Part shown: positions 1-64,000 of the stretch, one piece after another | Position numbering within the stretch: the first letter of the stretch is position 1 | Layout of the letters: each line of letters starts with the position of its first letter | DNA from: Peronospora farinosa | Taxonomy: Eukaryota; Oomycota; Peronosporomycetes; Peronosporales; Peronosporaceae | Direction of reading: 5' to 3' | Length of the DNA: 64,000 bases | NCBI GenBank assembly: GCA_947646735.1 | Contig: CANTFK010000800.1 | Coordinates: 539,827-603,826, forward strand | Program-made: the position numbers and the translations under genes | Notes under the pieces: model-generated | Database searches by the model: none | What the model was told of the DNA's origin: nothing | The model's input: the letters and a program-made list of their open reading frames with translations, nothing else

Positions 1-613
1 CTCGAAGAAGGGTGACCAGCGCAGTGATCGCGTCCGTGACGGTCTGCAGCCGTGCTAAGGTCGACACCGTCCCAGTAAGCTTACCTAGCAGCCGGATCTC
101 CAGGATCTTCGCGACGGGGTCGCTCTCCAGGAACGCGTTCAGCTTGCGTTGGTGGTAGGCTCTCGTGACGTCAGCGTCTGTCCATGACGCCGGTCCTGCC
201 TTCTCGGGGCCTATCGAATTGGTGCTTCCTGGCGCCTTCACCTGGAACTTTGTCGGCTTGGACTGCGCGATCTTGGTTTGTTGTTTTTTCGGGGACCTTA
301 GCCTCTCGGTTTTCACCGTCGGCTGATGGTCCTCTGGATCATGATAGGTAGCATGAACCAAGGTGTCCTCTACGAGGACATAGGGATGGTATTTAGGTTT
401 CGCTTTAATAAGTTCACCCTCTACCATGTTGACCGGGACCCTCACAAGGCCCGGTCGGTCCTTCGATCCTTTGTTTGTTTCTTCTTGAGTCACTGGCGAT
501 CGGTTTTCCAGTGGCTCTTCGGTCTTGATCTCCTTCTTGACTTGAACATCTTTATCGTCTTGGGACTCGCGGTGAAATCCCGCGTCTTCCGAAGATCCGG
601 GCACCCGCACCAT
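1..613 (-). pseudogene. gag N-terminal part, family A (cut by window edge)
   Basis: First roughly 200 codons of a Gypsy gag reading leftward and running off the window. It is closely similar to the gag start at 45744-46840. The apparent ATG (613-611) lies directly beside the LTR and inside the primer-binding site. The start reads MVRVPGSSEDAGFHRE, followed by a charged, disordered-looking stretch and then the region with ESDPVAKILEIR. At the A-run near 275-290 this copy keeps the frame that the second copy has lost. No capsid or zinc knuckle is reached before the edge. I infer that it packages element RNA; I did not check every codon. Confidence 0.7.
595..612 (-). promoter_or_regulatory. tRNA primer-binding site, family A
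   Basis: Read on the minus strand, TGGTGCGGGTGCCCGGAT starts 1 nt after the LTR end. Its complement ends in CCA, preceded by a discriminator base, a 7-nt acceptor strand and CCGGG, as expected for a tRNA 3' end. The same site recurs at 46822-46839 and 52512-52529. The tRNA identity is not determined. Confidence 0.65.
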
Positions 614-1185
614 TGTGGCGGAGTGGGTTCTCAAAATTGTATGATGAGACCCCAAACCACTCACTGTGCCGGACTGCCGACTGTCGGGGGGGGGGGGGGG
701 GTACCCCGATGCCGCGTATGAACCTTCTCTCACCTTGTGTACCCGTCGGCTGGCGGGTTGCACTCTTCGGAGGACTTGGTGAGGATGTAGACGTCTGCCT
801 TGAGGGAGGTAGACCTGGGGGGGGCCTCGAGTGGATATGCTTCATTTGGTGGGCCGGTAGGTGGACACTCGATCGACCTTGTCGAGAGTGGGCTTAGAGC
901 CAATTCTTCAGGGAGCTTATCCCTGGCCTTTTCCTTCGTGTTTCAGGGGCATTAACCACCTGACCTTTACTGAGCTCCCGTACCTTGAGGTGAGGGAGAC
1001 CGCTTTCGAAAGCGGGTCTTGGGAGGGGGGTTGCTACTCGAACGAGCTCACAGGCCAAATATATCCTGGAGCTCTATTCGCCCTTGAACTTCGCTACAAA
1101 ATTGTCTTCGACGGGGTATATCCCTTCCCGGAACAGTGAGTAACTTAGAGCAAGTCCTTCCTGGGTGACGGAGTCGTGCCACGTA

Positions 1186-1214
1186 GATCGCAAATTGAGT
1201 AGTATTTAATATAG
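1186..1214 (-). promoter_or_regulatory. LTR-A core promoter
   Basis: On the minus strand a TATA-like CTATATTAAATAC is followed by CTCAATTTGCG. The latter fits the published oomycete Inr (YTCANTYY) and flanking element (MWTTTNC) and is followed by an ACGTGGC motif. The same arrangement is found in LTR-B and LTR-C. The transcription start is inferred. Confidence 0.5.
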
Positions 1215-1299
1215 TCCTATCCTTTTAGCTCCTTTACTCTATCCTTGCCTGAAGCTCTGATTCCTTGCGTCGACTGGTCTGATCCTTCTTAGCTGGACC

Positions 1300-1500
1300 G
1301 GAGTGGCTGAACGACGAGGGACCGAGGTCGACCGACGAGGGACCCAGGTCTACCAACGAGGAACCGGGTCTACCGACGAGGGACCGGGTCGACCACTGAA
1401 GGACCCTGGTCTACTGACGAGGGACCGGGTCTACCGATCAGGTATCGGTCTACCGACGAGGGACCCAGGTCGATCAACGAGGGATCGGGTCGACCAATGA
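1300..1500. repeat. U3 minisatellite of LTR-A (GGTCGACC-type units)
   Basis: About ten imperfect units of roughly 19 bp, such as GACGAGGGACCGGGTCTACC, lie in the promoter-upstream (U3) half of the LTR. Copies at 6276-6750, 36500-36665 and 47540-47725 differ in unit number and order. Confidence 0.8.
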
Positions 1501-1704
1501 TGGACCATGGTCAATTTCTTACGGTACCAGTTATTCAGTACCCTGATACTGGTTTTTTGTGGGTCCTGCAGATTGTTCTCCGCCAACGGTCGCTTCCCCT
1601 CGAGGACCCTGTCTATATGGTGTCTTTTCCCTGGTACACTGTCTTCACTTCAAATACAACTGGATTCTGGGGTCTACATATCTCAATACAAGCACTTCAC
1701 CATA

Positions 1705-3152
1705 AAGCAGTTTCATTGGAGAGGGCTGTTTCGAAGTGTACAGCGCTTCGTTGGTACTTTTGTCGACTGCGAGACCGGAAAAGGTGGACCCACCTTGCGA
1801 GGGAAGACCCCAAGGAATGTTCGGGCAACCTACCCATTTCAGGTCATCGCGATGGATCATATCCCATCGTTGCCCAAGTCGTTCAAGGGAAACACGGAGC
1901 TGTCGATATGGGTGGACCTGTTTACTGGTTATGTAATTGCTAAGGCCAGCTCGTCGAGGTCGGCCCAAACCGTGGCAGAAGGGTACGAAGAATGTGTATA
2001 TCGAAGGTTTGGGGCCAGTGAGGCGATCCGACACGACAGGGACCAAGTTTCATGTCGGATTTCTTTCGCGCTTTCAACCGCATGATTGGGCAAAAGCAGC
2101 GGGCCACCATGGCCTACTGGCCGCAGGCCAATGAAACTGCGGAAAGGATGGTACAGACGATTACCCGATCTATCAAGATGTATGTGTCGGAGGTGGACCA
2201 GAAAGATTGGGATGCATATGCGGAACGGCTTACATTTACGCTGAACACGGCGCAGGACCGGGTCCGAAAGGAGACTCCGTTCTATCTAGTGCACGGTTGG
2301 GACACACGAAGCAATTTGGAGGCCACTATACCGCTGGGTAGTACCAGAAGGCGCGACTGTGACCCCCGCCGGTGGCGATATAGCGTACAGCGACAGTATC
2401 GCCGGGCAAGAGAACAAGTCAACGAATTATTGCGATCAGCAATGGAAAGTCGAGCCGAGATCCACAATGAAGAGGTGGAGGATAGCATGATCGAGGCAGA
2501 ATCTCAGGTGTGGTTGTATCTAGACCGGGTCAAGGAAGGCTATGCCCGAAAATTGGCCCACCTATAGCATGGTCCATTCCGATTACGGGAGATGGTGGGG
2601 GACCATGCAGCTCGCCTGGATATCAGTGAAACAAATTATCGCATTTACCCGTTGGTGCACCTTTCGAAGTGGAATCTAGTCCGGCAACATCCCGACAGAC
2701 CGAATACGGTGCTGGTGGTGGACGAAACGGATCGGGTGGATTTTGACGAAGCCCTGTTACCAGAGGATAGTTGGGCTCCAAAACTAGAAGACAATGAGTA
2801 TGAAGTGGAGATGATTCTTGACAAGCGCATGGGAAGGAAAACTCGGTATGGTCGTATTCAATGTGAATTCCTGGTGCAGTGAAAAGGATACTCCGGTCCG
2901 TCGTGAGTAGACGAGGTGGACCTCAATTGCGGTGGACTACTTGAGGACTACGAACGCAGGCAAGTCACTCGGAATCGTTTTGAGGTGATGCAGAGTCATG
3001 AGGAGTAGAAGGAATATTTCATCTTGAAAGACCAAGATGATGCAAGAAGAAGGTGGTATTCGTTACATACACACAGATTAGTTAATTTATATATTCGAGA
3101 TTGCAGAGGAACAAGATAAAAATGCGAAGTATTGTTAACCTGCCGAGGACCC
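1705..3152 (+). pseudogene. Integrase and chromodomain fragment, family B pol
   Basis: 3' part of a B-family pol on the plus strand. It starts in the integrase zinc-binding region (FHWRGLFRSVQRF...CETGKG), continues through the catalytic core (DHIPSLPKS, HDRD, NGT-like NETAERMVQTI) and ends in a chromodomain (EYEVEMILDKRMGRKTRYGR) near 3008. There are stop codons after the linker (2565) and inside the chromodomain (2881), plus a frameshift near 2045. The last 144 bp match the pol-to-antisense-ORF spacer of the copy at 16985-17120. It starts exactly at the end of LTR-A1 and stops exactly at LTR-B4. It is the complementary half of the integrase broken at 8556. Confidence 0.85.
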
Positions 3153-5096
3153 TGTGGTGGAGTGGATTCTCAAACGACGTGAGAGAATCACAAACACACA
3201 CAGCGCAAGACTGACGACTTACGGAGGGGGTACTCCGATACCGTGTCGTGTTAACCTTGGGTCTCGCCTTGTGTAACCGTCGGCTTGGCTGGTATTGCTC
3301 CTCGGTTGACGCAGAAAACTTATAGACTTGGTCCTTGTATGGAGGGACTTGGTGGTCCCCGAGTGGATATACTTCACTTGGGACCGGGTTTCTTGGGCTC
3401 AATCGACTGAGTCGAGAGCGATGCACCTGGTACTATGTACCCCTTCGGTGGCTAACTGTTCTTGTTCTTTCGACCCCTTTTCTTGTTCCCCGTAGGGAAA
3501 CCGCTTCCTATAGCGGGTCGTAGAATGGGTACGAACCCACAGGCCAAAATACTTCCTGGGGTTCGTTCGAGCTTGAATCTTACCACACGACTGTCTTCAA
3601 CGGGGGGGGGGGGGGTCAAAATAAATCCCTTCCCCGGAACAGGTGGGTAGATCGAAACAAGTTCGCGCTTGAGTTTTGACACCTCAGGTCAACTATCCTG
3701 AGGTTCAACTTGCGTTTCTTGAGCCGTCACCTCTCCTGACGTCGGTGGGCCAAAGAGTATCCCGCCCGGAATAGGTGAGGTGACGGAGAAGCTTGGAAGG
3801 GGCGCTTAAAGCTTCCACGTGTAATGCAAATTCGAGTGTGTTTATTTATCTTATTCTCTGTATACTTTTCTTGCCTAACCTTAACCCTTCACTCTGGATG
3901 GTACCACGTGTCAACTTGTGATCGAACAACTGGATCTTTTAAAACATGGGACTTGAACCGGCTCTGCACTTTAAGAAGGCCTTGTACCTTCTATAACCTG
4001 GAGTCCACCTGTCACATGGGGTCCACCGGTCGTCTAGGTTCCACCGGTCGCCTGGGGTCCACCGATCATTTAGCTCCACCAGTCACATGGGGTCCACCGG
4101 TCACCTAGGTCCGCCGGTCACCTGGGTCTACCGGTCACCTGGGTCCAATAGTCGCCTGGGGTCCACCTGTCGCGTGGGGTCAACCTGTCACCTGGGGTCA
4201 ACCTGTCGCTCTGGGGTCCACCTGTCGGCTGGGGTCCACCTGTCGCCTGGGGTCCACCTGTTGTCTGGGTTACTGGTCACCTGGGTCCACCTGTCGCTCT
4301 AGAGTCCACCTGTTGCCTGGGTCCACATGTCGCCTGGGGTCCACCGGTCACCTGGGTCCACCGGTCACCTGGGTCCACCAATCACCTGGGTCCACCAGTC
4401 GTCTGGGGTCCACCTGTCGCGTGGGGTCAACCTGTCACCTGGGGTCAACCTGTCGCTCTGGGGTCCACCTGTCGCGTGGGGTCAACCTGTCACCTGGGGT
4501 CAACCTGTCGCTCTGGGGTCCACCTGTCGGCTGGGGTCCACCTGTCGCCTGGGGTCCACCTGTTGTCTGGGTTACTGGTCACCTGGGTCCACCTGTCGCT
4601 CTAGAGTCCACCTGTTGCCTGGGTCCACATGTCGCCTGGGGTCCACCGGTCACCTGGGTCCACCGGTCACCTGGGTCCACCAATCACCTGGGTCCACCGG
4701 TCACCTGGGTCCACCTGTTATCTGGGGTCCACCTGTTGTTTGGGGTCCACCTGTCACCTGGGGTCCACCTGTCACCTGGGGTCCACCTGTCACCTGGGGT
4801 CCACCGGTCACCGGTCACTTGGGTCCACCAGTCACTTGAGTCCACCTGTCACCTGGGGTCTACCTGTCACCTTGGGTCAATCGGTCACCTGGGGTCAACC
4901 TAAGCTGCCCTAGCGGCACTGGACCTTCGGGCTGTAGTGTAGGGAAACCTGGTACCTTCTCCGAACTCGGGACCTTGATCCAGTTCGGGGCCCTGGTCAC
5001 TCCCTGTCACTCATTTCAAGAGAGTGACCGAGATCTTTCACGCCAGTTATTATAATAACTACGAAGGCCCCCCCAATTTTCTGGCACTTCTCCACA
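3153..5096 (-). repeat. LTR, family B, copy with expanded minisatellite
   Basis: Starts TGTGGTGGAGTGGATTCTC and ends CTGGCACTTCTCCACA, and is collinear with LTR-B1 (13517-14484) except for a block near 4003-4905. It has the CCGCT/AGCGG stem-loop at 3501-3516 and a 14-G run near 3601. At 1.94 kb it is about twice the usual LTR-B length. Only the LTR is present: left flank is a B integrase fragment, right flank an F fragment. Confidence 0.8.
4003..4905. repeat. Minisatellite, about 17-18 bp units
   Basis: About fifty units of the type CCACCGGTCACCTGGGGT, varying at the fourth to ninth bases (ctgt, ccggt, accagt). A higher-order duplication is visible: 4140-4300 resembles 4400-4600. All three forward frames stay open, which explains the repetitive ORFs here; I regard none of them as a gene. 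Confidence 0.9.
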
Positions 5097-5134
5097 CGTG
5101 TAAGCTAGTGACGGTACGTTTTAGCCCCGTTACA
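5097..5134 (+). repeat. F-family LTR 3' tip
   Basis: 38 bp matching the last bases of the F LTR (...GCCCCGTTACA), joined to LTR-B4 through the shared bases CACGTG. It is followed by the same CCTGGTAGCAC leader as the intact F element. Confidence 0.8.
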
Positions 5135-5160
5135 CCTGGTAGCACTTTGTAGTCCTTCCT

Positions 5161-6040
5161 ATGCCCGAGTTTGGGATGAGCGAATCGTCGTACTTTGACG
5201 CTCCAGATTTATTTCTGGAGCACGCGACCTTCCCCCATCTTACTGGTGTTAAGTGGGATGCCCTTAATCGCCTCGCGGCGATATCGGGAGAGGCATTCGT
5301 CGCGCCGCTGATGAGATCAGCGACCTCTGACGCGCATCGTCTCGCCATACATGAGTTTATGGCACGCGAGCTCGCCGAATCCAACCGGAGAGGATGAACT
5401 CCCAAGCGACCTTCACGTAATGAGACCGTGAAGATGGAAACCTCCTCCTACTATGGAGAAGGTAAGGACCGGTTGTCGCTGAATCGGTGGTTCCGAGAAG
5501 TGATATCGCCATCGCTTCACGACTTCTTGAGGCACCCCAGGCGAAGGTCAACTTTCTTCTTTACGTCCTCACCGGGAAGGCCAAGGAGTGGGCTCTTGGT
5601 AAGCTCGTTGTGGACGAGCACGCGCTCCCCACCCTGGATGCCATCCAGGACGATCTTCGTCTTGCTTTCGAGCCAACGAAAGAGGAGAAACTGGCGCGAT
5701 CAAGATTCCTGTCGATGCGACAGGGTAAAATGGCGATGCGCGACTACGTGCAGATGGATAGGCATCTGGCGTCAAGTATTATCACGCACCCCATGGACAT
5801 GTACACGCAGGTGAATGTCTTTGTGGATGGTATGCGTGAAGGGCAGACCCGCTTATCGCTGGAGCACTCCGAGCCTGCCACATTGAAGGAGGCATTTGCT
5901 ATTGCACTTCGTGAGGACTTTAGGGTCACAAAGGCATATGCCAAACCCTCGGTCGTCAGCGTTCCCCGGCCTTCTGGCCCAGAACCTATGGAGATCGATG
6001 TGATTGAGTCGTCGGGTGACCGACGACGTGTCATTTCGCA
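5161..6040 (+). pseudogene. gag remnant, family F
   Basis: Starts [18 protein letters not shown], near-identical to the intact F gag at 22723. A small deletion shifts the frame (stop at 5395-5397), and another difference near 5505 lies before the capsid part ([20 protein letters not shown]). Similarity to the intact copy ends after the sequence encoding GDRRRV, so the zinc knuckle and frameshift site are missing. It is a truncated, non-functional copy. Confidence 0.9.
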
Positions 6041-6175
6041 AAAGGTTGACCATATTAAAGGTAACATGTCAACTATTGATCAATATTTAGAAAAAGATGT
6101 AAATACATTAGAAGAAGGGTTTAAAATATTATAAAATCAATATATAAATTCTTTATATATATATATTGATTTTCC
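6040..6175. other. AT-rich island of unknown origin
   Basis: About 135 bp, far more AT-rich than anything nearby. It has an open stretch on the plus strand ending at 6134 ([19 protein letters not shown]), then a TATATATATATTGATT tract. It lies exactly between the truncated F gag and a truncated LTR-A. It could be a filler insert at a breakpoint, for example organellar DNA; I cannot identify a source. Confidence 0.5.
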
Positions 6176-6856
6176 GTGTCCGACCGTTGGCGGAGAACAA
6201 TCTGCAGGACCCACAAAAAAACCAGTATCAGGGTACTGGCTAACCGATACCGAAGGAAATTGACCATGGTCCTTCATTGGTCGACCCAGTCCCTCGTTGG
6301 TAGACCTGAACCCCTCGTCGGACGACCTCGGCCCCTCGTTGGTCGACCTGGGTCCCTCGTCGGTAGACCGATACCTGATCGGTAGACCCGGTCCCTCGTC
6401 AGTAGACCAGGGTCCTTCAGTGGTCGACCCGGTCCCTCGTCGGTAGACCCGATCCATCATTGGTAGACCCGGTCCCTCATTAGTAGACCTGGATCCTTCG
6501 TCAGTAGACCTAGGTCCCTCGTTGGTAGACCTGGTCCATCGTCGGTAGATCCGATCCCTCATCGGTAGGCCCGGTCCCTCGTCATAGACCTGGGCCTCTA
6601 ATTGGTCGATCCGGTTGTTCATTGGTCGACCATGGTTCCTTATTGGTCGACCTGGTCCCTCATTGGTTGACCCGGTCCCTCATCGGTCGATCAAGGCCCC
6701 TCATTGGTCGACCCGGTTCCTCGTTGGAAGACCTGAGTCCCTCGTCGTTCAGCCACTCCGGTCCAGCTAAGAAGGATCAGACCAGTCGACGCAAGGAATT
6801 AGAGCTTCAGGCAAGGATAGAGTAAAGGAGCTAAAAGTATGAAACTATATTAAATA
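6176..6856 (+). repeat. LTR, family A, inverted copy, first part
   Basis: Reverse complement of LTR-A. The innermost roughly 140 bp of U3 are missing at 6176. It contains the GTCGACC minisatellite (6276-6750) and runs to the TATA-like box (ACTATATTAAATA), where LTR-B3 has inserted. It resumes at 7961. Confidence 0.85.
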
Positions 6857-7960
6857 TGTGGAGAAGTGCCAGGAATCTGGGACAAGGGTACCAGGTACAG
6901 GGTATAGTGAACCAGGGAAACAGAATACCAGGGTCCAGGGTACCAGGGTACCAGGTCCAGGGCCTATGGTACAAGGTCCAAGGTCCAGGGCCCAGAGTGC
7001 ATGTTTTAGGGACCAGGGTATAGGTCCAGTGTCTAGGTTCCAGGGTCCAGGGTACAGGGCCCAGGGCCCAAGGTACAGGGTACGAGGCCCAGGGTACCAT
7101 GGCCCCAGGATACAAGGGCTCAACGCCCGAGGTTGCAGAAATATACACGGAACCTCGAAGATTACAGAAAGTACAGGTACCAAGGAGCCAGTTCTTCCTC
7201 CAAGAGTCGACACGTGGCACTATCCAGATCAAAGGGTTAAGGTTAGGCAAAAAAAGCATACAAAGTATAAGATAAATAAACACACTCGAATTTGCATTAC
7301 ACGTGGCAGCTTTAAGCGCCCCTCTCCAAGCTCTTCTCCGTCACCTCACCTATTCCGGGCGGGATACCCTTTGGCCCACCGACGTCAGGTGAGGTGACGG
7401 CTCAAGAAACACAAGTTGAACCTCAGGATAGTTGACCTGAGGTGTCAAGGAAGTTTCAAGACTCAAGTGCGAAACTACCTACCTGTTCCGGGGAAGGGAT
7501 ATATTTTGACCCCCCCCCCCCGTTGAAGACAGTCGTGTGGTAAGATTCAAGCTCGAACGAACCCCAGGAAGTATTTTGGCCTGTGGGTTCGTACCCATTC
7601 TACGACCCGCTATAGGAAGCGGTTTCCCTACGGGGAACAAGAAAAGGGGTCGAAAGAACAAGAACAGTTAGCCACCGAAGGGGTACATAGTACCAGGTGC
7701 ATCGCTCTCGACTCAGTCGATTGAGCCCAAGAAACCCGGTCCCAAGTGAAGTATATCCACTCGGGGACCACCAAGTCCCTCCATACAAGGACCATCTTCT
7801 GCGTCTAACGAGGAGCAAGACCAGCCAAGCCGACGGTTACACAAGGCGAGACCCAAGGTTGACGCGACACGGTATCGGGGTACCCCCTCCGTAAGTCGTC
7901 AGTCCGGCGCTGTGTGTGTTTGTGTTTCTCTCACGTCGTTTGAGAATCCACTCCACAACA
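6857..7960 (+). repeat. Nested LTR, family B (solo, inverted copy)
   Basis: Complete LTR-B in reverse orientation: starts TGTGGAGAAGTGCCAGG, ends GAATCCACTCCACAACA. It has a GGTACCAGGGTCC-type minisatellite (6885-7110), a CAAATTCGAGTGTG promoter region (near 7275-7300), a C-run (7508-7520) and the CCGCT/AGCGG stem-loop. It interrupts LTR-A, flanked by (A)AATA on both sides, consistent with a 4-5 bp target duplication. It carries no internal genes, so it is a solo LTR. Confidence 0.85.
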
Positions 7961-8555
7961 AATACTTCTCAATTTGCGATCTACGTGGTACGACTCCGCC
8001 ACCCAAGAAGAACTTGCTCTAAGTTACTCACTGTTCCGGGAAGGGATATATTTTGGCCCCCCGTCGAAGACAATTGTGTAGCGAAGTTCAAGTGCGAATA
8101 GAGCTCCAGGATATATTTGGCCTGTGAGCTCGTTCGAGTAGCAACTCCCCTCCCAAGACCCGCTTTCGAAAGCGGTCTCCCTCACCTCAAGGTCCGGGAG
8201 CTCAGTAAAGGTCAGGTGGTTAATGCCCCTGAAACACGAAGGAAAAGGCCAGGGATAAGCTCCCTGAAGAATTGGCTCTAAGCCCACTCTCGACAAGGTC
8301 GATCGAGTGGCCACTTACCGGCCCACCAAATGAAGCATATCCACTCGAGGCCCCCCCCAGGTCTACCTCCCTCAAGGCAGACGTCTACATCCTCACCAAG
8401 GCTTTCGAAGAGTGCAACCCGCCAGCCGACGGGTACACAAGGTGAGAAGAAGGTTCATACGCGGCATCGGGGTACCCCCCTCCGACAGTCGGCAGTCCGG
8501 CACAGTGAGTGGTTTGGGGTCTCATCACACAGTTTTATGAGTAGACTTTACCACA
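7961..8555 (+). repeat. LTR, family A, inverted copy, second part
   Basis: Continues the LTR-A interrupted at 6856 through the transcribed (R-U5) region, including the stem-loop CCGCTTTCGAAAGCGG (near 8160) and the conserved GTACACAAGGTGAG block. It ends with decayed TTTACCACA at 8555. The next base is inside B-family integrase, so this LTR marks an insertion of an A element into a B element. Confidence 0.85.
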
Positions 8556-9211
8556 GTTTTCGTATCCGCTGGTACGTACGGCCAATTCCCTGGTGTCCCC
8601 TTTCTAGACTCGTGTGATAATGGTGTAGAAAATCTTGTTGTAGGCTTTCGGGTATCACTAGTCGAAATAATTCCATCGCGATCCTCGTCGGCTGTTCCCT
8701 GACAAGGAAAAAACAACAGAAGTGTATCATCATACAAAGCGTAAATCCTCTCGATCTTTGCACACGTTAACGCCACTTTTAAGGGTAAACTGCTCCACTC
8801 ACCCCGTAAGTAAATTTATAAATCGCGTATCCACATCTCCTTGTCAAGGGCAGCCGAAGCTCGCTCGATCCGTATCCGTTGCACCACTTCCTCTTGCAAG
8901 ACTTCCGTCGGCATTATGGATAGGACCCGAGACCTCGTGACAGCTGTAATTCGCATTGCTGGGTTGGGATTCTTGAGTATCAAGAGTTCAGGCAGACGAT
9001 TAATCTCTTTGAGGTCTTTCCACTCTTCCTCAGGTATTTTATCGACACCTTGTTGTTGATGCAGGTCCGCGTTAGCGAGACGGTCCGCGTTCTGGTTCCA
9101 TTCGCGCTCCATGTGTAGAAACTCATGGGCTGGCCAGGAAAGAAGCAGGTCCAGGGCCTTTGACCTTCGTGCCATGAGACCTGTTGCCTTGCATTTGATA
9201 TCCCCTCGCAT
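8556..9211 (-). pseudogene. Second RNase H C-terminus and integrase zinc finger, family B copy 1
   Basis: Minus-strand pol segment. The RNase H end has the NQNADRLANADLHQQQ motif (last catalytic Asp). It is followed by a linker and the integrase HHCC start (HHYHTSLERGHQGIGRTYQRIRK), then breaks at 8555. A stop codon at 9212 separates it from the upstream pol segment, and frame changes occur around 8770-8815. The missing integrase part matches 1705-3152 on the other strand. Confidence 0.85.
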
Positions 9212-10348
9212 CTAACGGATTACCAGATTGGAATCACTGCACACCACCAGACGTCTACGCTCCAGGTTGTCCAGTAGAAGGAATCCTAACAATAGGCCTT
9301 CATACTCTGCCTCATTTACTGTCGCTTCAGTCAAATATCGGAAAACGGCGGCGACCACCGTCCATTCCGGGAGTTGCCACACAATAGCACTGCAGGTCCC
9401 TCCTCCACGCTTAACTCGTGCAGACCCATTAAAACTGACCACATAGAGGCTTTCCTCGAGCTCAACCGTAGGGGGAACCACCGTGATAGTTTGGCGGGGG
9501 TGTTTCCTAGGGGCAATTGAAGACAAGATGGAGTCCACGTTTTCGCGAGGAGTTATGCTGGCTGCCAATGTCCCCAGTATTTCATCCTCGTCCCGCTTAC
9601 GCTTGACCACTTCTAACGTCCATTGAGACAGGAGAGCAGCCCGATTTCCAAGGCGACCTTGACGACCAGGTGACCGGACTAACCACGCCAGTGTTGAGTG
9701 TCGGGTCAAGACCTTGATAGGTCGGGTGACCAGCGACGTGTAACAAAGGTCTAGTATTCGCAATAGCGCCAGCACTTCCTTGTCCACCAGCCCATAGTTG
9801 ATCTCGCTTGGCTTCAAAGTCCGACTCGTGAAAGTTACCGGCATATACACCCCCTCATACTCCTGCACCAGGGATGCCGAGATGGCCCACTCACTGGCAT
9901 AAACGATGATGACCGGTTCTCGGTCTGGATCAAAATGGCGGAGGATTGGGGCGGTGGCGATCTTATCCTTCATCATCGCAAAGGCCACCTGTACCCGAGT
10001 CCATCGGTCTTCCTCCGGGTCACTCCTCTGGGTGTCCCCAGTCCCACTCATCCGGCGTCGTAATACGTGATAATCCACTTCTCTTAGCTCGTACAATATG
10101 GACGCATAAATGGCATAGTCTTCTAGGAACCGACTGTAATAGTTGAGACTCCGGAGAAACGACTCCATAGCTTTTAGGGTAGTAGGCAATGGTAGATCCA
10201 CTAAGGACTGAAGGTCCTTGGGGTGGGCCTCCAACCCTTCCGCCGATACTTGGTGGCCAAGGTAATCTACCTTTTGACAGCCCCATGAGCTCTTAACCGC
10301 GCTGATCGATAAATTCCACTTATCACAAACCTCCAAAAGTCTTTCCAC
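9212..10348 (-). pseudogene. RT thumb and tandem RNase H domains, family B copy 1
   Basis: Reads RT connection (KVDYLGHQVSAEGLEAHPK), the native Gypsy RNase H and then a second RNase H. In the native domain the first Asp motif reads VYASEWAIS, so the usual DAS aspartate is absent. In the second domain the motifs are SFNGSAR (usually SFDGSAR), NEAEYEGLLLGF and CSDSNLV; its first catalytic Asp is Asn. From about 9294 to 10598 the DNA is nearly identical to 19501-20805, while the flanks are much more diverged. Probably inactive. Confidence 0.9.
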
Positions 10349-11338
10349 TTTTAAGCATAGGTCATTCTATGATCCAGAGGTCATAAAAATGTCGTCGATA
10401 TAGGACCTACGTCCTAATATAGACTTCTTGAGGTCTCCCTAGGGATGGCCCACCTCGAACAGGTCCTCTTGTTTGTCAGAGCCCGGCTCTGAGGAAATCG
10501 TAAGAAATCCATATAAAGCATTATCCAACAGCCCTGATAAATCTGCGGCGCATTCTTCAGTCCAAACGGCATTCGTCTCCACTCAAACAATCCGAGCGGA
10601 GTTACAAACGCGAAATTGAGCGAACTCGTTCGGTCATACTGACCACCCAAAAACCGCTAGCCATATCCAGTGAGCAGTACCACAGGGCCTTATCTAGGTC
10701 TTCCAACAACTCATTCACGAGAGGCATAGGATATACCATAAGCCGCGTTAAATCATTCACCATCCGGTAGTCAATGCACAGCCTTATATCCACCCCATTC
10801 TTCTTGACAATAATTACAATTGGACTGGCCCATGGGGAGGTGGAATGCTGGATTATGTTGGATGACAAGAGGCCTTTTATCAGGTCTGCCAGCTTCTCCC
10901 TAAATTGAGGGGCCACCTTCCGTACCCGTTGGGCGATTGGCCGTGCGTTCCCAGCATCAATGCCGCACACTGCTCCTCCAGCCGCCGGGGGTAATGAGTT
11001 ACCTTTTCCCATCAGCAAATGTCGTTTTCTCCATATAATCTGGCGGAGGCGGTCTACCTCCTCTTTTGGAGTATCACCGGGGTCTGGAATCTGGATGTCT
11101 TCCAACATAACTTCGTTCGTGGATGGGACGATCTCAGGGATAACAGACCAATTTTTGTCAATATCCTCGGCACATAAGTCTCCACTCTCGTGAACACAGA
11201 CTTGGTCATCGGAAGTATCTGCTTCAGCCTTGACGACCTGCCCAGAGGTGGACCCACCTCTGGGTGGACCTGTGGACCTACCTCTGGGTGGACCCTCTCC
11301 AAATCGGTCATATCCTTAGATGAGACTTCCTTGCCCAC
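10349..11338 (-). pseudogene. Reverse transcriptase palm and fingers, family B copy 1
   Basis: Encodes the RT core: KKNGVDIRLCIDYRMVN (fingers), YCSLDMASGFWVV (first catalytic Asp region), LFEWRRMPFGLKNAPQIYQ and YIDDIFM (catalytic DD). An in-frame TAG follows YIDDIFMTSGS, shared with copy 2 at the same site. There are frameshifts near 10540, 10625 and 11090. It copies element RNA into DNA in an intact relative; this copy is broken. Confidence 0.9.
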
Positions 11339-11404
11339 GCTAGCTCTAGCTGGTTGACCTCCATCGAGGGCCTCATCTCTAGACTCCTGATCTGATGGTA
11401 ATGA

Positions 11405-12667
11405 CTAAGGGTCCCTCATAACAGACTCGTGCACCGCGTTAACCACTGGCACTTGGGTCCCCGTCCGTAGCAACATTTTCTGTGGAGTCGCGTACTGAGG
11501 TTTCTCGACCATCGGAACTTGGTATGCTTCATCTTGAGTGGTCTCTGCATCCTCCTCGTCGGTGGTTGCTTGGTAGGCTAGATTGTTCCATTTAGCATAC
11601 CTCCTAGAACCAACTGACACGAATCCTTGGGCCCGGGGAACCCGATCCTTAGCCAGCCAAATGCCCAGCTTGGTATCCTCGTGTAGGATCAGGTCCTTGT
11701 CACTCACATTGATGACCTTCATGAATTGACGATGTCCATGTCCTTGGATCATCGTAGTTACCCATCTGTCTCCACGGGTCATCCATAATTTCCACTGGTC
11801 CGACGTAACCCTCTTCAGCGGAACCTCGACATATTTCGTCGCCGGCAAATTCACGTACTGGCCCAATTTTACCTCAGACATATGGCCACTATACAAGGTC
11901 TCGCGACCTGTCAGCTGGATTCGAACTTCATCTGGCAAGCAAATAGCTCCATCCGCCGTGTCCAAACGAATTCCAGCTGGCACGATAAAGTCCATCCCTA
12001 GTAACACATCCTGGCCGGTCATGGACCCGACCCACACATTGAAGAAGTATACTAATACACCATTCAGTGTTATCTTGATCTTCGTTCGCCCTTCCGTGGT
12101 GTAAACTGCTTCTCCAATGCCCACACACTCTTGTTTCTCGCTTGTGTTGATCTGGCAGCCTGCCTTAAGAGCAAAGGCGATATCCAAAATAGATATATCG
12201 GCACCAGAATCAAACAGTAGATTCGCACGAATATTGTTAACTTTCCCAGAGGCCTTGGCTTGCTTAAACCACTTTCCTGGGGCATGGTGTTTCCAGTATC
12301 CTCTTGACTCTCTCGGCAATAAATCCAATGTCATCATAGTCTCTCCTCGGGGATAAACGTGAGGTATACATGCATTGGCCACAGCAGCAACAGAATTAAT
12401 GCAAAAGCCCGATGTATTTCCAATCAATGCATCCATCTTATTGACCTTCTCCACGGGGTGTTTCTCCACAAATGCATAAATGCAACAATTAGAACGATCG
12501 GCTCGTACCAGATTCAAACCTGGCGAGCGTTCTAATTTAACATCTTCTCCGCCGCCTCGGGCAGCTGCCCCGCGTGTTTGGTCGGGCTGTACCACTGGCG
12601 AATCAGATTGTAGAACTCTTCCATCGGGCACTTGCCGACGACATGAACCTTGCCACAACCGCGACAC
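11405..12667 (-). pseudogene. Aspartic protease and pol N-terminus, family B copy 1
   Basis: 420 codons open. Includes LNLVRADRSNCC after the frameshift site, GESRGYWKHHAPGKWFKQAK, and the protease active site LLFDSGADISILD. A long spacer towards RT follows (GFVSVGSRRYAKWNNLAY). It overlaps the gag 3' end (12532-12667) in the -1 frame. The ORF ends at 11405, before RT, so this copy cannot make a full Pol. Confidence 0.9.
12492..12541 (-). promoter_or_regulatory. gag-pol -1 frameshift signal, family B
   Basis: Minus strand: heptamer GTTAAAT (12541-12535) directly before the gag stop TAG (12534-12532), then a stem-loop with arms 12532-12524 and 12500-12492 (GAACGCTCG with CGATCGTTC, one mismatch). 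The loop holds an inner CCAG/CTGG helix. Pol is open in the -1 frame across this point. The same layout is found in families A and C. Confidence 0.65.
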
Positions 12668-13101
12668 ACAAACAGGCAGTGGTCGGCTGGGTGACCCTTC
12701 TTTTCACAGCACTCGCAAACGAGTCGCTTCCAACAGTCCAGATCCTCATGCTTCCTAGATCCACAATGGGTACACTTTGTCGCGGGTGCCCCTGGCACCA
12801 CCTTTTGTCCAGGTCCCTCTGCCGTGCGTCGACCTCGGTCTGGCTCTGGGTCCTGATGATCCCGGGGGTCATCTGCATTCCTCTCCCTGTTAGTGTAAGG
12901 TTTGCTCGCCGCCGCATAAATTCTTCTGAGGTCACCTTCTCCCTCAGACCCACTGGAGCTGGACCCTTGGTCATTTTCACTTTCAGAAATGTCTCGAATG
13001 ACTTGGACGGGTCTTCTCAGCTGACTCTTGGTGTGGTCTGGGGTGGTTGGGGCCTTCTGACGAAACTTGCTGGAACCGAACAGGACCCTTCCTTGACGCA
13101 T
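12532..13101 (-). pseudogene. gag C-terminus with zinc knuckles, family B copy 1
   Basis: Starts in the end of the capsid domain (QGRVLFGSSKFRQKAP) and passes a Ser/Asp-rich linker. Two Cys/His clusters follow: CTHCGSRKHEDLDCW and CECCEKKGHPADHC, with a third cysteine pair CRGCGKVHVVGKC. It ends EKMLN*. The zinc knuckles probably bind element RNA. The upstream capsid part is decayed. Confidence 0.85.
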
Positions 13102-13516
13102 TTCGCTCTCTGACGAGCCAGCAGGACTTCCTCCAGGTCATCTGCATCGAAAAGTCAGAGCAAGGCGAGCTGATCCGCTAATTACCGATCATCCAAGGTT
13201 TCCGCGTAATGGTCCACGTGACACTGGGGGTCCACCCTTAATATCTAGTTTGGCCCTGAGTCCCACATATTTAGCCGGCACATATACTCCAAGGGTGATT
13301 CATCGGCTCTTTTTCTTGCGTGATAATATTGTCGGGCCACCGACACACCTAAGCCGCAAAACTTGGCTTGGAACTCTCGCAAAAGCAGTTTACAATCAAC
13401 TCGTACCGTTCGACCCAGTTGGCGATACCAATTCTGAGCTGAGCCTGTGAGTAGGGACCCAAAAATGAGACACTTCTCGCTGTCTCGTGCTTGGTCTCGG
13501 AGGAAAGCCGTATCTA
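13102..13516 (-). pseudogene. Decayed gag capsid, family B copy 1
   Basis: Several frame breaks. Comparison with the A gag (44740-45483) shows the same order of short matching words, such as the segment antisense to GCTTGGTCTC near 13488. The segment ends where LTR-B1 begins at 13517, so gag was interrupted by that LTR insertion. Confidence 0.65.
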
Positions 13517-14484
13517 TGTGGTGGAGTGGATTTTCAAACGACGTGAGAGAACCACAAACACACAGCGCCGGACTGCCGACTTACGGAGGGGGTACCCCGA
13601 TACCGTGTCGCGTCAACCTTGGGTCTCACCTTGTGTACCCGTCGGCTTGGCTGGTCTTGCTCCTCGTTAGACGCAGAAGACTTATAGACTTGGTCCTTGT
13701 ATGGAGGGACTTGGTGGTCCCCGAGTGGATATACTTCACTTGGGACCGGGTTTCTTGGGCTCAATCGACTTAGTCGAGAGCGATGCACCTGGTACTGCGT
13801 ACCCCTTTGGTGGCTGACTGTTCTTGGTCCTTGGACCCCTTTGTGTTCTTCCCCGTAGGGAAACCGCTTCCTGTAGCGGGTTTTGGGTGTTTTGACACTT
13901 ACTTGGCACCTCAGGCCAACTATCCTGAGGTTCAACTTGCGTAGCTTGAGCCGTCTAACACCTGCTGACGTCGGGAGTCCAAAGGATATGTCGCCCGGAA
14001 GAGGTGGAGCGACGTAGAAGCTAAGAGGAGGCGCTTAGAGCTGCCACGTGTAAAGCAAATTCGAGTGTGTATATTTATCTTATACTTTGTATGCTTTTCT
14101 TGCCTAACCTTAAGCCTTTGATCTGGATAGTGCCACGTGTCGACTCTTGGAGGAAGAACTGGCTCCTTGGTACCTGTACTTTCTGTAATCTTCGATATTC
14201 CGTGTACCGTTTCTGCACCCTCGGGCATTGGGCCCTGGCACCCTGGACCCCGGTATCCTGGTACCCTGGACCCCGGTACACCGGTACCCCGGTACCCTGG
14301 ACCCTGTATCCTGGGGCCTGTGCTGGCTCCGCACGTCTGGGTCCTTGTATTCTTAATAAGGCTGGGGCCTGGTGTGAGGTTGTAGATCTGCGAGTGGTCA
14401 CTTCCTCGGGGGAGTGACCAGAAATTTTCTTGCTCTCTGTTCCCATTTCCCTTAAACTCTAATTTTCCCTGGCACTGCACCACA
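13517..14484 (-). repeat. LTR, family B, copy 1 (3' LTR of a leftward element)
   Basis: TGTGGTGGAGTGGATTTTC ... GGCACTGCACCACA. It contains the stem-loop CCGCTTCCTGTAGCGG (13864-13879), a promoter region near 14042-14085 (minus strand AATTTGC next to CACGTGGC) and a CCTGGACCCCGGTA-type minisatellite (14215-14315). To its right follow a polypurine-like tract (minus strand GCAGGGGACAGC) and the antisense ORF, so it is the 3' LTR of a minus-strand element. Confidence 0.9.
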
Positions 14485-14582
14485 GCTGTCCCCTGCGCGC
14501 TGGTCTTCCGAACTGCGGTAAGACCACGTGCACCCTTGTCCAGACTCTACGAATTAACAGTAAGTGATCCTACGTCGTTTGG

Positions 14583-16833
14583 GTGGTTGCGTTCACCAAA
14601 TCACAAGTCTTGTATCCGTTAGTGACTTCTCGTAATCTTTTCACCGGGTTCCAAGCACCTGACCGTTGGCCTCTTCCCGAGCTTCCTGGACCTGACCCTG
14701 ACGAGGTTGCCCCGACCGTGGACCTTATTGGGGAGTCCCCCAATTATCTGGAGGTCTCTCAATCTTGGGAAGTTTTAATTGTCGCGGTGGAACGGGCCCA
14801 ATCCATGGAGACCCTCGCTGAGGAACATAGGGTCCTCCAACGGGCCTACCAGATGGAACATCGCCGAACCGCGGAATTAAAGCGTCGCGTAGACGACCTC
14901 AAGGAATTCGAGGTGACCCATGCGCCCCGGATACAGTCTTGGGTCCGGAATCTGGTCCACGAGCATGAAGTGGACCAATTGGCTATCGCCGAGTACCGGG
15001 ATGCACTCGCCCAACGGGTGGACAATTCTCAGGAAGGGGAAGAGTCTCGATTCCAGATCAAGTACTGGAAGGACCAGTACAACGAGTCTGTAAAAGGTTC
15101 TGCGGCAGAGATTAAGTCGCTGGAGTCCAAGTTGGACGCACTTCGCAGTCCTCAAAAACTGTCCAAACAAGTGTTGGTACTCCAGAAGGAGGTTGCCAAC
15201 TACAAGAGCCGCATGAAGGCCCTCCTCCGGGAACGTGACCATAGCTAACGGTTGATCAAGGCACGGCGGCAAAATCGACTCCAGCCACGACCAAAGCCCG
15301 AAGTTCCAGAACGACGAAATGGTCACGTTCGCCTTCATCCAAGGCTTGGTCGTCCCTTAAGCCGAAGAAGCGGAAAGCCAATCGTGCCCCGGGGTCATCT
15401 GAGGCCGAGGATAGCAGTAGTGACGACTCGATGTTCGCCGCCATGGCCAGGTCGCGGGCTTCCAGTCGTCGCTCCGGCCCTGTACCCTCTACTTCAGAGG
15501 TCGGCCCCGAGGTCATAGACCTATCAACTAAGGCCAAGTCCAAGGTTCCCACTCCACCTTCAAGGTCTCCATCCCCTCGCACCTCCCACGCAGCGTCTCG
15601 GGCGTCAAGGAACAAGAAGGCTCGAACGACGTACTCCGACGAGTTCTTGGAAATGTTTGAACCAGACTCTGAAACTGAGAATGACGAGTCTATCCATGCT
15701 AAGCGTAAGCCACCAGCCAAAAGTTCCCGCCGCAAGGGCCCCGCCGGCAAGGGTCCAGCACCACCACCCAAGGGTTCCAGCGGCAAGGGTTCCGCGCCAT
15801 CATCCAAGGGTTCCAGCGGCAAGGGTCCAGTACCACCCAATGGTTCCAGCGGCAAGGGTTCCGCACCACCATCCAGGGGTTCCAGCAGCAAGGGTCCAGC
15901 ACCACCGCCCAAAGGCTCCAGCGGCAAGGGTCCAGCACCCCCCCCCCCTCCAAGGGTTCCAGCAGCGAGGATCCTGCACCCACATCTGAGGGTCCCAGCA
16001 GCGAGGATCCTGCACCAACACCTGAGGGTCCTGCCAGCCAGGGTCCCACCCATGATGATTTACCCGAACGTAACATCCACGGCTATTCTCTTCCTGGTTA
16101 TGCGACGCCCAGCACGTTCGCCGCGGAAGACGTTGCCCCCTGGTCGATTTCCCAGGTAGGGGCCCTCGTTATCACCCAGCTGACGCCAGAGGACCTTTGG
16201 TCCAAGGTATCGCTTCCACTGTCTTGGGTGGGTGCCTCTGAAGACCAGAAGCCCCGAAGCCCCCCAATCTGGAGCGAAGGCCTCATGAAGGACTCTCAAC
16301 TTCAGCTTCTGATGAACTCATGTCCTTGGGCCCAGGGGGTCGTGACCGTAACCCCTATTTCTTTTCCAGTGTCCGGCTGGTTCAGTGACCTCGTGAAGCT
16401 CCATGATACGTACGTCGATGCGTCATGCCAGAGTCTATAGGAAGACCTACACCGACTTCCTCTTTTCTCCGAGCTCCGTACAAAGAGCCAATACGCCTCT
16501 CGGCTGTCCAATGCGAGGAAGAAACGGCGGGCCAAGGCGGTGAGGGCCTTGATGGACGTACTTGAGAAGGTCCTGGAAGGGATGAAGGCCGGTCACTGTG
16601 ACCTCGACATTCTTCTTGACCCCTATTTCCAGCCCATGATCCCGACCCGTCAGCTGACCGTCTGGTACCCAGTCGTCACCACGGAGGATCCTCAGCTGGA
16701 CTTGTTGAGGGCTTTGCATACCGCAGACGACACTGCCCCCTGGCGCGTGTTCTATCGCAAGAACATTCAGGAATACCCCGCCTTCCAGGTCCCTCGTCTC
16801 TCCGGCAAATTTCGCCCGGACACGGATACATGA
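14583..16833 (+). pseudogene. Antisense ORF of family B, copy 1 (coiled-coil + GHCDLDI domain)
   Basis: Lies on the strand opposite to pol, between the 3' LTR and pol. The first half (14583-15248) begins LPELPGPDPDEVAPTVDL and is rich in heptad-like coiled coil (LAEEHRVLQRAYQMEH to QKEVANYKSRMKALLRE). After a change to the -1 frame at 15245-15260 comes a basic, Ser/Pro-rich stretch (SLKPKKRKANR) and tandem KGSSGKGPAPP repeats. The C-terminal domain then has SCPWAQGVV, SGWFSDL, NARKKRRAK, GHCDLDILLDPYF and VPRLSGKF. A C-run near 15938 shifts the frame relative to copy 2, and a TAG at 16438 interrupts it. The N-terminus is uncertain; the first ATG lies well inside the homology. Function unknown. 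Confidence 0.7.
15720..15960 (+). repeat. Coding tandem repeat (KGSSGKGPAPP)
   Basis: Six to eight units of about 33 bp (AAGGGTTCCAGCGGC...) inside the antisense ORF, ending in a run of cytosines. Copy 2 at 57840-58105 has a different number of units and a longer C-run. Confidence 0.85.
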
Positions 16834-17117
16834 AATGTTAAGTCAGCTATCTTTCTGCTCCAACGCTTTTTCCGTAACTTCACGTTCCTTTTCTTTGGGC
16901 CTATGCCCCTGGCCCCTGTACCCCTGGGCCCCTGTACCTCCGGGCCCCTGGGCACCGGTACCCCGGTGCCCTGATACTCTGGGCCTTTCACAATACTTCG
17001 CAATCTCTTTTGTGCTGTCGCACTCTCGAATATAATAACTTGACCCCCTTGTAAGTGTATGACAAATACCGCCTCCTTCTTGCATCATCTTGGCCTTCCC
17101 AAGATGAACTCTCCCCA
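16834..17117. other. Convergent spacer between antisense ORF and pol, family B
   Basis: The two reading frames converge on this 284-bp spacer. It holds a GC-rich repeat (16895-16985, GGCCCCTGTACCCCTG-type) resembling the U3 minisatellite of LTR-B2 (56200-56380). No gene is seen. It may contain 3' ends of both transcripts, which is inference. Confidence 0.6.
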
Positions 17118-17417
17118 CTACTCTTCATGACTCTGCATTGCCTCGAATCGGTTCCGAGTAGCCTGCCTGCGCTCATAGTCCCTAAGCAATCCCCCGCAGT
17201 TGAGGTCCACCTCATCCACCCATGACGGGTCAGGATATCCTTTCCATTGTACCAGGTATTCACACTGGATCCGTCCGTACCGAGTTTTCCTTCCCATACG
17301 TCTGTCTAGAATCTTCTCCACTTCGTATTCATCCTCTTCCAGTTCCGCGACCCAACTTTCTTCTGGCAATAGAGCTTCATCAAAATCCACCCGGTTCGCT
17401 TCGTCTACCACCAACAC
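17118..17417 (-). pseudogene. Chromodomain, C-terminus of pol, family B copy 2
   Basis: 99 codons. Reads VDEANRVDFDEALLPEESW and then a chromodomain (EYEVEKILDRRMGRKTRYGR, LVQWKGYPDPSWVDEVDL, NCGGLLRDYER). The WKGY core and aromatic positions are kept. Chromodomains target integration to marked chromatin in chromoviruses; the same role here is inferred. A stop or frame change around 17418-17436 separates it from integrase. Confidence 0.85.
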
Positions 17418-17435
17418 CGTGTCTGGTCTATCCGG

Positions 17436-18470
17436 TTATTGCCGGACCAGCTTCAACTTTGAAACGTGTACCAACGGGTATATACGGTATTCTGTTCTAC
17501 TGATATCTAAACGAACGGCATAGTTACCCACCAGTTCTCTCACTCGGAACGGCCCTTGCCATAGATGTGCCAGCTTTCGAGCATAACCCTCCTTGACCCG
17601 GTCCAAGTATAACCAGACTTGGGACTCTACCTCAATGTGACCATCAACCACCTCCTCATTGTGGGCCTGGGCCCGACTTTCCATCGCAGATCGTAATAAT
17701 TCGTTGGCTTGTTCCCTCGCTCTGCGATACTGACGTTGTACGCTATATCGCCATCGACGGGGCTCACACTCACGCCGCTTCGTGCTGCCTAACAGTATGG
17801 TGGCTTCTAGAGTACTTCGGACGTCCCAGCCATGTACCAAGAAAAATGGCGTTTCCTTTCGGATCCGGTCCTGAGCCGTATTCAACGCGAAAGTGATCCT
17901 TTCTGCATAGGCATCCCAGTCCTTCTGATCTACCTCGGACACATACATTTTGATGGACCGTGTAATGGTCTGTACCATTCTATCTGCTGTGCCATTGGCC
18001 TGTGGTCGATACGCCATAGTCGCCCGCTGTTTCTGCCCAATTATGCGGTTGAAAGCACGAAAGAAATCTGACATGAAACTGGGTTCTCTGTCGTGACGGA
18101 TCTCCTCACTGGCCCCAAACCGACGGAATACGCACTCTTCGTAACCTTCTGCCACGGTTTGGGCCGACCTCGACGAACTAGCCTTGGCAATCACATATCC
18201 CGTAACAGGTCCACCCAAATCAACAGCTCGGTATTACCCTTGAACGACTTGGGCAAAGATGGGATATGGTCCATCGCGATAACTTGGAACGGGCGGGTAG
18301 CTTGAATGTTCCCTGGACTTCTCCCTCGTAAGGCGGGGCCACCTTTGCCAGTCTCGCAGTCTACGCAAGTGCCAACATAGCGCTGAACACTCCGGAATAA
18401 GCCTTTCCGATGGAATGTTTCCGGATCCGTTGGTATGTACGGCCAATTCCCTGGTGTCCCCCTTCTAGAC
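17436..18470 (-). pseudogene. Integrase, family B copy 2
   Basis: Includes the zinc-binding start (HHYHTSLEGGHQGIGRTYQ, ending CETGKG), the core with DHIPSLPKS, HDREPSFMSDFF and the third acidic residue in NGTADRMVQTI (usually NGTAERM; here Asp replaces the catalytic Glu), and a C-terminal part (VRELVGNYAVRLDISRTEYR). The frame breaks near 18218-18234 and around 18415. Glu-to-Asp at the triad probably disables catalysis. Confidence 0.85.
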
Positions 18471-19111
18471 TCGTATGGTAGTGGTGTAGAAAGTCTTGTT
18501 GTAGACTTTCGGATATAACTAGCCGAATCAACCCCTCACGGTCCTCATCTACTGTTCCCTGGTAAGGGCAGTACAGAAGAAGATCGTCATCATCCAAAGC
18601 GTAGTTCATCTCAATCTTTCCACACGTAAATGCCACCTCGGCCGATAGACTACCCCAGTTGCCCCGTAGGTAAATCTTCAAATCACGTATCCACATCTCT
18701 TCATCTTGGGCTGCTGCAATTCGTTCGATCCTTATCCGTTGCACCACTTCCTCTTGCAAGACTTCCGTCGGCATTATGGATAGGGACCGGGATCTCGTAA
18801 CAGCTGTAACTCGCAATGCAGGGTTCTGGTCCTTGAGTATTAAAAGCTCAGGTAGACGGTTAATTGCTTCGAGGTCCTTGAACTCTTCTTCCGGCACTAT
18901 ATCGACACCCTGTTGCTGGTGCAAAGCCGCGTTAGCAAGTCGGTCTGCACTTTGGTTCCATTCGCGCTTCATGTGCAGAAACTCATGAACGGGCCAGGAC
19001 CTGAGTTTTTCCAGGGCCTTCGCCCGTCGTGCTGTCAGGCCCTGCGCCTTACACTCGATTTCTCCTCGCATCTATCGCACGACCAGTTTAGAATCTCCAC
19101 ACACTACCAGA
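18471..19111 (-). pseudogene. Second RNase H C-terminus and linker, family B copy 2
   Basis: Reads MRGEIECKAQGLTARRAKALEKLRSW in pieces, then NQSADRLANAALHQQQG (last RNase H Asp) and the linker to integrase (LSIMPTEVLQEEVVQRIRIE). It is broken at 19111 by a solo F LTR placed between the third and fourth RNase H motifs. Confidence 0.85.
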
Positions 19112-19453
19112 TGTAACGGGGCTAGAACGTACCGTCACTAGCTTACACGTGCGCTTGAGGAAGACTCAAGCCCGAGTATTAGGTATTAAGTAAATTTAAC
19201 TCTGATTTTTATTTTGGTTTTAATTCGTACTAATTACGAAGATTTTAGTCGTAATAAATACGACAGTGTTCCCGCCTTTCGGGAACCACACAATTTCAGG
19301 TTGATTTATCATTGGTCCATATTGGGGACTTTAGGCCCAATAATAAACCAATAATAAATTACCACGCTGTGCCCGCTATTCGGGCCCAGCACCTGCCTAC
19401 ATATGTAATTGTTTATTTGTGTTAATGCTATATGTGTAATGTAGCCCATTACA
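19112..19453 (-). mobile_element. Solo LTR of family F with target duplication CCAGA
   Basis: 342 bp, the reverse complement of the F LTRs at 22355 and 29532. The perfect 5-bp repeat CCAGA flanks it (19107-19111 and 19454-19458). The uninterrupted site can be read at 9241-9260 in copy 1. Solo LTRs arise by recombination between the two LTRs of an inserted element. Confidence 0.97.
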
Positions 19454-20556
19454 CCAGACGTCTACGCTCCAGGTTCTCCTGTAGAAGGAAGCCTAACAAT
19501 AGGCCTTCATACTCTGCCTCATTTACTGTCGCTTCAGTCAAATATCGGAAAACGGCGGCGACCACCGTCCATTCCGGGAGTTGCCACACAATAGCACTGC
19601 AGGTCCCTCCTCCACGCTTAACTCGTGCAGACCCATTAAAACTGACCACATAGAGGCTTTCCTCGAGCTCAACCGTAGGGGGAACCACCGTGATAGTTTG
19701 ACGGGGGTGTTTCCTAGGGGCAATTGAAGACAAGATGGAGTCCACGTTTTCGCGAGGAGTTATGCTGGCTGCCAATGTCCCCAGTATTTCATCCTCGTCC
19801 CGCTTACGCTTGACCACTTCTAACGTCCATTGAGACAGGAGAGCAGCCCGATTTCCAAGGCGACCTTGACGACCAGGTGACCGGACTAACCACGCCAGTG
19901 TTGAGTGTCGGGTCAAGACCTTGATAGGTCGGGTGACCAGCGACGTGTAACAAAGGTCTAGTATTCGCAATAGCGCCAGCACTTCCTTGTCCACCAGCCC
20001 ATAGTTGATCTCGTTTGGCTTCAAAGTCCGACTCGTAAAAGTTACCGGCATATACACCCCCTCATACTCCTGCACCAGGGATGCCGAGATGGCCCACTCA
20101 CTGGCATAAACGATGATGACCGGTTCTCGGTCTGGATCAAAATGGCGGAGGATTGGGGCGGTGGCGATCTTATCCTTCATCATCGCAAAGGCCACCTGTA
20201 CCCGAGTCCATCGGTCTTCCTCCGGGTCACTCCTCTGGGTGTCCCCAGTCCCACTCATCCGGCGTCGAAATAACGTGATAATCCACTTCTCTTAGCTCGT
20301 ACAATATGGACGCATAAATGGCATAGTCTTCTAGGAACCGACTGTAATAGTTGAGACTCCGGAGAAACGACTCCATAGCTTTTAGGGTAGTAGGCAATGG
20401 TAGATCCACTAAGGACTGAAGGTCCTTGGGGTGGGCCTCCAACCCTTCCGCCGATACTTGGTGGCCAAGGTAATCTACCTTTTGACAATTCCATGAGCTT
20501 TTGACCGCGCTGATCGATAAATTCCACTTATCACAAACCTCCAAAAGTCTTTCCAC
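19454..20556 (-). pseudogene. RT thumb and tandem RNase H, family B copy 2
   Basis: Same order as 9212-10348 and nearly identical to it: VDYLGHQVSAEGLEAHPK, native RNase H with VYASEWAIS, second RNase H with SFNGSAR and NEAEYEGLLLGF. A frameshift near 20260 (GGCGTCGAAATAACG against GGCGTCGTAATACG) splits it. The shared Asn at the first catalytic position suggests that both copies descend from, or were converted by, the same inactive template. Confidence 0.9.
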
Positions 20557-21649
20557 TTTTAAGCATAGGTCATTCTATGATCCAGAGGTCATAAAAATGT
20601 CGTCGATATAGGACCTACGTCCTAATATAGACTTCTTGAGGTCTCCCTAGGGATGGCCCACCTCGAACAGGTCCTCTTGTTTGTCAGAGCCCGGCTCTGA
20701 GGAAATCGTAAGAAATCCATATAAAGCATTATCCAACAGCCGCTGATAGATCTGCGGCGCATTCTTCAGTCCAAACGGCATTCGTCTCCACTCAAACAAT
20801 CCGAGCGGAGTCACAAATGCCGAAATCAAACGAGCCCTCTCAGTCGTACTAACTACCCAAAAACCACTGGCCATGTCCAGCGAGCAATACCATAGGGCTT
20901 TGTCCAAATCTTCCAACAATTCGTTAACGAGAGGCATAGGGTACACCATGAGGCGTGTCACCTCGTTCACCATCCGGTAATCGATACACAAACTTATATC
21001 CACTCCATTCTTCTTGACGATGATCACAATTGGGCTGGCCCATGGTGAGGTAGAATGCCGGATGATCTTAGACGATAGCAGGCCCTTGATTAGGTCCGAC
21101 AGCTTCTCTCTGAACTGAGGGGCCACTTTCCGTACACGTTAGGCGATAGGCCGTGCATTTTCCACATCGATGTCGCACACCGCTCCTCGGGCTGCCGGTG
21201 GTAACGCGTTGCCTTTTCCCATCAATAGATGTAGTTTCTGCCAAATGTTTGGCGGAGACGGTCCACTTGTTCCTTTGGAGTTACACCAGGGTCTAGAATT
21301 TGGATATCTTCCATCGTGACTTCGTCTCTGGAAGGGGCGACCTCAGGGATAATCGACCAGTTTTGTCAATATCTTTCGCGCATAGCTCTCCACTCTCGTG
21401 GACCCAGACCTGGTCATCGGCTATATTTGCCTCGGCTCCATTATCTTGTTGGCCCTTCCGCGATTGGACCTCATCCATCCCGAACTCGTCAATTCTTAAG
21501 AATTCTTTGCTCAGGCTGACTTCTGCTGGTTGGTTCCCGTCAAAAGTATCTTCTACTACCTCTGAGTCCGGCAGTGCTGACTCGGGGATCCTCAAATGAA
21601 CACCCAGCACAGTAGCAACCACTGAGGCTTGGGCTCCTGTTCGTGGCAA
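20557..21649 (-). pseudogene. Reverse transcriptase and linker, family B copy 2
   Basis: Contains YIDDIFM followed by the same TAG as copy 1, LFEWRRMPFGLKNAPQIYQR, YCSLDMASGFWVV, CIDYRMVNEVTRLM and, before a stop at 21139-21141, the RKVAPQF region. The part from 20805 upward is clearly more diverged from copy 1 than the part below. The linker to protease contains HESGELCAKDIDK. Confidence 0.85.
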
Positions 21650-21991
21650 TATTCTTTCTGGGGTCTTATACTGGGGTTTTCGACCATGGGACCTTGGTAT
21701 TCTTCTTTTTGAAAGGGTTCGGAGTCTTCTTCGTCAGTGGTAGCTTGGTAGGCCAGGTTCTGCCATTCAGCATACCTCCTAGAACCTACTGACACAAATC
21801 CTTGAAATCGAGGGACCCGGTCCTTGGATAGCCAAATGTCTAGTTTGGTGTCCTCATGCAGAATTAAATTCTTGTCACTAACATTGGTGACCCTTAAGCA
21901 CTGGCTTCGTCCATACCCATGTACCATTGTAGTCACCCATCGTTCTTCACGGGTACTCCATAGTTTCCACTGGTCTGATACAGATCTCTTT
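21650..21991 (-). pseudogene. Protease-RT linker, family B copy 2 (5' end lost)
   Basis: Reads SVSDQWKLWSTREERWVTTMV and GFVSVGSRRYAEWQNLAY. The protease itself and gag are missing because LTR-C1 begins at 21992 within the codon run (KRSVSDQWK). Confidence 0.85.
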
Positions 21992-22354
21992 TGTGGTGGA
22001 GCGGGGTTCACAAAATTTCTGATGTGATCCCAACTCTCCACTGGCGCCCAGACAACCGACTATCGAAAGGGGTACTCTGTTTCCGTGCAACTTTCCTTCC
22101 TCACCTTGTGTACCCGTCGGTAGGGCGGGTAGCACTCTTCTCGGTGGACTTGAGTCGATGCTGAACCTAACCGTGTTTGGGATAGGTTGGGGGTCGACCG
22201 TGCGGAAATCTTCACGCGGTCGAGGGGTTCTTGTAGGTGCTCTATCCGAGTCACCCTGATCTCTCTTGAGATCGCCTTGTCCAAAAATGTAGATACTTGA
22301 TCCACTTGATATGCTTGATCTTCTGACCACTTGAGCCGCCTCGCGATCTTGTAC
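21992..22354 (-). repeat. LTR, family C, copy 1, first part
   Basis: Starts TGTGGTGGAGCGGGGTTC and carries the conserved CACCTTGTGTACCCGTCGG block (near 22100). It is cut at 22354 by the F element and resumes at 29879. Together the two parts form the 3' LTR of the C element whose pol lies at 33182-35798. Confidence 0.85.
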
Positions 22355-22696
22355 TGTAATGGGCTACATTACACATATAGCATTAACACAAATAAACAAT
22401 TACATATGTAGGCAGGTGCTGGGCCCGAATAGCGGGCACAGCGTGGTAATTTATTATTGGTTTATTATTGGGCCTAAAGTCCCCAATATGGACCAATGAT
22501 AAATCAACCTGAAATTGTGTGGTTCCCGAAAGGCGGGAACACTGTCGTATTTATTACGACTAAAATCTTCGTAATTAGTACGAATTAAAACCAAAATAAA
22601 AATCAGAGTTAAATTTACTTAATACCTAATACTCGGGCTTGAGTCTTCCTCAAGCGCACGTGTAAGCTAGTGACGGTACGTTCTAGCCCCGTTACA
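22355..22696 (+). repeat. 5' LTR of element F
   Basis: Starts with a short palindrome (TGTAATG...CATTACA) and ends GCCCCGTTACA. It differs from the 3' LTR at about four positions (CCCG/TTCG; CTCGGGC/CTTGGGA). It also contains the inverted repeat GTTCCCGAAAGGCGGGAAC. Confidence 0.95.
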
Positions 22697-22698
22697 CC

Positions 22699-22714
22699 TG
22701 GTAGCACTTTGTAG
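22699..22714 (+). promoter_or_regulatory. Probable primer-binding site, element F
   Basis: TGGTAGCACTTTGTAG begins 2 nt after the LTR, the usual position. The tRNA is not identified and the pairing length is unknown. Confidence 0.5.
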
Positions 22715-22722
22715 TCCTTCCT

Positions 22723-23772
22723 ATGCCCGAGTTTGGGATGAGCGAATCGTCGTACTTTGACGCTCCAGATTTATTTTTGGAGCACGCGACCTTCCCCCAT
22801 CTTACTGGTGTTGAGTGGGATGCCCTTAATCGCCTCGCGGCGATATCGGGAGAGGCATTCGTCGCGTCGCTGATGAGATCAGCGACCCCTGACGCGCAAC
22901 GTCTCGCCATACATGAGTTTATGGCACGCGAGCTCGCCGAATCCAACCGGCGAGGCTTGACTCCCTCGCGCCCTTCACGTAATGAGGCCGTGAAGATGGA
23001 AACCTCCTCCTACTCTGGAGAAGGTAAGGACCGGTTATCGCTGAACCGGTGGTTCCGAGAAGTTGATATCGCCATCGCCTCGAGACTTCTTGAGGCTCCA
23101 CAGGCGAAGGTCAACTTTCTTCTTTCCCGCCTCACCGAGAAGGCCAAGGAGTGGGCCCTTGGTAAACTCGTTGTGGACGAGCACGCGCTCCCCACCCTGG
23201 ATGCCATCCAGGACGATCTTCGTCTTGCTTTCGAGCCAACGAAAGAGGAGAAACTGGCGCGATCAAGATTCCTGTCGATGCGACAGGGTAAAATGGCGAT
23301 GCGCGACTACGTGCAGATGGATAGGCATCTGGCGTCGTGTATTATCACGCACCCCATGGACATATACACACAGGTGAATGTCTTTGTGGATGGTATGCGT
23401 GAAGGGCAGACCCGCTTATCGCTGGAGCGCGCCGAGCCTGCCACATCGGAGGAGGCATTCGCCATCGCACTCCGTGAAGACTTTAGGGTCACAAAGGCCT
23501 ATGCCAAACCCTCGGTCGTCAGCGTTCCCCGGCCTTCTGGCCCAGAACCTATGGAGATCGACGTTATTGAGTCGTCGGGTGACCGGCGACGTGTCTTTCA
23601 TCATAAAGGTGACGCTCGCACCGGGCGTCCAATGGTTTGCTTTCGTTGTCTCAAGCCAGGACATCGCGCGGCAGAGTGCCGTGCGCCAGCCCCATTATCG
23701 GTGCAAGTAGTGGACGCCCATCATGAGGGTGCTGTACCGGCCGCACGTCCAAAAAACGGTCGGGACCAGTAG
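22723..23772 (+). CDS. gag: Gag polyprotein, element F
   Basis: 349 codons. The ATG lies 26 nt past the LTR ([18 protein letters not shown]). The capsid region is around residues 105-255 ([64 protein letters not shown]), matching the retrotransposon gag pattern. One zinc knuckle [14 protein letters not shown] lies near residue 304. The C-terminus RPKNGRDQ contains the slippery site A AAA AAC. It forms the particle and binds RNA by family analogy. No breaks were seen. Confidence 0.95.
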
Positions 23773-23791
23773 GTGCAGGGCGCCCTACTGG
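23751..23791 (+). promoter_or_regulatory. gag-pol -1 frameshift site, element F
   Basis: The heptamer A AAA AAC (23751-23757) sits in the gag frame as CCA AAA AAC. An 8-nt spacer (23758-23765) follows, then a perfect 8-bp stem CCAGTAGG/CCTACTGG (23766-23773 and 23784-23791) with a 10-nt loop. The gag stop TAG (23770-23772) lies in the stem. The pol frame is open through this region and is exactly -1 relative to gag. Confidence 0.85.
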
Positions 23792-26700
23792 TTGGAACGG
23801 AGGTCCGGGTCCCCCGGTGGCAGCCCAACCTTCCAGTCCTCCTGCGCTACGCGCACGGTTAAATGCCACCACTACGAGTGGTGATTCACGTCTGATTATT
23901 GTCAGTTTACATGTCGCCGGCGTCCGGCGACCTCTGCGAGCACTCCTGGACTCAGGAGCAACAAACAATTTCTTTCGTGAATCTTGTTTGTCGATGCTGC
24001 CTCCCAGCATTCAGGTCCGTGAGGGACCTGGCCAAGTCGTCGTCAAGTTGGCTGACGGGAAACCACACCGCGTATCGCGGCGCGAAGTGTCGTTGCCGTA
24101 TACGTTTGATGGCTTTCGCAGTAATGATGATTTCTTGGTGATCGCGATGAATTATGCATTCGATTGCATACTGGGCATGCCATGGTTGGCACGTTATAAG
24201 CCCCAGATCGACTGGTTAGCCAGATCAGTGAGACGTCGACGCAAGTTCGATGTCAGTGAAGTGTTTACCCATCTCTTGGTATCTCCAAGTGACTGGCCAA
24301 ACGTCACAGTCGTGGATCGCGATTCCACGACGTTGGCGGTGCACAGAGCGAGCGATGGCCCTCTCTGCACTGCTTGTGCTGTTATTCGGGACACAAGTGA
24401 CAGTGACTCCTCGCTACAGAGCGAAGAGGACGACGAGGACGACGCGGTCGAACAGGGGTTCCCGCGCGTCATTAATGCGGTTGAACAGGGGTTCCCGCAC
24501 GTGAATGCAGTGGTTGAACCGGGGTTCCCATCTGCACCTATTGTGGTCGAGCAGGGGCTCCCACAAGGGCATTGTGGCGACGAGCAAGAGCTCGCCAGCG
24601 AGTGTGACGTGGACGGACAGGAGTCCTCACGCGAGAGCATGATGGTCGAACCGGGGTACCCATCATCACCCACTGTGGTCGAACCGAGGTTCCCACATGG
24701 GCATATTGTGGTCGAGCAGTGGCTCCCACACGAGTACAACGTGGACGGACAGGAGTCCCCACGCGAGAGCATGATGGTCGAACCAGGGTTCCCATCATCA
24801 CCCACTTTGGTCGAACCGAGGTTCCCACATGGGCATACTGTGGTTGAGCAGGGGCTCCCACGCGGGTTTACGGCGGCCGAGCAGGAGCTACCGCATCAAG
24901 TGTCGACGGTCGAGTTTGGGGTACTCCCGTCCAGTGTCTCCGGCATCTTGGATGACGACATCCAGTGCCTAGAGGGGGGTGATGGTTTATCACCTGACTG
25001 CGGTTCGCCAGCTTCGAGTAGTGACTCGAAGCACGATGGGGACAACAGCACCGAGAATATAGCGTTGGAATGTGTCCACGCTATCGTGTACGTGGAAGGG
25101 AGTCCACAAAGGCGCCAATATATCGAGGTCGAGAGTCCTCCTCGTAATGCGTCTTCCATTACAAGTCTTCCAGGGCTTTCCTGGAAGCATTTCCTACGTG
25201 ACCTTAAGGGAGGCACTGTGGAACAAGTGTGTCTAATCACCAACGAGGTGGTTACCGTGGCAAACGAGGAGCATATGGCGCGTCCTCAAAGCGCTGAGCC
25301 GAAGTCTGCGCGTGAAGAAAGGTTTGCATCACAGTCATGGGAGGCCCTGCGAGAGTCTGGTAACCCCGTCTACGACATTGCTCGTGAGTATGCAGACGTG
25401 TTCCCGGACAAGATCCCGGCTGAACTTCCTGCGGACCGCGGTGTTCGGCACGAGATTGATCTCGTGCCAGGGTCGAAGTATTGTGTGACACGGCAGTGGC
25501 CGTTGCCTCGAGATCAAGTCGAAGCTATTGACGCATTCTTTGAAGGTCGCCGCAAAGCGGGTCATGTGCGGGAGAGTATCTCACCACATTCGAGTCCAAC
25601 CTTCTGCGTGAAGAAGGCTACGGGAGGCTGGCGGATAGTGCATGCGTTCAATAAATTGAATGATGCCACTATTCCTGCGCAAACGCCAATTCCCAGGAAG
25701 GACATGGTGCTGAATTCCATGTCAGGTAGTGTCATCTTCAGTGCCATCGACTTGACCGATGGCTTTTACCAGATTTTGATGCGCCCGAGCGATATCCCAC
25801 TCACCGCGGTGAGCACCCCGAGTGGCATGTTATGGGAGTGGCTGGTAATGCCACAAGGGTTGAAGAACGCTCCGGCCACTTTCAATCGCATGGTGTCTCA
25901 AGTGTTGAGACCTCTTCGGAACTTTGCCCCAAGTTATTTTGACGATATCTTCGTCCATAGTCGCGCCGAGGGCAACCTCAACGATGTCCAAGTTCACCTT
26001 CAACACCTGAAGCAAGTGTTTCAAGTTATGCGGGACAACAAGTTGTACGCGAATCTCAAGAAGTGTGTCTTTTGTGCACCGGAGATTCCGGTGTTAGGTT
26101 GCTATGTGAGTAAATCGGGAGTTCGAGCTGATCCAGAGAAGGTGTCGTCCATCTGTTCTTGGCCCACGCCCAAGAACCCTACGGAGTTGCGTCAGTGGCT
26201 CGGCTTGGCTAATTATTTGCACAAGTATACGAAGGATTATGCTGGTTCTATCCAGCCTTTGTCGTCACTCTTGAAGAAAGACGCCACGTGGTTGTGGCGT
26301 CCCGAGCACCAAGCAGCCTTCGAAGCAGTAAAGAAGAGCCTAGCGTCAGCGCCAGTCCTGGTCCTACCAGACGATTCCAAGCCGTTCCACGTGGTTTGCG
26401 ACGCCAGTGATTTTGCAATCGGTTGTGCCCTCATGCAATTTGATGATGAGGGCCGTGAACGAGTCGTGAGTTATCAGTCGCGACAGATGAAGCCAGCTGA
26501 GAAGAACTATCCGGTTCACGACAAGGAGTTATTAGCGATGCGCTATGCACTCATCAAGTTTCGCGTGCATCTCCTTGGTGAAAGTACGTTTGCTTTGTAC
26601 ACCGATCATGCATCGCTGCGCACAGCGATGAAGAGCCCACACCTGTCCCAACGGATGGCACGATGGCTCTCATTCTTCTCTGAGTACAACTTCGTCGTGC

Positions 26701-29333
26701 ATTACAAGCCAGGCAAGACCAATATTCTCGCTGACGCCTTGTCACGACGTTCCGACTACGATCCTCGGACTGCTCTGAGTCGCCAGGCTACTGATGACGA
26801 GGACGATGATGACCGATGTGCAATGTGTGTATCGCTGAACTTAACTCGGGTTACACCCGAGCCGTGTTTATTTGATGAGATCGTCGCGGCGTACAAGGGC
26901 GATTCAGATTATGCAGACATTATCGAGTATCTGCGTGCTCCCAGCGATGCTGCACTGGGAGCATTATCCCGTACCAAGCGCGACCATATTCATCGATACA
27001 GTTTAGATGGCGATTTGCTTCTGTATAGCATCGACCAATTCGATGCTCCTCGCACGGTGATTGCCAATGACATGGATTTGCGTGCAAGAATCATTCACGA
27101 GTATCACGATGCTCCTGCTGGCGGCCATTTAGGCCGCGAAAAGACTTTCGCGGCTGTGTCTCGAGACTTCTTCTGGCCCCACATGTATAAGTGGGTACGC
27201 AACTGGATCCGAACGTGCGAAATATGCCAGCGTGTGAAGCCATCTCCATCGTCACAGGCTCCCTTGCGATCGTTGCCAATTGCAGCAGAGGCCTGGAGAT
27301 CAGTTTCGATGGACTTTATCTTCGGGCTTGCGCCCGATAGCCAAGCTCGAACGGGCATCTTGGTCTTTGTTGACAGATTCAGCAAGATGACACATCTCGT
27401 GCCTGTTCACGATAAGGTCACCGCGGCAGAGACCGCGGCGCACTTCATCGACGCGGTGTTCCGTCATCATGGCCTTCCAGAAAACATTGTTTCGGACCGT
27501 GATCCGCGATTTACGTCCGCATTTTGGACATCACTTTTCGAGCTCCTCGGGACAAAACTGCTGATGTCGACGGCAGCCCATCCGGAAACGGATGGGCAGA
27601 CCGAGCGCGTGAACCGAGTCCTCGAAGATGTTCTTCGGAGTTATGCTACGTCATTTACAAGTTGGAGTGCATTTTTACCACTCGCTGAGTTCGCACTCAA
27701 CAACGCCGTACACGCGTCAACAGGGTTGACGCCATTTTTTGTGAATTCGGCTCGTCACCCTCGTGTTCCTACTGTCCTGGCCGTGGGGCGACCCACAACA
27801 CCTAGTGGCTCCACTCTGGGGGGGGATAAAGGTGATAAACAAGGATCGAGTGCAGCTCACGGTATTTTGAGCGCGAATGCAGTAACACGATCCAAGGCAA
27901 AGACGGCCATTTTGACGCCATCAGACGTGGCGTCCCCATTAGCTCGATGGACTGCGCAGACATTGATTGACCCGTCTTCGGGTAAGCGTTCCCCTACTGC
28001 CAACTACGCGCCGATTGAGTCGGCGCGACCAATTGATGACATGGCCGTGTCGGAATTTATACTCCAACGTCAAGCCATCACCAGGTTTGTACGCGACTCA
28101 CTACAAACTGCTGTAGACCTACAGAAGGAGAACGCTGACAAACATGGAAGAAAGAACATGAGCAAGTTTGAGAAAGGTGACCGTGTATTATTATCGACGG
28201 AAGGTTTAAGGGATTCTGCGGTCACTAATCTGGGCGCGAATAAACTCGCGCCACGCTTCATCGGTCCATTCAAGGTTCTGAAGGCAATTGGCGACGCTTA
28301 TACACTCGACGTCCCCTCTTCACTGCGACTCCACCCGACATTCTATGTCGGGCGGCTGAAGGAATATCGTCCGGCTACGCTTCACGGTTTGGCTCCGACG
28401 CCGGCTTCAGGGGTTCGTAAGTCGAACGGCCTTCCCGTCGCGCTCGACGCGCCGATGACATGGGGCGGGGTCTCGATCCCGTCTGAACCTGACCAAGCAT
28501 CTGGCGCTCCAGAATCCTTATCCGCTCGAGCAGTTCACGGTTCGACTGCCGGGTCTCACTCGAAGTCTTCTCCGCTTGGGCAGCACGTTCACTGGCAGCC
28601 TCAGCCTCCAGCCGAGCATCGGCAGCTATATTCACGGCCTGATCAACATCGTCCTGAGCAACCAGGACGCCAGCTCTACCACCGCGAGAGCCCTCCTCCG
28701 CTTGTTGATGCGGAGGGACAGGTGCGCTGGATTGTAGACCGCATTGTGGGTCACGAGGACCCTCCACAACCATTACTGCAGTCGGCTCATGAGAAGCGTG
28801 CGGTTCCATCCGTGCGTAGGTACCGAGTACGTTGGCTTGGATTCCCTCCCGATCAGGATACATGGGAACCACGTTCCTCGCTCCTTCGTGACGTTCCAGA
28901 TGTGGTTCTGTCGTATGAAGCCACGAAGTCGGACTATTCCAAGGCGGGCGAGCACGCGAACGCTCTCGTGACAAACGAGAGCGGTAAGGAGATTCACGTT
29001 GTCGGAAACGGGAACGATGACAAGAACGAGAACGATGTCGCGAACGCAAACGATGTCGCGAACGAGATCGATGCCGTGATCGAGAATGTCGCGGTGAATA
29101 CATATCACGATTGCGAGGCGAGAATCGCGCAACTGGACGGGCAGGCGAACGTGTCGCTGCCATGCGCTGATGACCCCGCGGAGATCGACTCCGCTGTCGC
29201 GAGTGGTGCCGCCAGCAGGGCGCACCAAGAACGTTGTAGAGCTTCATGCTCGATTCCATCAAGACCTTTCCCGCGCAGTTTTCGAAATCGGCGGAAGTGT
29301 TCCCGCATCATGTCCAGTGAGTCCGGAGCGTGA
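23754..29333 (+). CDS. pol: Pol polyprotein, element F
   Basis: About 1,860 codons from the frameshift site; no own ATG is needed. Order: protease ([11 protein letters not shown] near residue 65), a spacer with VEPGFP-type repeats, RT ([50 protein letters not shown]), one RNase H ([23 protein letters not shown]), integrase (HHCC with [13 protein letters not shown] and CEICQ; triad in [27 protein letters not shown]), a long spacer, then chromodomain ([19 protein letters not shown]). All main catalytic residues appear present. The tail after the chromodomain is low-complexity and overlaps an antisense ORF. Only one RNase H, unlike A, B and C. Confidence 0.95.
24440..24890 (+). repeat. Coding repeat in pol spacer (VEPGFP units)
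   Basis: About a dozen imperfect units such as [30 protein letters not shown] between protease and RT, with a larger duplication of about 130 bp (24610-24730 and 24740-24855) carrying [14 protein letters not shown]. Probably a flexible linker. Confidence 0.85.
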
Positions 29334-29518
29334 GCTCCGGACAAGTCGTACAGCGACCAAGGTATGAGCTGCCGCGCCATGATGTTGGTTGATGCACTCC
29401 CGCTGACGTTCCTTGGAAATGCTGCTGGACTGGGTGTTGGGTCTCCGGACATTGCTTGTTCGTTTGTGGGCGAAGGGTTTTCGACAGTTGAGCACTCACG
29501 GTTGGTGAGTGCTGTCAT
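28375..29518 (-). other. Antisense ORFs over the pol tail of element F
   Basis: Two overlapping minus-strand ORFs. The first (29518-29105, 137 codons) starts with an ATG just inside the polypurine tract (MTALTNRECSTVENPSPT). The second (29262-28375, 295 codons) has an Arg/Ser-rich part ([12 protein letters not shown]) and then a convincing coiled coil ([36 protein letters not shown]). They differ in frame, so one product would need an intron or frameshift. Much of the R/S part may be a by-product of the 12-nt repeats in pol. Real expression is uncertain. Confidence 0.4.
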
Positions 29519-29531
29519 GAGAAGGGGGTGA

Positions 29532-29873
29532 TGTAATGGGCTACATTACACATATAGCATTAACACAAATAAACAATTACATATGTAGGCAGGTGCTGGG
29601 TTCGAATAGCGGGCACAGCGTGGTAATTTATTATTGGTTTATTATTGGGCCTAAAGTCCCCAATATGGACCAATGATAAATCAACCTGAAATTGTGTGGT
29701 TCCCGAAAGGCGGGAACACTGTCGTATTTATTACGACTAAAATCTTCGTAATTAGTACGAATTAAAACCAAAATAAAAATCAGAGTTAAATTTACTTAAT
29801 ACCTAATACTTGGGATTGAGTCTTCCTCAAGCGCACGTGTAAGCTAGTGACGGTACGTTCTAGCCCCGTTACA
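29532..29873 (+). repeat. 3' LTR of element F
   Basis: 342 bp, starting directly after the tract AGAAGGGGGTGA. It is followed by TGTAC, the copy of the target site, and then by the remainder of LTR-C1. Confidence 0.95.
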
Positions 29874-29878
29874 TGTAC

Positions 29879-30518
29879 CTTGTCCTTTTCTTGTTGTGCT
29901 GCGTCCGATCGCAGGGGAGCTGTTTGTTTTGAGAATTTTTGTAATCCCTGGCCAAACAATCCAGGGATATCACTTGTGTCTAGGCGTAGCAGATGCTCTT
30001 GAGTCGTCGGGGGGCCAAAGTTATCCCACCCGGAAGAGAAGCTTGCGTGTCTTAGAAGTAAAATCGAACTCTGTTTAATGTTAACCAATCACATACCAAA
30101 ACCTACGATTCTGCCTATCTGTAGACTAGGATCTACTGCCACGTGTTGCCCTTTCGGAAAAATCAGATCTCAATGTGTGGACCACATATAGCAGATCGCG
30201 GTCGACGGATCGCTATGACGGATCGTTATGGCAGATCGCGGTCACGGATCGCTATGGCAGATCGCTATGACGGATCGCGGTCGACGGATCGCGATGACGG
30301 GTCGCTATGGCAAATCGCGGTCACGGATCGCGGTCGACGGATCGCTATGACAGATCGCGGTCGACGGATCGCGGTCGACGGATCGCTATGGCAGATCGCT
30401 ATGATGGATCGCGGTGACGGATCGCTATGACGGATCGCGGTCGATCTACAAGGTGTGGACCACATTTAATATTGGGCGATCCACAATTTGCGAAATATTG
30501 CTTCTTCGCTTCTCTACA
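29879..30518 (-). repeat. LTR, family C, copy 1, second part
   Basis: Resumes LTR-C1. It contains the TCGGGGGGCCAAAG block (near 30010), a promoter region (minus strand TTAACATTAAACAGAG), a GATC-rich array (30185-30450) bounded by GTGGACCACAT on both sides, and the end TTCTCTACA. A polypurine-like tract (minus strand GCAGAGGACGAT) follows. Confidence 0.8.
30185..30450. repeat. GATCGCGGTCGACG-type array in LTR-C1
   Basis: About 18 units of 12-18 bp built from GGATCGCTATGAC and GGATCGCGGTCGAC. It occupies the same U3 position as the very different arrays at 51650-51800, 48760-48950 and 59800-60480. Confidence 0.9.
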
Positions 30519-30599
30519 ATCGTCCTCTGCACCGGTAGTCGACATACGGTGTCGGTCTAGCTGCGTATCGTCCCTGATCTTATTGTCCTGGCCTTCTCG

Positions 30600-33000
30600 A
30601 TGGATTCTTCCCCATCTTCTTCGGCTTCCAAATCTGTGGCCCTCCCCAGCTCAGATGATCCCAGCTCCGTCCCTCCTATGAATACATTGGTCATTTCGGG
30701 ATCCGAGCCGTTTCGTGCCACCCCAGGCCGGTCCGATGGACCACCAATTCTGCTCCCATCTACGCGAATTGAGTTACCGCCGGTGGTGGATCGGCAAACT
30801 TTGGCATCCTCTATTACGGCGATCTATGATCGCTTGGACGCTCAAACTGCCATCGTGGACAGCTATCGTTCTTTGGAGGAAGAGTTGCGGGAGCAGAAGG
30901 TGCGAGGTGATCGGCTGAAGCGTGAACTTCAATCCTTCCGGGACGTAGCGCCTCCTCTGTCCGAGTACGTTTAAAAAATCGGTAGCACCGCCGCTAAGAA
31001 CAATACCAACATGCGATCCACAAGGCCGAAACTTTCGAGGAAGAATTGGACCAGCGAGGAGATCAATCCTGTTAAATTGCAAGCTTGAAATCCGCCCTGT
31101 TCAAGGCTAATGCGGCGACTCAACATACGCAGGAAAGACACCGACGGGAGTTGGCCGTTGTTGAACAGATTCTGACAGGACAGTTCCAACTTCAGCAAGC
31201 TTCTCTTCAGAATCGGCTGGATAAGCTTCAGACTGATCACGACTATCACCTCGGGGAAAGTACTCGCAAGGATGTGGCCTTGGACCAGCTACGTCGAGAG
31301 ATCGCGGATCGCGAGATGGAGCGTGATAGGGCCGTCGGTGATCGGGACTCTCTTCGATCGCACTTGGCCCAGCTAGCGTCTGGATCACTTCCAATACCGC
31401 CAGTGGGTCATTCCGTGTCCGTTACCTCGGCATCTCCCGGGTGCAAGCGTTCTTCGTCTACCCCGATATTGGACCCTCCTCCCAAGCGTTCGCGAACCGC
31501 GGACCTCTCTTCTCCTCCAGCTCCATCGGGTTCTGTCCAAGGGACTCCTTCGATCTCTGAGGATATTCCAGCGCGATCCGCCGCTACAACGCGATCCGCC
31601 AGTCCAACGCGATCCGCCAATCTAGCGCGATCCGCCACCTCAGCGCGATCCGCCGCTACAACGCGATCCGCCAATTCAGCGTGATCAGGGGGACGCAACT
31701 TAGACGTTCCAAAGTCGAAGGAGAAAACCAAGAGCAAGAATTCTACACCACAGAAGGCCAAAAGCAAGAAGGGAATTCTCACTTCTTCGAAGATCAAATG
31801 CAAGAAGAAAAATCCTGCACCTTCACGCTCGAAAGGCAAAAGAAAATTCTTACGCCTCCTTCTTCCGAGTCGAGCGACGATGAAGAGTTTTACGATTCTG
31901 GGGACTCTCTGCTTGCTGCTTTATCCGGATCGCGTTCTTCCTCCAGGCGCCGCGGCTCGGCGCCTGGTAACTCTGCTCACACTGGATCACACGGTTCCCC
32001 CATTACTATCGACGTTTCCAGTTCGAAGTTTGGCGTTACTGCCAGCTTCGCCTGCACAACCCCGTACCGCTTCGGGTAAAGTCTCGAAAGTGGACCTTTT
32101 CAGAGAGCCCTCTAGTGATTCCGAGGTTGCTGTCAGCGTCACCAGTGAATCTCGAGAGAAGATCAACATTTTGCTCCTGCCGCAAGAGTACACTGACCTG
32201 CCGGATACACAAGGGCCAAGAAATCACTGGATCCCTGAGTATCGCAATCGGACTCTTCGATCGTCAGCCCAAGTTGCTCCATGGTCGTCTCGACGAATCA
32301 GTCTAACCAGCGTGGCTGAGTTGGAAGTCGAATATTTGTACAAGCACCTGTCCAACCCAAGGGGGTATCCTTTCCCGGTTGCACCTACGTCTCGAGCGCC
32401 GCCATCCGATTCAATGTGGATACCGAGATTGGTAACTTCGGAGCAGATCGCCGCTCTTTATGCCCAAGAACCCTGGAAAGATCTCAATGTGCCGATTACC
32501 CCGGTCTCATTCCCAGTAACTGGGTGGTTCGCTGAGTTGAAGCAACTCTACCTCGAGTTCGAGGATCGGCACCGACAGGCGCTGTGGGAATCAACCCATC
32601 CGCTGTATTTGTCGACAAAGCAACGGGACAACGATCCCGGCATAGCGAAATTTTGCAGAGAGCGCAAGCAGCGTCGGTCGCGATCCGGGCCCCGTTGGAA
32701 AACCGTACTTCGATTTGTCTTGCGAGGCATGATCATGGGACATTGTGATTTGGACATCTTGTTGGACCCCTTTTTTCTCCATTTCCCTTTCTCCTCGGAG
32801 ATACCAGTGTGGTACCCTGGTTTGGGACAACAACGGAAAAACATCCCCAACCTGATGGACTGCACTGACGATGTTGGATGCTGCAGAACCTTGGCGTAAC
32901 CAGTTCCGATTTGCGATCGCGGATCATCCAGGATCTTCTCTTGCCCGCCTTTCCCGTAAGTTTTTTTTCGCAGTATTATCCGTGATCAGAGAACATTGCT
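30600..33000 (+). pseudogene. Antisense ORF of family C (coiled-coil + GHCDLDI domain)
   Basis: Starts with an ATG 81 nt inside the LTR end (MDSSPSSSASKSVALPSS). Order: Ser/Pro-rich start; coiled coil (YRSLEEELREQKVRGDRLKR; RRELAVVEQILTGQFQLQQA; LDQLRREIADREMERDRAV); an ARSATTRS-type repeat made of GCGATCC units (31568-31682); an acidic Ser patch (SSESSDDEEF). The conserved domain follows (QEPWKDLNV, TGWFAELKQLY, RQALWESTH, KQRRSRSGPRW, GHCDLDILLDPFF), then LDAAEPWRNQ and HPGSSLARLSRKF in another frame. There are about four frame changes and a stop at 30972, so the copy is dead. It lies opposite pol, which begins about 180 bp further on. Confidence 0.7.
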
Positions 33001-33181
33001 TCGATAATTCAATACCATTTTGCTTTGTTTTTCATCTCTTCCATCTTCTTTCTTGGGCTTTTCAGCCGCGATCCGAGCTCCCTGACCTTCGATCGCTATA
33101 CTAATCATACATAAACTCCTTATCCACCACCCTATACAACCCTCTTGCATATGGTATCACCCCAAAAGAACTCTATCGTCA

Positions 33182-34330
33182 TTATCCACCCGTTCCTTCC
33201 TCATGCGACTGCATTACTTCAAAACGGTTCCTGCTTGCCCGATCGCGATCAAACTCCTGTAATAGGGCACCACAATTCAAATCTACCTCGTCAACCCAGG
33301 ATGGGTCACTGATTCCTTTCCATTGTACAAGAAATTCTCGATGTATTCTGCCGTAGCGAGTCTTTCTTCCGGATCGCATATCCACAATCTTCTCCAACTC
33401 AAATTCGTCGGGATTTAAACTTTAACTCCAACTATCTTCCGGTAACATGGCTTCATCAAAATCTAAGCGATTCGATTCATCAAACTCCAGCAAATGTTTT
33501 GAGCGATCCGGGAACTTCCTCACTCGTTTCAACTTCGAGATATGAACCACTGGGAATAAACGATACGGCGTACCCGCGATCTCCAAACGTACAGCGTGTT
33601 CTCCACATATTTCCGCAACTCTAAAAGGTCCATGCCACATGTGAGCTAATTTCCTGACATATCCATCTTTCACTCGATCTAAATAAAGCCATAATTGTGA
33701 TCCCTTTTCGATCCCATGTATTTCCGGATCAGCATTATGCTGTTCGGCCCGATCTTGGATCGCGACTTTGAGACGATCGTTCACTACAGCTCTTGCACGT
33801 TGATATTGGCTTTGTACATGATACCGACATCTCCGTGGCTCCGAATCACGTCGTTTCGTGCTTCCCAATGGTAAGGTGGCTTCCAATGTTGATCGTGGAT
33901 CCCAGCCGTGAATCAAGTAGAATGGGGTATCTCTTCGGACGCGATCTTGAGCGGTATTAAGCGCAAATGTTAATCTCTCTGCGTATTCGTCCCAATCCCT
34001 TTGACCTACGTCTGTTACATACATCTTCAAGTCTCGCGTCAATATTTGTACCATTCGCTCCGCCGTTCCATTTGCTTGGGGTCGATATGCCATAGTAGCG
34101 CGCTGTTTCTGTCCTGCGATCCGATTGAATGCTCTGAAAAAATCTGACATTAACCCAGGTTCTCTATCGTGACGGATCGCTTCACTCGCACCGAATCTCC
34201 GAAAGACACATTCCTCATAATTTTCTTCGATTGTCTGCGCAGTTTTAGACGAACTTGCCTTCGCGATCACATACCCGGAGAAAAGATCCACCCACAGCAA
34301 TAATTCTGTATTTCCTTTAAAAGACCTTGG
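33182..34330 (-). pseudogene. Integrase and chromodomain, family C copy 1
   Basis: Chromodomain (FLVQWKGISDPSWVDEVDL) at 33182-33420 with a stop before it. Upstream is the integrase core with VDLFSGYVIAK, HDREPGLMSDFF and NGTAERMVQILTR, and a C-terminal part WLYLDRVKDGYVRKLAH. The DDE triad region looks intact, but the stop at 33420 removes the chromodomain. Confidence 0.9.
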
Positions 34331-35798
34331 TAGCGAAGGAATATGATCTATAGCAATTATTTAAAACGGATATGTTGCTTGTACATTCCCCGGAGATTCA
34401 CCGCGGATCGTGGGACGCCCTTTCCCCGTTGAGCAGTCAACACACTCCCCCACATAACGTTGTACACTCCGATACAACCCTCTCCAATGGAAATTCGATC
34501 GAATTCTTTGGTAGGTCCTGCCGACTCCTTGATGTCCACCTTCTAAGCTTGTATGATAGTTATGTAAGAAATCCTGCTGCAAGAGTTCTGGTACGACCAA
34601 ACGTAACAATTCCTCACGCCTTCAACTTCATCGGCCGACTTGGGGCAGAAAAATAACAGTCCACTTTCGTCCACTTCATAATCCGGCGCGATCCGAGCAC
34701 ATAATTTTGCCTCCTCATTATTCAGACGGTTTACGTCCCCGATTAGATACTCTTTCAACTTGGCGATCCAACTTTCCTCTTCTTGTGCTTGTTTTATTCG
34801 CTCAATCCGAACTTTCTGTACAATTTCTTCCTGCATGGGCTCTGGTTGTTGCCGTCTTCGAGCCGCTGATCTGGTAATCGCGACCACTTTGACGACCCGA
34901 TCAACACATTTTGGCGTCAACAGTTCACCCAACCGGTTCACTAACATCAACTCTTGCAATTCTTGATCCGACGTGATCCTCGTACCTTTTTCTTGATGCA
35001 ACGCTGTGCTCGCCAACCGATCTGCACTTTGGTTCCAATCTCGTTTCATATGTAGGAACTCGTGGATCGGCCACGATCGAAGCTTCTCCATTGCTCTATA
35101 CCGTAACAACTGCAAACTAGGATCCTTGCAATCAATTTCGCCCCGCATCTGTCGGATCACTAGATTGGAATCACCTCAAATAATAACGCGTCCCCTAGTC
35201 TGGTCCGCTAATAAGTCAAAGCTATAAGCAACCCTCTATATTCTGCTTCATTCACGGTCAGACCGGTAGCGAATTCAAAAGCGCAGCCACGATCGTCCAT
35301 TCCGGCAATCTCCACACGATTGCACTGTACGCTCCGCCTTTCTTCTTCACCCTGGCCGATCCATCGAAACTGACGACTAAAAGACTTTCATTTTCTTCCA
35401 CCGTAGGCGGCGGCATACTTATCGTCTGCCTTGGCTGCTTACGTGGAGCGATCGCAATCATCACTTCGTCCACTTCTTCACGGGGGGTTATACTCGCAGC
35501 CAGCGTACCCAATATTTCGTCCTCACCCTTCTCACTTCGGCGGATTTCCAGCGTCCAGTTTGAAAGGAGCGCAGCCCATCTTCCTAATCTTCCGTTGAGA
35601 CCCGAAGATTGTAACAGCCAAGCCAGCGTTTAATATCGCGTAAGCACAGTGATCTCACGTGAAACGAGCATCGTGTAGCAAATATCCAGTATCCGAAGGA
35701 GGGCCAAAATCTCTTTCTCCACCATTCCGTAGTTAACTTCGTTTGGCTTCAACGTACGACTTGAGAAAGTAACAGGCCAATATATTTCTTCATGTTCT
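34331..35798 (-). pseudogene. RNase H and integrase zinc finger, family C copy 1 (5' part lost)
   Basis: Integrase HHCC with HNYHTSLEGGHQGVGRTY and CVDCSTGKG (complete). Upstream is the second RNase H: SFDGSARVKKKGG (first Asp kept), the NLVIRQMRGEIDC region and NQSADRLASTALHQ. Frame breaks lie near 34360, 34600 and 35160-35258. It ends at 35798 in the native RNase H, where LTR-A3 starts. The RT, protease and gag of this copy are not in the window. Confidence 0.85.
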
Positions 35799-36877
35799 TG
35801 TGGTGGAGTGGGTTCTCAAAATTGTATGATGAGACCCCAAACCACTCACTGTGCCGGACTGCCGACTGTCGGAGGGGGTACCCCGATGCCGCGTATGAAC
35901 CTTCTCTCACCTTGTGTACCCGTCGGCTGGCGGGTTGCACTCTTCGGAGGACTTGGTGAGGATGTAGACGTCTGCCTTGAGGGAGGTAGACCTGGGGGGG
36001 CTCGAGTGGATATGCTTTACTCGGTGGGCCGGTAGGTGGCCACTCGATCGACCTTGTCGAGAGTGGACTTAGAGCCCAATTCTTCAGGGGCGCTTGTCGT
36101 CCCTGGCCTTTTCCTTCTTGTTTCAGGGGTATTAACCACCTGACCTTTACGTTGCTCCCGGACCTTGAGGTGAGGGAGACCGCTTCCGATAGCGGGTCTT
36201 GGGGGTGTTGCTACTCGAACGAGCTCACAGGCCAAATATATCCTGGAGCTCTATTCACCCTTGAACTTCGCTACGCAACTGTCTTCGACGGGGGGCCAAA
36301 ATATATCCCTTCCTGGAACAGTGAGTAACTTAGAACAAGTCCTTCTTGGGTGACGGAGTCGTGCCACGTAGATCGCAAATTGAGTAGTATTTAATATAGT
36401 CCTATCCTTTTAACTCCTTTACTCTATCCTTGCCTGAAGCTCTGATTCCTTGCGTCGACTGGTCTGATCCTTGTATTAACTGGTCCGGAGTCGCTGAACC
36501 CCGAGGGGCCGAGGTCGACCAATGAGGGACCGGGTCGACCAATGAGGGACCCAGGTCAACCAATGAGGGACCCAGGTCAACCGACGAGGGACCGGGTCGA
36601 CCGATGAGGGACCCAGGTCGACCGATGAGGGACCCGGGTCTACCAACGAGGGGCCAGGTCGATCAATGAGCGGCCATGATCAACTCCCTTTGGTACCGGT
36701 TAACCGGTACCCTGATACTGATTTTTCTTCGGCGAATCCTGCGGATTGTCCTCCATCAACGGTCGCTCCCCTTCGAGGCCCCTGTCTCTCTGGTCCCCTG
36801 TCCCTGACCCACGGCCTATACTCCGAATCCAACTGGAGTCCGGGACCTCCATATCACAAAATTAGCACTTCACCACA
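35799..36877 (-). repeat. LTR, family A, copy 3 (3' LTR)
   Basis: TGTGGTGGAGTGGGTTCTC ... AGCACTTCACCACA. It contains the CCGCTTCCGATAGCGG stem-loop (near 36180), a promoter with TATA and CTCAATTTGCG (36364-36400, minus strand) and the U3 minisatellite (36500-36665). On the right is the polypurine tract (minus strand TGCAGGGGGCGGC). It is the 3' LTR of the A element ending at 47938. The left flank is C pol, and it shares no target duplication with the right flank of LTR-A4. Confidence 0.92.
36364..36400 (-). promoter_or_regulatory. LTR-A3 core promoter
   Basis: Minus strand: CTATATTAAATAC, then CTCAATTTGCG, then TACGTGGCAC. The match to the oomycete Inr/FPR consensus is intact here, whereas in LTR-A4 the corresponding site (47401-47441) has two changes (TTGAGATCT and CTACATTAAA). 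Confidence 0.5.
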
Positions 36878-36923
36878 GCCGCCCCCTGCACTTGCTCAAC
36901 CGTACAACGGATTGAGCACGCGC

Positions 36924-38894
36924 ATGTCTTCACTTCCTTCGTCACGTAGGTCCTTCATTGTCCCCTTTGTAGCTCCTCCACCTCTAACTCGTGTCTGTCC
37001 AGCCATGTCTTCCCCTGGTTCTGATCCACCGTCTGCTGACCCACCGTCCGCTTATCCACCGACTGAAGAGCCGACCTCGGTCGCCCCAGCGCCTTCAATC
37101 GCCCCTGGTTTTAACCCCTCATCTGCTGGCCCACCGTCCGCTGACCCACCGTCTGAAGAGCCGACTTAAATCGCCGTCGCGCCTTCGGTTGCCTCTCCAT
37201 GTAGAGAGGCGTCCTTGGCCGACCTTCCCGGGCCGGTGTCTTCGCCGTTGAGTGCTGCTGAAACTGTTGTCGTTCACAGCTCTCCTGTTTCCACCGCTTT
37301 GCCTCCTGCCGAGACAGCAGATGCTCCTGTCACGCCGACCCCCATGGTTGACCGTCCGTCTTCCGCACCCGTCAACGTACGGGCAGCTCTGCGGGAATTG
37401 CAAGCTCTCGCGGACGCCCATTCCCGCCGCATCGAAGACTGCGAGGGTCGGCTAGGTGTCCTTCCCCCTTCGGCCGCCTTGTTGGCCACTCGTTGTGAGC
37501 GGTTGGAGGAGGCACTGCGCGACAAGTCCCGGCTGGTGGTCCAACTTCACGAAGCTCTCCAGCGCGAGACTGCACTGGTGGACCGTCTGCGATGGAAGAT
37601 CGACCACATCCGAAGCCGGTACTCGCTTCTCGCCGCAGAGCTCGACCATGTCGACTTCTCTGACGGGCCACCTCCGGGACCAGCTACTCCTTCGGCAGCT
37701 TCGCCCCCGGTCGCATGTTCCCCTTCACGGCCGGCGAAAGCTCTTGGTAAACGGTCCCGGCGGCCGTCACCCCGGGTACCCGCCAAAGTCTCCAAGCTTC
37801 CGAAGCCTGACGCCTCTGCGATGCCACCGTCGGCGGTCTCTGGTGGTCGTTCCCCTGTCGTGCTTGAGTCTTCGGACGACGACCTCAGCGACGACAGCGA
37901 GACCCTTCGGGCGGCTCTGGCCAAGTCTCGTTCTGCTAGTCGGCGCCCAGCCAGCGCGAACCCTGTACGTCTTCCGTCGACGTCCACTCCTCCATCGAGG
38001 GCCACCTCGGCTACCGGCCTCTCGTTGAAACGGGCGATGTTCGGGACATCGGACTCGGAGACCGAGTCGTCTGCGGAGAAAAACAAGAGTGCGCTTCCTG
38101 TCGCGGACAACACTTCGCCCCTTCTGGCCGACTCCAGCCTGCTTCCCAGAGACGCCATGATCCCTGGATAAATGCAGTCGAAGATCTTCTCCGCCGCGGA
38201 AGTGGCACCTTGGACGGTCGACCTGGTCAATTCGTGGTGCATTGTTACAATGTCTTCCACAGACTTGGTCGACCAGCTGGATCTACCTTGGGGCTGGTTT
38301 GGCCCTCCGGACGGAAACCTCGACCGGCCCCCCAAATGGAAGAGGTCGTTGGTGAACCCTCCAATGATCCAGAGATTGCTCGCGGCGGAACCTTGGGTGG
38401 AAGCTCGTGTTCCCATGCAGCCCGTGTCCTTCCGACCTGTTGGCTGGTTCGCCCAGTTGGCAGCGGCCTACATCCAGTTTGACGAAGAGCATAGTCAAGC
38501 TCTTTGGGAGGCGACCCACTGCTTGTGGATCTCCAAGGACCAAGCGCGAGCGAACTCTTTCCTCGCGTCCTACTACAACGCGCGGAAGAAGCGTCGGAGT
38601 CGGGCAACTCGAGCTTGGCGGGAGGTGGTCGACCTCATCTTCATTGGGATGAGCAAGGGCCACTGCGATCTCGACATCTTCCTGGATCCCTTCTTCCGTC
38701 ATCTTCCTCGAACCCGCCGTGTGGTTTATTGGTTCCCTGGTCGTGAAGAGGGGTCGGACCCGGTCGACCTGCTTGAGGCCCTTCGGGTGTCGGATTCCGC
38801 GTGGCCGTGGTTCACCCAGGATCGTTTGTCTTCTGTGCCCCATCCTGGCGCTCTAGTTCCACGCCTCAAAGGCAAGTTTGGGCCATCCGTTTAG
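36924..38894 (+). pseudogene. Antisense ORF of family A (coiled-coil + GHCDLDI domain)
   Basis: One reading frame of about 657 codons broken only by two stops (37167-37169 and 38169-38171). It starts with an ATG 47 nt inside the LTR end (MSSLPSSRRSFIVPF). Order: Pro/Ser-rich repeats (SADPPS); coiled coil (LRELQALADAHSRRIEDCE; RCERLEEALRDKSRLVVQLH); basic and acidic Ser-rich middle (KALGKRSRRPSPR; ESSDDDLSDDSE). The conserved C-terminal domain has VAPWTVDLV, AEPWVEARV, VGWFAQLAAAY, SQALWEATH, ARKKRRSRATRAW, GHCDLDIFLDPFF, VYWFPG and VPRLKGKFGPSV*. It converges on pol, 260 bp away. This best-preserved frame suggests a real protein until recently. Function unknown. Confidence 0.75.
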
Positions 38895-39152
38895 GTCTTC
38901 CCATGAACATGAATCTTCTTTTCTCTTCGATCCTATTTTTTGTGCTTGTCCATCTTCTATCTCCCCTTGCCATGCTTTCCTCTGTTCCAGGTGATCTTGG
39001 CAATCTTCCTCCTTCGTTCTCCATTCTCCTATACCCCTAGCTCTTGGAAGTTCAAGGCCGCTCCGCAGGCGACCCAAGTCTTCCAACGAGGGGCTGGGCC
39101 GACCATTGAGGGACTCGGTTCACCTTCTAAGAAACTTGCTACCGCCGGCTAG
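38895..39152. other. Convergent spacer, family A
   Basis: 258 bp between the ends of the antisense ORF and pol. It is pyrimidine-rich on the plus strand (TTCTTTTCTCTTCGATCC). No gene or repeat is recognised. Confidence 0.5.
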
Positions 39153-39703
39153 TTTTCATGGCTTTGCATTACTTCGAAGCGTTTATGGCTTGTGTTCTTG
39201 CGCTCGAAGTCCCGGAGTAAGGCTCCGCAATTCAGATCCACTTTGTCCACCCACGAGGGGTCAGGGTGTCCCTTCTATTGCACGAGGAATTCTCGTTGTT
39301 GCCTCCCATACCGAGTCTTCTTGCCTGTACGACTCTCTAAAATTTCTTCGACTTCATACTCGCCCTCTTCCAATTCCCGCACCCAGCTGTCTTCTGGTAA
39401 CAGACATTCATCGAAGTCGACTCGATCTGTTTCATCCACTTTCAGATCGCTGTTCGGTCGATCGGGGAACTCTCTGACGGGCTTGAGCTTGGAGATGTGC
39501 ACGATTGGGAATAGTCTGTATTCTGTACCTCGTAAATCCAGACGTACTGCATGATCTCCGACTAATTCTCGGACTCGGAACGGTCCGTGCCATAGGTGGG
39601 CCAATTTTTTGGCATGCCCCTCCTTCACTCGGTCTAAGTATAGCCATACCCGGGTCCCTGGCTGAATTTCGTGGCCGACTACCCCTTCATTTTGTGCTTG
39701 CAC
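39153..39703 (-). pseudogene. Integrase C-terminus and chromodomain, element A
   Basis: Reads WLYLDRVKEGHAKKLAHLWH, VRLDLRGTEYRLFPIVHISK, VDETDRVDFDECLLPEDSW and the chromodomain (EYEVEEILESRTGKKTRYGR), with a stop in the WKG region at about 39275 (LVQ* before KGHPDPSW). It is joined to the upstream integrase by a frameshift at 39690-39703. Confidence 0.85.
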
Positions 39704-41864
39704 CCAAACCTGTAGCCGCCCGTAAATTCTCGTTGACTTGGTCTCTTTCTCGCTGATAGTGACTCTGAATCCGATATCTCCATCTCCGAGGTCCTGAGTC
39801 TCGACGTCGAGTGTTCACCACCGGTAACATAGTCTCAAGAGTGGTCCTAGCATCCCATCCATGTACCAGATAGAACGGTGTTTCCTCACGTACTCTGTCT
39901 TGAGCCGTATTTAACGCGAACGTTAATCGTTCCGCGTATTCATCCCAGTCTCGCTGTCCCGCGTCGGCTACGTACATCTTGAGCGATCTTGTTAGAGTCT
40001 GGACCGTTCTCTCCGCAGTGCCGTTCGCTTGAGGTCGGTAGGCCATGGTCGCTCTCTGACGTTGACCCACCATACGACTGAACGCTCGGAAGAAGTCCGA
40101 CATAAACCCCGGTTCCCGATCGTGACGGATCGTCTCACTGGCACCAAAACGGCGGAAAACGCATTCTTCATATCCCTCAGCCACTGTCTGGGCTGTCCGT
40201 GACGCACTTGCTTTAGACATCACATAACCTGTGAACAGGTCGACCCAGATCAGTAGTTCCGTATTTCCTTTATGTGACTTGGGGAGAGATGGTATGTGGT
40301 CCATCGCGATAATTTGGAAGGGGTACGTCGCTTCAACATTCCCCGGAGACTTCCCTTGTAAAGTGGGTCTCCCTTTCCCAGTCTCAAAATCCATGCACTG
40401 ACCCACATATTTCTGAACACTCCGGAACAGACCCCTCCAATGGCAATATCGTCGGATCCGATGATAAGTACGCCCGATCCCCTGATGGCCGCCTTCCAAA
40501 CTCGTATGATAATGATGGAGGACGTCGGCTTGGAGACTCTCAGGTATCACCAATCTGGCAATTATGTCTCGGTCGTCTCCCTTGATTCTCTGGCCGGGGC
40601 AGTACACCAGCAGTCCCTCTTCACTTATCTCGTAATCCTCCGACATTTTGCTGCAGTTTCTGGCCGCTTCCACCGACAAGTCTTTCCAGTCTCCCTTCAA
40701 ATATGCCTTCAACTCGCGTACCCAGCTCTCCTCTTCTTGCGCATCTCGGATCCTATCCATCCGGAGTTGTTGTACCACATCTTCTTGCATGACCTCTCCC
40801 GATATTTTGACAGGGAACCGTGATCTCGTCACCGCAGATACCTTGACCGACTGACCCCGGTCTCTAGGGACCAACACCTCTGGCAGCCGATTGATTGTTT
40901 CTAGACCTGACCACTCTCCTCTTGGTATCGACTCGACCCCTTGCTGCTGATGTAAAGCCGCACTGGCCAACTGGTCTGCACTCTGATTCCAGTCTCGTTT
41001 CACATGTAAGACTGCATGGGTGGGCCACGACAGGAGCCTACTCAACGCCTTGGCCCGCAACGGGGATAGACCTGAAGCTTTGCATTCAATCTCTCCACGC
41101 ATCTGTCTTATAACCAGATTGGAGTCTCCACAAATAATCAAACGCCGTCGCTCCATTGGCTCCAACAGGTCAAAACCCAGTAACATGCCCTCATATTCCG
41201 CTTCATTCACCGTAGACTTGTCGAGATATTTCGATGCAGCTGCAACTATAGTCCATGCAGGGAGTCTCCACACAATAGCGCTGCAAGCACCTCCCCCTTG
41301 TTTCACCCGGGCCGACCCATCGAAACTCATCACATACAGTTCTTCATTTAGTTCCACTGTGGGCGTCGGTAGGTCGACCACTTGCCTGGATTGCTTCTTG
41401 GGAGCAATTGACGCCAGAATTGAGTCTACATTCTCTCGAGGCGTGATGCTGGCTGCTAACGCCCCCAGTACCTGGTCCTCACCTTTCTTGCATTTCACAA
41501 TCTCCAAAGTCCACTGTGACAACAGAGCGGCCCAGTTTCCTAAGCGACCTTGCAACCCCGAAGACTTCACTAGCCAGGCTAGTGTAGAATGCCTCGTCAG
41601 AACCTTGAGAGGTCGGGTGACCAACATCGTGAAGCAAGTTTCCAATATCCGTAACAACGCCAGCACTTCCTTTTCTACTGTGCTATAGTTCACCTCGTTT
41701 GACTTGAGGGTTCGGCCCGTAAACATTACCGGCATGTACATGCCGTCGTAATTTTGCACCAACGACGCCGAGCATACTTGCGTAGACAATGATGACCGCC
41801 TCTCTAGCCGGGTCGAAATGTCGTAGGATGGGCGCCGTAGCAATCTTGTTCTTGAGCATGGCAA
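39687..41864 (-). pseudogene. Second RNase H and integrase, element A
   Basis: 725 codons open. The second RNase H has the full catalytic set: SFDGSARVKQGGG, NEAEYEGMLLGF, ICGDSNLVIRQ, NQSADQLAS. The integrase core is intact (AMDHIPSLPKS, HDREPGFMSDFF, NGTAERTVQTL), but the zinc-finger end reads CMDFETGKG where relatives have CVDCETGKG: the last Cys is Phe. The N-terminus enters the native RNase H after a frameshift near 41780. By family, this region degrades RNA in hybrids and integrates the copy. Confidence 0.9.
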
Positions 41865-42549
41865 ACGCTACTTGTACCTTCGACCATTTTTCTTCGTCGT
41901 CTTCCTGGGCCGCCACTTCCTCGTTAGCCTTCAATTTGCACCTCCAAGCGTGAAAATCCACCTCTCTCAGTTCGTAAAGGATCGACGCGTATATGGCATA
42001 ATCTTCGATGTACCTGCTGTAGTAATTTAGGCTTCCTAGAAAGGACTGCATAGCCTTCAGCGTTGTCGGTAGAGGTAGGTCGACCAAAGACTGAAGATCT
42101 TTTGGGTGGGCCTCTAGTCCCCCTTTGGAAACTCGATGTCCAAGATACTCGACCTTCCGACATCCCCACGTACTCTTGACGGCACTGACCGACAAATTCC
42201 AATAGTCACACACGTCTAGCAGCCGCTCCACTTTCTGGCATAATACGTCCCACGATTCGGCCGGAACAAGTATATCGTCAATGTATGATCGTCGACCCAA
42301 TATAGAGAGGCCCGATTTTGCATCGGGTTCCCCTGTTGCGAACAAATCCTCTGTTTCCTCTGTGGCCGCCCCTGGCAAAATCCGTAAGAATCCATATAAC
42401 GCATTATCCAACAAACTTTGATATATCTGAGGCGCATTCCTAAGCCCAAAAGGCATCCGAAGCCATTCAAATAATCCCAGCGGTGTAACGAAAGCTGAGA
42501 TTAGTCTCGCCCTTTCGGTCATACTGACGACCCAAAAACCACTCGCCAT
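41683..42549 (-). pseudogene. Reverse transcriptase C-half, element A
   Basis: Reads MASGFWVVSMTERARLISAF, LFEWLRMPFGLRNAPQIYQS, YIDDILVPAESW (catalytic DD), VEYLGHRVSKGGLEAHPKD and SFLGSLNYYSRYIEDYAIYA, then VIIVYAS of the native RNase H, again without the usual first Asp. An indel near 42570 separates it from the RT fingers. Confidence 0.9.
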
Positions 42550-42550
42550 A

Positions 42551-44473
42551 TCAAGGGAACAGTACCATAAAGCTCCTATTAAATTCGTTAATCAACGGCA
42601 TCGGGTATACCATGAGCTGGGTGAGATCATTCACCAACCGATAGTCGATACATAATCGAATATCGACCCCATTCTTCTTCACGATAATTACAATTGGGCT
42701 GGCCCATGGCGAGGTGGAAGGCTGAATGATCTTTGCTGATAACAGTCCCTTGATCAGGTCGGCTAGCTTCTCTCTGAATTGAGGGGCCACCTTTCGTACG
42801 CGTTGCGCGATCGGTCTTGCGTTCCCCACATCGATATCGCATATCGCTCCTCGGGCGGCCGGGGGTAAGGCGTTACCTTTGCCCATCAGCATATGTCGTT
42901 TCTTCCATATTATTTGTCGCAACCGGTCCACCTCTTCGGGAGCGTTCCCATCTGGATCTGGAATCTGTATATCTTCTAACGCAATGCCTTCGGATGAGGG
43001 GTCCATTTCCGGTACGACCGCCCACCCTGGCCTTATGTCCTCGGCCCAAAGTTCTCCACTCTCGAAAGAACACACCTGGTCATCTGCCTGTAACAAGTCT
43101 ACCGGTTTGACTTCCTTCTCATTGGTGGTGGTCACTGCATGTAGGTCCTCTTCAAATACACTCCGCTTTTGGGCGGTCCCTTCCTGCCAATTCACCCTCT
43201 CTTCGCACAGTTGTTCTTCACTGTCGGGTACCGGTTGGTGCGTTATATTCATCATTGGGGTTGGGGCCTGCGGTCGCTGTAAGATGTGTGACGGAGTCTT
43301 ATACTCTGGTCTCTCCACTGGTGGCCTCTCTTCCTCTTCCGTTGGGTCGACCTGATGGTCGACTTGGTCGGTGGTAGATTCATAAGCCAGATTTAGCCAT
43401 TCCGCATATCTTCGAGAGCCTACCGAGACAAACCCTGGCGTTCTCGGAACTTGCTCCCTAGTCAACCACATACCTACCTTGGTATCTTCATACAATGTTA
43501 AGGGGCGAGGGCTGACATTGGTTATCTTCAAAATCGGTCGACGTCCTATCCCTTGTATCATGGTGGTCACCCATCGTTCACTCCTCGTGACCCACAATTT
43601 CCACTGTTCTGAGGTCGACCTTTTAAGAGGCACTTCCGTACATCCTCCAACGGATATATGTACATACCGACCCAATTTCACATCCGATACTCGCGTATTA
43701 TACAGTGTCCTTCGCCCAGTCAACTGTACCCTGACCTCATCGGGGAGGCAGAGAGTTCCGTCGGCCAAGTCTAACCGGATACCGGCTGGGACCATGAAGT
43801 CCATCCCCAAAATTGCATCTTGGCCTACCATAGGGCCTACCCACACCTTAAAGATGTACACCAAGTTCCCATTCAGAGTGACCTTGATGCGAGTGCGTCC
43901 CTCCGTGGTGTATACGGCTTCCCCAATACTAATACATTCTTGTCGTTCACTTTCATCAATTTGGCAGCCTACCTTACGAGCAAAGGCGATATCCAGAATG
44001 GATATCTCGGCACCAGTATCGAACAACAAATTTGCATGGTCGTTGTTGACCTTTCCAGAGGCTTTCGCTTGCCTGAACCATTTAGTAGGGGCGTGGTATT
44101 TCCAGTACCCCCTAGACTCGCCTGGCAATAAGTCCAACTCCATTACTGAACTTTCTCGAACAAAATTATTAGGTTCATTCAAAGAAGCAACATGAACCAC
44201 AGGGTAATTTCCAATCTTCGATATATTTCCAATCTTAACTGGAATACCCGTCTCATCCTTGGGCTGTTTCTCCACATATGCAAAGATGCAACAATTAGAA
44301 CGCTCGGCTCGTACCAGATTCAAACCTGGCGAGCGTCCTAATTTGCCATCTTCTCGAGTTTCTCCGGGAACATCACTGCATGCTTGGCTGAGTCGTACCA
44401 TTGACGGAACAAATTGTAGAACTCCTCCATCTGGCACTTCCCAATCTCTTGAATCTCTCCACAAACCCGGCAT
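42551..44473 (-). pseudogene. Protease and RT fingers, element A
   Basis: 640 codons open in the -1 frame relative to gag. Protease: LLFDTGAEISILDIAFA with AILGMDFMVPAGIRLD as the second conserved block. A spacer (GFVSVGSRRYAEWLNLAY) is followed by the RT fingers KKNGVDIRLCIDYRLVND. It ends after PLINEF because about 11 nt are missing compared with B at 42570-42590; this frameshift alone would stop Pol. Confidence 0.9.
44298..44347 (-). promoter_or_regulatory. gag-pol -1 frameshift signal, element A
   Basis: Minus strand: GGCAAAT directly before the gag stop TAG (44340-44338), then a 9-bp stem GGACGCTCG/CGAGCGTTC (one G-U pair) enclosing CCAG/CTGG. The heptamer is weaker than in B and C (GTTAAAY), but the stem and the overlap of frames are the same. 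Confidence 0.55.
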
Positions 44474-44739
44474 ACAAACAGGCAGCGATCAGACGGGTGA
44501 CCCTTCCTTCCACAGCGGTCGCAGGTCAATCTTTTCCAGCAATTCAGATCTCCATGTTTCTTGGACCCGCATTAAGCACATCTCGTGTTTGGGGTCGCTG
44601 ATGATGGGCCGGGTCGCTGGTCTACCGCCTGGTGATGTTGGTCGGCCTCCCTGGTCGGCCGATTCTTTGAGAACCTCACACTTGGGTCCCTTCCTGCTTC
44701 TTTCTCCATAAGGTAGACTCGTCTTAACTCTCCTTCGTT
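44338..44739 (-). pseudogene. gag zinc-knuckle region, element A
   Basis: Contains CDRCGRKGHPSDRC and the CRVCGEIQEIGKC motif, ending LEKMAN*. Upstream (44530-44739) is the linker with a first Cys/His cluster, interrupted by a stop near 44572. It overlaps pol in the -1 frame. Confidence 0.8.
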
Positions 44740-45743
44740 TTATGAAGAATCTGGGCTGGAAACTTCAGAGCTCGAGTCTTCCAGGGGCGTCCGTACTGCA
44801 TGTATGGAGCGGCGATTTAGATCTCTCGTCCTCTCGGGTAGTGCCGGTGCCTTCTGACGAAACTTGTTTGATCCAAACAGCATCTTGCCTCGTCTTGCCT
44901 TCGTCCGCTGACATGCTGTCAATACTTCCTCCAATTCTTCCACGTCCGCCAGACGCAGCATAGTCAACTTGTCTGCTAGCTCTGGGTCGTCCACCGTCAA
45001 AATGTAGTGATCGACGTGATCCTTCTGAATCTTGGGCGACCCATCCTTAATCTTCATCTTCGCCCTGAGTCCAAGCACATTCAGGCGGTACAGATAATCC
45101 AGCGGGGTCTCTTCCGACCTTTTCTTCGCATGGTAGTACTGGCGGGCGACCGGTACCCCCGTACCACAGAACCGAATCATGAACTCTTGGATTAAGTCCT
45201 TCCAGTTTCCTCGGACTGAGCGACCCAGTTGACGGTACAAATTCTGTGCCGGTCCAGTCAGCAATCCTCCAAAAACGAGACATCGTTCATCATCTGGTGC
45301 TTGGTCTCTTATGAATGCTGTCTTGACCGTCGATACCCAGCTGCGCGCTCTGTCTTCGTCTTGGTCTCTTCCATGAAATTCTTTAAGATCCGAGGTCGCC
45401 GATAGTTTGATGCGAGGGACCATATTTGGCATCTGTCCCAGCGCTGCGTTCGCCATCATCAACTGAGGTCCCCTCAAATCCATGTTGTCAGGGTCGAACT
45501 CACATATCGACGTCGGTCATCGTGTGGCCTCTTGGCATTTGTATGCCTGGATGCTGGTCATGGTGAGCGGTCGTCCTTTGCGCCTCTGGTCTTCCTCCTG
45601 CTGCATTCCCGTTAGGGTGTGCCCGCGGTACTTGGCGTTCATTCAAAAATCTTGCCATCGCCGCGTCGAAGAGGGTCTGCAGATCACCTACCGGGTAGGT
45701 AGGTCCTTCCCCCCAGCATCTTCGTCACGGGGCAGAGCAAATT
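44740..45743 (-). pseudogene. gag capsid region, element A
   Basis: 247 codons open (44740-45483). It starts MDLRGPQLMMANAALGQMPN and has the retrotransposon capsid core: KEFHGRDQDEDRARSWVSTV, FGGLLTGPAQNLYRQLGR, WKDLIQEFMIRFCGTG, YYHAKKRSEETPLDYLYRLN. The link to the N-terminal part (45484-45743) is broken by frame changes. Confidence 0.9.
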
Positions 45744-46840
45744 TCATCTTTTTCCTTGCTGATTTCCCATTGGCTGAAAATCGGAATGATCTTCATTCTT
45801 GCCACGCGTCGCCGTTTCAAGACCATTTGGCTCCTGCTCCGCGCTGCGCGCTCGGTCCTGTAGCAGCGCCGCTCCAATAGGGCCTAGGGGCATCCTAGTG
45901 ACCGACCCAGTTGAGGACGATCCTGGGGACCACGGTGCTGCTTCCCTCTGGCCGCTTGGCATCCGGTGTTGAGATGGGTCTTGATTCGCCCCTGGGTGGC
46001 CGGCGGCTCCGTACATGTGGGGACCCACCGTGATGTCCTGAAGCGTCATCTGGCTGTCCTTGGACCGCATGTGTGTAGGTGTAATCAGAGGTGGGTGTTC
46101 CGTTGCTGGTGTGGTACCCACCAGGATCGACAGACGCTTGTACATATGCTCTAACGCTTTTGTGATTTTGTCGAACCCCAGGGATAGCAGGTCGTCCGGG
46201 TCGAACTGACCTGCGACCATGTTCGCTTCACGAAGCATGGTGACCAGCGCTGTGATCGCGTCCGTGACGGAGTGCAGCCGTGGCAGGGTCGACACCGGCC
46301 CAGTGAGTTGACCCAGCTGCCGGATCTCCAGGATCTTCGCGACGGGGTCGCTCTCCAGGAACGCGTTCAGCTTGCGTTGGTGGTAGGCCCTCGTGACATC
46401 AGCGTCTGTCCATGACGCCAGTCCTGCCTTCTCGGGGCCTATCGACTTGGTGTTTCCGGGTGTCTTCATCCGGAACTTCGTCGGCTTGGATTGCGCGATC
46501 TTGTTTTGTTGTTTTTTGGGGACCTTAGCCTCTCGGTTTTCACCGTCGGCTGATGGTCCTCTGGATCATGATAGGCGTCATGAACCAAGGTGTCCTCTAC
46601 GAGGACATAGGGATGGTATTTAGGTTTCTCTTTAATAAATTCAACCTCGACCATGTTGACCGTGCCCCTCCCAAGGCCCGGTCGGTCCTTCGATCCATTG
46701 TTTGTTTCTTCTTGAGTCACTGGCGATCGGTCTTCCAGTGGCTTCTCGGTCTTGTGCTCCTTCTTGATGTGATCATCTTTATCGTCTTGGGACTCGCGGT
46801 GAAATCCCGCGTCTTCCGAAGATCCGGGCACGCGCACCAT
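45744..46840 (-). pseudogene. gag N-terminal region, element A
   Basis: Begins at the ATG beside the LTR (46840-46838, MVRVPGSSEDAGFHRE), which lies inside the primer-binding site. A charged region follows (HIKKEHKTEKPLEDR; NMVEVEFIKEKPKYHPY). A one-base loss in an A-run near 46515 shifts the frame; it continues to 45744 (SIGPEKAGLASWTDADV; ESDPVAKILEIRQL). The frame is also open upstream into the LTR, so a longer start cannot be excluded. Confidence 0.8.
46822..46839 (-). promoter_or_regulatory. tRNA primer-binding site, element A
   Basis: TGGTGCGCGTGCCCGGAT, 1 nt after the LTR end. It overlaps the apparent gag start codon (ATGG). Confidence 0.65.
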
Positions 46841-47938
46841 TGTGGTGGAGTGGGTTCTCAAAATTGTATGATGAGACCCCAAACCACTCACTGTGCCGGA
46901 CTGCCGACTGTCGGAGGGGGTACCCCGATGCCGCGTATGAACCTTCTCTCACCTTGTGTACCCGTCGGCTGGCGGGTTGCACTCTTCGGAGGACTTGGTG
47001 ACGATGTAGATGTCTGCCTTGAGGGAGGTAGACCTGGGGGGCCTCGAGTGGATATGCTTCACTCGGTGGGCCGGTAGGTGGCCACTCGATCGACCTTGTC
47101 GAGAGTGGACTTAGAGCCAATTCTTCAGGGGCGCTTGTCGTCCCTGGCCTTTTCCTTCTTGTTTCAGGGGTATTAACCACCTGACCTTTACGTTGCTCCC
47201 GGACCTTGAGGTGAGGGAGACCGCTTCCGATAGCGGGTCTTGGGGGTGTTGCTACTCGAACGAGCTCACAGGCCAAATATATCCTGGAGCTCTATTCACC
47301 CTTGAACTTCGCTACGCAACTGTCTTCGACGGGGGGCCAAAATATATCCCTTCCCGGAACAGTGAGTAACTCAGAACAAGTCCTTCTTGGGTGACGGAGT
47401 CGTGCCACGTAGATCTCAAATTGAGTAGTATTTAATGTAGTCCTATCCTTTTAACTCCTTTACTCTATCCTTGCCTGAAGCTCTGATTCCTTGCGTCGAC
47501 TGGTCTGATCCTTGTATTAACTGGTCCGGAGTCGCTGAACCCCGAGGGGCCGAGGTCGACCAATGAGGGACCGAGTCGACCAATGAGGGACCCAGGTCAA
47601 CCAATGAGGGACCCAGGTCAACCGACGAGGGACCAGGTCTACCAATGAGGGACCGGGTCGACCAACGAGGGACCCAGATCGACCGATGAGGGACCCGGGT
47701 CTACCAACGAGGGGCCAGGTCGATCAAGGAGCGGCCATGATCAACTCCCTTTGGTACCGGTTAACCGGTACCCTGATACTGATTTTTCTTCGGCGAATCC
47801 TGCGGATTGTCCTCCACCAACGGTCGCTCCCCTTCGAGGCCCCTGTCTCTCTGGTCCCCTGTCCCTGACCCACGGCCTATACTCTAAATCCAACTGGAGT
47901 CCGGGACCTCCATATCACAAAATTAGCACTTCACCACA
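46841..47938 (-). repeat. LTR, family A, copy 4 (5' LTR)
   Basis: TGTGGTGGAGTGGGTTCTC ... AGCACTTCACCACA, closely similar to LTR-A3 except in the minisatellite (47540-47725) and a few substitutions. The right flank is inside LTR-B5 near its TATA-like site. Confidence 0.92.
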
Positions 47939-48267
47939 TTCATCTTATACTTTGTATGCTTTTCTTGCCGAACCTTAACCTTTTGATCTGGATAGTGCCA
48001 CGTGTCGACTCTTGGAGGAAGAACTGGCTCCTTGGTACCTGTACTTTCTGTCATCTTCGATATACCGTGTACCGTTTCTGCACCCTCGGGCATTGGGCCC
48101 TGGTACCCTGGACCCTGTATCCTGGGGCCTGTGCTGGCTCCGCACGTCTGGGTCCTTGTATTCTTAATAAGGCTGGGGCCTGGTGTGAGGTTGTAGATCT
48201 CCGAGGCCGTATCGTGGTCACTTCCTCGGGGGAGTGACCAGAAATTCTCTTGCTCTCTGTTCCCATT
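47939..48267 (-). repeat. LTR, family B, partial copy 5
   Basis: Matches LTR-B1 from its promoter region (CTTATACTTTGTATGC) to TGTTCCCATT. The part before the promoter is replaced by LTR-A4. The last bases (about 48484-48523, CTTTAAGCTCTGATTTTCTC) lie beyond an insertion. Confidence 0.8.
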
Positions 48268-48483
48268 GAATTCTATTGTTGCCCCACCTTATTCCGCTAT
48301 GACGAAATAAAGTGGGGCAACAATAGAATTTACAATCGCTGATCAGAACTTTCCGACTTTCGTTCCTCAACAATCTTTGTGACTACGAGTGGCATCACTG
48401 CAGTCACTGTATGTTAAGAGTAACAGACCGTTTTTTCAAACATTAAGAATTGGTGATATGTCTAGAGTGCTTCTACCAAGACT
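48268..48483. other. 216-bp insertion in LTR-B5, with strong hairpin
   Basis: Absent from the other LTR-B copies. CATT occurs at both edges, which could be a 4-bp target duplication. The left end carries a hairpin (48269-48330). The remainder has no recognised gene and no obvious terminal inverted repeats. It is possibly a small non-autonomous element. Confidence 0.55.
48269..48330. repeat. 62-nt inverted repeat (19-bp perfect arms)
   Basis: Arms 48269-48287 and 48312-48330 (AATTCTATTGTTGCCCCAC and its complement) are perfect. Five further pairs follow after one mismatch, leaving a loop of about 12 nt. Confidence 0.95.
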
Positions 48484-48523
48484 CATTACCTTTAAGCTCT
48501 GATTTTCTCTGGCACTCCACCAC

Positions 48524-49010
48524 TGTGGTGAAGTCGATCAAGAAAAATTTGATCAACAATATCGAAAGTGATTATAATGTGGACCATTTACACGGCGGAA
48601 GTCATATTCTATGGATTATACTTGGCTATTGTATGAGAGCGATCAAGATCTATCGATGAATGATCGCATAGTTTATACTTGGCTATTGTATTGGAATGAA
48701 AGCTTATCTGGATCGATCATGTGATGGCCACGGCTGGCCGAGGATTACGCGGCTGTGATGACGATCAGGGTGGGAGATCGCTCGATCGCAATCGTCGATC
48801 GTGATCAAAAAGTGTGATCGACGATCGTGATCAGCAAGTGTGATCGTCGATCGTAACCTCGATCCAGAAAGCCGATCGCAAGATGTAACCGGTTACAGAT
48901 CGATCGTCACCTCGATCGACGGATCAAGATCGCGATAGTATCCGAAGTGGACCACATACCGAGGTCTGAATTTTCTGAAAAGACTATGAGTCTTGGACGA
49001 AGAGAAGCTT
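48524..49010 (+). repeat. LTR, family C-like, copy 4 (truncated)
   Basis: Starts TGTGGTGAAGTCGATC and follows the C pattern: AAATTTGATC, ATGTGGACCAT, a GATCG-rich array (48700-48950), GTGGACCACATACCGAGGTCTGAATTT-like sequence, then loses similarity near 49010. It abuts LTR-B5 with U3 ends facing each other (CACTCCACCAC/TGTGGTGAAG). Confidence 0.65.
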
Positions 49011-49112
49011 GAACACAGGCAAAGGGAGTTCACTCAGGAAGACCGGAGAGAAGACACTTGTTGGGAAGAAGGAAGATTTGGAAGTGATTGATTATTGGGG
49101 CTTACTTGCCGA
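49011..49112. other. Unassigned spacer
   Basis: About 100 bp, purine-rich on the plus strand, without a recognised feature. It may be the outer part of the Copia LTR. Confidence 0.4.
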
Positions 49113-49285
49113 CTACATGATTTATATGTGAACCACATATAAATCATGTAGGGCGTCTTATCATCCTACGCGTCTAATCAACTCTAAGTAATTACCGTAA
49201 AAACTACGTCGTAAATACTAAGTTGAACAGGCGGTTCGGACCGGTCACGGTTACCCAGCCTTGGTGGAACCGATGACCGTCAACA
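49113..49285 (-). repeat. Probable Copia 3' LTR (outer limit uncertain)
   Basis: The inner end is clear: minus strand GAGGGGGCG then TGTTGACGGTCATCGG. The outer end is not defined by a second copy. It contains a 39-nt palindrome (49113-49151) with 18-bp perfect arms and TATAAAT on both strands. Confidence 0.55.
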
Positions 49286-51202
49286 CGCCCCCTCAATACG
49301 AACACGCATGAATGCCTAGTGCTGCCGTCAGCTCCTTGTGACGTGGTCCGTGAAGTCCCTTGGTCATGATGTCCGCTAACATCACCGCAGTTTCGCAGTA
49401 CTCGAGCTTGACTTCACCGCGCTTGACCTCATCACGAATGTGGTGATACTTGATGTCAATATGCTTCGCGCGACCATGGTTAACCGGGTTCTTCGTCATC
49501 TTGATACACGACTGGTTGTCTTCTGAGATGACAAGCTCCGGTCCCGACTCGTTCGTAGCTGACAAGATCTCGCACAGCAGGCGATGGATCCACTTGACTT
49601 CCTGAATGGCCAGGCTCAGCGCAATGTACTCCGCTTCACTTGTTGAAAGTGACACACTTGACTGCTTCTTGCTTCCCCAACTCACAGGCGCATTCATTAG
49701 CATGAAGACGTAACCCGAAGTCGACTTGCGGTCAGAAAGATCGCCTGCCCAGTCCGCATCGGAGTACCCGCGAAAGTCGATCTTGTCACTTGGCTGAAAA
49801 TGGAGTCCATGCGACTTGGTGCCTTGCAGATACAGGAAAATACGCTTCACTGCAGTCCAGTGTTCCTGTTGAGGATTCTTCATGAAACGCGAGACGTACC
49901 CAACAGCATACGCAATGTCTGGTCGCGTCGCAGTCATCAAATGCATTAAAGCACCTACAGCCTCTCGAAATGGGGCATTGCACTTGGTCTCTTCGTTGCT
50001 TGGAATTAAGCGCGTACTTAGGTCCACCGGACTCACAGTAGACTTGCATTCGTCCATGCCGAAGCGCTTTAGGATGTCGTTGACATAGCGTCGCTGGCAC
50101 ATCGTCACGCTCCCGTCCTCGCCGTCAATCAATTCGATGCCTAGTACGAAGGTGCATTTGCCACTGTCGGACATTTCGAGGCGCGTTTTGAGATCCGTTT
50201 TCGTTTGTGCTATCAACTCAAGTGAACTGCCGGTCACCAACACATCATCGACGTATACTAACACGAGCACGCAGTGACCATCCACAATCTTGATGTAAAG
50301 GCACGGATCGAAGGCTGAAACTTGGAAACCGATGGAGCACACAAAGCTGTCGAATGTCTCGTTCCAAACGCGTGAAGCTTGTTTCAGACCGTAAATCGCC
50401 TTGACCAACTCCAGGCAATCGAAGTTGTCATCCAACTCAACACCTTCTGGGACCGTGCAATACACCTTCTCCTTCATCACGCCATAGAGAAATGCCGTCA
50501 CCACATCAAGTTGGTCAAGAGGCCAGCTGAAATACTTGGTGATCGCAATGACCATGCGCAGAGTCACGTACTTGACCACGGGCGAGAACGTCTCCGTGTA
50601 GTCGATGCCATACTTCTGCTTGAACCCTTTGGCAACGAGGCGCGCCTTGTACTTCTCGACGGATCCATCTGCTTTGCGCTTGATCTTAAATACCCATTTG
50701 GTACCGATAGCGCCTTGACCACTTGGCAGTTTTGCCGCTCGAAATACTCCGCGAAGACGCATTGACTTGAGCTCAGTCTCAACAGCATTACGCCAGTGAA
50801 CTTGGTCTGAACCGTTAATCGCGTCTTGGAAAGTCGCTGGTTCGGCCAGGTCCGTTGCTTCCACTGCGTTGGCACTTGCACGCCAAAAATTTGGTGGCGT
50901 TGAGCAGTAGTCTTGATCGCCAATGTCTGCTTGCTTTTCTTCTTCATCGTCGCTCAACGTTTCTCGAGCCATTGATCGCTGTTTCTGGTGACGATCAGTA
51001 GAATTTTCTGGTGCGCTTGCTTCTTCCAACCCGGTTCGACGGCGGGCGGAGCGCGACACGTTCTTCCTTGACTGATTCTTGCGCTTCCCGGTTTGTTTGT
51101 AGGTGATCTGGCGCACGTCGTCATTGTTGATCTCGAGAAGATCGAGATCCAACGCAGCATCATCGACTTCCTCACTTAATTGGTCCATCGTAACTCCAAA
51201 GG
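49286..51202 (-). pseudogene. Copia RT and RNase H, copy 1 (5' part lost)
   Basis: The ORF is open from the LTR-C2 junction (51202) to the stop at 49293. Copia RT: IGTKWVFKIKRKADGSVEKY, VAKGFKQKYGIDYTETFSPV, LDQLDVVTAFLYG, YGLKQASRVWN, LVYVDDVLVTGSS (catalytic DD). RNase H: GYSDADWAGDLSDRKSTSGY, SEAEYIALS, EDNQSCIKM, and the Copia C-terminal ADIMTKGLHGPRH. A polypurine tract (TTGAGGGGGCG) overlaps the stop region. The catalytic parts look intact, but gag, protease and integrase are missing: the sequence becomes LTR-C2 within the pre-RT spacer. Confidence 0.93.
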
Positions 51203-51639
51203 TGTGGCGAAGTGAAGGAGTGAATTTCGCCAAGTGTGATCGCATATTTTCGGTTAAGTCCGAAATGGCCAATATTAATGAGTCGCGATCTCGTGGCCAA
51301 TATTGATGAGTCGCGATCTCGCAGAAAGGTTTCAAGACGATGTCAAATAGGATGGAAAACAGTGAATGGTGTAGTTTGCACTTCTATGTGGGGTCAAATA
51401 TGGCCTAGGAACTACGCTATTGCGATCTCCAGTATTTCCGATGACGATCCGCGTTAACGCGATCGCTAAGGAGGAGGATGGGTACATCCAAGCATGTGGA
51501 AGACGGTCTGGTGTGGATCACGTCACTATGAAGGACTGGAATGGTGGACATGACATGTCACATAGATGAACTATCTCACATGACCTGAGAAACGGTGAAG
51601 AAGACAAGTCGGGATCCGGCGGATCGCGATCCGATATTA

Positions 51640-51800
51640 ATTATTTAGTACCGCGATCTGGTATTGATTATTTAGTACCGCGATCTGGTACTAATTATTT
51701 AATACCGCGATCTGGTACTAATTATTTAGTACCGCGATCTGGTACTAATTATTTAGTACCGCGATCTGGTACTAATTATTTAGTACCGCGATCTGGTACT
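51640..51800. repeat. 27-bp tandem array in LTR-C2
   Basis: Five to six near-perfect units TACCGCGATCTGGTACTAAT plus TATTTAG. Each has one GCGATC and one TAATTATTTA. Confidence 0.95.
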
Positions 51801-51942
51801 AAAATGGTATTATATCCGAGTGAGGTAGCGATCCAGATCGCGGCTATATTGGAGTGGACCACATTTCGAGATCTGATTTCTCCGAAAGGGCGATACGTGG
51901 CAACAGATCCTGAGCTACAGATAGTCAAGATCATAGGTTTTG

Positions 51943-51994
51943 GTATTTGATTGGTTAACATTAACAGAGTTCAATTTGCTTCTAAGTACACGTG
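51943..51994 (+). promoter_or_regulatory. LTR-C2 core promoter
   Basis: Plus strand: TTGATTGGTTAAC (CCAAT-box-like), then GAGTTCAATTTGCTTC and CACGTGTCGAC. TTCAATTT fits YTCANTYY, and AATTTGC fits MWTTTNC. The same block occurs in LTR-C3 (60640-60690). Confidence 0.5.
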
Positions 51995-52510
51995 TCGACT
52001 TCTCTTCCGGGCTGGATTCTTTGGCCTCCCGACGTCTCAAGGAAGTCTACCTACTACGCAAGTGATATCCCTGGATTGTTTGGCCAGGGATTGCAAGAAT
52101 TCTCAACAAAACAACTCAAGCTGCGATTGGACGCAGAGGACTAAGAAGTCCAGATACAAGATCGCGAGACGGCTCAAGTGGTCAGAAGGCAAGCGGATCA
52201 AGTATCTACATTTTTGGACAAGGCGATCTCAAGGGAGATCAGGGCGACTCAAATAGAGCACTCCAAGAACAACTGCGATCGTGTGAGGAATTCCACTCGA
52301 TCGCCCCCCCCCCCACCTATCCCTAACACAATCAAGTTCAACATCGACTCAAGTCTACCGAGAAGAGAGCAACCCGCCCTACCGACGGGTACACAAGGTG
52401 AGGAAGGCTATACACACGGAATCGGGGTACCCCCTCCGTTAGTCGGTCGTCCGGGCGCCAGTGGAGAGTTGGAATCGCATCAGCAATTTTGCGAATCCCA
52501 CTCCACAACA

Positions 52511-53972
52511 ATGGTGCGCATGCCCGGATCTTCGGGAGATGCGGGATTTCACCGTAGTCCCTGAGAGAAGATGTAAAGGTCAAGACTGAACCTGGGATTG
52601 AAGCGTCAGCGGCAAAGGGATCACCGCAGACGTGTGAAGAAAAAAGATCCCCGGATCATCAGCGTTTTGGGAGGGGCGCAGATGAAAAGAAAACCAAGGA
52701 GGAAGATCAAGAGATTGATCTGGAAGAAAAACCTCTACTTCCTCCCCAGGTCCTTTCGAGGACCCCTGCGGATCGCGTTGCAAAACGCTATCCGCTGGAT
52801 AAAAATCCTACGGTTAAAACCGAAGGAAATTTATCCAAAACCACTCCGAATTCGAAGAAGAAGAAGAATTCGAAGCCATCTCGAGTGAAGATGAAGGCGC
52901 CTGAATCGGATCATGATGATGCCGACATGAAGCTGGCGCATAAGGAAGACAAGGCGAAAGGATGGCAACTGGATCAGCTGAAATGGTGTTTTCATTGGAA
53001 GGCGCTTAAAGATCTGTTGTCAAGCGATCCCGTTCTAGAGATTTTGAAACCGAAGCTAATTGGATCGCTGCGAGGACCAGTTTCAGCTCCGATTCCGACA
53101 CCGAACCAGCTGGAAGCGATCCGTCGGCTTATGGAGTTGCTCCAAAACGCTGGATTCACCGCTGGAGCTTTTGATGCGCAGGTGCTGTTGGAATGTGATC
53201 ATGATCGGGTGATCCAAGCAGGGCGATCTCTTTTTTCGAAGCTAGCTCCTCTAACTGGAGAGCGCGATCCGGTGGATCAGACGATCCAGCCGATTGCAGA
53301 TATACCAAAAGGATATCATGCTGGATCGTCGCAATATATGTCAGCGGAATCCGAAGGGGAGTCGGACGACTCGATTAATATGCAGCGAATGTCACTTGAA
53401 CCGGCTGGTGCAGCGCATATTCGCGAGAGACTGGCACCGATTAAGGCCAGAGAACAATCGACGACGGCACTCACAGCTGAAGACATGAATGTGAATGGAT
53501 CAGGTCAATTGCAATCTTATTTTGAAGCTGCCATGAGAAAGTACGAGCAGGATCAAGCTCGCATGATCGCCAGTCGATCCGCGATCCCCACAAACACCCC
53601 AAAAGTCTGCATTTCGGATGTGGACATGGAATCGGCCGGATCGCGTCAATCGCGATCCAATAATTACGATCCAGACGATTTGGGGTTGGAGGATCTAAGA
53701 CAGCCACAAGTCGCAAGTGCAGGCGCTGTACCTGATGGTGGACTTGTCACGCAGCGGATTCGAATGTCTGCGATCGCAGATCTAAAAGAATTTACAGGAC
53801 GGGACAAGGATGAAGTCGAGCGAGAAGTTGGGTTAACAAGGCCAAATCGGCGTTCTTACGCGACCAAGCCCCGGATGATGAAAAATGTCTAGTATTTGGT
53901 GATTTACTCACGGGGCCGGCGCGAAATTGGTACATCCAGCTTAGCCGATCTACCCGGAGTTCATGGAAGTCG
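52511..53972 (+). pseudogene. gag N-terminal and capsid start, family C copy 2
   Basis: MVRMPGSSGDAGFHRS at the LTR edge, then a frameshift (stop near 52562). A highly charged region continues in another frame and then 52885-53892 (HKEDKAKGWQLDQLKWCFHW, SSDPVLEILKPKLIGSLRGP, MELLQNAGFTAGAFDAQVLL). The capsid core starts at IADLKEFTGRDKDE and shifts frame again near 53825. Confidence 0.85.
52512..52529 (+). promoter_or_regulatory. tRNA primer-binding site, family C
   Basis: TGGTGCGCATGCCCGGAT, one base after the LTR and overlapping ATGG of the apparent gag start. Confidence 0.65.
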
Positions 53973-54800
53973 TTGCTGGAAACCTTCATGATCCAATATT
54001 GTGGATATGGTATGTCTGTCAGGAGACAATACTATCATGCGAAGAAGCGATCCGATGAAACGCCATTGGAATATTTGTATCGGCTGAATGTATCCGCGAT
54101 CCGAGCAAAAAATTCCATTCGGAAAGGATCGCCTTCAATTCGCCGAGAACATGTGGAACATTTCATTGGTACACTTGACGATCGCGATCTGGCTAAGCAA
54201 TTGACGTTGCTTCGCCTTGGAGACGCCGATGATATGGAAGAAACTCTGCGAACATATCAACGCATGGAGGGAAGATAGTATCCGAGTGCAATGGGGTCGA
54301 GCAAATTTCGTCAGCGATCTGCGTCGGCCTCCACTCCGACACCCTCGAAACCAACTCGTGCTGTGAGATCAATCCGCCTGGAAGGCAGTAGCAGCGAGTC
54401 AGACTCGGACCTTAGTGGATCAGACGCCAAAACAGATCGACGCAACTTATGTGTGGCCACAGTACCAGATCGCGTGAAGAAATATAGTGATCAACGCGCG
54501 GGATCAGACCATTTGGATCAAGATCGCGGTCCAGATCGCGTGGTGAATCAGAAGGCTTGTACCCATTGTGGGTCGAAGAAACACGATGATCGTGGATGCT
54601 GGAAGAGACTAACGTGTCAGAAGTGTGGTCGTAAGGGACACCCTTCAGATAAGTGTTTTTACACCTGTTCCGCCTGCGGAGATGTTCATGAGCATGGAAA
54701 ATGTTGAATGGAAGAATTCTACAACATGATACGCAAGTGGTATGCCCCAACCAAGCATGCTGGAATGCTTCCGCCGAAGGCTGAAGAAATGTTAAACTAG
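53973..54800 (+). pseudogene. gag capsid end and zinc knuckles, family C copy 2
   Basis: Capsid (FMIQYCGYGMSVRRQYYHAK, DETPLEYLYRLNVSAIRA), stop at 54278, then a linker and Cys/His clusters CTHCGSKKHDDRGC, CQKCGRKGHPSDKC and CSACGDVHEHGKC. A premature TGA at 54705 precedes the MEEFYNMIRKWY tail; the normal gag stop is TAG at 54798-54800. Confidence 0.85.
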
Positions 54801-54841
54801 GACGCTCGCCAGGTTGGAATCTGGTTACGAGCCGAGCGTTC
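54791..54841 (+). promoter_or_regulatory. gag-pol -1 frameshift signal, family C
   Basis: GTTAAAC (54791-54797) directly before TAG, then the stem GGACGCTCG (54800-54808) pairing with CGAGCGTTC (54833-54841) around an inner CCAG/CTGG. One extra T near 54825 in this copy brings pol back into the gag frame after the stop, an apparent decay mutation. Confidence 0.6.
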
Positions 54842-55483
54842 TAGGCTCTGCATTTATGCATTTGTGGAAAGAAGATCGACAGATCAGGGCGTTAACACTC
54901 AGATCGACCCGAACAATACATGTGAAGATTCAAAACTTCTGCGTTCAATATCAAGCGTCGTAAGAGTTGATGAATATGCCCGATCGCCTGCGAAAATGGA
55001 GCTCGACTTAGCACCAGGTGAATCACGGGGATATTGGAAATATCATACCCCAGGGAAGTGGTTCAAGCAAGCCAAGGCAACGGGCAAGATCAACAATGAA
55101 AAGGCGATTATGTTGTTTGATTCTGGAGCCGAAGTCTCGATCGTCGACACCACCTTTGCTCGTAAGGTAGGATGTGTCATTGACGAGAGTCAGAGGCAAG
55201 AATGTGTTGGGATTGGTGAGAACATATACATGACGGACGGTCGTACAAGAATCAAGATCACGCTGAATGGATCGCTAGTCTATTATTTTGATGCTTGGGT
55301 AGGAGATCAAGTAGGTCAAGACGCGATCCTAGGAATGGATTTTATGGTACCAGCTGGAATACGCCTGGATTTAGCAGATGGAACACTTTGTTTGCCTGAT
55401 GAGGTCAGGATACTTCAGAATGGGCGAAGACCCCCTTACCGGGCGACCATACAAGCGATCACAATTCCAGATAAATATGTGGT
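54801..55483 (+). pseudogene. Aspartic protease, family C copy 2 (3' part lost)
   Basis: After the frameshift region: LCIYAFVERR, then GESRGYWKYHTPGKWFKQAK, the protease active site MLFDSGAEVSIVDTTFA and AILGMDFMVPAGIRLDLADG. The frame runs into LTR-B2 at 55484. The RT and everything downstream of this element are not found beyond the B insertion. Confidence 0.9.
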
Positions 55484-56565
55484 TGTGGTGGAGTGGATTC
55501 TCAAACAACGTGAGAGAACCACAAACACACACAGCGCCGGACTGACGACTTACGGAGGGGGTACCCCGATACCGTGTCGCGTCAACCTTGGGTCTCACCT
55601 TGTGTACCCGTCGGCTTGGCTGGTCTTGCTCCTCGTTAGACGCAGAAGACTTATAGACTTGGTCCTTGTATGGAGGGACTTGGTGGTCCCCGAGTGGATA
55701 TACTTCACTTGGGACCGGGTTTCTTGGGCTCAATCGACTTAGTCGAGAGCGATGCACCTGGTAATGCGTACCCCTTTGGTGGCTGACTGTTCTTGGTCCT
55801 TGGACCCCTTTGTGTTCTTCCCCGTAGGGAAACCGCTTCTTGTAGCGGGTCGTAGAGTGTTGACACTTACTTGACACCTCAGGCCAACTATCCTGAGGTT
55901 CAATTTGCGTTGCTTGAGTCGTCTAACACCTGCTGGACGTCGGGGGGCCAAAGGGTATCCCGCCCGGAAGAGGTGAAGCGACGGAGAAGCTTAGGAGGGG
56001 CGCTTAAAGCTGCCACGTGTAATGCAAATTCGAGTGTGTTTATTTACCTTATTCTCTGTATGCTTTTCTTGCCTAACCTTAACCCTTTGATCTAGATAGT
56101 ACCCCGTGTGGACTCTTGGAAAAAGAACTGGCTCCATGTTACCTGCACTTTCTGTACTCTTCGATATTCTGTGTACCGATTCTGCACCCTCGGACATTAG
56201 GGCCCTGGGCCCCTGGGTCCCTGGGCCCCTGTACCCCTGGGCCTCTGGGCCCCTGTACCCCTGGGCCTCTGGGCTCCTGTACCCCTGGGCCTCTGGGCTC
56301 CTGTACCCCTGGGCCCCTGTACCCTTGGGCCTCTGGGCCCCTGTACCCCTGGGTCCCTGGGTCCCCGGAACCTGTTTCCGGGACCTGGGGCCTGTGCTGA
56401 CTCCGCACGTATGGGTCCTTATATTCTTAATACGGCGGGGCCTGGTGTGTGGTTGTAAATCCGCGAGGCTGGGTCGTGGTCACTCCCTCGGGGAAGTGAC
56501 CAGAAATTCTCTTGCTCTCCGTTCCATCTCCCTTAAACTCCAACTTTCCCTGGCACTTCACCACA
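55484..56565 (-). repeat. LTR, family B, copy 2 (3' LTR of a leftward element)
   Basis: TGTGGTGGAGTGGATTCTC ... CTGGCACTTCACCACA. It has the stem-loop CCGCTTCTTGTAGCGG (near 55845), promoter (minus strand CGAATTTGCATTACACGTGG near 56010-56035) and a GGGCCCCTGTACCCCTG minisatellite (56205-56375) of 27-bp units. A polypurine-like tract follows at 56566. Confidence 0.92.
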
Positions 56566-56659
56566 GCTGTCCCCTGCGCGCTGGTCTTTCGAACTGCGGT
56601 AAGACCACGTGCACCCTTGTCCAAACTCCTCGAATTAATAGTAAGTTATCCTACATCGC

Positions 56660-58806
56660 TTGGGTGGTTGCGTTCACCAACTCACACGTCTTGTATCCGT
56701 TAGTGACTTCTCGTAATCTTTCCACCGGGTCTCAAGCACCTGACCGTTGGTCTCTTCCCGAGCTTCCTGGACCTGACCCTGACGAGGTTGCCCCGACCGT
56801 GGACCTTATTGGGGAGTCCCCCAATTATCTGGAGGTCTTTCAAGCTTGGGAAGTTTTACTTGTCGCGGTGGAACGGGCCCAATCCATGGAGACCCTCGCT
56901 GAGGAACATAGGGTCCTCCAACGGGCCTACCAGATGGAACATCGCCGAACCGCGGAATTAAAGCGTCGCGTAGACGACCTCACGGAATTCGAGGTGACCC
57001 ATGCGCCCCGGATACAGTCTTGGGTCCGGAATCTGGTCCACGAGCATGAAGTGGACCAATTGGCTATCGCCGAGTACCGGGATGCACTCGCCCAACGGGT
57101 GGACAATTCTCAGGAAGTGGAAGAATCCCGATCCCAGATCAAGTACTGGAAGGACCAGTACAACGAGTCTGTAAAAGGTTCTGCGGCAGAGATTAAGTCG
57201 CTGGAGTCCAAGTTGGACGCACTTCGCAGTCCTCAAAAACTGTCCAAACAAGTGTTGGTACTCCAGAAGGAGGTTGCCAACTACAAGAGCCGCATGAAGG
57301 CCCTCCTCCGGGAACGTGACCATAGCTAACGGTTGATCAAGGCACGGCGGCAAAATCGACTCCAGCCACGACCAAAGCCCGAAGTTCCAGAACGACGAAA
57401 TGGTCACGTTCGCCTTCATCCAAGGCTTGGTCGTCCCTTAAGCCGAAGAAGCGGAAAGCCAATCGTGCCCCGGGGTCATCTGAGGCCGAGGATAGCAGTA
57501 GTGACGACTCGATGTTCGCCGCCATGGCCAGGTCGCGGGCTTCCAGTCGTCGCTCCGGCCCTGTACCCTCTACTTCAGAGGTCGGCCCCGAGGTCATAGA
57601 CCTATCAACTAAGGCCAAGTCCAAGGTTCCCACTCCACCTTCAAGGTCCCCATCCCCTCGCACCTCCCACGCAGCGCCTCGGGCGTCAAAGAACAAGAAA
57701 GCTCGAACGACGTACTCCGACGAGTTCTTGGAGATGTTTGGACCAGACTCTGAAACTGAGAGTGACGAGTCTAGCCATGCTAAGCGTAAGCCAACAGCCA
57801 AAAGTTCCCGCCGCAAGGGCCCCGCCGGCAAGGGTCCAGCAGTACCACCCAAGGGTTCCAGCGGCAAGGGTCCCGCACCACCACTCAAGGGTTCCAGCGG
57901 CAAAGGTCCAGCACCATCCTCCAAGGGTTCCAGCGGCAAGGGTCCAGTACCACCCAAGGGTTCCAGCGGCAAGAGTTCTGCACCATCCTCCAAGGGTTCC
58001 AGCGGCAAGGGTCCCGCACCACCATCCAAGGGTTCCAGCCGCAAGGGTCCCGCACCACCGCCCAAAGGCTCCAGCGGCAAGGGTCCAGCACCCCCCCCCC
58101 CCTCTAAGAGTTCCAGCAGCGAGGATCCTGCACCCACATCTGAGGGTCCCAGCAGCGAGGATCCGGTACCAGCACCTGAGGATCCTGCCAGCCAGGGTCC
58201 CACCCATGATGATTTACCCGACCGTAACATCCACGGCTATTCCCTTCCTGGTTATGCGACGCCCAGCACGTTCGCCGCGGAAGACGTTGCCCCCTGGTCG
58301 ATTTCCCAGGTAGGGGCCCTCGTTATCACCCAGCTGACGCCAGAGGACCTTTGGTCCAAGGTATCGCTTCCACTGTCTTGGGTGGGTGCCTCTGAAGACC
58401 AGAAGCCCCGAAGCCCCCCAATCTGGAGCGAAGGCCTCATGAAGGACTCTCAACTTCAGCTTCTGATGGACTCATGTCCTTGGGCCCAGGGGGTCGTGAC
58501 CGTAACCCCTATTTCTTTTCTAGTGTCCGGCTGGTTCAGTGACCTCGTGAAGCTCCATGATACGTACATCGATGCGTCACGCCAGAGTCTATGGGAAGAC
58601 CGACACCGACTTCCTCTTTTCTCCGAGCTCCGTACAAAGAGCCAATACGCCTCTCGGCTGTCCAATGCGAGGAAGAAAAGGCGGGCCAAGGCGGTGAGGG
58701 CTTGGATGGACGTACTTGAGAAGGTCTTGGAAGGGATGAAGGCCGGTCACTGTGACCTCGACATTCTTCTTGATTCCTATTTCCAGCCCATGATCCCGAC
58801 CCTTGA
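56660..58806 (+). pseudogene. Antisense ORF of family B, copy 2 (3' end deleted)
   Basis: Near-identical to 14583-16640. The coiled-coil half (to 57329) is followed by the same -1 change of frame. The second half is then one clean ORF (57512-58822) with SLKPKKRKANR upstream, about eight KGSSGKGPAPP units, APWSISQVGAL, SCPWAQGVV, SGWFSDLVKLH, RQSLWEDRH, NARKKRRAKAVRAW and GHCDLDILLDSYF. At 58806 a deletion joins it to antisense integrase, so the last 65 or so residues of the domain are missing. The reading frame through the conserved domain is intact, unlike copy 1. Confidence 0.75.
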
Positions 58807-59725
58807 CCCGGTCCAAGTATAACCAGACTTGGGAATCCACCTCAATATGACCATCAACCACCTCCTCATTGTGGGCCTGGGCCCGACCTTCCATCGCAGA
58901 TCGTAATAATTTGTTGGCTTGTTCCCTCGCTCTGCGATACTGACGTTGTACGCTATATCGCCATCGACGGGGCTCACATTCACGCCGCTTCGTGCTGCCT
59001 AACGGTATGGTGGCTTCTAGAGTACTTCGGGCATCCCAGCCATGTACCAAGAAAAATGGCGTTTCCTTTCGGATCCGGTCCTGGGCCGTATTCAACGCGA
59101 AAGTGAGCCTTTCTGCATAGGCATCCCAGTCCTTCTGATCTACCTCGGACACATACATTTTGATGGACCGTGTAATGGTCTGTACCATTCTCTCTGCTGT
59201 GCCATTGGCCTGTGGTCGATACGCCATAGTCGCCCGCTGTTTCTGCCCAATTATGCGGTTGAAAGCACGAAAGAAATCTGACATGAAACTGGGTTCTCTG
59301 TCGTGACGGATCGCCTCACTGGCCCCAAACCGACGGAATACGCACTCTTCGTAACCTTCTGCCACGGTTTGGGCCGACCTCGACGAACTAGCCTTGGCAA
59401 TCACACATCTTGTAAACAGGTCCACCCAAATCAACAGCTCTGTATTACATTTGAACGATTTGGGCAAAGATGGGATGTGGTCCATCGCGATAACTTGGAA
59501 CGGGCGGGTAGCTTGAATGTTCCCTGGACTTCTCCCTCGTAAGGTGGGGCCACCTTTGCCAGTCTCGCAGTCTACGCAAGTTCCAACATAGCGCTGAACA
59601 CTCCGAAATAAGCCTTTCCAATAGAAATGTTTCCGGATCCGTTGGTATGTACGGCCAATTCCCTGGTGTCCCCCTTCTAGACTCGTATGGTAGTGGTGTA
59701 GAAAGTCTTGTTGTAGACTTTCAGG
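58806..59725 (-). pseudogene. Integrase fragment, family B copy 3
   Basis: Minus strand HHYHTSLEGGHQGIGRTYQR, CVDCETGKGGPTLRG, DHIPSLPKSFK, HDREPSFMSDFF, NGTAERMVQTI, down to WLYLDRVKG at the deletion. The complete triad is present (NGTAERM, unlike copy 2). It is truncated on both sides: by the deletion at 58806 and by LTR-C3 at 59726. Confidence 0.92.
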
Positions 59726-60708
59726 TGTGGAAGAGCGGCTAGGCAAATTTCGTGGAGTGGAGATCGCGATCCAAATTATATGGACCACACACCCAGGATC
59801 GGTCGCGATCCAAGGCTGAGCGCGATCCTACTCAGAACTGCGATCCAAGACTGAGCGCGATCCGACTCAGAGCCGCGATCCGACTCAGAACCGCAATCCG
59901 AGGCTGAACGCGATCCAAGACTGAGCGCGATCCAAGGTAAACCGCGACCCGACTCAGAACCGCGATCCGAGGCTGAACGCGATCCAAGACTGAGCGCGAT
60001 CCAAGACTTAGCGCGATCCAAGGTAAACCGCGATCCGACTCAGAAACGCGATCCAAGGTAAACCGCGATCCGACTCAGAACCGCGATCCGAGGCTGAACG
60101 CGATCCAAGGCTGAGCGCGATCCGACTCAGAACCGCGATCCGAGGCTGAACGCGATCCAAGACGGAGCGCGATCCAAAGTAAACCGCGATCCGACTCAGA
60201 ACCGCGATCCGAGGCTGAACGTGATCCAAGACTGAGCGCGATCCAAGACTGAGCGCGATCCAAGGTAAACCGCGATCCGACTCAGAACCGCGATCCAAGG
60301 TAAACCGCGATCCGACTCAGAACCGCGATCCGACTCAGAACCGCGATCCAAGGTAAACCGCGATCCGACTCAGAATCGCGATACAACGTAGGTCCGCGAT
60401 CCGACCTAGATCGCGATCCAACTCACAAGAATTACGCATTATGGATCGACCGCGATCCTGAGCTGATACGCGATCTGATTCGGATCGCGATCCAAGGATA
60501 AGGCAAGATCGCCGATGGATCGGGATGGCAAAGGCATTTGGGGTTGGACCACATATCGAGATCTGATTTTTCCTGAAAGGGTGACACGTGGTGATAGATC
60601 CTGGACTACAGATAGGCAGAATTGTAGGTTTCGAGTTTTGATTGGTTAACACTAAACAGAGTTCAATTTTACTTCTAATACACGTGTCGACTTCTCTTCC
60701 GGGCTTGG
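59726..60708 (+). repeat. LTR, family C-like, copy 3 (truncated)
   Basis: Starts TGTGGAAGAGCGGC. It has AAATTTCG, ATATGGACCACACA, a long array (59800-60480), TTGGACCACATATCGAGATC and the promoter block TTGATTGGTTAACACTAAAC to ACACGTGTCGACTTCTC. It stops at CTTCCGGGCT, where Copia sequence begins. The shared CTTCCGGGCT suggests junction at or near homology. Confidence 0.8.
59800..60480. repeat. CGCGATCC array (15-18 bp units) in LTR-C3
   Basis: Some 40 units built from three words: CGCGATCCGACTCAGAAC, GCGATCCAAGACTGA and GCGATCCAAGGTAAAC. A higher-order period of about 85-125 bp is visible. Each unit has one GCGATCC. Confidence 0.95.
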
Positions 60709-63700
60709 AGCTCTTCGCGCATGGCCTTTTCCAGCCTTCACGCACCTTTAGTGCTGCGTAGCGCTTCACCGTAGTTCTTGGGATCGCACTCATACACATG
60801 AGCCACCACGCTGTCGTCGCCAGCTGGCTCCTCCTGATGGGCGGCCGCATGTGCGCGTTTGGTAGCGCCGCGCGTCCGGTGAGCCGCGCGTGTCCACGAC
60901 TTCGATTTCTTCTTGCCGCTGCGTATCGTCGGCGATGCGGCATCGTCAGCAGCCGGCAACTCTTTGCTTGTTGTTGCTGTTGCCGCTGGCTCCACGGCTT
61001 GATCTTCATACTCGAGCGCGCGCTGCAGCTGACCATTCTGCTCTGCGCTGAGCGTCTCGACGTTGCGCACATGCTGCGTGATCGTGACCTTGTTCTCCTT
61101 TTGGAGGAAGACGCGAAAGCCCTTAGTCTCGTCGCTCCGCCCAATGATCACGCCGACTTGTGCGCGCTGCGCGAGTGAGTTCTTGCCTGGGTCACGGTAG
61201 ACCGAGCAGATAGAGCCAAAGGCGACGATGTCGCGCAGATCCGGCACTTGCTTCGTCAGTACCTCGATCGGCGACGCGCGCTTCGCATTCGCGCTCGTTG
61301 GGCTGCGGTTGAGGATGTACGCCGCGTACTCAACCGCATCGCCCCAAAACGTCAATGGCAGTCGGCTGGCAAAGATCATGCTGCGCGCCATGTTCAGGAT
61401 CGTCCTGTGCATGCGCTCGGCCTTGCCGTTTGACGCCTGATTCCTCGCCTCGCTGATCTGCCGCGCGACGCCCGTTCGCTTGCAGAAGAGGTCTACATTC
61501 GCGTATTCGCCGCCGCCATCAGTGCGTAGCACGTGGATCCGGCAGTCGAACTGGCGCTCAAAGAACGCGAGGAAGTGCTCAAACTTCTTGGCCGCCTTGT
61601 CCTTTGTAGGCGCCAGGAAGACGCGACAGTAGTTCGACTTATGATCGACAAAGTTGACAAGGTAACGATTGTGCAATCGATCCTTCGGGGTCATCGGACC
61701 CTTGAGGTCTGAGCAGATCACCCCGCCAACTCTGTCGATCGGCGAGTTTGATCCAGTGTCCTTCTTCGACTGCACGTTCCTTGTTTGCTTGCCCTGTGCG
61801 CAAGAGATGCACGTCGGGCGCTTGCGATCCGTTAGCACGATGCCGGACGCGGGGTCTCTCGCCATGCGCTCGACGGTGTCGTACGCGAGATGCCCAAGCC
61901 TTTGGTGGAAGTGCAGCAGCGAGCCGCTTTGCGTGTCCGACTCGGGTTCTTCCGGAGCTGCCTGGCTCGTCAGGATCGCCATGAGCGCGTCTCTAGGCGC
62001 TCGTCGCTCGCGAGCCGCTGCAACTGTCTGGACGTAGAGCACATTGTGGTCCATCGCCACATCGAACGCGACTTGGCCATTGCTGCGTCGTGCCAACACG
62101 CGCGACTCGCCGTCGTAGACGAGCCCAAAACCCTTGATCTCGAGCTTACCGTAGGACATGATGTTGCGCGATAACTCGGGCGCCAGATACACGTCCGTCA
62201 GCGTCACATCTTGCTGCTGTCCTCTCGCGAGCACAGTCAGCACGACGCTTCCGACTTGCGTTAACTTGATGGTCTCCCCATCTGCCAAGTGGCACTCTTG
62301 ATCGCAGTCCCTCGCGTCGCGCAGCAGGGTTGCGTCGTTCACAAGGTGGCGGCTGGAACCGCTATCGAGTATCCAGTCGTCATCTTCGTCATCGCTGTCG
62401 TCACCAATCGCCATCGCCAGGCTTTGACCGGTGGCGCGCGAGCCGTTGCGACCTCTTCCTTCACCAACAGCTAGCGTGATGCTGCCGCCGTCTTTTGGGC
62501 CTCTGCCCCTCTTCTTGTCGTCATTCTTCTTGCTGCGACAGTCCTTCTTTAGATGGCCGACCTTCCCACACCCGTGGCAAGTGCGTGTCTCCTTGCGCGA
62601 CACGGACTCGTCCACGTGCGCGACGACCTCCTTCCCGAAGGATCTTCCTGATCTAGCTTCCATCTCGATTGCTTGCGCGAAGTGCGCGAGCTCTTCCGCG
62701 TGCACGAGGTAGTCGGTGCGGTGCGTCTGGTACTTCGCCATGAGTATTGTAGACAGCTCAGACGAGGCGTAGCGCACGATGTTGTCCAGAACCTGCTGCT
62801 CAGCGCCGCCCGCAGCGTCGCTGACAGCGACCAGATACAAGTAGTGTTCTGGCCAGGATCTCTTGCTTTCTTTCTTCGCCGTGAAGAGTTTCATCGCTTG
62901 AGCGGCGGTTATCGTCGTCTTGAACGTGTCCAGCATGCGCTGCATCACGTACTGCAATGTAGGCAGCACGGCCCACCACGTGTCGACCTGCTTGCTGAAA
63001 TACCGCTCGGCAGTGCCAGTGAGGTACTGCCCGAGCACGTCAGTCTTCACATTCTCGCTCCACAGGAAACCGCAAGACTCCTGTGCCATGTCGACCTGGC
63101 GCCAAAACGTCTTGCCCCAGTCGAAGAAGCCGGACCCGAGTCCAACGTACACCTCAGTGCCATCGAACTTGCGGATCGCCAGCTTGCGCTGCCTGGCATC
63201 CGGAGTGCGATACTGCATCGGCATTACTTGTTGCTGCTGCTGTACTGGCTGCCCTGGAGCTGCCGGCATCGTCTGAGGCACTGGTGCCGGCTGGTATGGT
63301 GGCAATGGGGCAGGCGGCTGAGGCAACGGATCAGCACGCTGCTGCAGCTGCTCTCTCGCTCGCATCCGTAGGTCTTCGAGCCGCGCTGGTGCACGCCGCA
63401 ATTGTTGCTGAGACTGCCGATCGTGCAAGTCCTCAAGCTCCATTGCGCCGCCGTGGAGTCGCCCTGCGAAGTCCGCCCCGAGCTCTGATCGGAACAGCTC
63501 GCTCTCGTGAGCGCCACGCATGCGCTCGTCTTCGTCCATGCGTGCTTGGGATGCTTCTATCTTCTGCATTCGCAAGTCCATGCCCGTGAGCATCTTGAGG
63601 ACCCTCTCCAGTGCGTCAGGCTCCGGGCTCCTTGCGTGAGCGGTAGGAGAGACGACCGTAGCAGGCGCGGCCGCGGCCCTTTCGTGACCGGTTGCCGGCG

Positions 63701-63893
63701 GCGCCTGTGCCGCGTTGGTGTCGTCGTTTGCTTCCCGTCTTGGGCTCATAACCTGTTCGCTTGCCATGATGCAAGCTGTAGAGAGGAAGTCGGCGGCACT
63801 GTGATAAAAGGATTCTGACATTGTTATTAGTGTTATCTTTTTCGTGCTAGCATGATGGACTAGTTGTTCTTGTTCTCCATCACTCTTGTCCAA
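60709..63893 (-). pseudogene. Copia gag, protease and integrase, copy 2 (3' part lost)
   Basis: 1,051 codons open to 60738. The likely start is at [11 protein letters not shown] or upstream. Order: Gln/Pro-rich N-terminus; gag core ([40 protein letters not shown]); zinc knuckle [14 protein letters not shown]; protease [17 protein letters not shown]-pre-integrase ([29 protein letters not shown]); integrase core ([39 protein letters not shown]) with the triad intact. A stop in the pre-RT spacer ([10 protein letters not shown]) and truncation at 60709 remove RT. It differs in sequence from copy 1, so it is a different element copy. Confidence 0.93.
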
Positions 63894-64000
63894 TCAATCA
63901 CCCATCCACGCACCTGTCCAATCAATCGCTCAACTGATCCTCGAACGCCTTCCTAAGTCGTCAGCCGTTTCCTCAACTGTAACTTCAACCGTGCCTTTTT
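63894..64000. other. Copia leader, nothing further recognised
   Basis: 107 bp upstream of the gag ORF. It contains the repeated word TGTCCAATCAATC. No LTR end or primer site was recognised before the window ends. Confidence 0.4.

Follow-up and report, generated by a model that had tools for sequence, protein, structure and literature searches.

Here we report that an open reading frame (ORF) lying antisense to pol in Gypsy elements of the oomycete Peronospora farinosa is, as judged from its position, coding constraint, protein architecture and repeated deletion, a genuine accessory gene carried by Ty3/Gypsy retrotransposons of the Chronos type. The gene was characterised in a window of 64,000 nucleotides (assembly GCA_947646735.1, contig CANTFK010000800.1, positions 539,827 to 603,826 of the forward strand; coordinates below are those of the window) and across the 46.85-Mb genome. 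Antisense ORFs between pol and the 3' long terminal repeat (LTR) are a known kind (PMC7264820 and PMC11963269, each in part), and no description of this antisense protein family, of its domain or of its presence in Chronos elements was found in the literature searched.

The original prediction placed four ORFs (14583-16833, 30600-33000, 36924-38894 and 56660-58806) at the same site, antisense between pol and the 3' LTR. All four window copies do lie there, on the strand opposite to pol and towards the 3' side of the element, and all four consist of coding-like sequence with the listed motifs, but none of the four frames is uninterrupted, each being broken by stops or frameshifts. The family C copy (36924-38894, plus strand; ORF reading and tblastn) runs from ATG to TAG with in-frame TAA codons at 37167 and 38169, and shares 95% identity with the open frame of locus L027 across 742 residues. 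Its conserved C-terminal domain (38154-38891, plus strand; genome search, alignment and AF2 model) carries the motif string IPG(Y)...VAPW...GWF...QALWE...KKRR...GHCDLDI...W(F/Y)PG...KF. The remainder of this element was annotated on the minus strand and comprises a 5' LTR (46840-47938) and a 3' LTR (35798-36877) that are 96.6% identical, a gag-like ORF named by position (44740-45516), an aspartic protease part (42551-44488; Pfam), a reverse transcriptase part (41683-42591; position and similarity between copies), and a pol segment with RT_RNaseH, a second RNase H (RVT_3), and integrase H2C2 and core domains (39687-41867; Pfam). Both LTRs contain arrays of a GGTCGACC-type repeat of about 20-21 bp (36492-36736 and 47533-47736), and related arrays are also found at 1305-1506 and 6266-6754.

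The other three copies were delimited by tblastn, all on the plus strand. With L022 as query, the first family A copy (14805-16827) was recovered as three pieces in three frames, with a frame change and stop near 15245, a frame change near 15930 and one further stop (domain at 16072-16647), and the second (56886-58798) as two pieces in two frames, with a frame change and stop near 57326 and no match past 58798 at the 3' end (domain at 58226-58819). The family B copy (30720-32966) was matched with the L009 protein of the related family D as three pieces in two frames; relative to that protein it has frame changes near 30985 and 32830 and three stops within the matched stretches (domain at 32300-32896). 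Pol is again on the opposite, minus strand, with an integrase core and SH3-like part in the family B element (33422-34360; Pfam) and an integrase part in the first family A element (17436-18233; similarity between copies).

Elsewhere in the window, a second, different Gypsy element (23727-29333, plus strand) has an open pol frame of 1868 codons. Near its 3' end lies an antisense frame of 310 codons (28375-29307, minus strand), Arg/Ser-rich and with a coil-like end, which overlaps repetitive pol sequence and may be an effect of composition. Two Copia gag-pol-like frames of 1051 and 696 codons, recognised by reading of their translations only, lie at 60738-63893 and 49293-51383 (both minus strand).

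The coupling of the antisense gene to pol was assessed from a list of 150 chromodomain (pol C-terminus) places, which was matched to 296 domain places in the genome and thereby avoids selection via the antisense gene. The domain was present 0.7-1.1 kb downstream of the chromodomain at 103 of the 150 listed places, on the opposite strand in 103/103, and was present at none of the 150 in the equal stretch upstream that served as control; the other 47 were without a domain among the domain places listed. The same orientation was found in all 23 loci that had been chosen by the antisense gene itself. Fourteen of these have a pol tail without interruption up to its usual end, with the pol stop 115-276 nt from the antisense stop; the two genes are arranged tail to tail. 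At its other end, the antisense gene of the family C window copy has its ATG 47 nt past the 3' LTR edge. When the LTR edge was located via the polypurine-tract motif, the first ATG was found at 46 nt in family C (three loci), 85 nt in D (five loci), 84 nt in E (one locus) and 320-323 nt in A (two loci); the motif was not found in L023-L025, and only a false place was matched in L028. L027 (family C) has a second in-frame ATG inside the LTR.

The host elements are classified as Chronos-type Gypsy elements by their dual RNase H and integrase-linked chromodomain. In the window segment 39687-41867 (minus strand), RT_RNaseH (E = 4.5e-16) and RVT_3 (E = 3.9e-11) both matched above the Pfam cut-off, as they did in L009, and the chromodomain (PF00385) was found in all three pol tails scanned (E = 1.6e-5, 7.2e-10 and 2.5e-7), at or above the curated cut-off. 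The assignment follows from the agreement of these domains with the marks of the oomycete Chronos clade, namely a dual RNase H, the second archaeal-like, and a chromodomain after the integrase (PMC5348765, in part). The main text of that publication contains no occurrence of 'antisense', 'additional ORF' or 'aORF'.

Genome searches with three window domains yielded at least 155, at least 150 and at least 150 scored matches, which together mark at least 296 separate places; some of these places are pieces of a single copy. Stop-free open frames of 905-973 codons occurred in 15 of 155 matches listed, which contradicts the possibility, raised with the original prediction, that no intact copy exists anywhere. 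The three families originally proposed (A, B and C) are all present, and our own identity-based grouping extends them to at least seven sequence groups (A, A2, B, B2, C, D and E). Loci L009-L028 were selected for long open frames and diversity and do not constitute a random sample. In L016-L018 (B2), compared with L009, the pol tail and the last part of the antisense protein are almost identical to family D, and the remainder of the domain is about 70% identical; by these identities, the B2 copies look like recombinants.

Protein searches returned 15, 13 and 54 relatives, with a best E-value of 1.6e-119 in 5.8 billion proteins; no relative was confirmed among the IMG/VR contigs searched. All relatives with a named organism come from Phytophthora, Peronospora and Nothophytophthora, three genera of the Peronosporaceae. 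Judged by the E-values of the relatives and the codon-level constraint described below, the likeness of the copies is more than chance. A few relatives are unusual. In P0022, which is probably a rearranged copy, the end of the antisense domain stands behind a reverse transcriptase and RNase H, on their strand and in their frame. P0023, a gene model of Phytophthora fragariaefolia in which a GRF zinc finger is joined to the domain, is either a gene-model artefact or a captured domain. P0016, P0018 and P0021 (871, 868 and 932 residues) derive from contigs of 2788, 2949 and 3333 bases, roughly the size of single mRNAs, which is only a hint that these contigs are transcripts.

Intact copies and relatives, including those from other Peronosporaceae, share one architecture, in which an N-terminal region that varies in length is followed by a long coiled coil, then by a Ser/Pro/basic linker, often with tandem repeats, and finally by a C-terminal domain of about 245 residues that starts with IPGY or LPGY. 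The motifs claimed for this domain are found at all four window places, and an 18-row alignment has 16 invariant columns, which include R-x-x-R-R, C-D-x-D, L-D-P-x-F, the W of W(Y/F)P, PW and a Tyr. Fold prediction with AF2 (32 sequences) gave a confident all-helical model of 257 residues (pLDDT 84, pTM 0.83), in which a 34-residue helix (137-170) bears a basic RKQRRSR stretch and the invariant R-x-x-R-R is located in the long helix. For the coiled coil, a model from 11 sequences shows two helices, one of 90 residues (44-133 in the L009 protein) and one of 150 (138-287), which form a rod of unreliable overall shape (pLDDT 74.8, pTM 0.25).

That the domain had not been recognised agrees with the searches, in which neither protein nor domain had a significant match in Pfam, PDB or BFVD, so that the domain is a confidently predicted structure without a detectable structural relative. 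No DNA-binding family was matched in the Pfam scans, which covered 18 domain sequences (E ≤ 10), nine window pieces (E ≤ 1) and eight long proteins (E ≤ 5). The linker contains a recurrent motif, acidic-[LMIFT]xxA[LMI]xx(S)R plus a following basic pair, which a loose pattern detects in 15 of 18 proteins (missing in B2_L018, P0024 and P0027) and a strict pattern in 10 of 16, compared with 0.00 in shuffles; shared ancestry rather than chance is the natural reading. Its sequence resembles the consensus of the ubiquitin-interacting motif (UIM); Pfam UIM was absent among the matches of the nine window pieces (E ≤ 1) and eight long proteins (E ≤ 5). Basic cores resembling a nuclear localisation signal (NLS) were found in 12 of 13 proteins, a number to be read against the 37-94% of shuffles in which composition alone yields them, and both the SIM-like and the NLS-like stretches are treated as leads only.

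The domain is under purifying selection in 12 of 14 pairs of copies, with dN/dS values of 0.08-0.31 (upper bootstrap limits 0.12-0.66; the pairs share sequences and are not independent, and several dS values are near saturation). Differences are concentrated at codon position 3, with p from 0.014 to 2e-20. A dN/dS near 1, which had been named as evidence against a selected protein, was obtained only in the two youngest pairs, L019/L020 (0.74 on 20 differences) and L021/L022 (1.93 on seven differences); both are indistinguishable from neutral, as expected of recent copies of the same family, and older pairs show clear constraint in every family that could be tested. In comparisons by identity group, median ratios were 0.58 within B2 (including the odd copy L017), 1.23 within A and 0.74 within E, and 0.40-0.43 for B-C and C-E. 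Constraint is weaker upstream of the domain (0.27-0.68 in eight pairs).

Codon periodicity was found on the LTR side of the gene in none of four pairs, and in the 180 nt after the antisense stop it was not significant in four of five pairs (p = 0.05 in one); in four of five pairs, pol DNA read in that phase had the periodicity that belongs to the pol frame. An overlapping sense-strand function as the source of the conservation is disfavoured by stops in all three pol-strand frames over the domain in 23/23 copies, although single open stretches reach up to 200 codons. The claim of past selection on the protein therefore stands as to selection and is modified as to time, in that, from these substitution patterns, selection on the protein looks to act while the elements replicate and not to be solely a matter of the past.

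The gene has also been lost repeatedly. Twelve of the 47 chromodomain places without a domain were inspected, and all twelve are deletion derivatives in which the domain is gone, save for its last 55 residues in L031. The deletions are bounded by the start of the antisense gene and the end of pol. At C-type places they extend from near the antisense ATG, or from the LTR repeats (L037 and L038), to a point between the antisense stop and the pol stop, the left side being diverged in L039; 43 residues are left at the E-type place (L029/L041, one place), and most of the domain has been removed at the D-type place L031. The pol frame is open at four of the twelve places (1126, 1396, 1761 and 1906 codons). 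Such losses are as expected of reverse-transcription deletions that spare the element in cis. Because the junctions are for the most part distinct, many of these copies may each stem from a single error of reverse transcription; several junctions fall at short overlaps. L032 and L033 have a near-identical junction (two bases apart) in unrelated flanks, the similarity of their flanks beginning at the LTR edge, and are on this evidence two independent insertions; this suggests that one gene-less form moved again, and the junction, which lies at a short homology, may also have arisen twice.

As to function, we tentatively favour as the simplest account, at somewhat less than an even chance, a trans-acting nuclear regulator that is expressed from an antisense promoter of the LTR, by analogy with GENE23/TRP28 or HBZ and without membership of their families. 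The 3' LTR would supply the promoter, the antisense mRNA would be translated, and the protein would oligomerise via its coiled coil and enter the nucleus, where the basic helix of the C-terminal domain may bind nucleic acid or chromatin. It would act in trans on the transcription or chromatin state of its own element, either by dampening or by countering host silencing. Gene-less copies could then live on the protein made by gene-keeping copies; the deletions at all twelve inspected places, four of them with pol frames over 1100 codons, and the junction shared by L032 and L033 are counted in favour. Counted against a regulator are the occurrence of a site like the oomycete Inr consensus upstream of the gene only in family D and one A2 copy, the lack of a match to any DNA-binding family in the Pfam scans, and the ease with which shuffled sequences yield NLS-like cores.

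The domain is conserved yet, by the distances estimated here, evolves faster than pol. In 43/43 between-family comparisons its dN exceeded that of the pol RNase H-integrase region 1.8-8.9 times, mostly 2.5-3.5 times, although recombination blurs some of these rate comparisons (A/A2 and B2/D). Between A and A2, dS is 0.5-1.5 in pol and 1.7-1.9 in the domain. The synonymous distance of pol between L024/L025 (A2) and L021 (A) is 0.5 over a long stretch and 1.5 over the second half, an unevenness that is a sign of exchange within pol. Outpacing pol at the amino-acid level is what a conflict with the host would be expected to produce, and it is conceivable, if unlikely, that the protein is a silencing suppressor which blocks small-RNA or chromatin silencing of LTR retrotransposons. 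In Phytophthora infestans, the Gypsy elements of highest abundance have small RNAs mapping to both of their strands (PMC3522703, in part), which is consistent with such a role; however, none of the known suppressor or dsRNA-binding families was matched in the Pfam scans, and faster evolution is also expected of a weakly constrained accessory gene.

The long coiled coil of the AF2 model and the coupling to a Chronos pol with a chromodomain could also point to a particle or integration cofactor, which would act beside the chromodomain and assist Gag or integrase during assembly, nuclear import or targeting. We regard this as distinctly unlikely, since an antisense gene with its own transcript would be an odd route to a stoichiometric particle part and gene-less copies with long pol frames exist, though help in trans is possible for these. 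Recurrent deletion is also compatible with a gene that is simply dispensable, and the protein might be an ancient hitchhiker, coding and once useful, which is now baggage lost at the pace of each family. The four broken window copies, the deletions with mostly different junctions at all twelve inspected places and the neutral appearance of the youngest pairs all fit this reading, but the long open frames in 15 of 155 matches listed, the constraint on older pairs in every family that could be tested and the relatives of the same architecture in other Peronosporaceae leave it a low probability. It is very improbable that the antisense RNA rather than the protein matters, as a dsRNA or transcriptional-interference device. 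A transcript at this place would indeed be complementary to the genomic RNA over the 3' end of the latter, as discussed for plants (PMC7264820, in part), but codon-position constraint and low dN/dS show that the amino-acid sequence is selected, so that a role of the RNA can only be additional.

Among the nearest counterparts of the antisense gene are those of plant elements. The parallel originally drawn with plant Tat-lineage elements is borne out in that the hosts combine a dual RNase H (Pfam) with an antisense gene. The aORF-3R of Retand/Tat elements (TRP28, PF04195; Retand, RIRE2) likewise lies antisense between pol and the 3' LTR of Gypsy elements with dual RNase H, and shares with the oomycete gene tandem repeats in the region and the lack of a known function; DNA binding of the plant proteins is suspected (all PMC11963269, in part). 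In contrast to TRP28, the oomycete protein had no match to PF04195 in the Pfam scans (18 domain sequences at E ≤ 10, nine window pieces at E ≤ 1 and eight long proteins at E ≤ 5); in whole-genome searches the PF04195 profile matched neither this genome nor any control genome, and that result is not counted as evidence. The oomycete helical domain has about 245 residues and the TRP28 profile 69 positions, and the host group and pol clade differ by literature. GENE23 of the maize element Grande, which is likened here by description, is also an accessory gene in antisense orientation within the internal region at the 3' side, and encodes a nuclear protein transcribed from its own promoter (PMC7264820, in part). 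Outside plants, Boty of Botrytis cinerea carries an ORF in antisense orientation at the corresponding site, from pol to the 3' LTR (PMC7264820, in part), again a likeness by description.

A further counterpart is HBZ of HTLV-1, an antisense gene that likewise adjoins the 3' LTR. Like the oomycete protein, HBZ has a coiled-coil part and a basic part. The oomycete protein matched no bZIP family at a significant E-value in the Pfam scans (only a partial match of E = 0.097 to the coil of P0020) and differs by its additional helical domain, which HBZ is not known to have. The antisense promoter of HTLV lies inside the 3' LTR (PMC7264820, in part), a trait for which the oomycete elements offer position only, the distance from the LTR edge to the ATG being 46-85 nt in families C, D and E.

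Antisense accessory genes of LTR retrotransposons are thus on record in flowering plants and in a single fungus, where no function is known for them, and an unrelated-looking, clearly selected protein at the same place in an oomycete lineage with a second RNase H turns them into a recurrent, testable pattern, for which related copies with and without the gene provide natural experiments within one genome. It is rather unlikely that Chronos elements combine a trans-acting antisense regulator of new fold with a two-level parasitism in which full copies make the protein and gene-less copies use it. If this were true, then, together with plant Tat/Retand elements and HTLV, an extra RNase H plus an antisense regulator next to the 3' LTR would represent a repeated evolutionary route of LTR elements.
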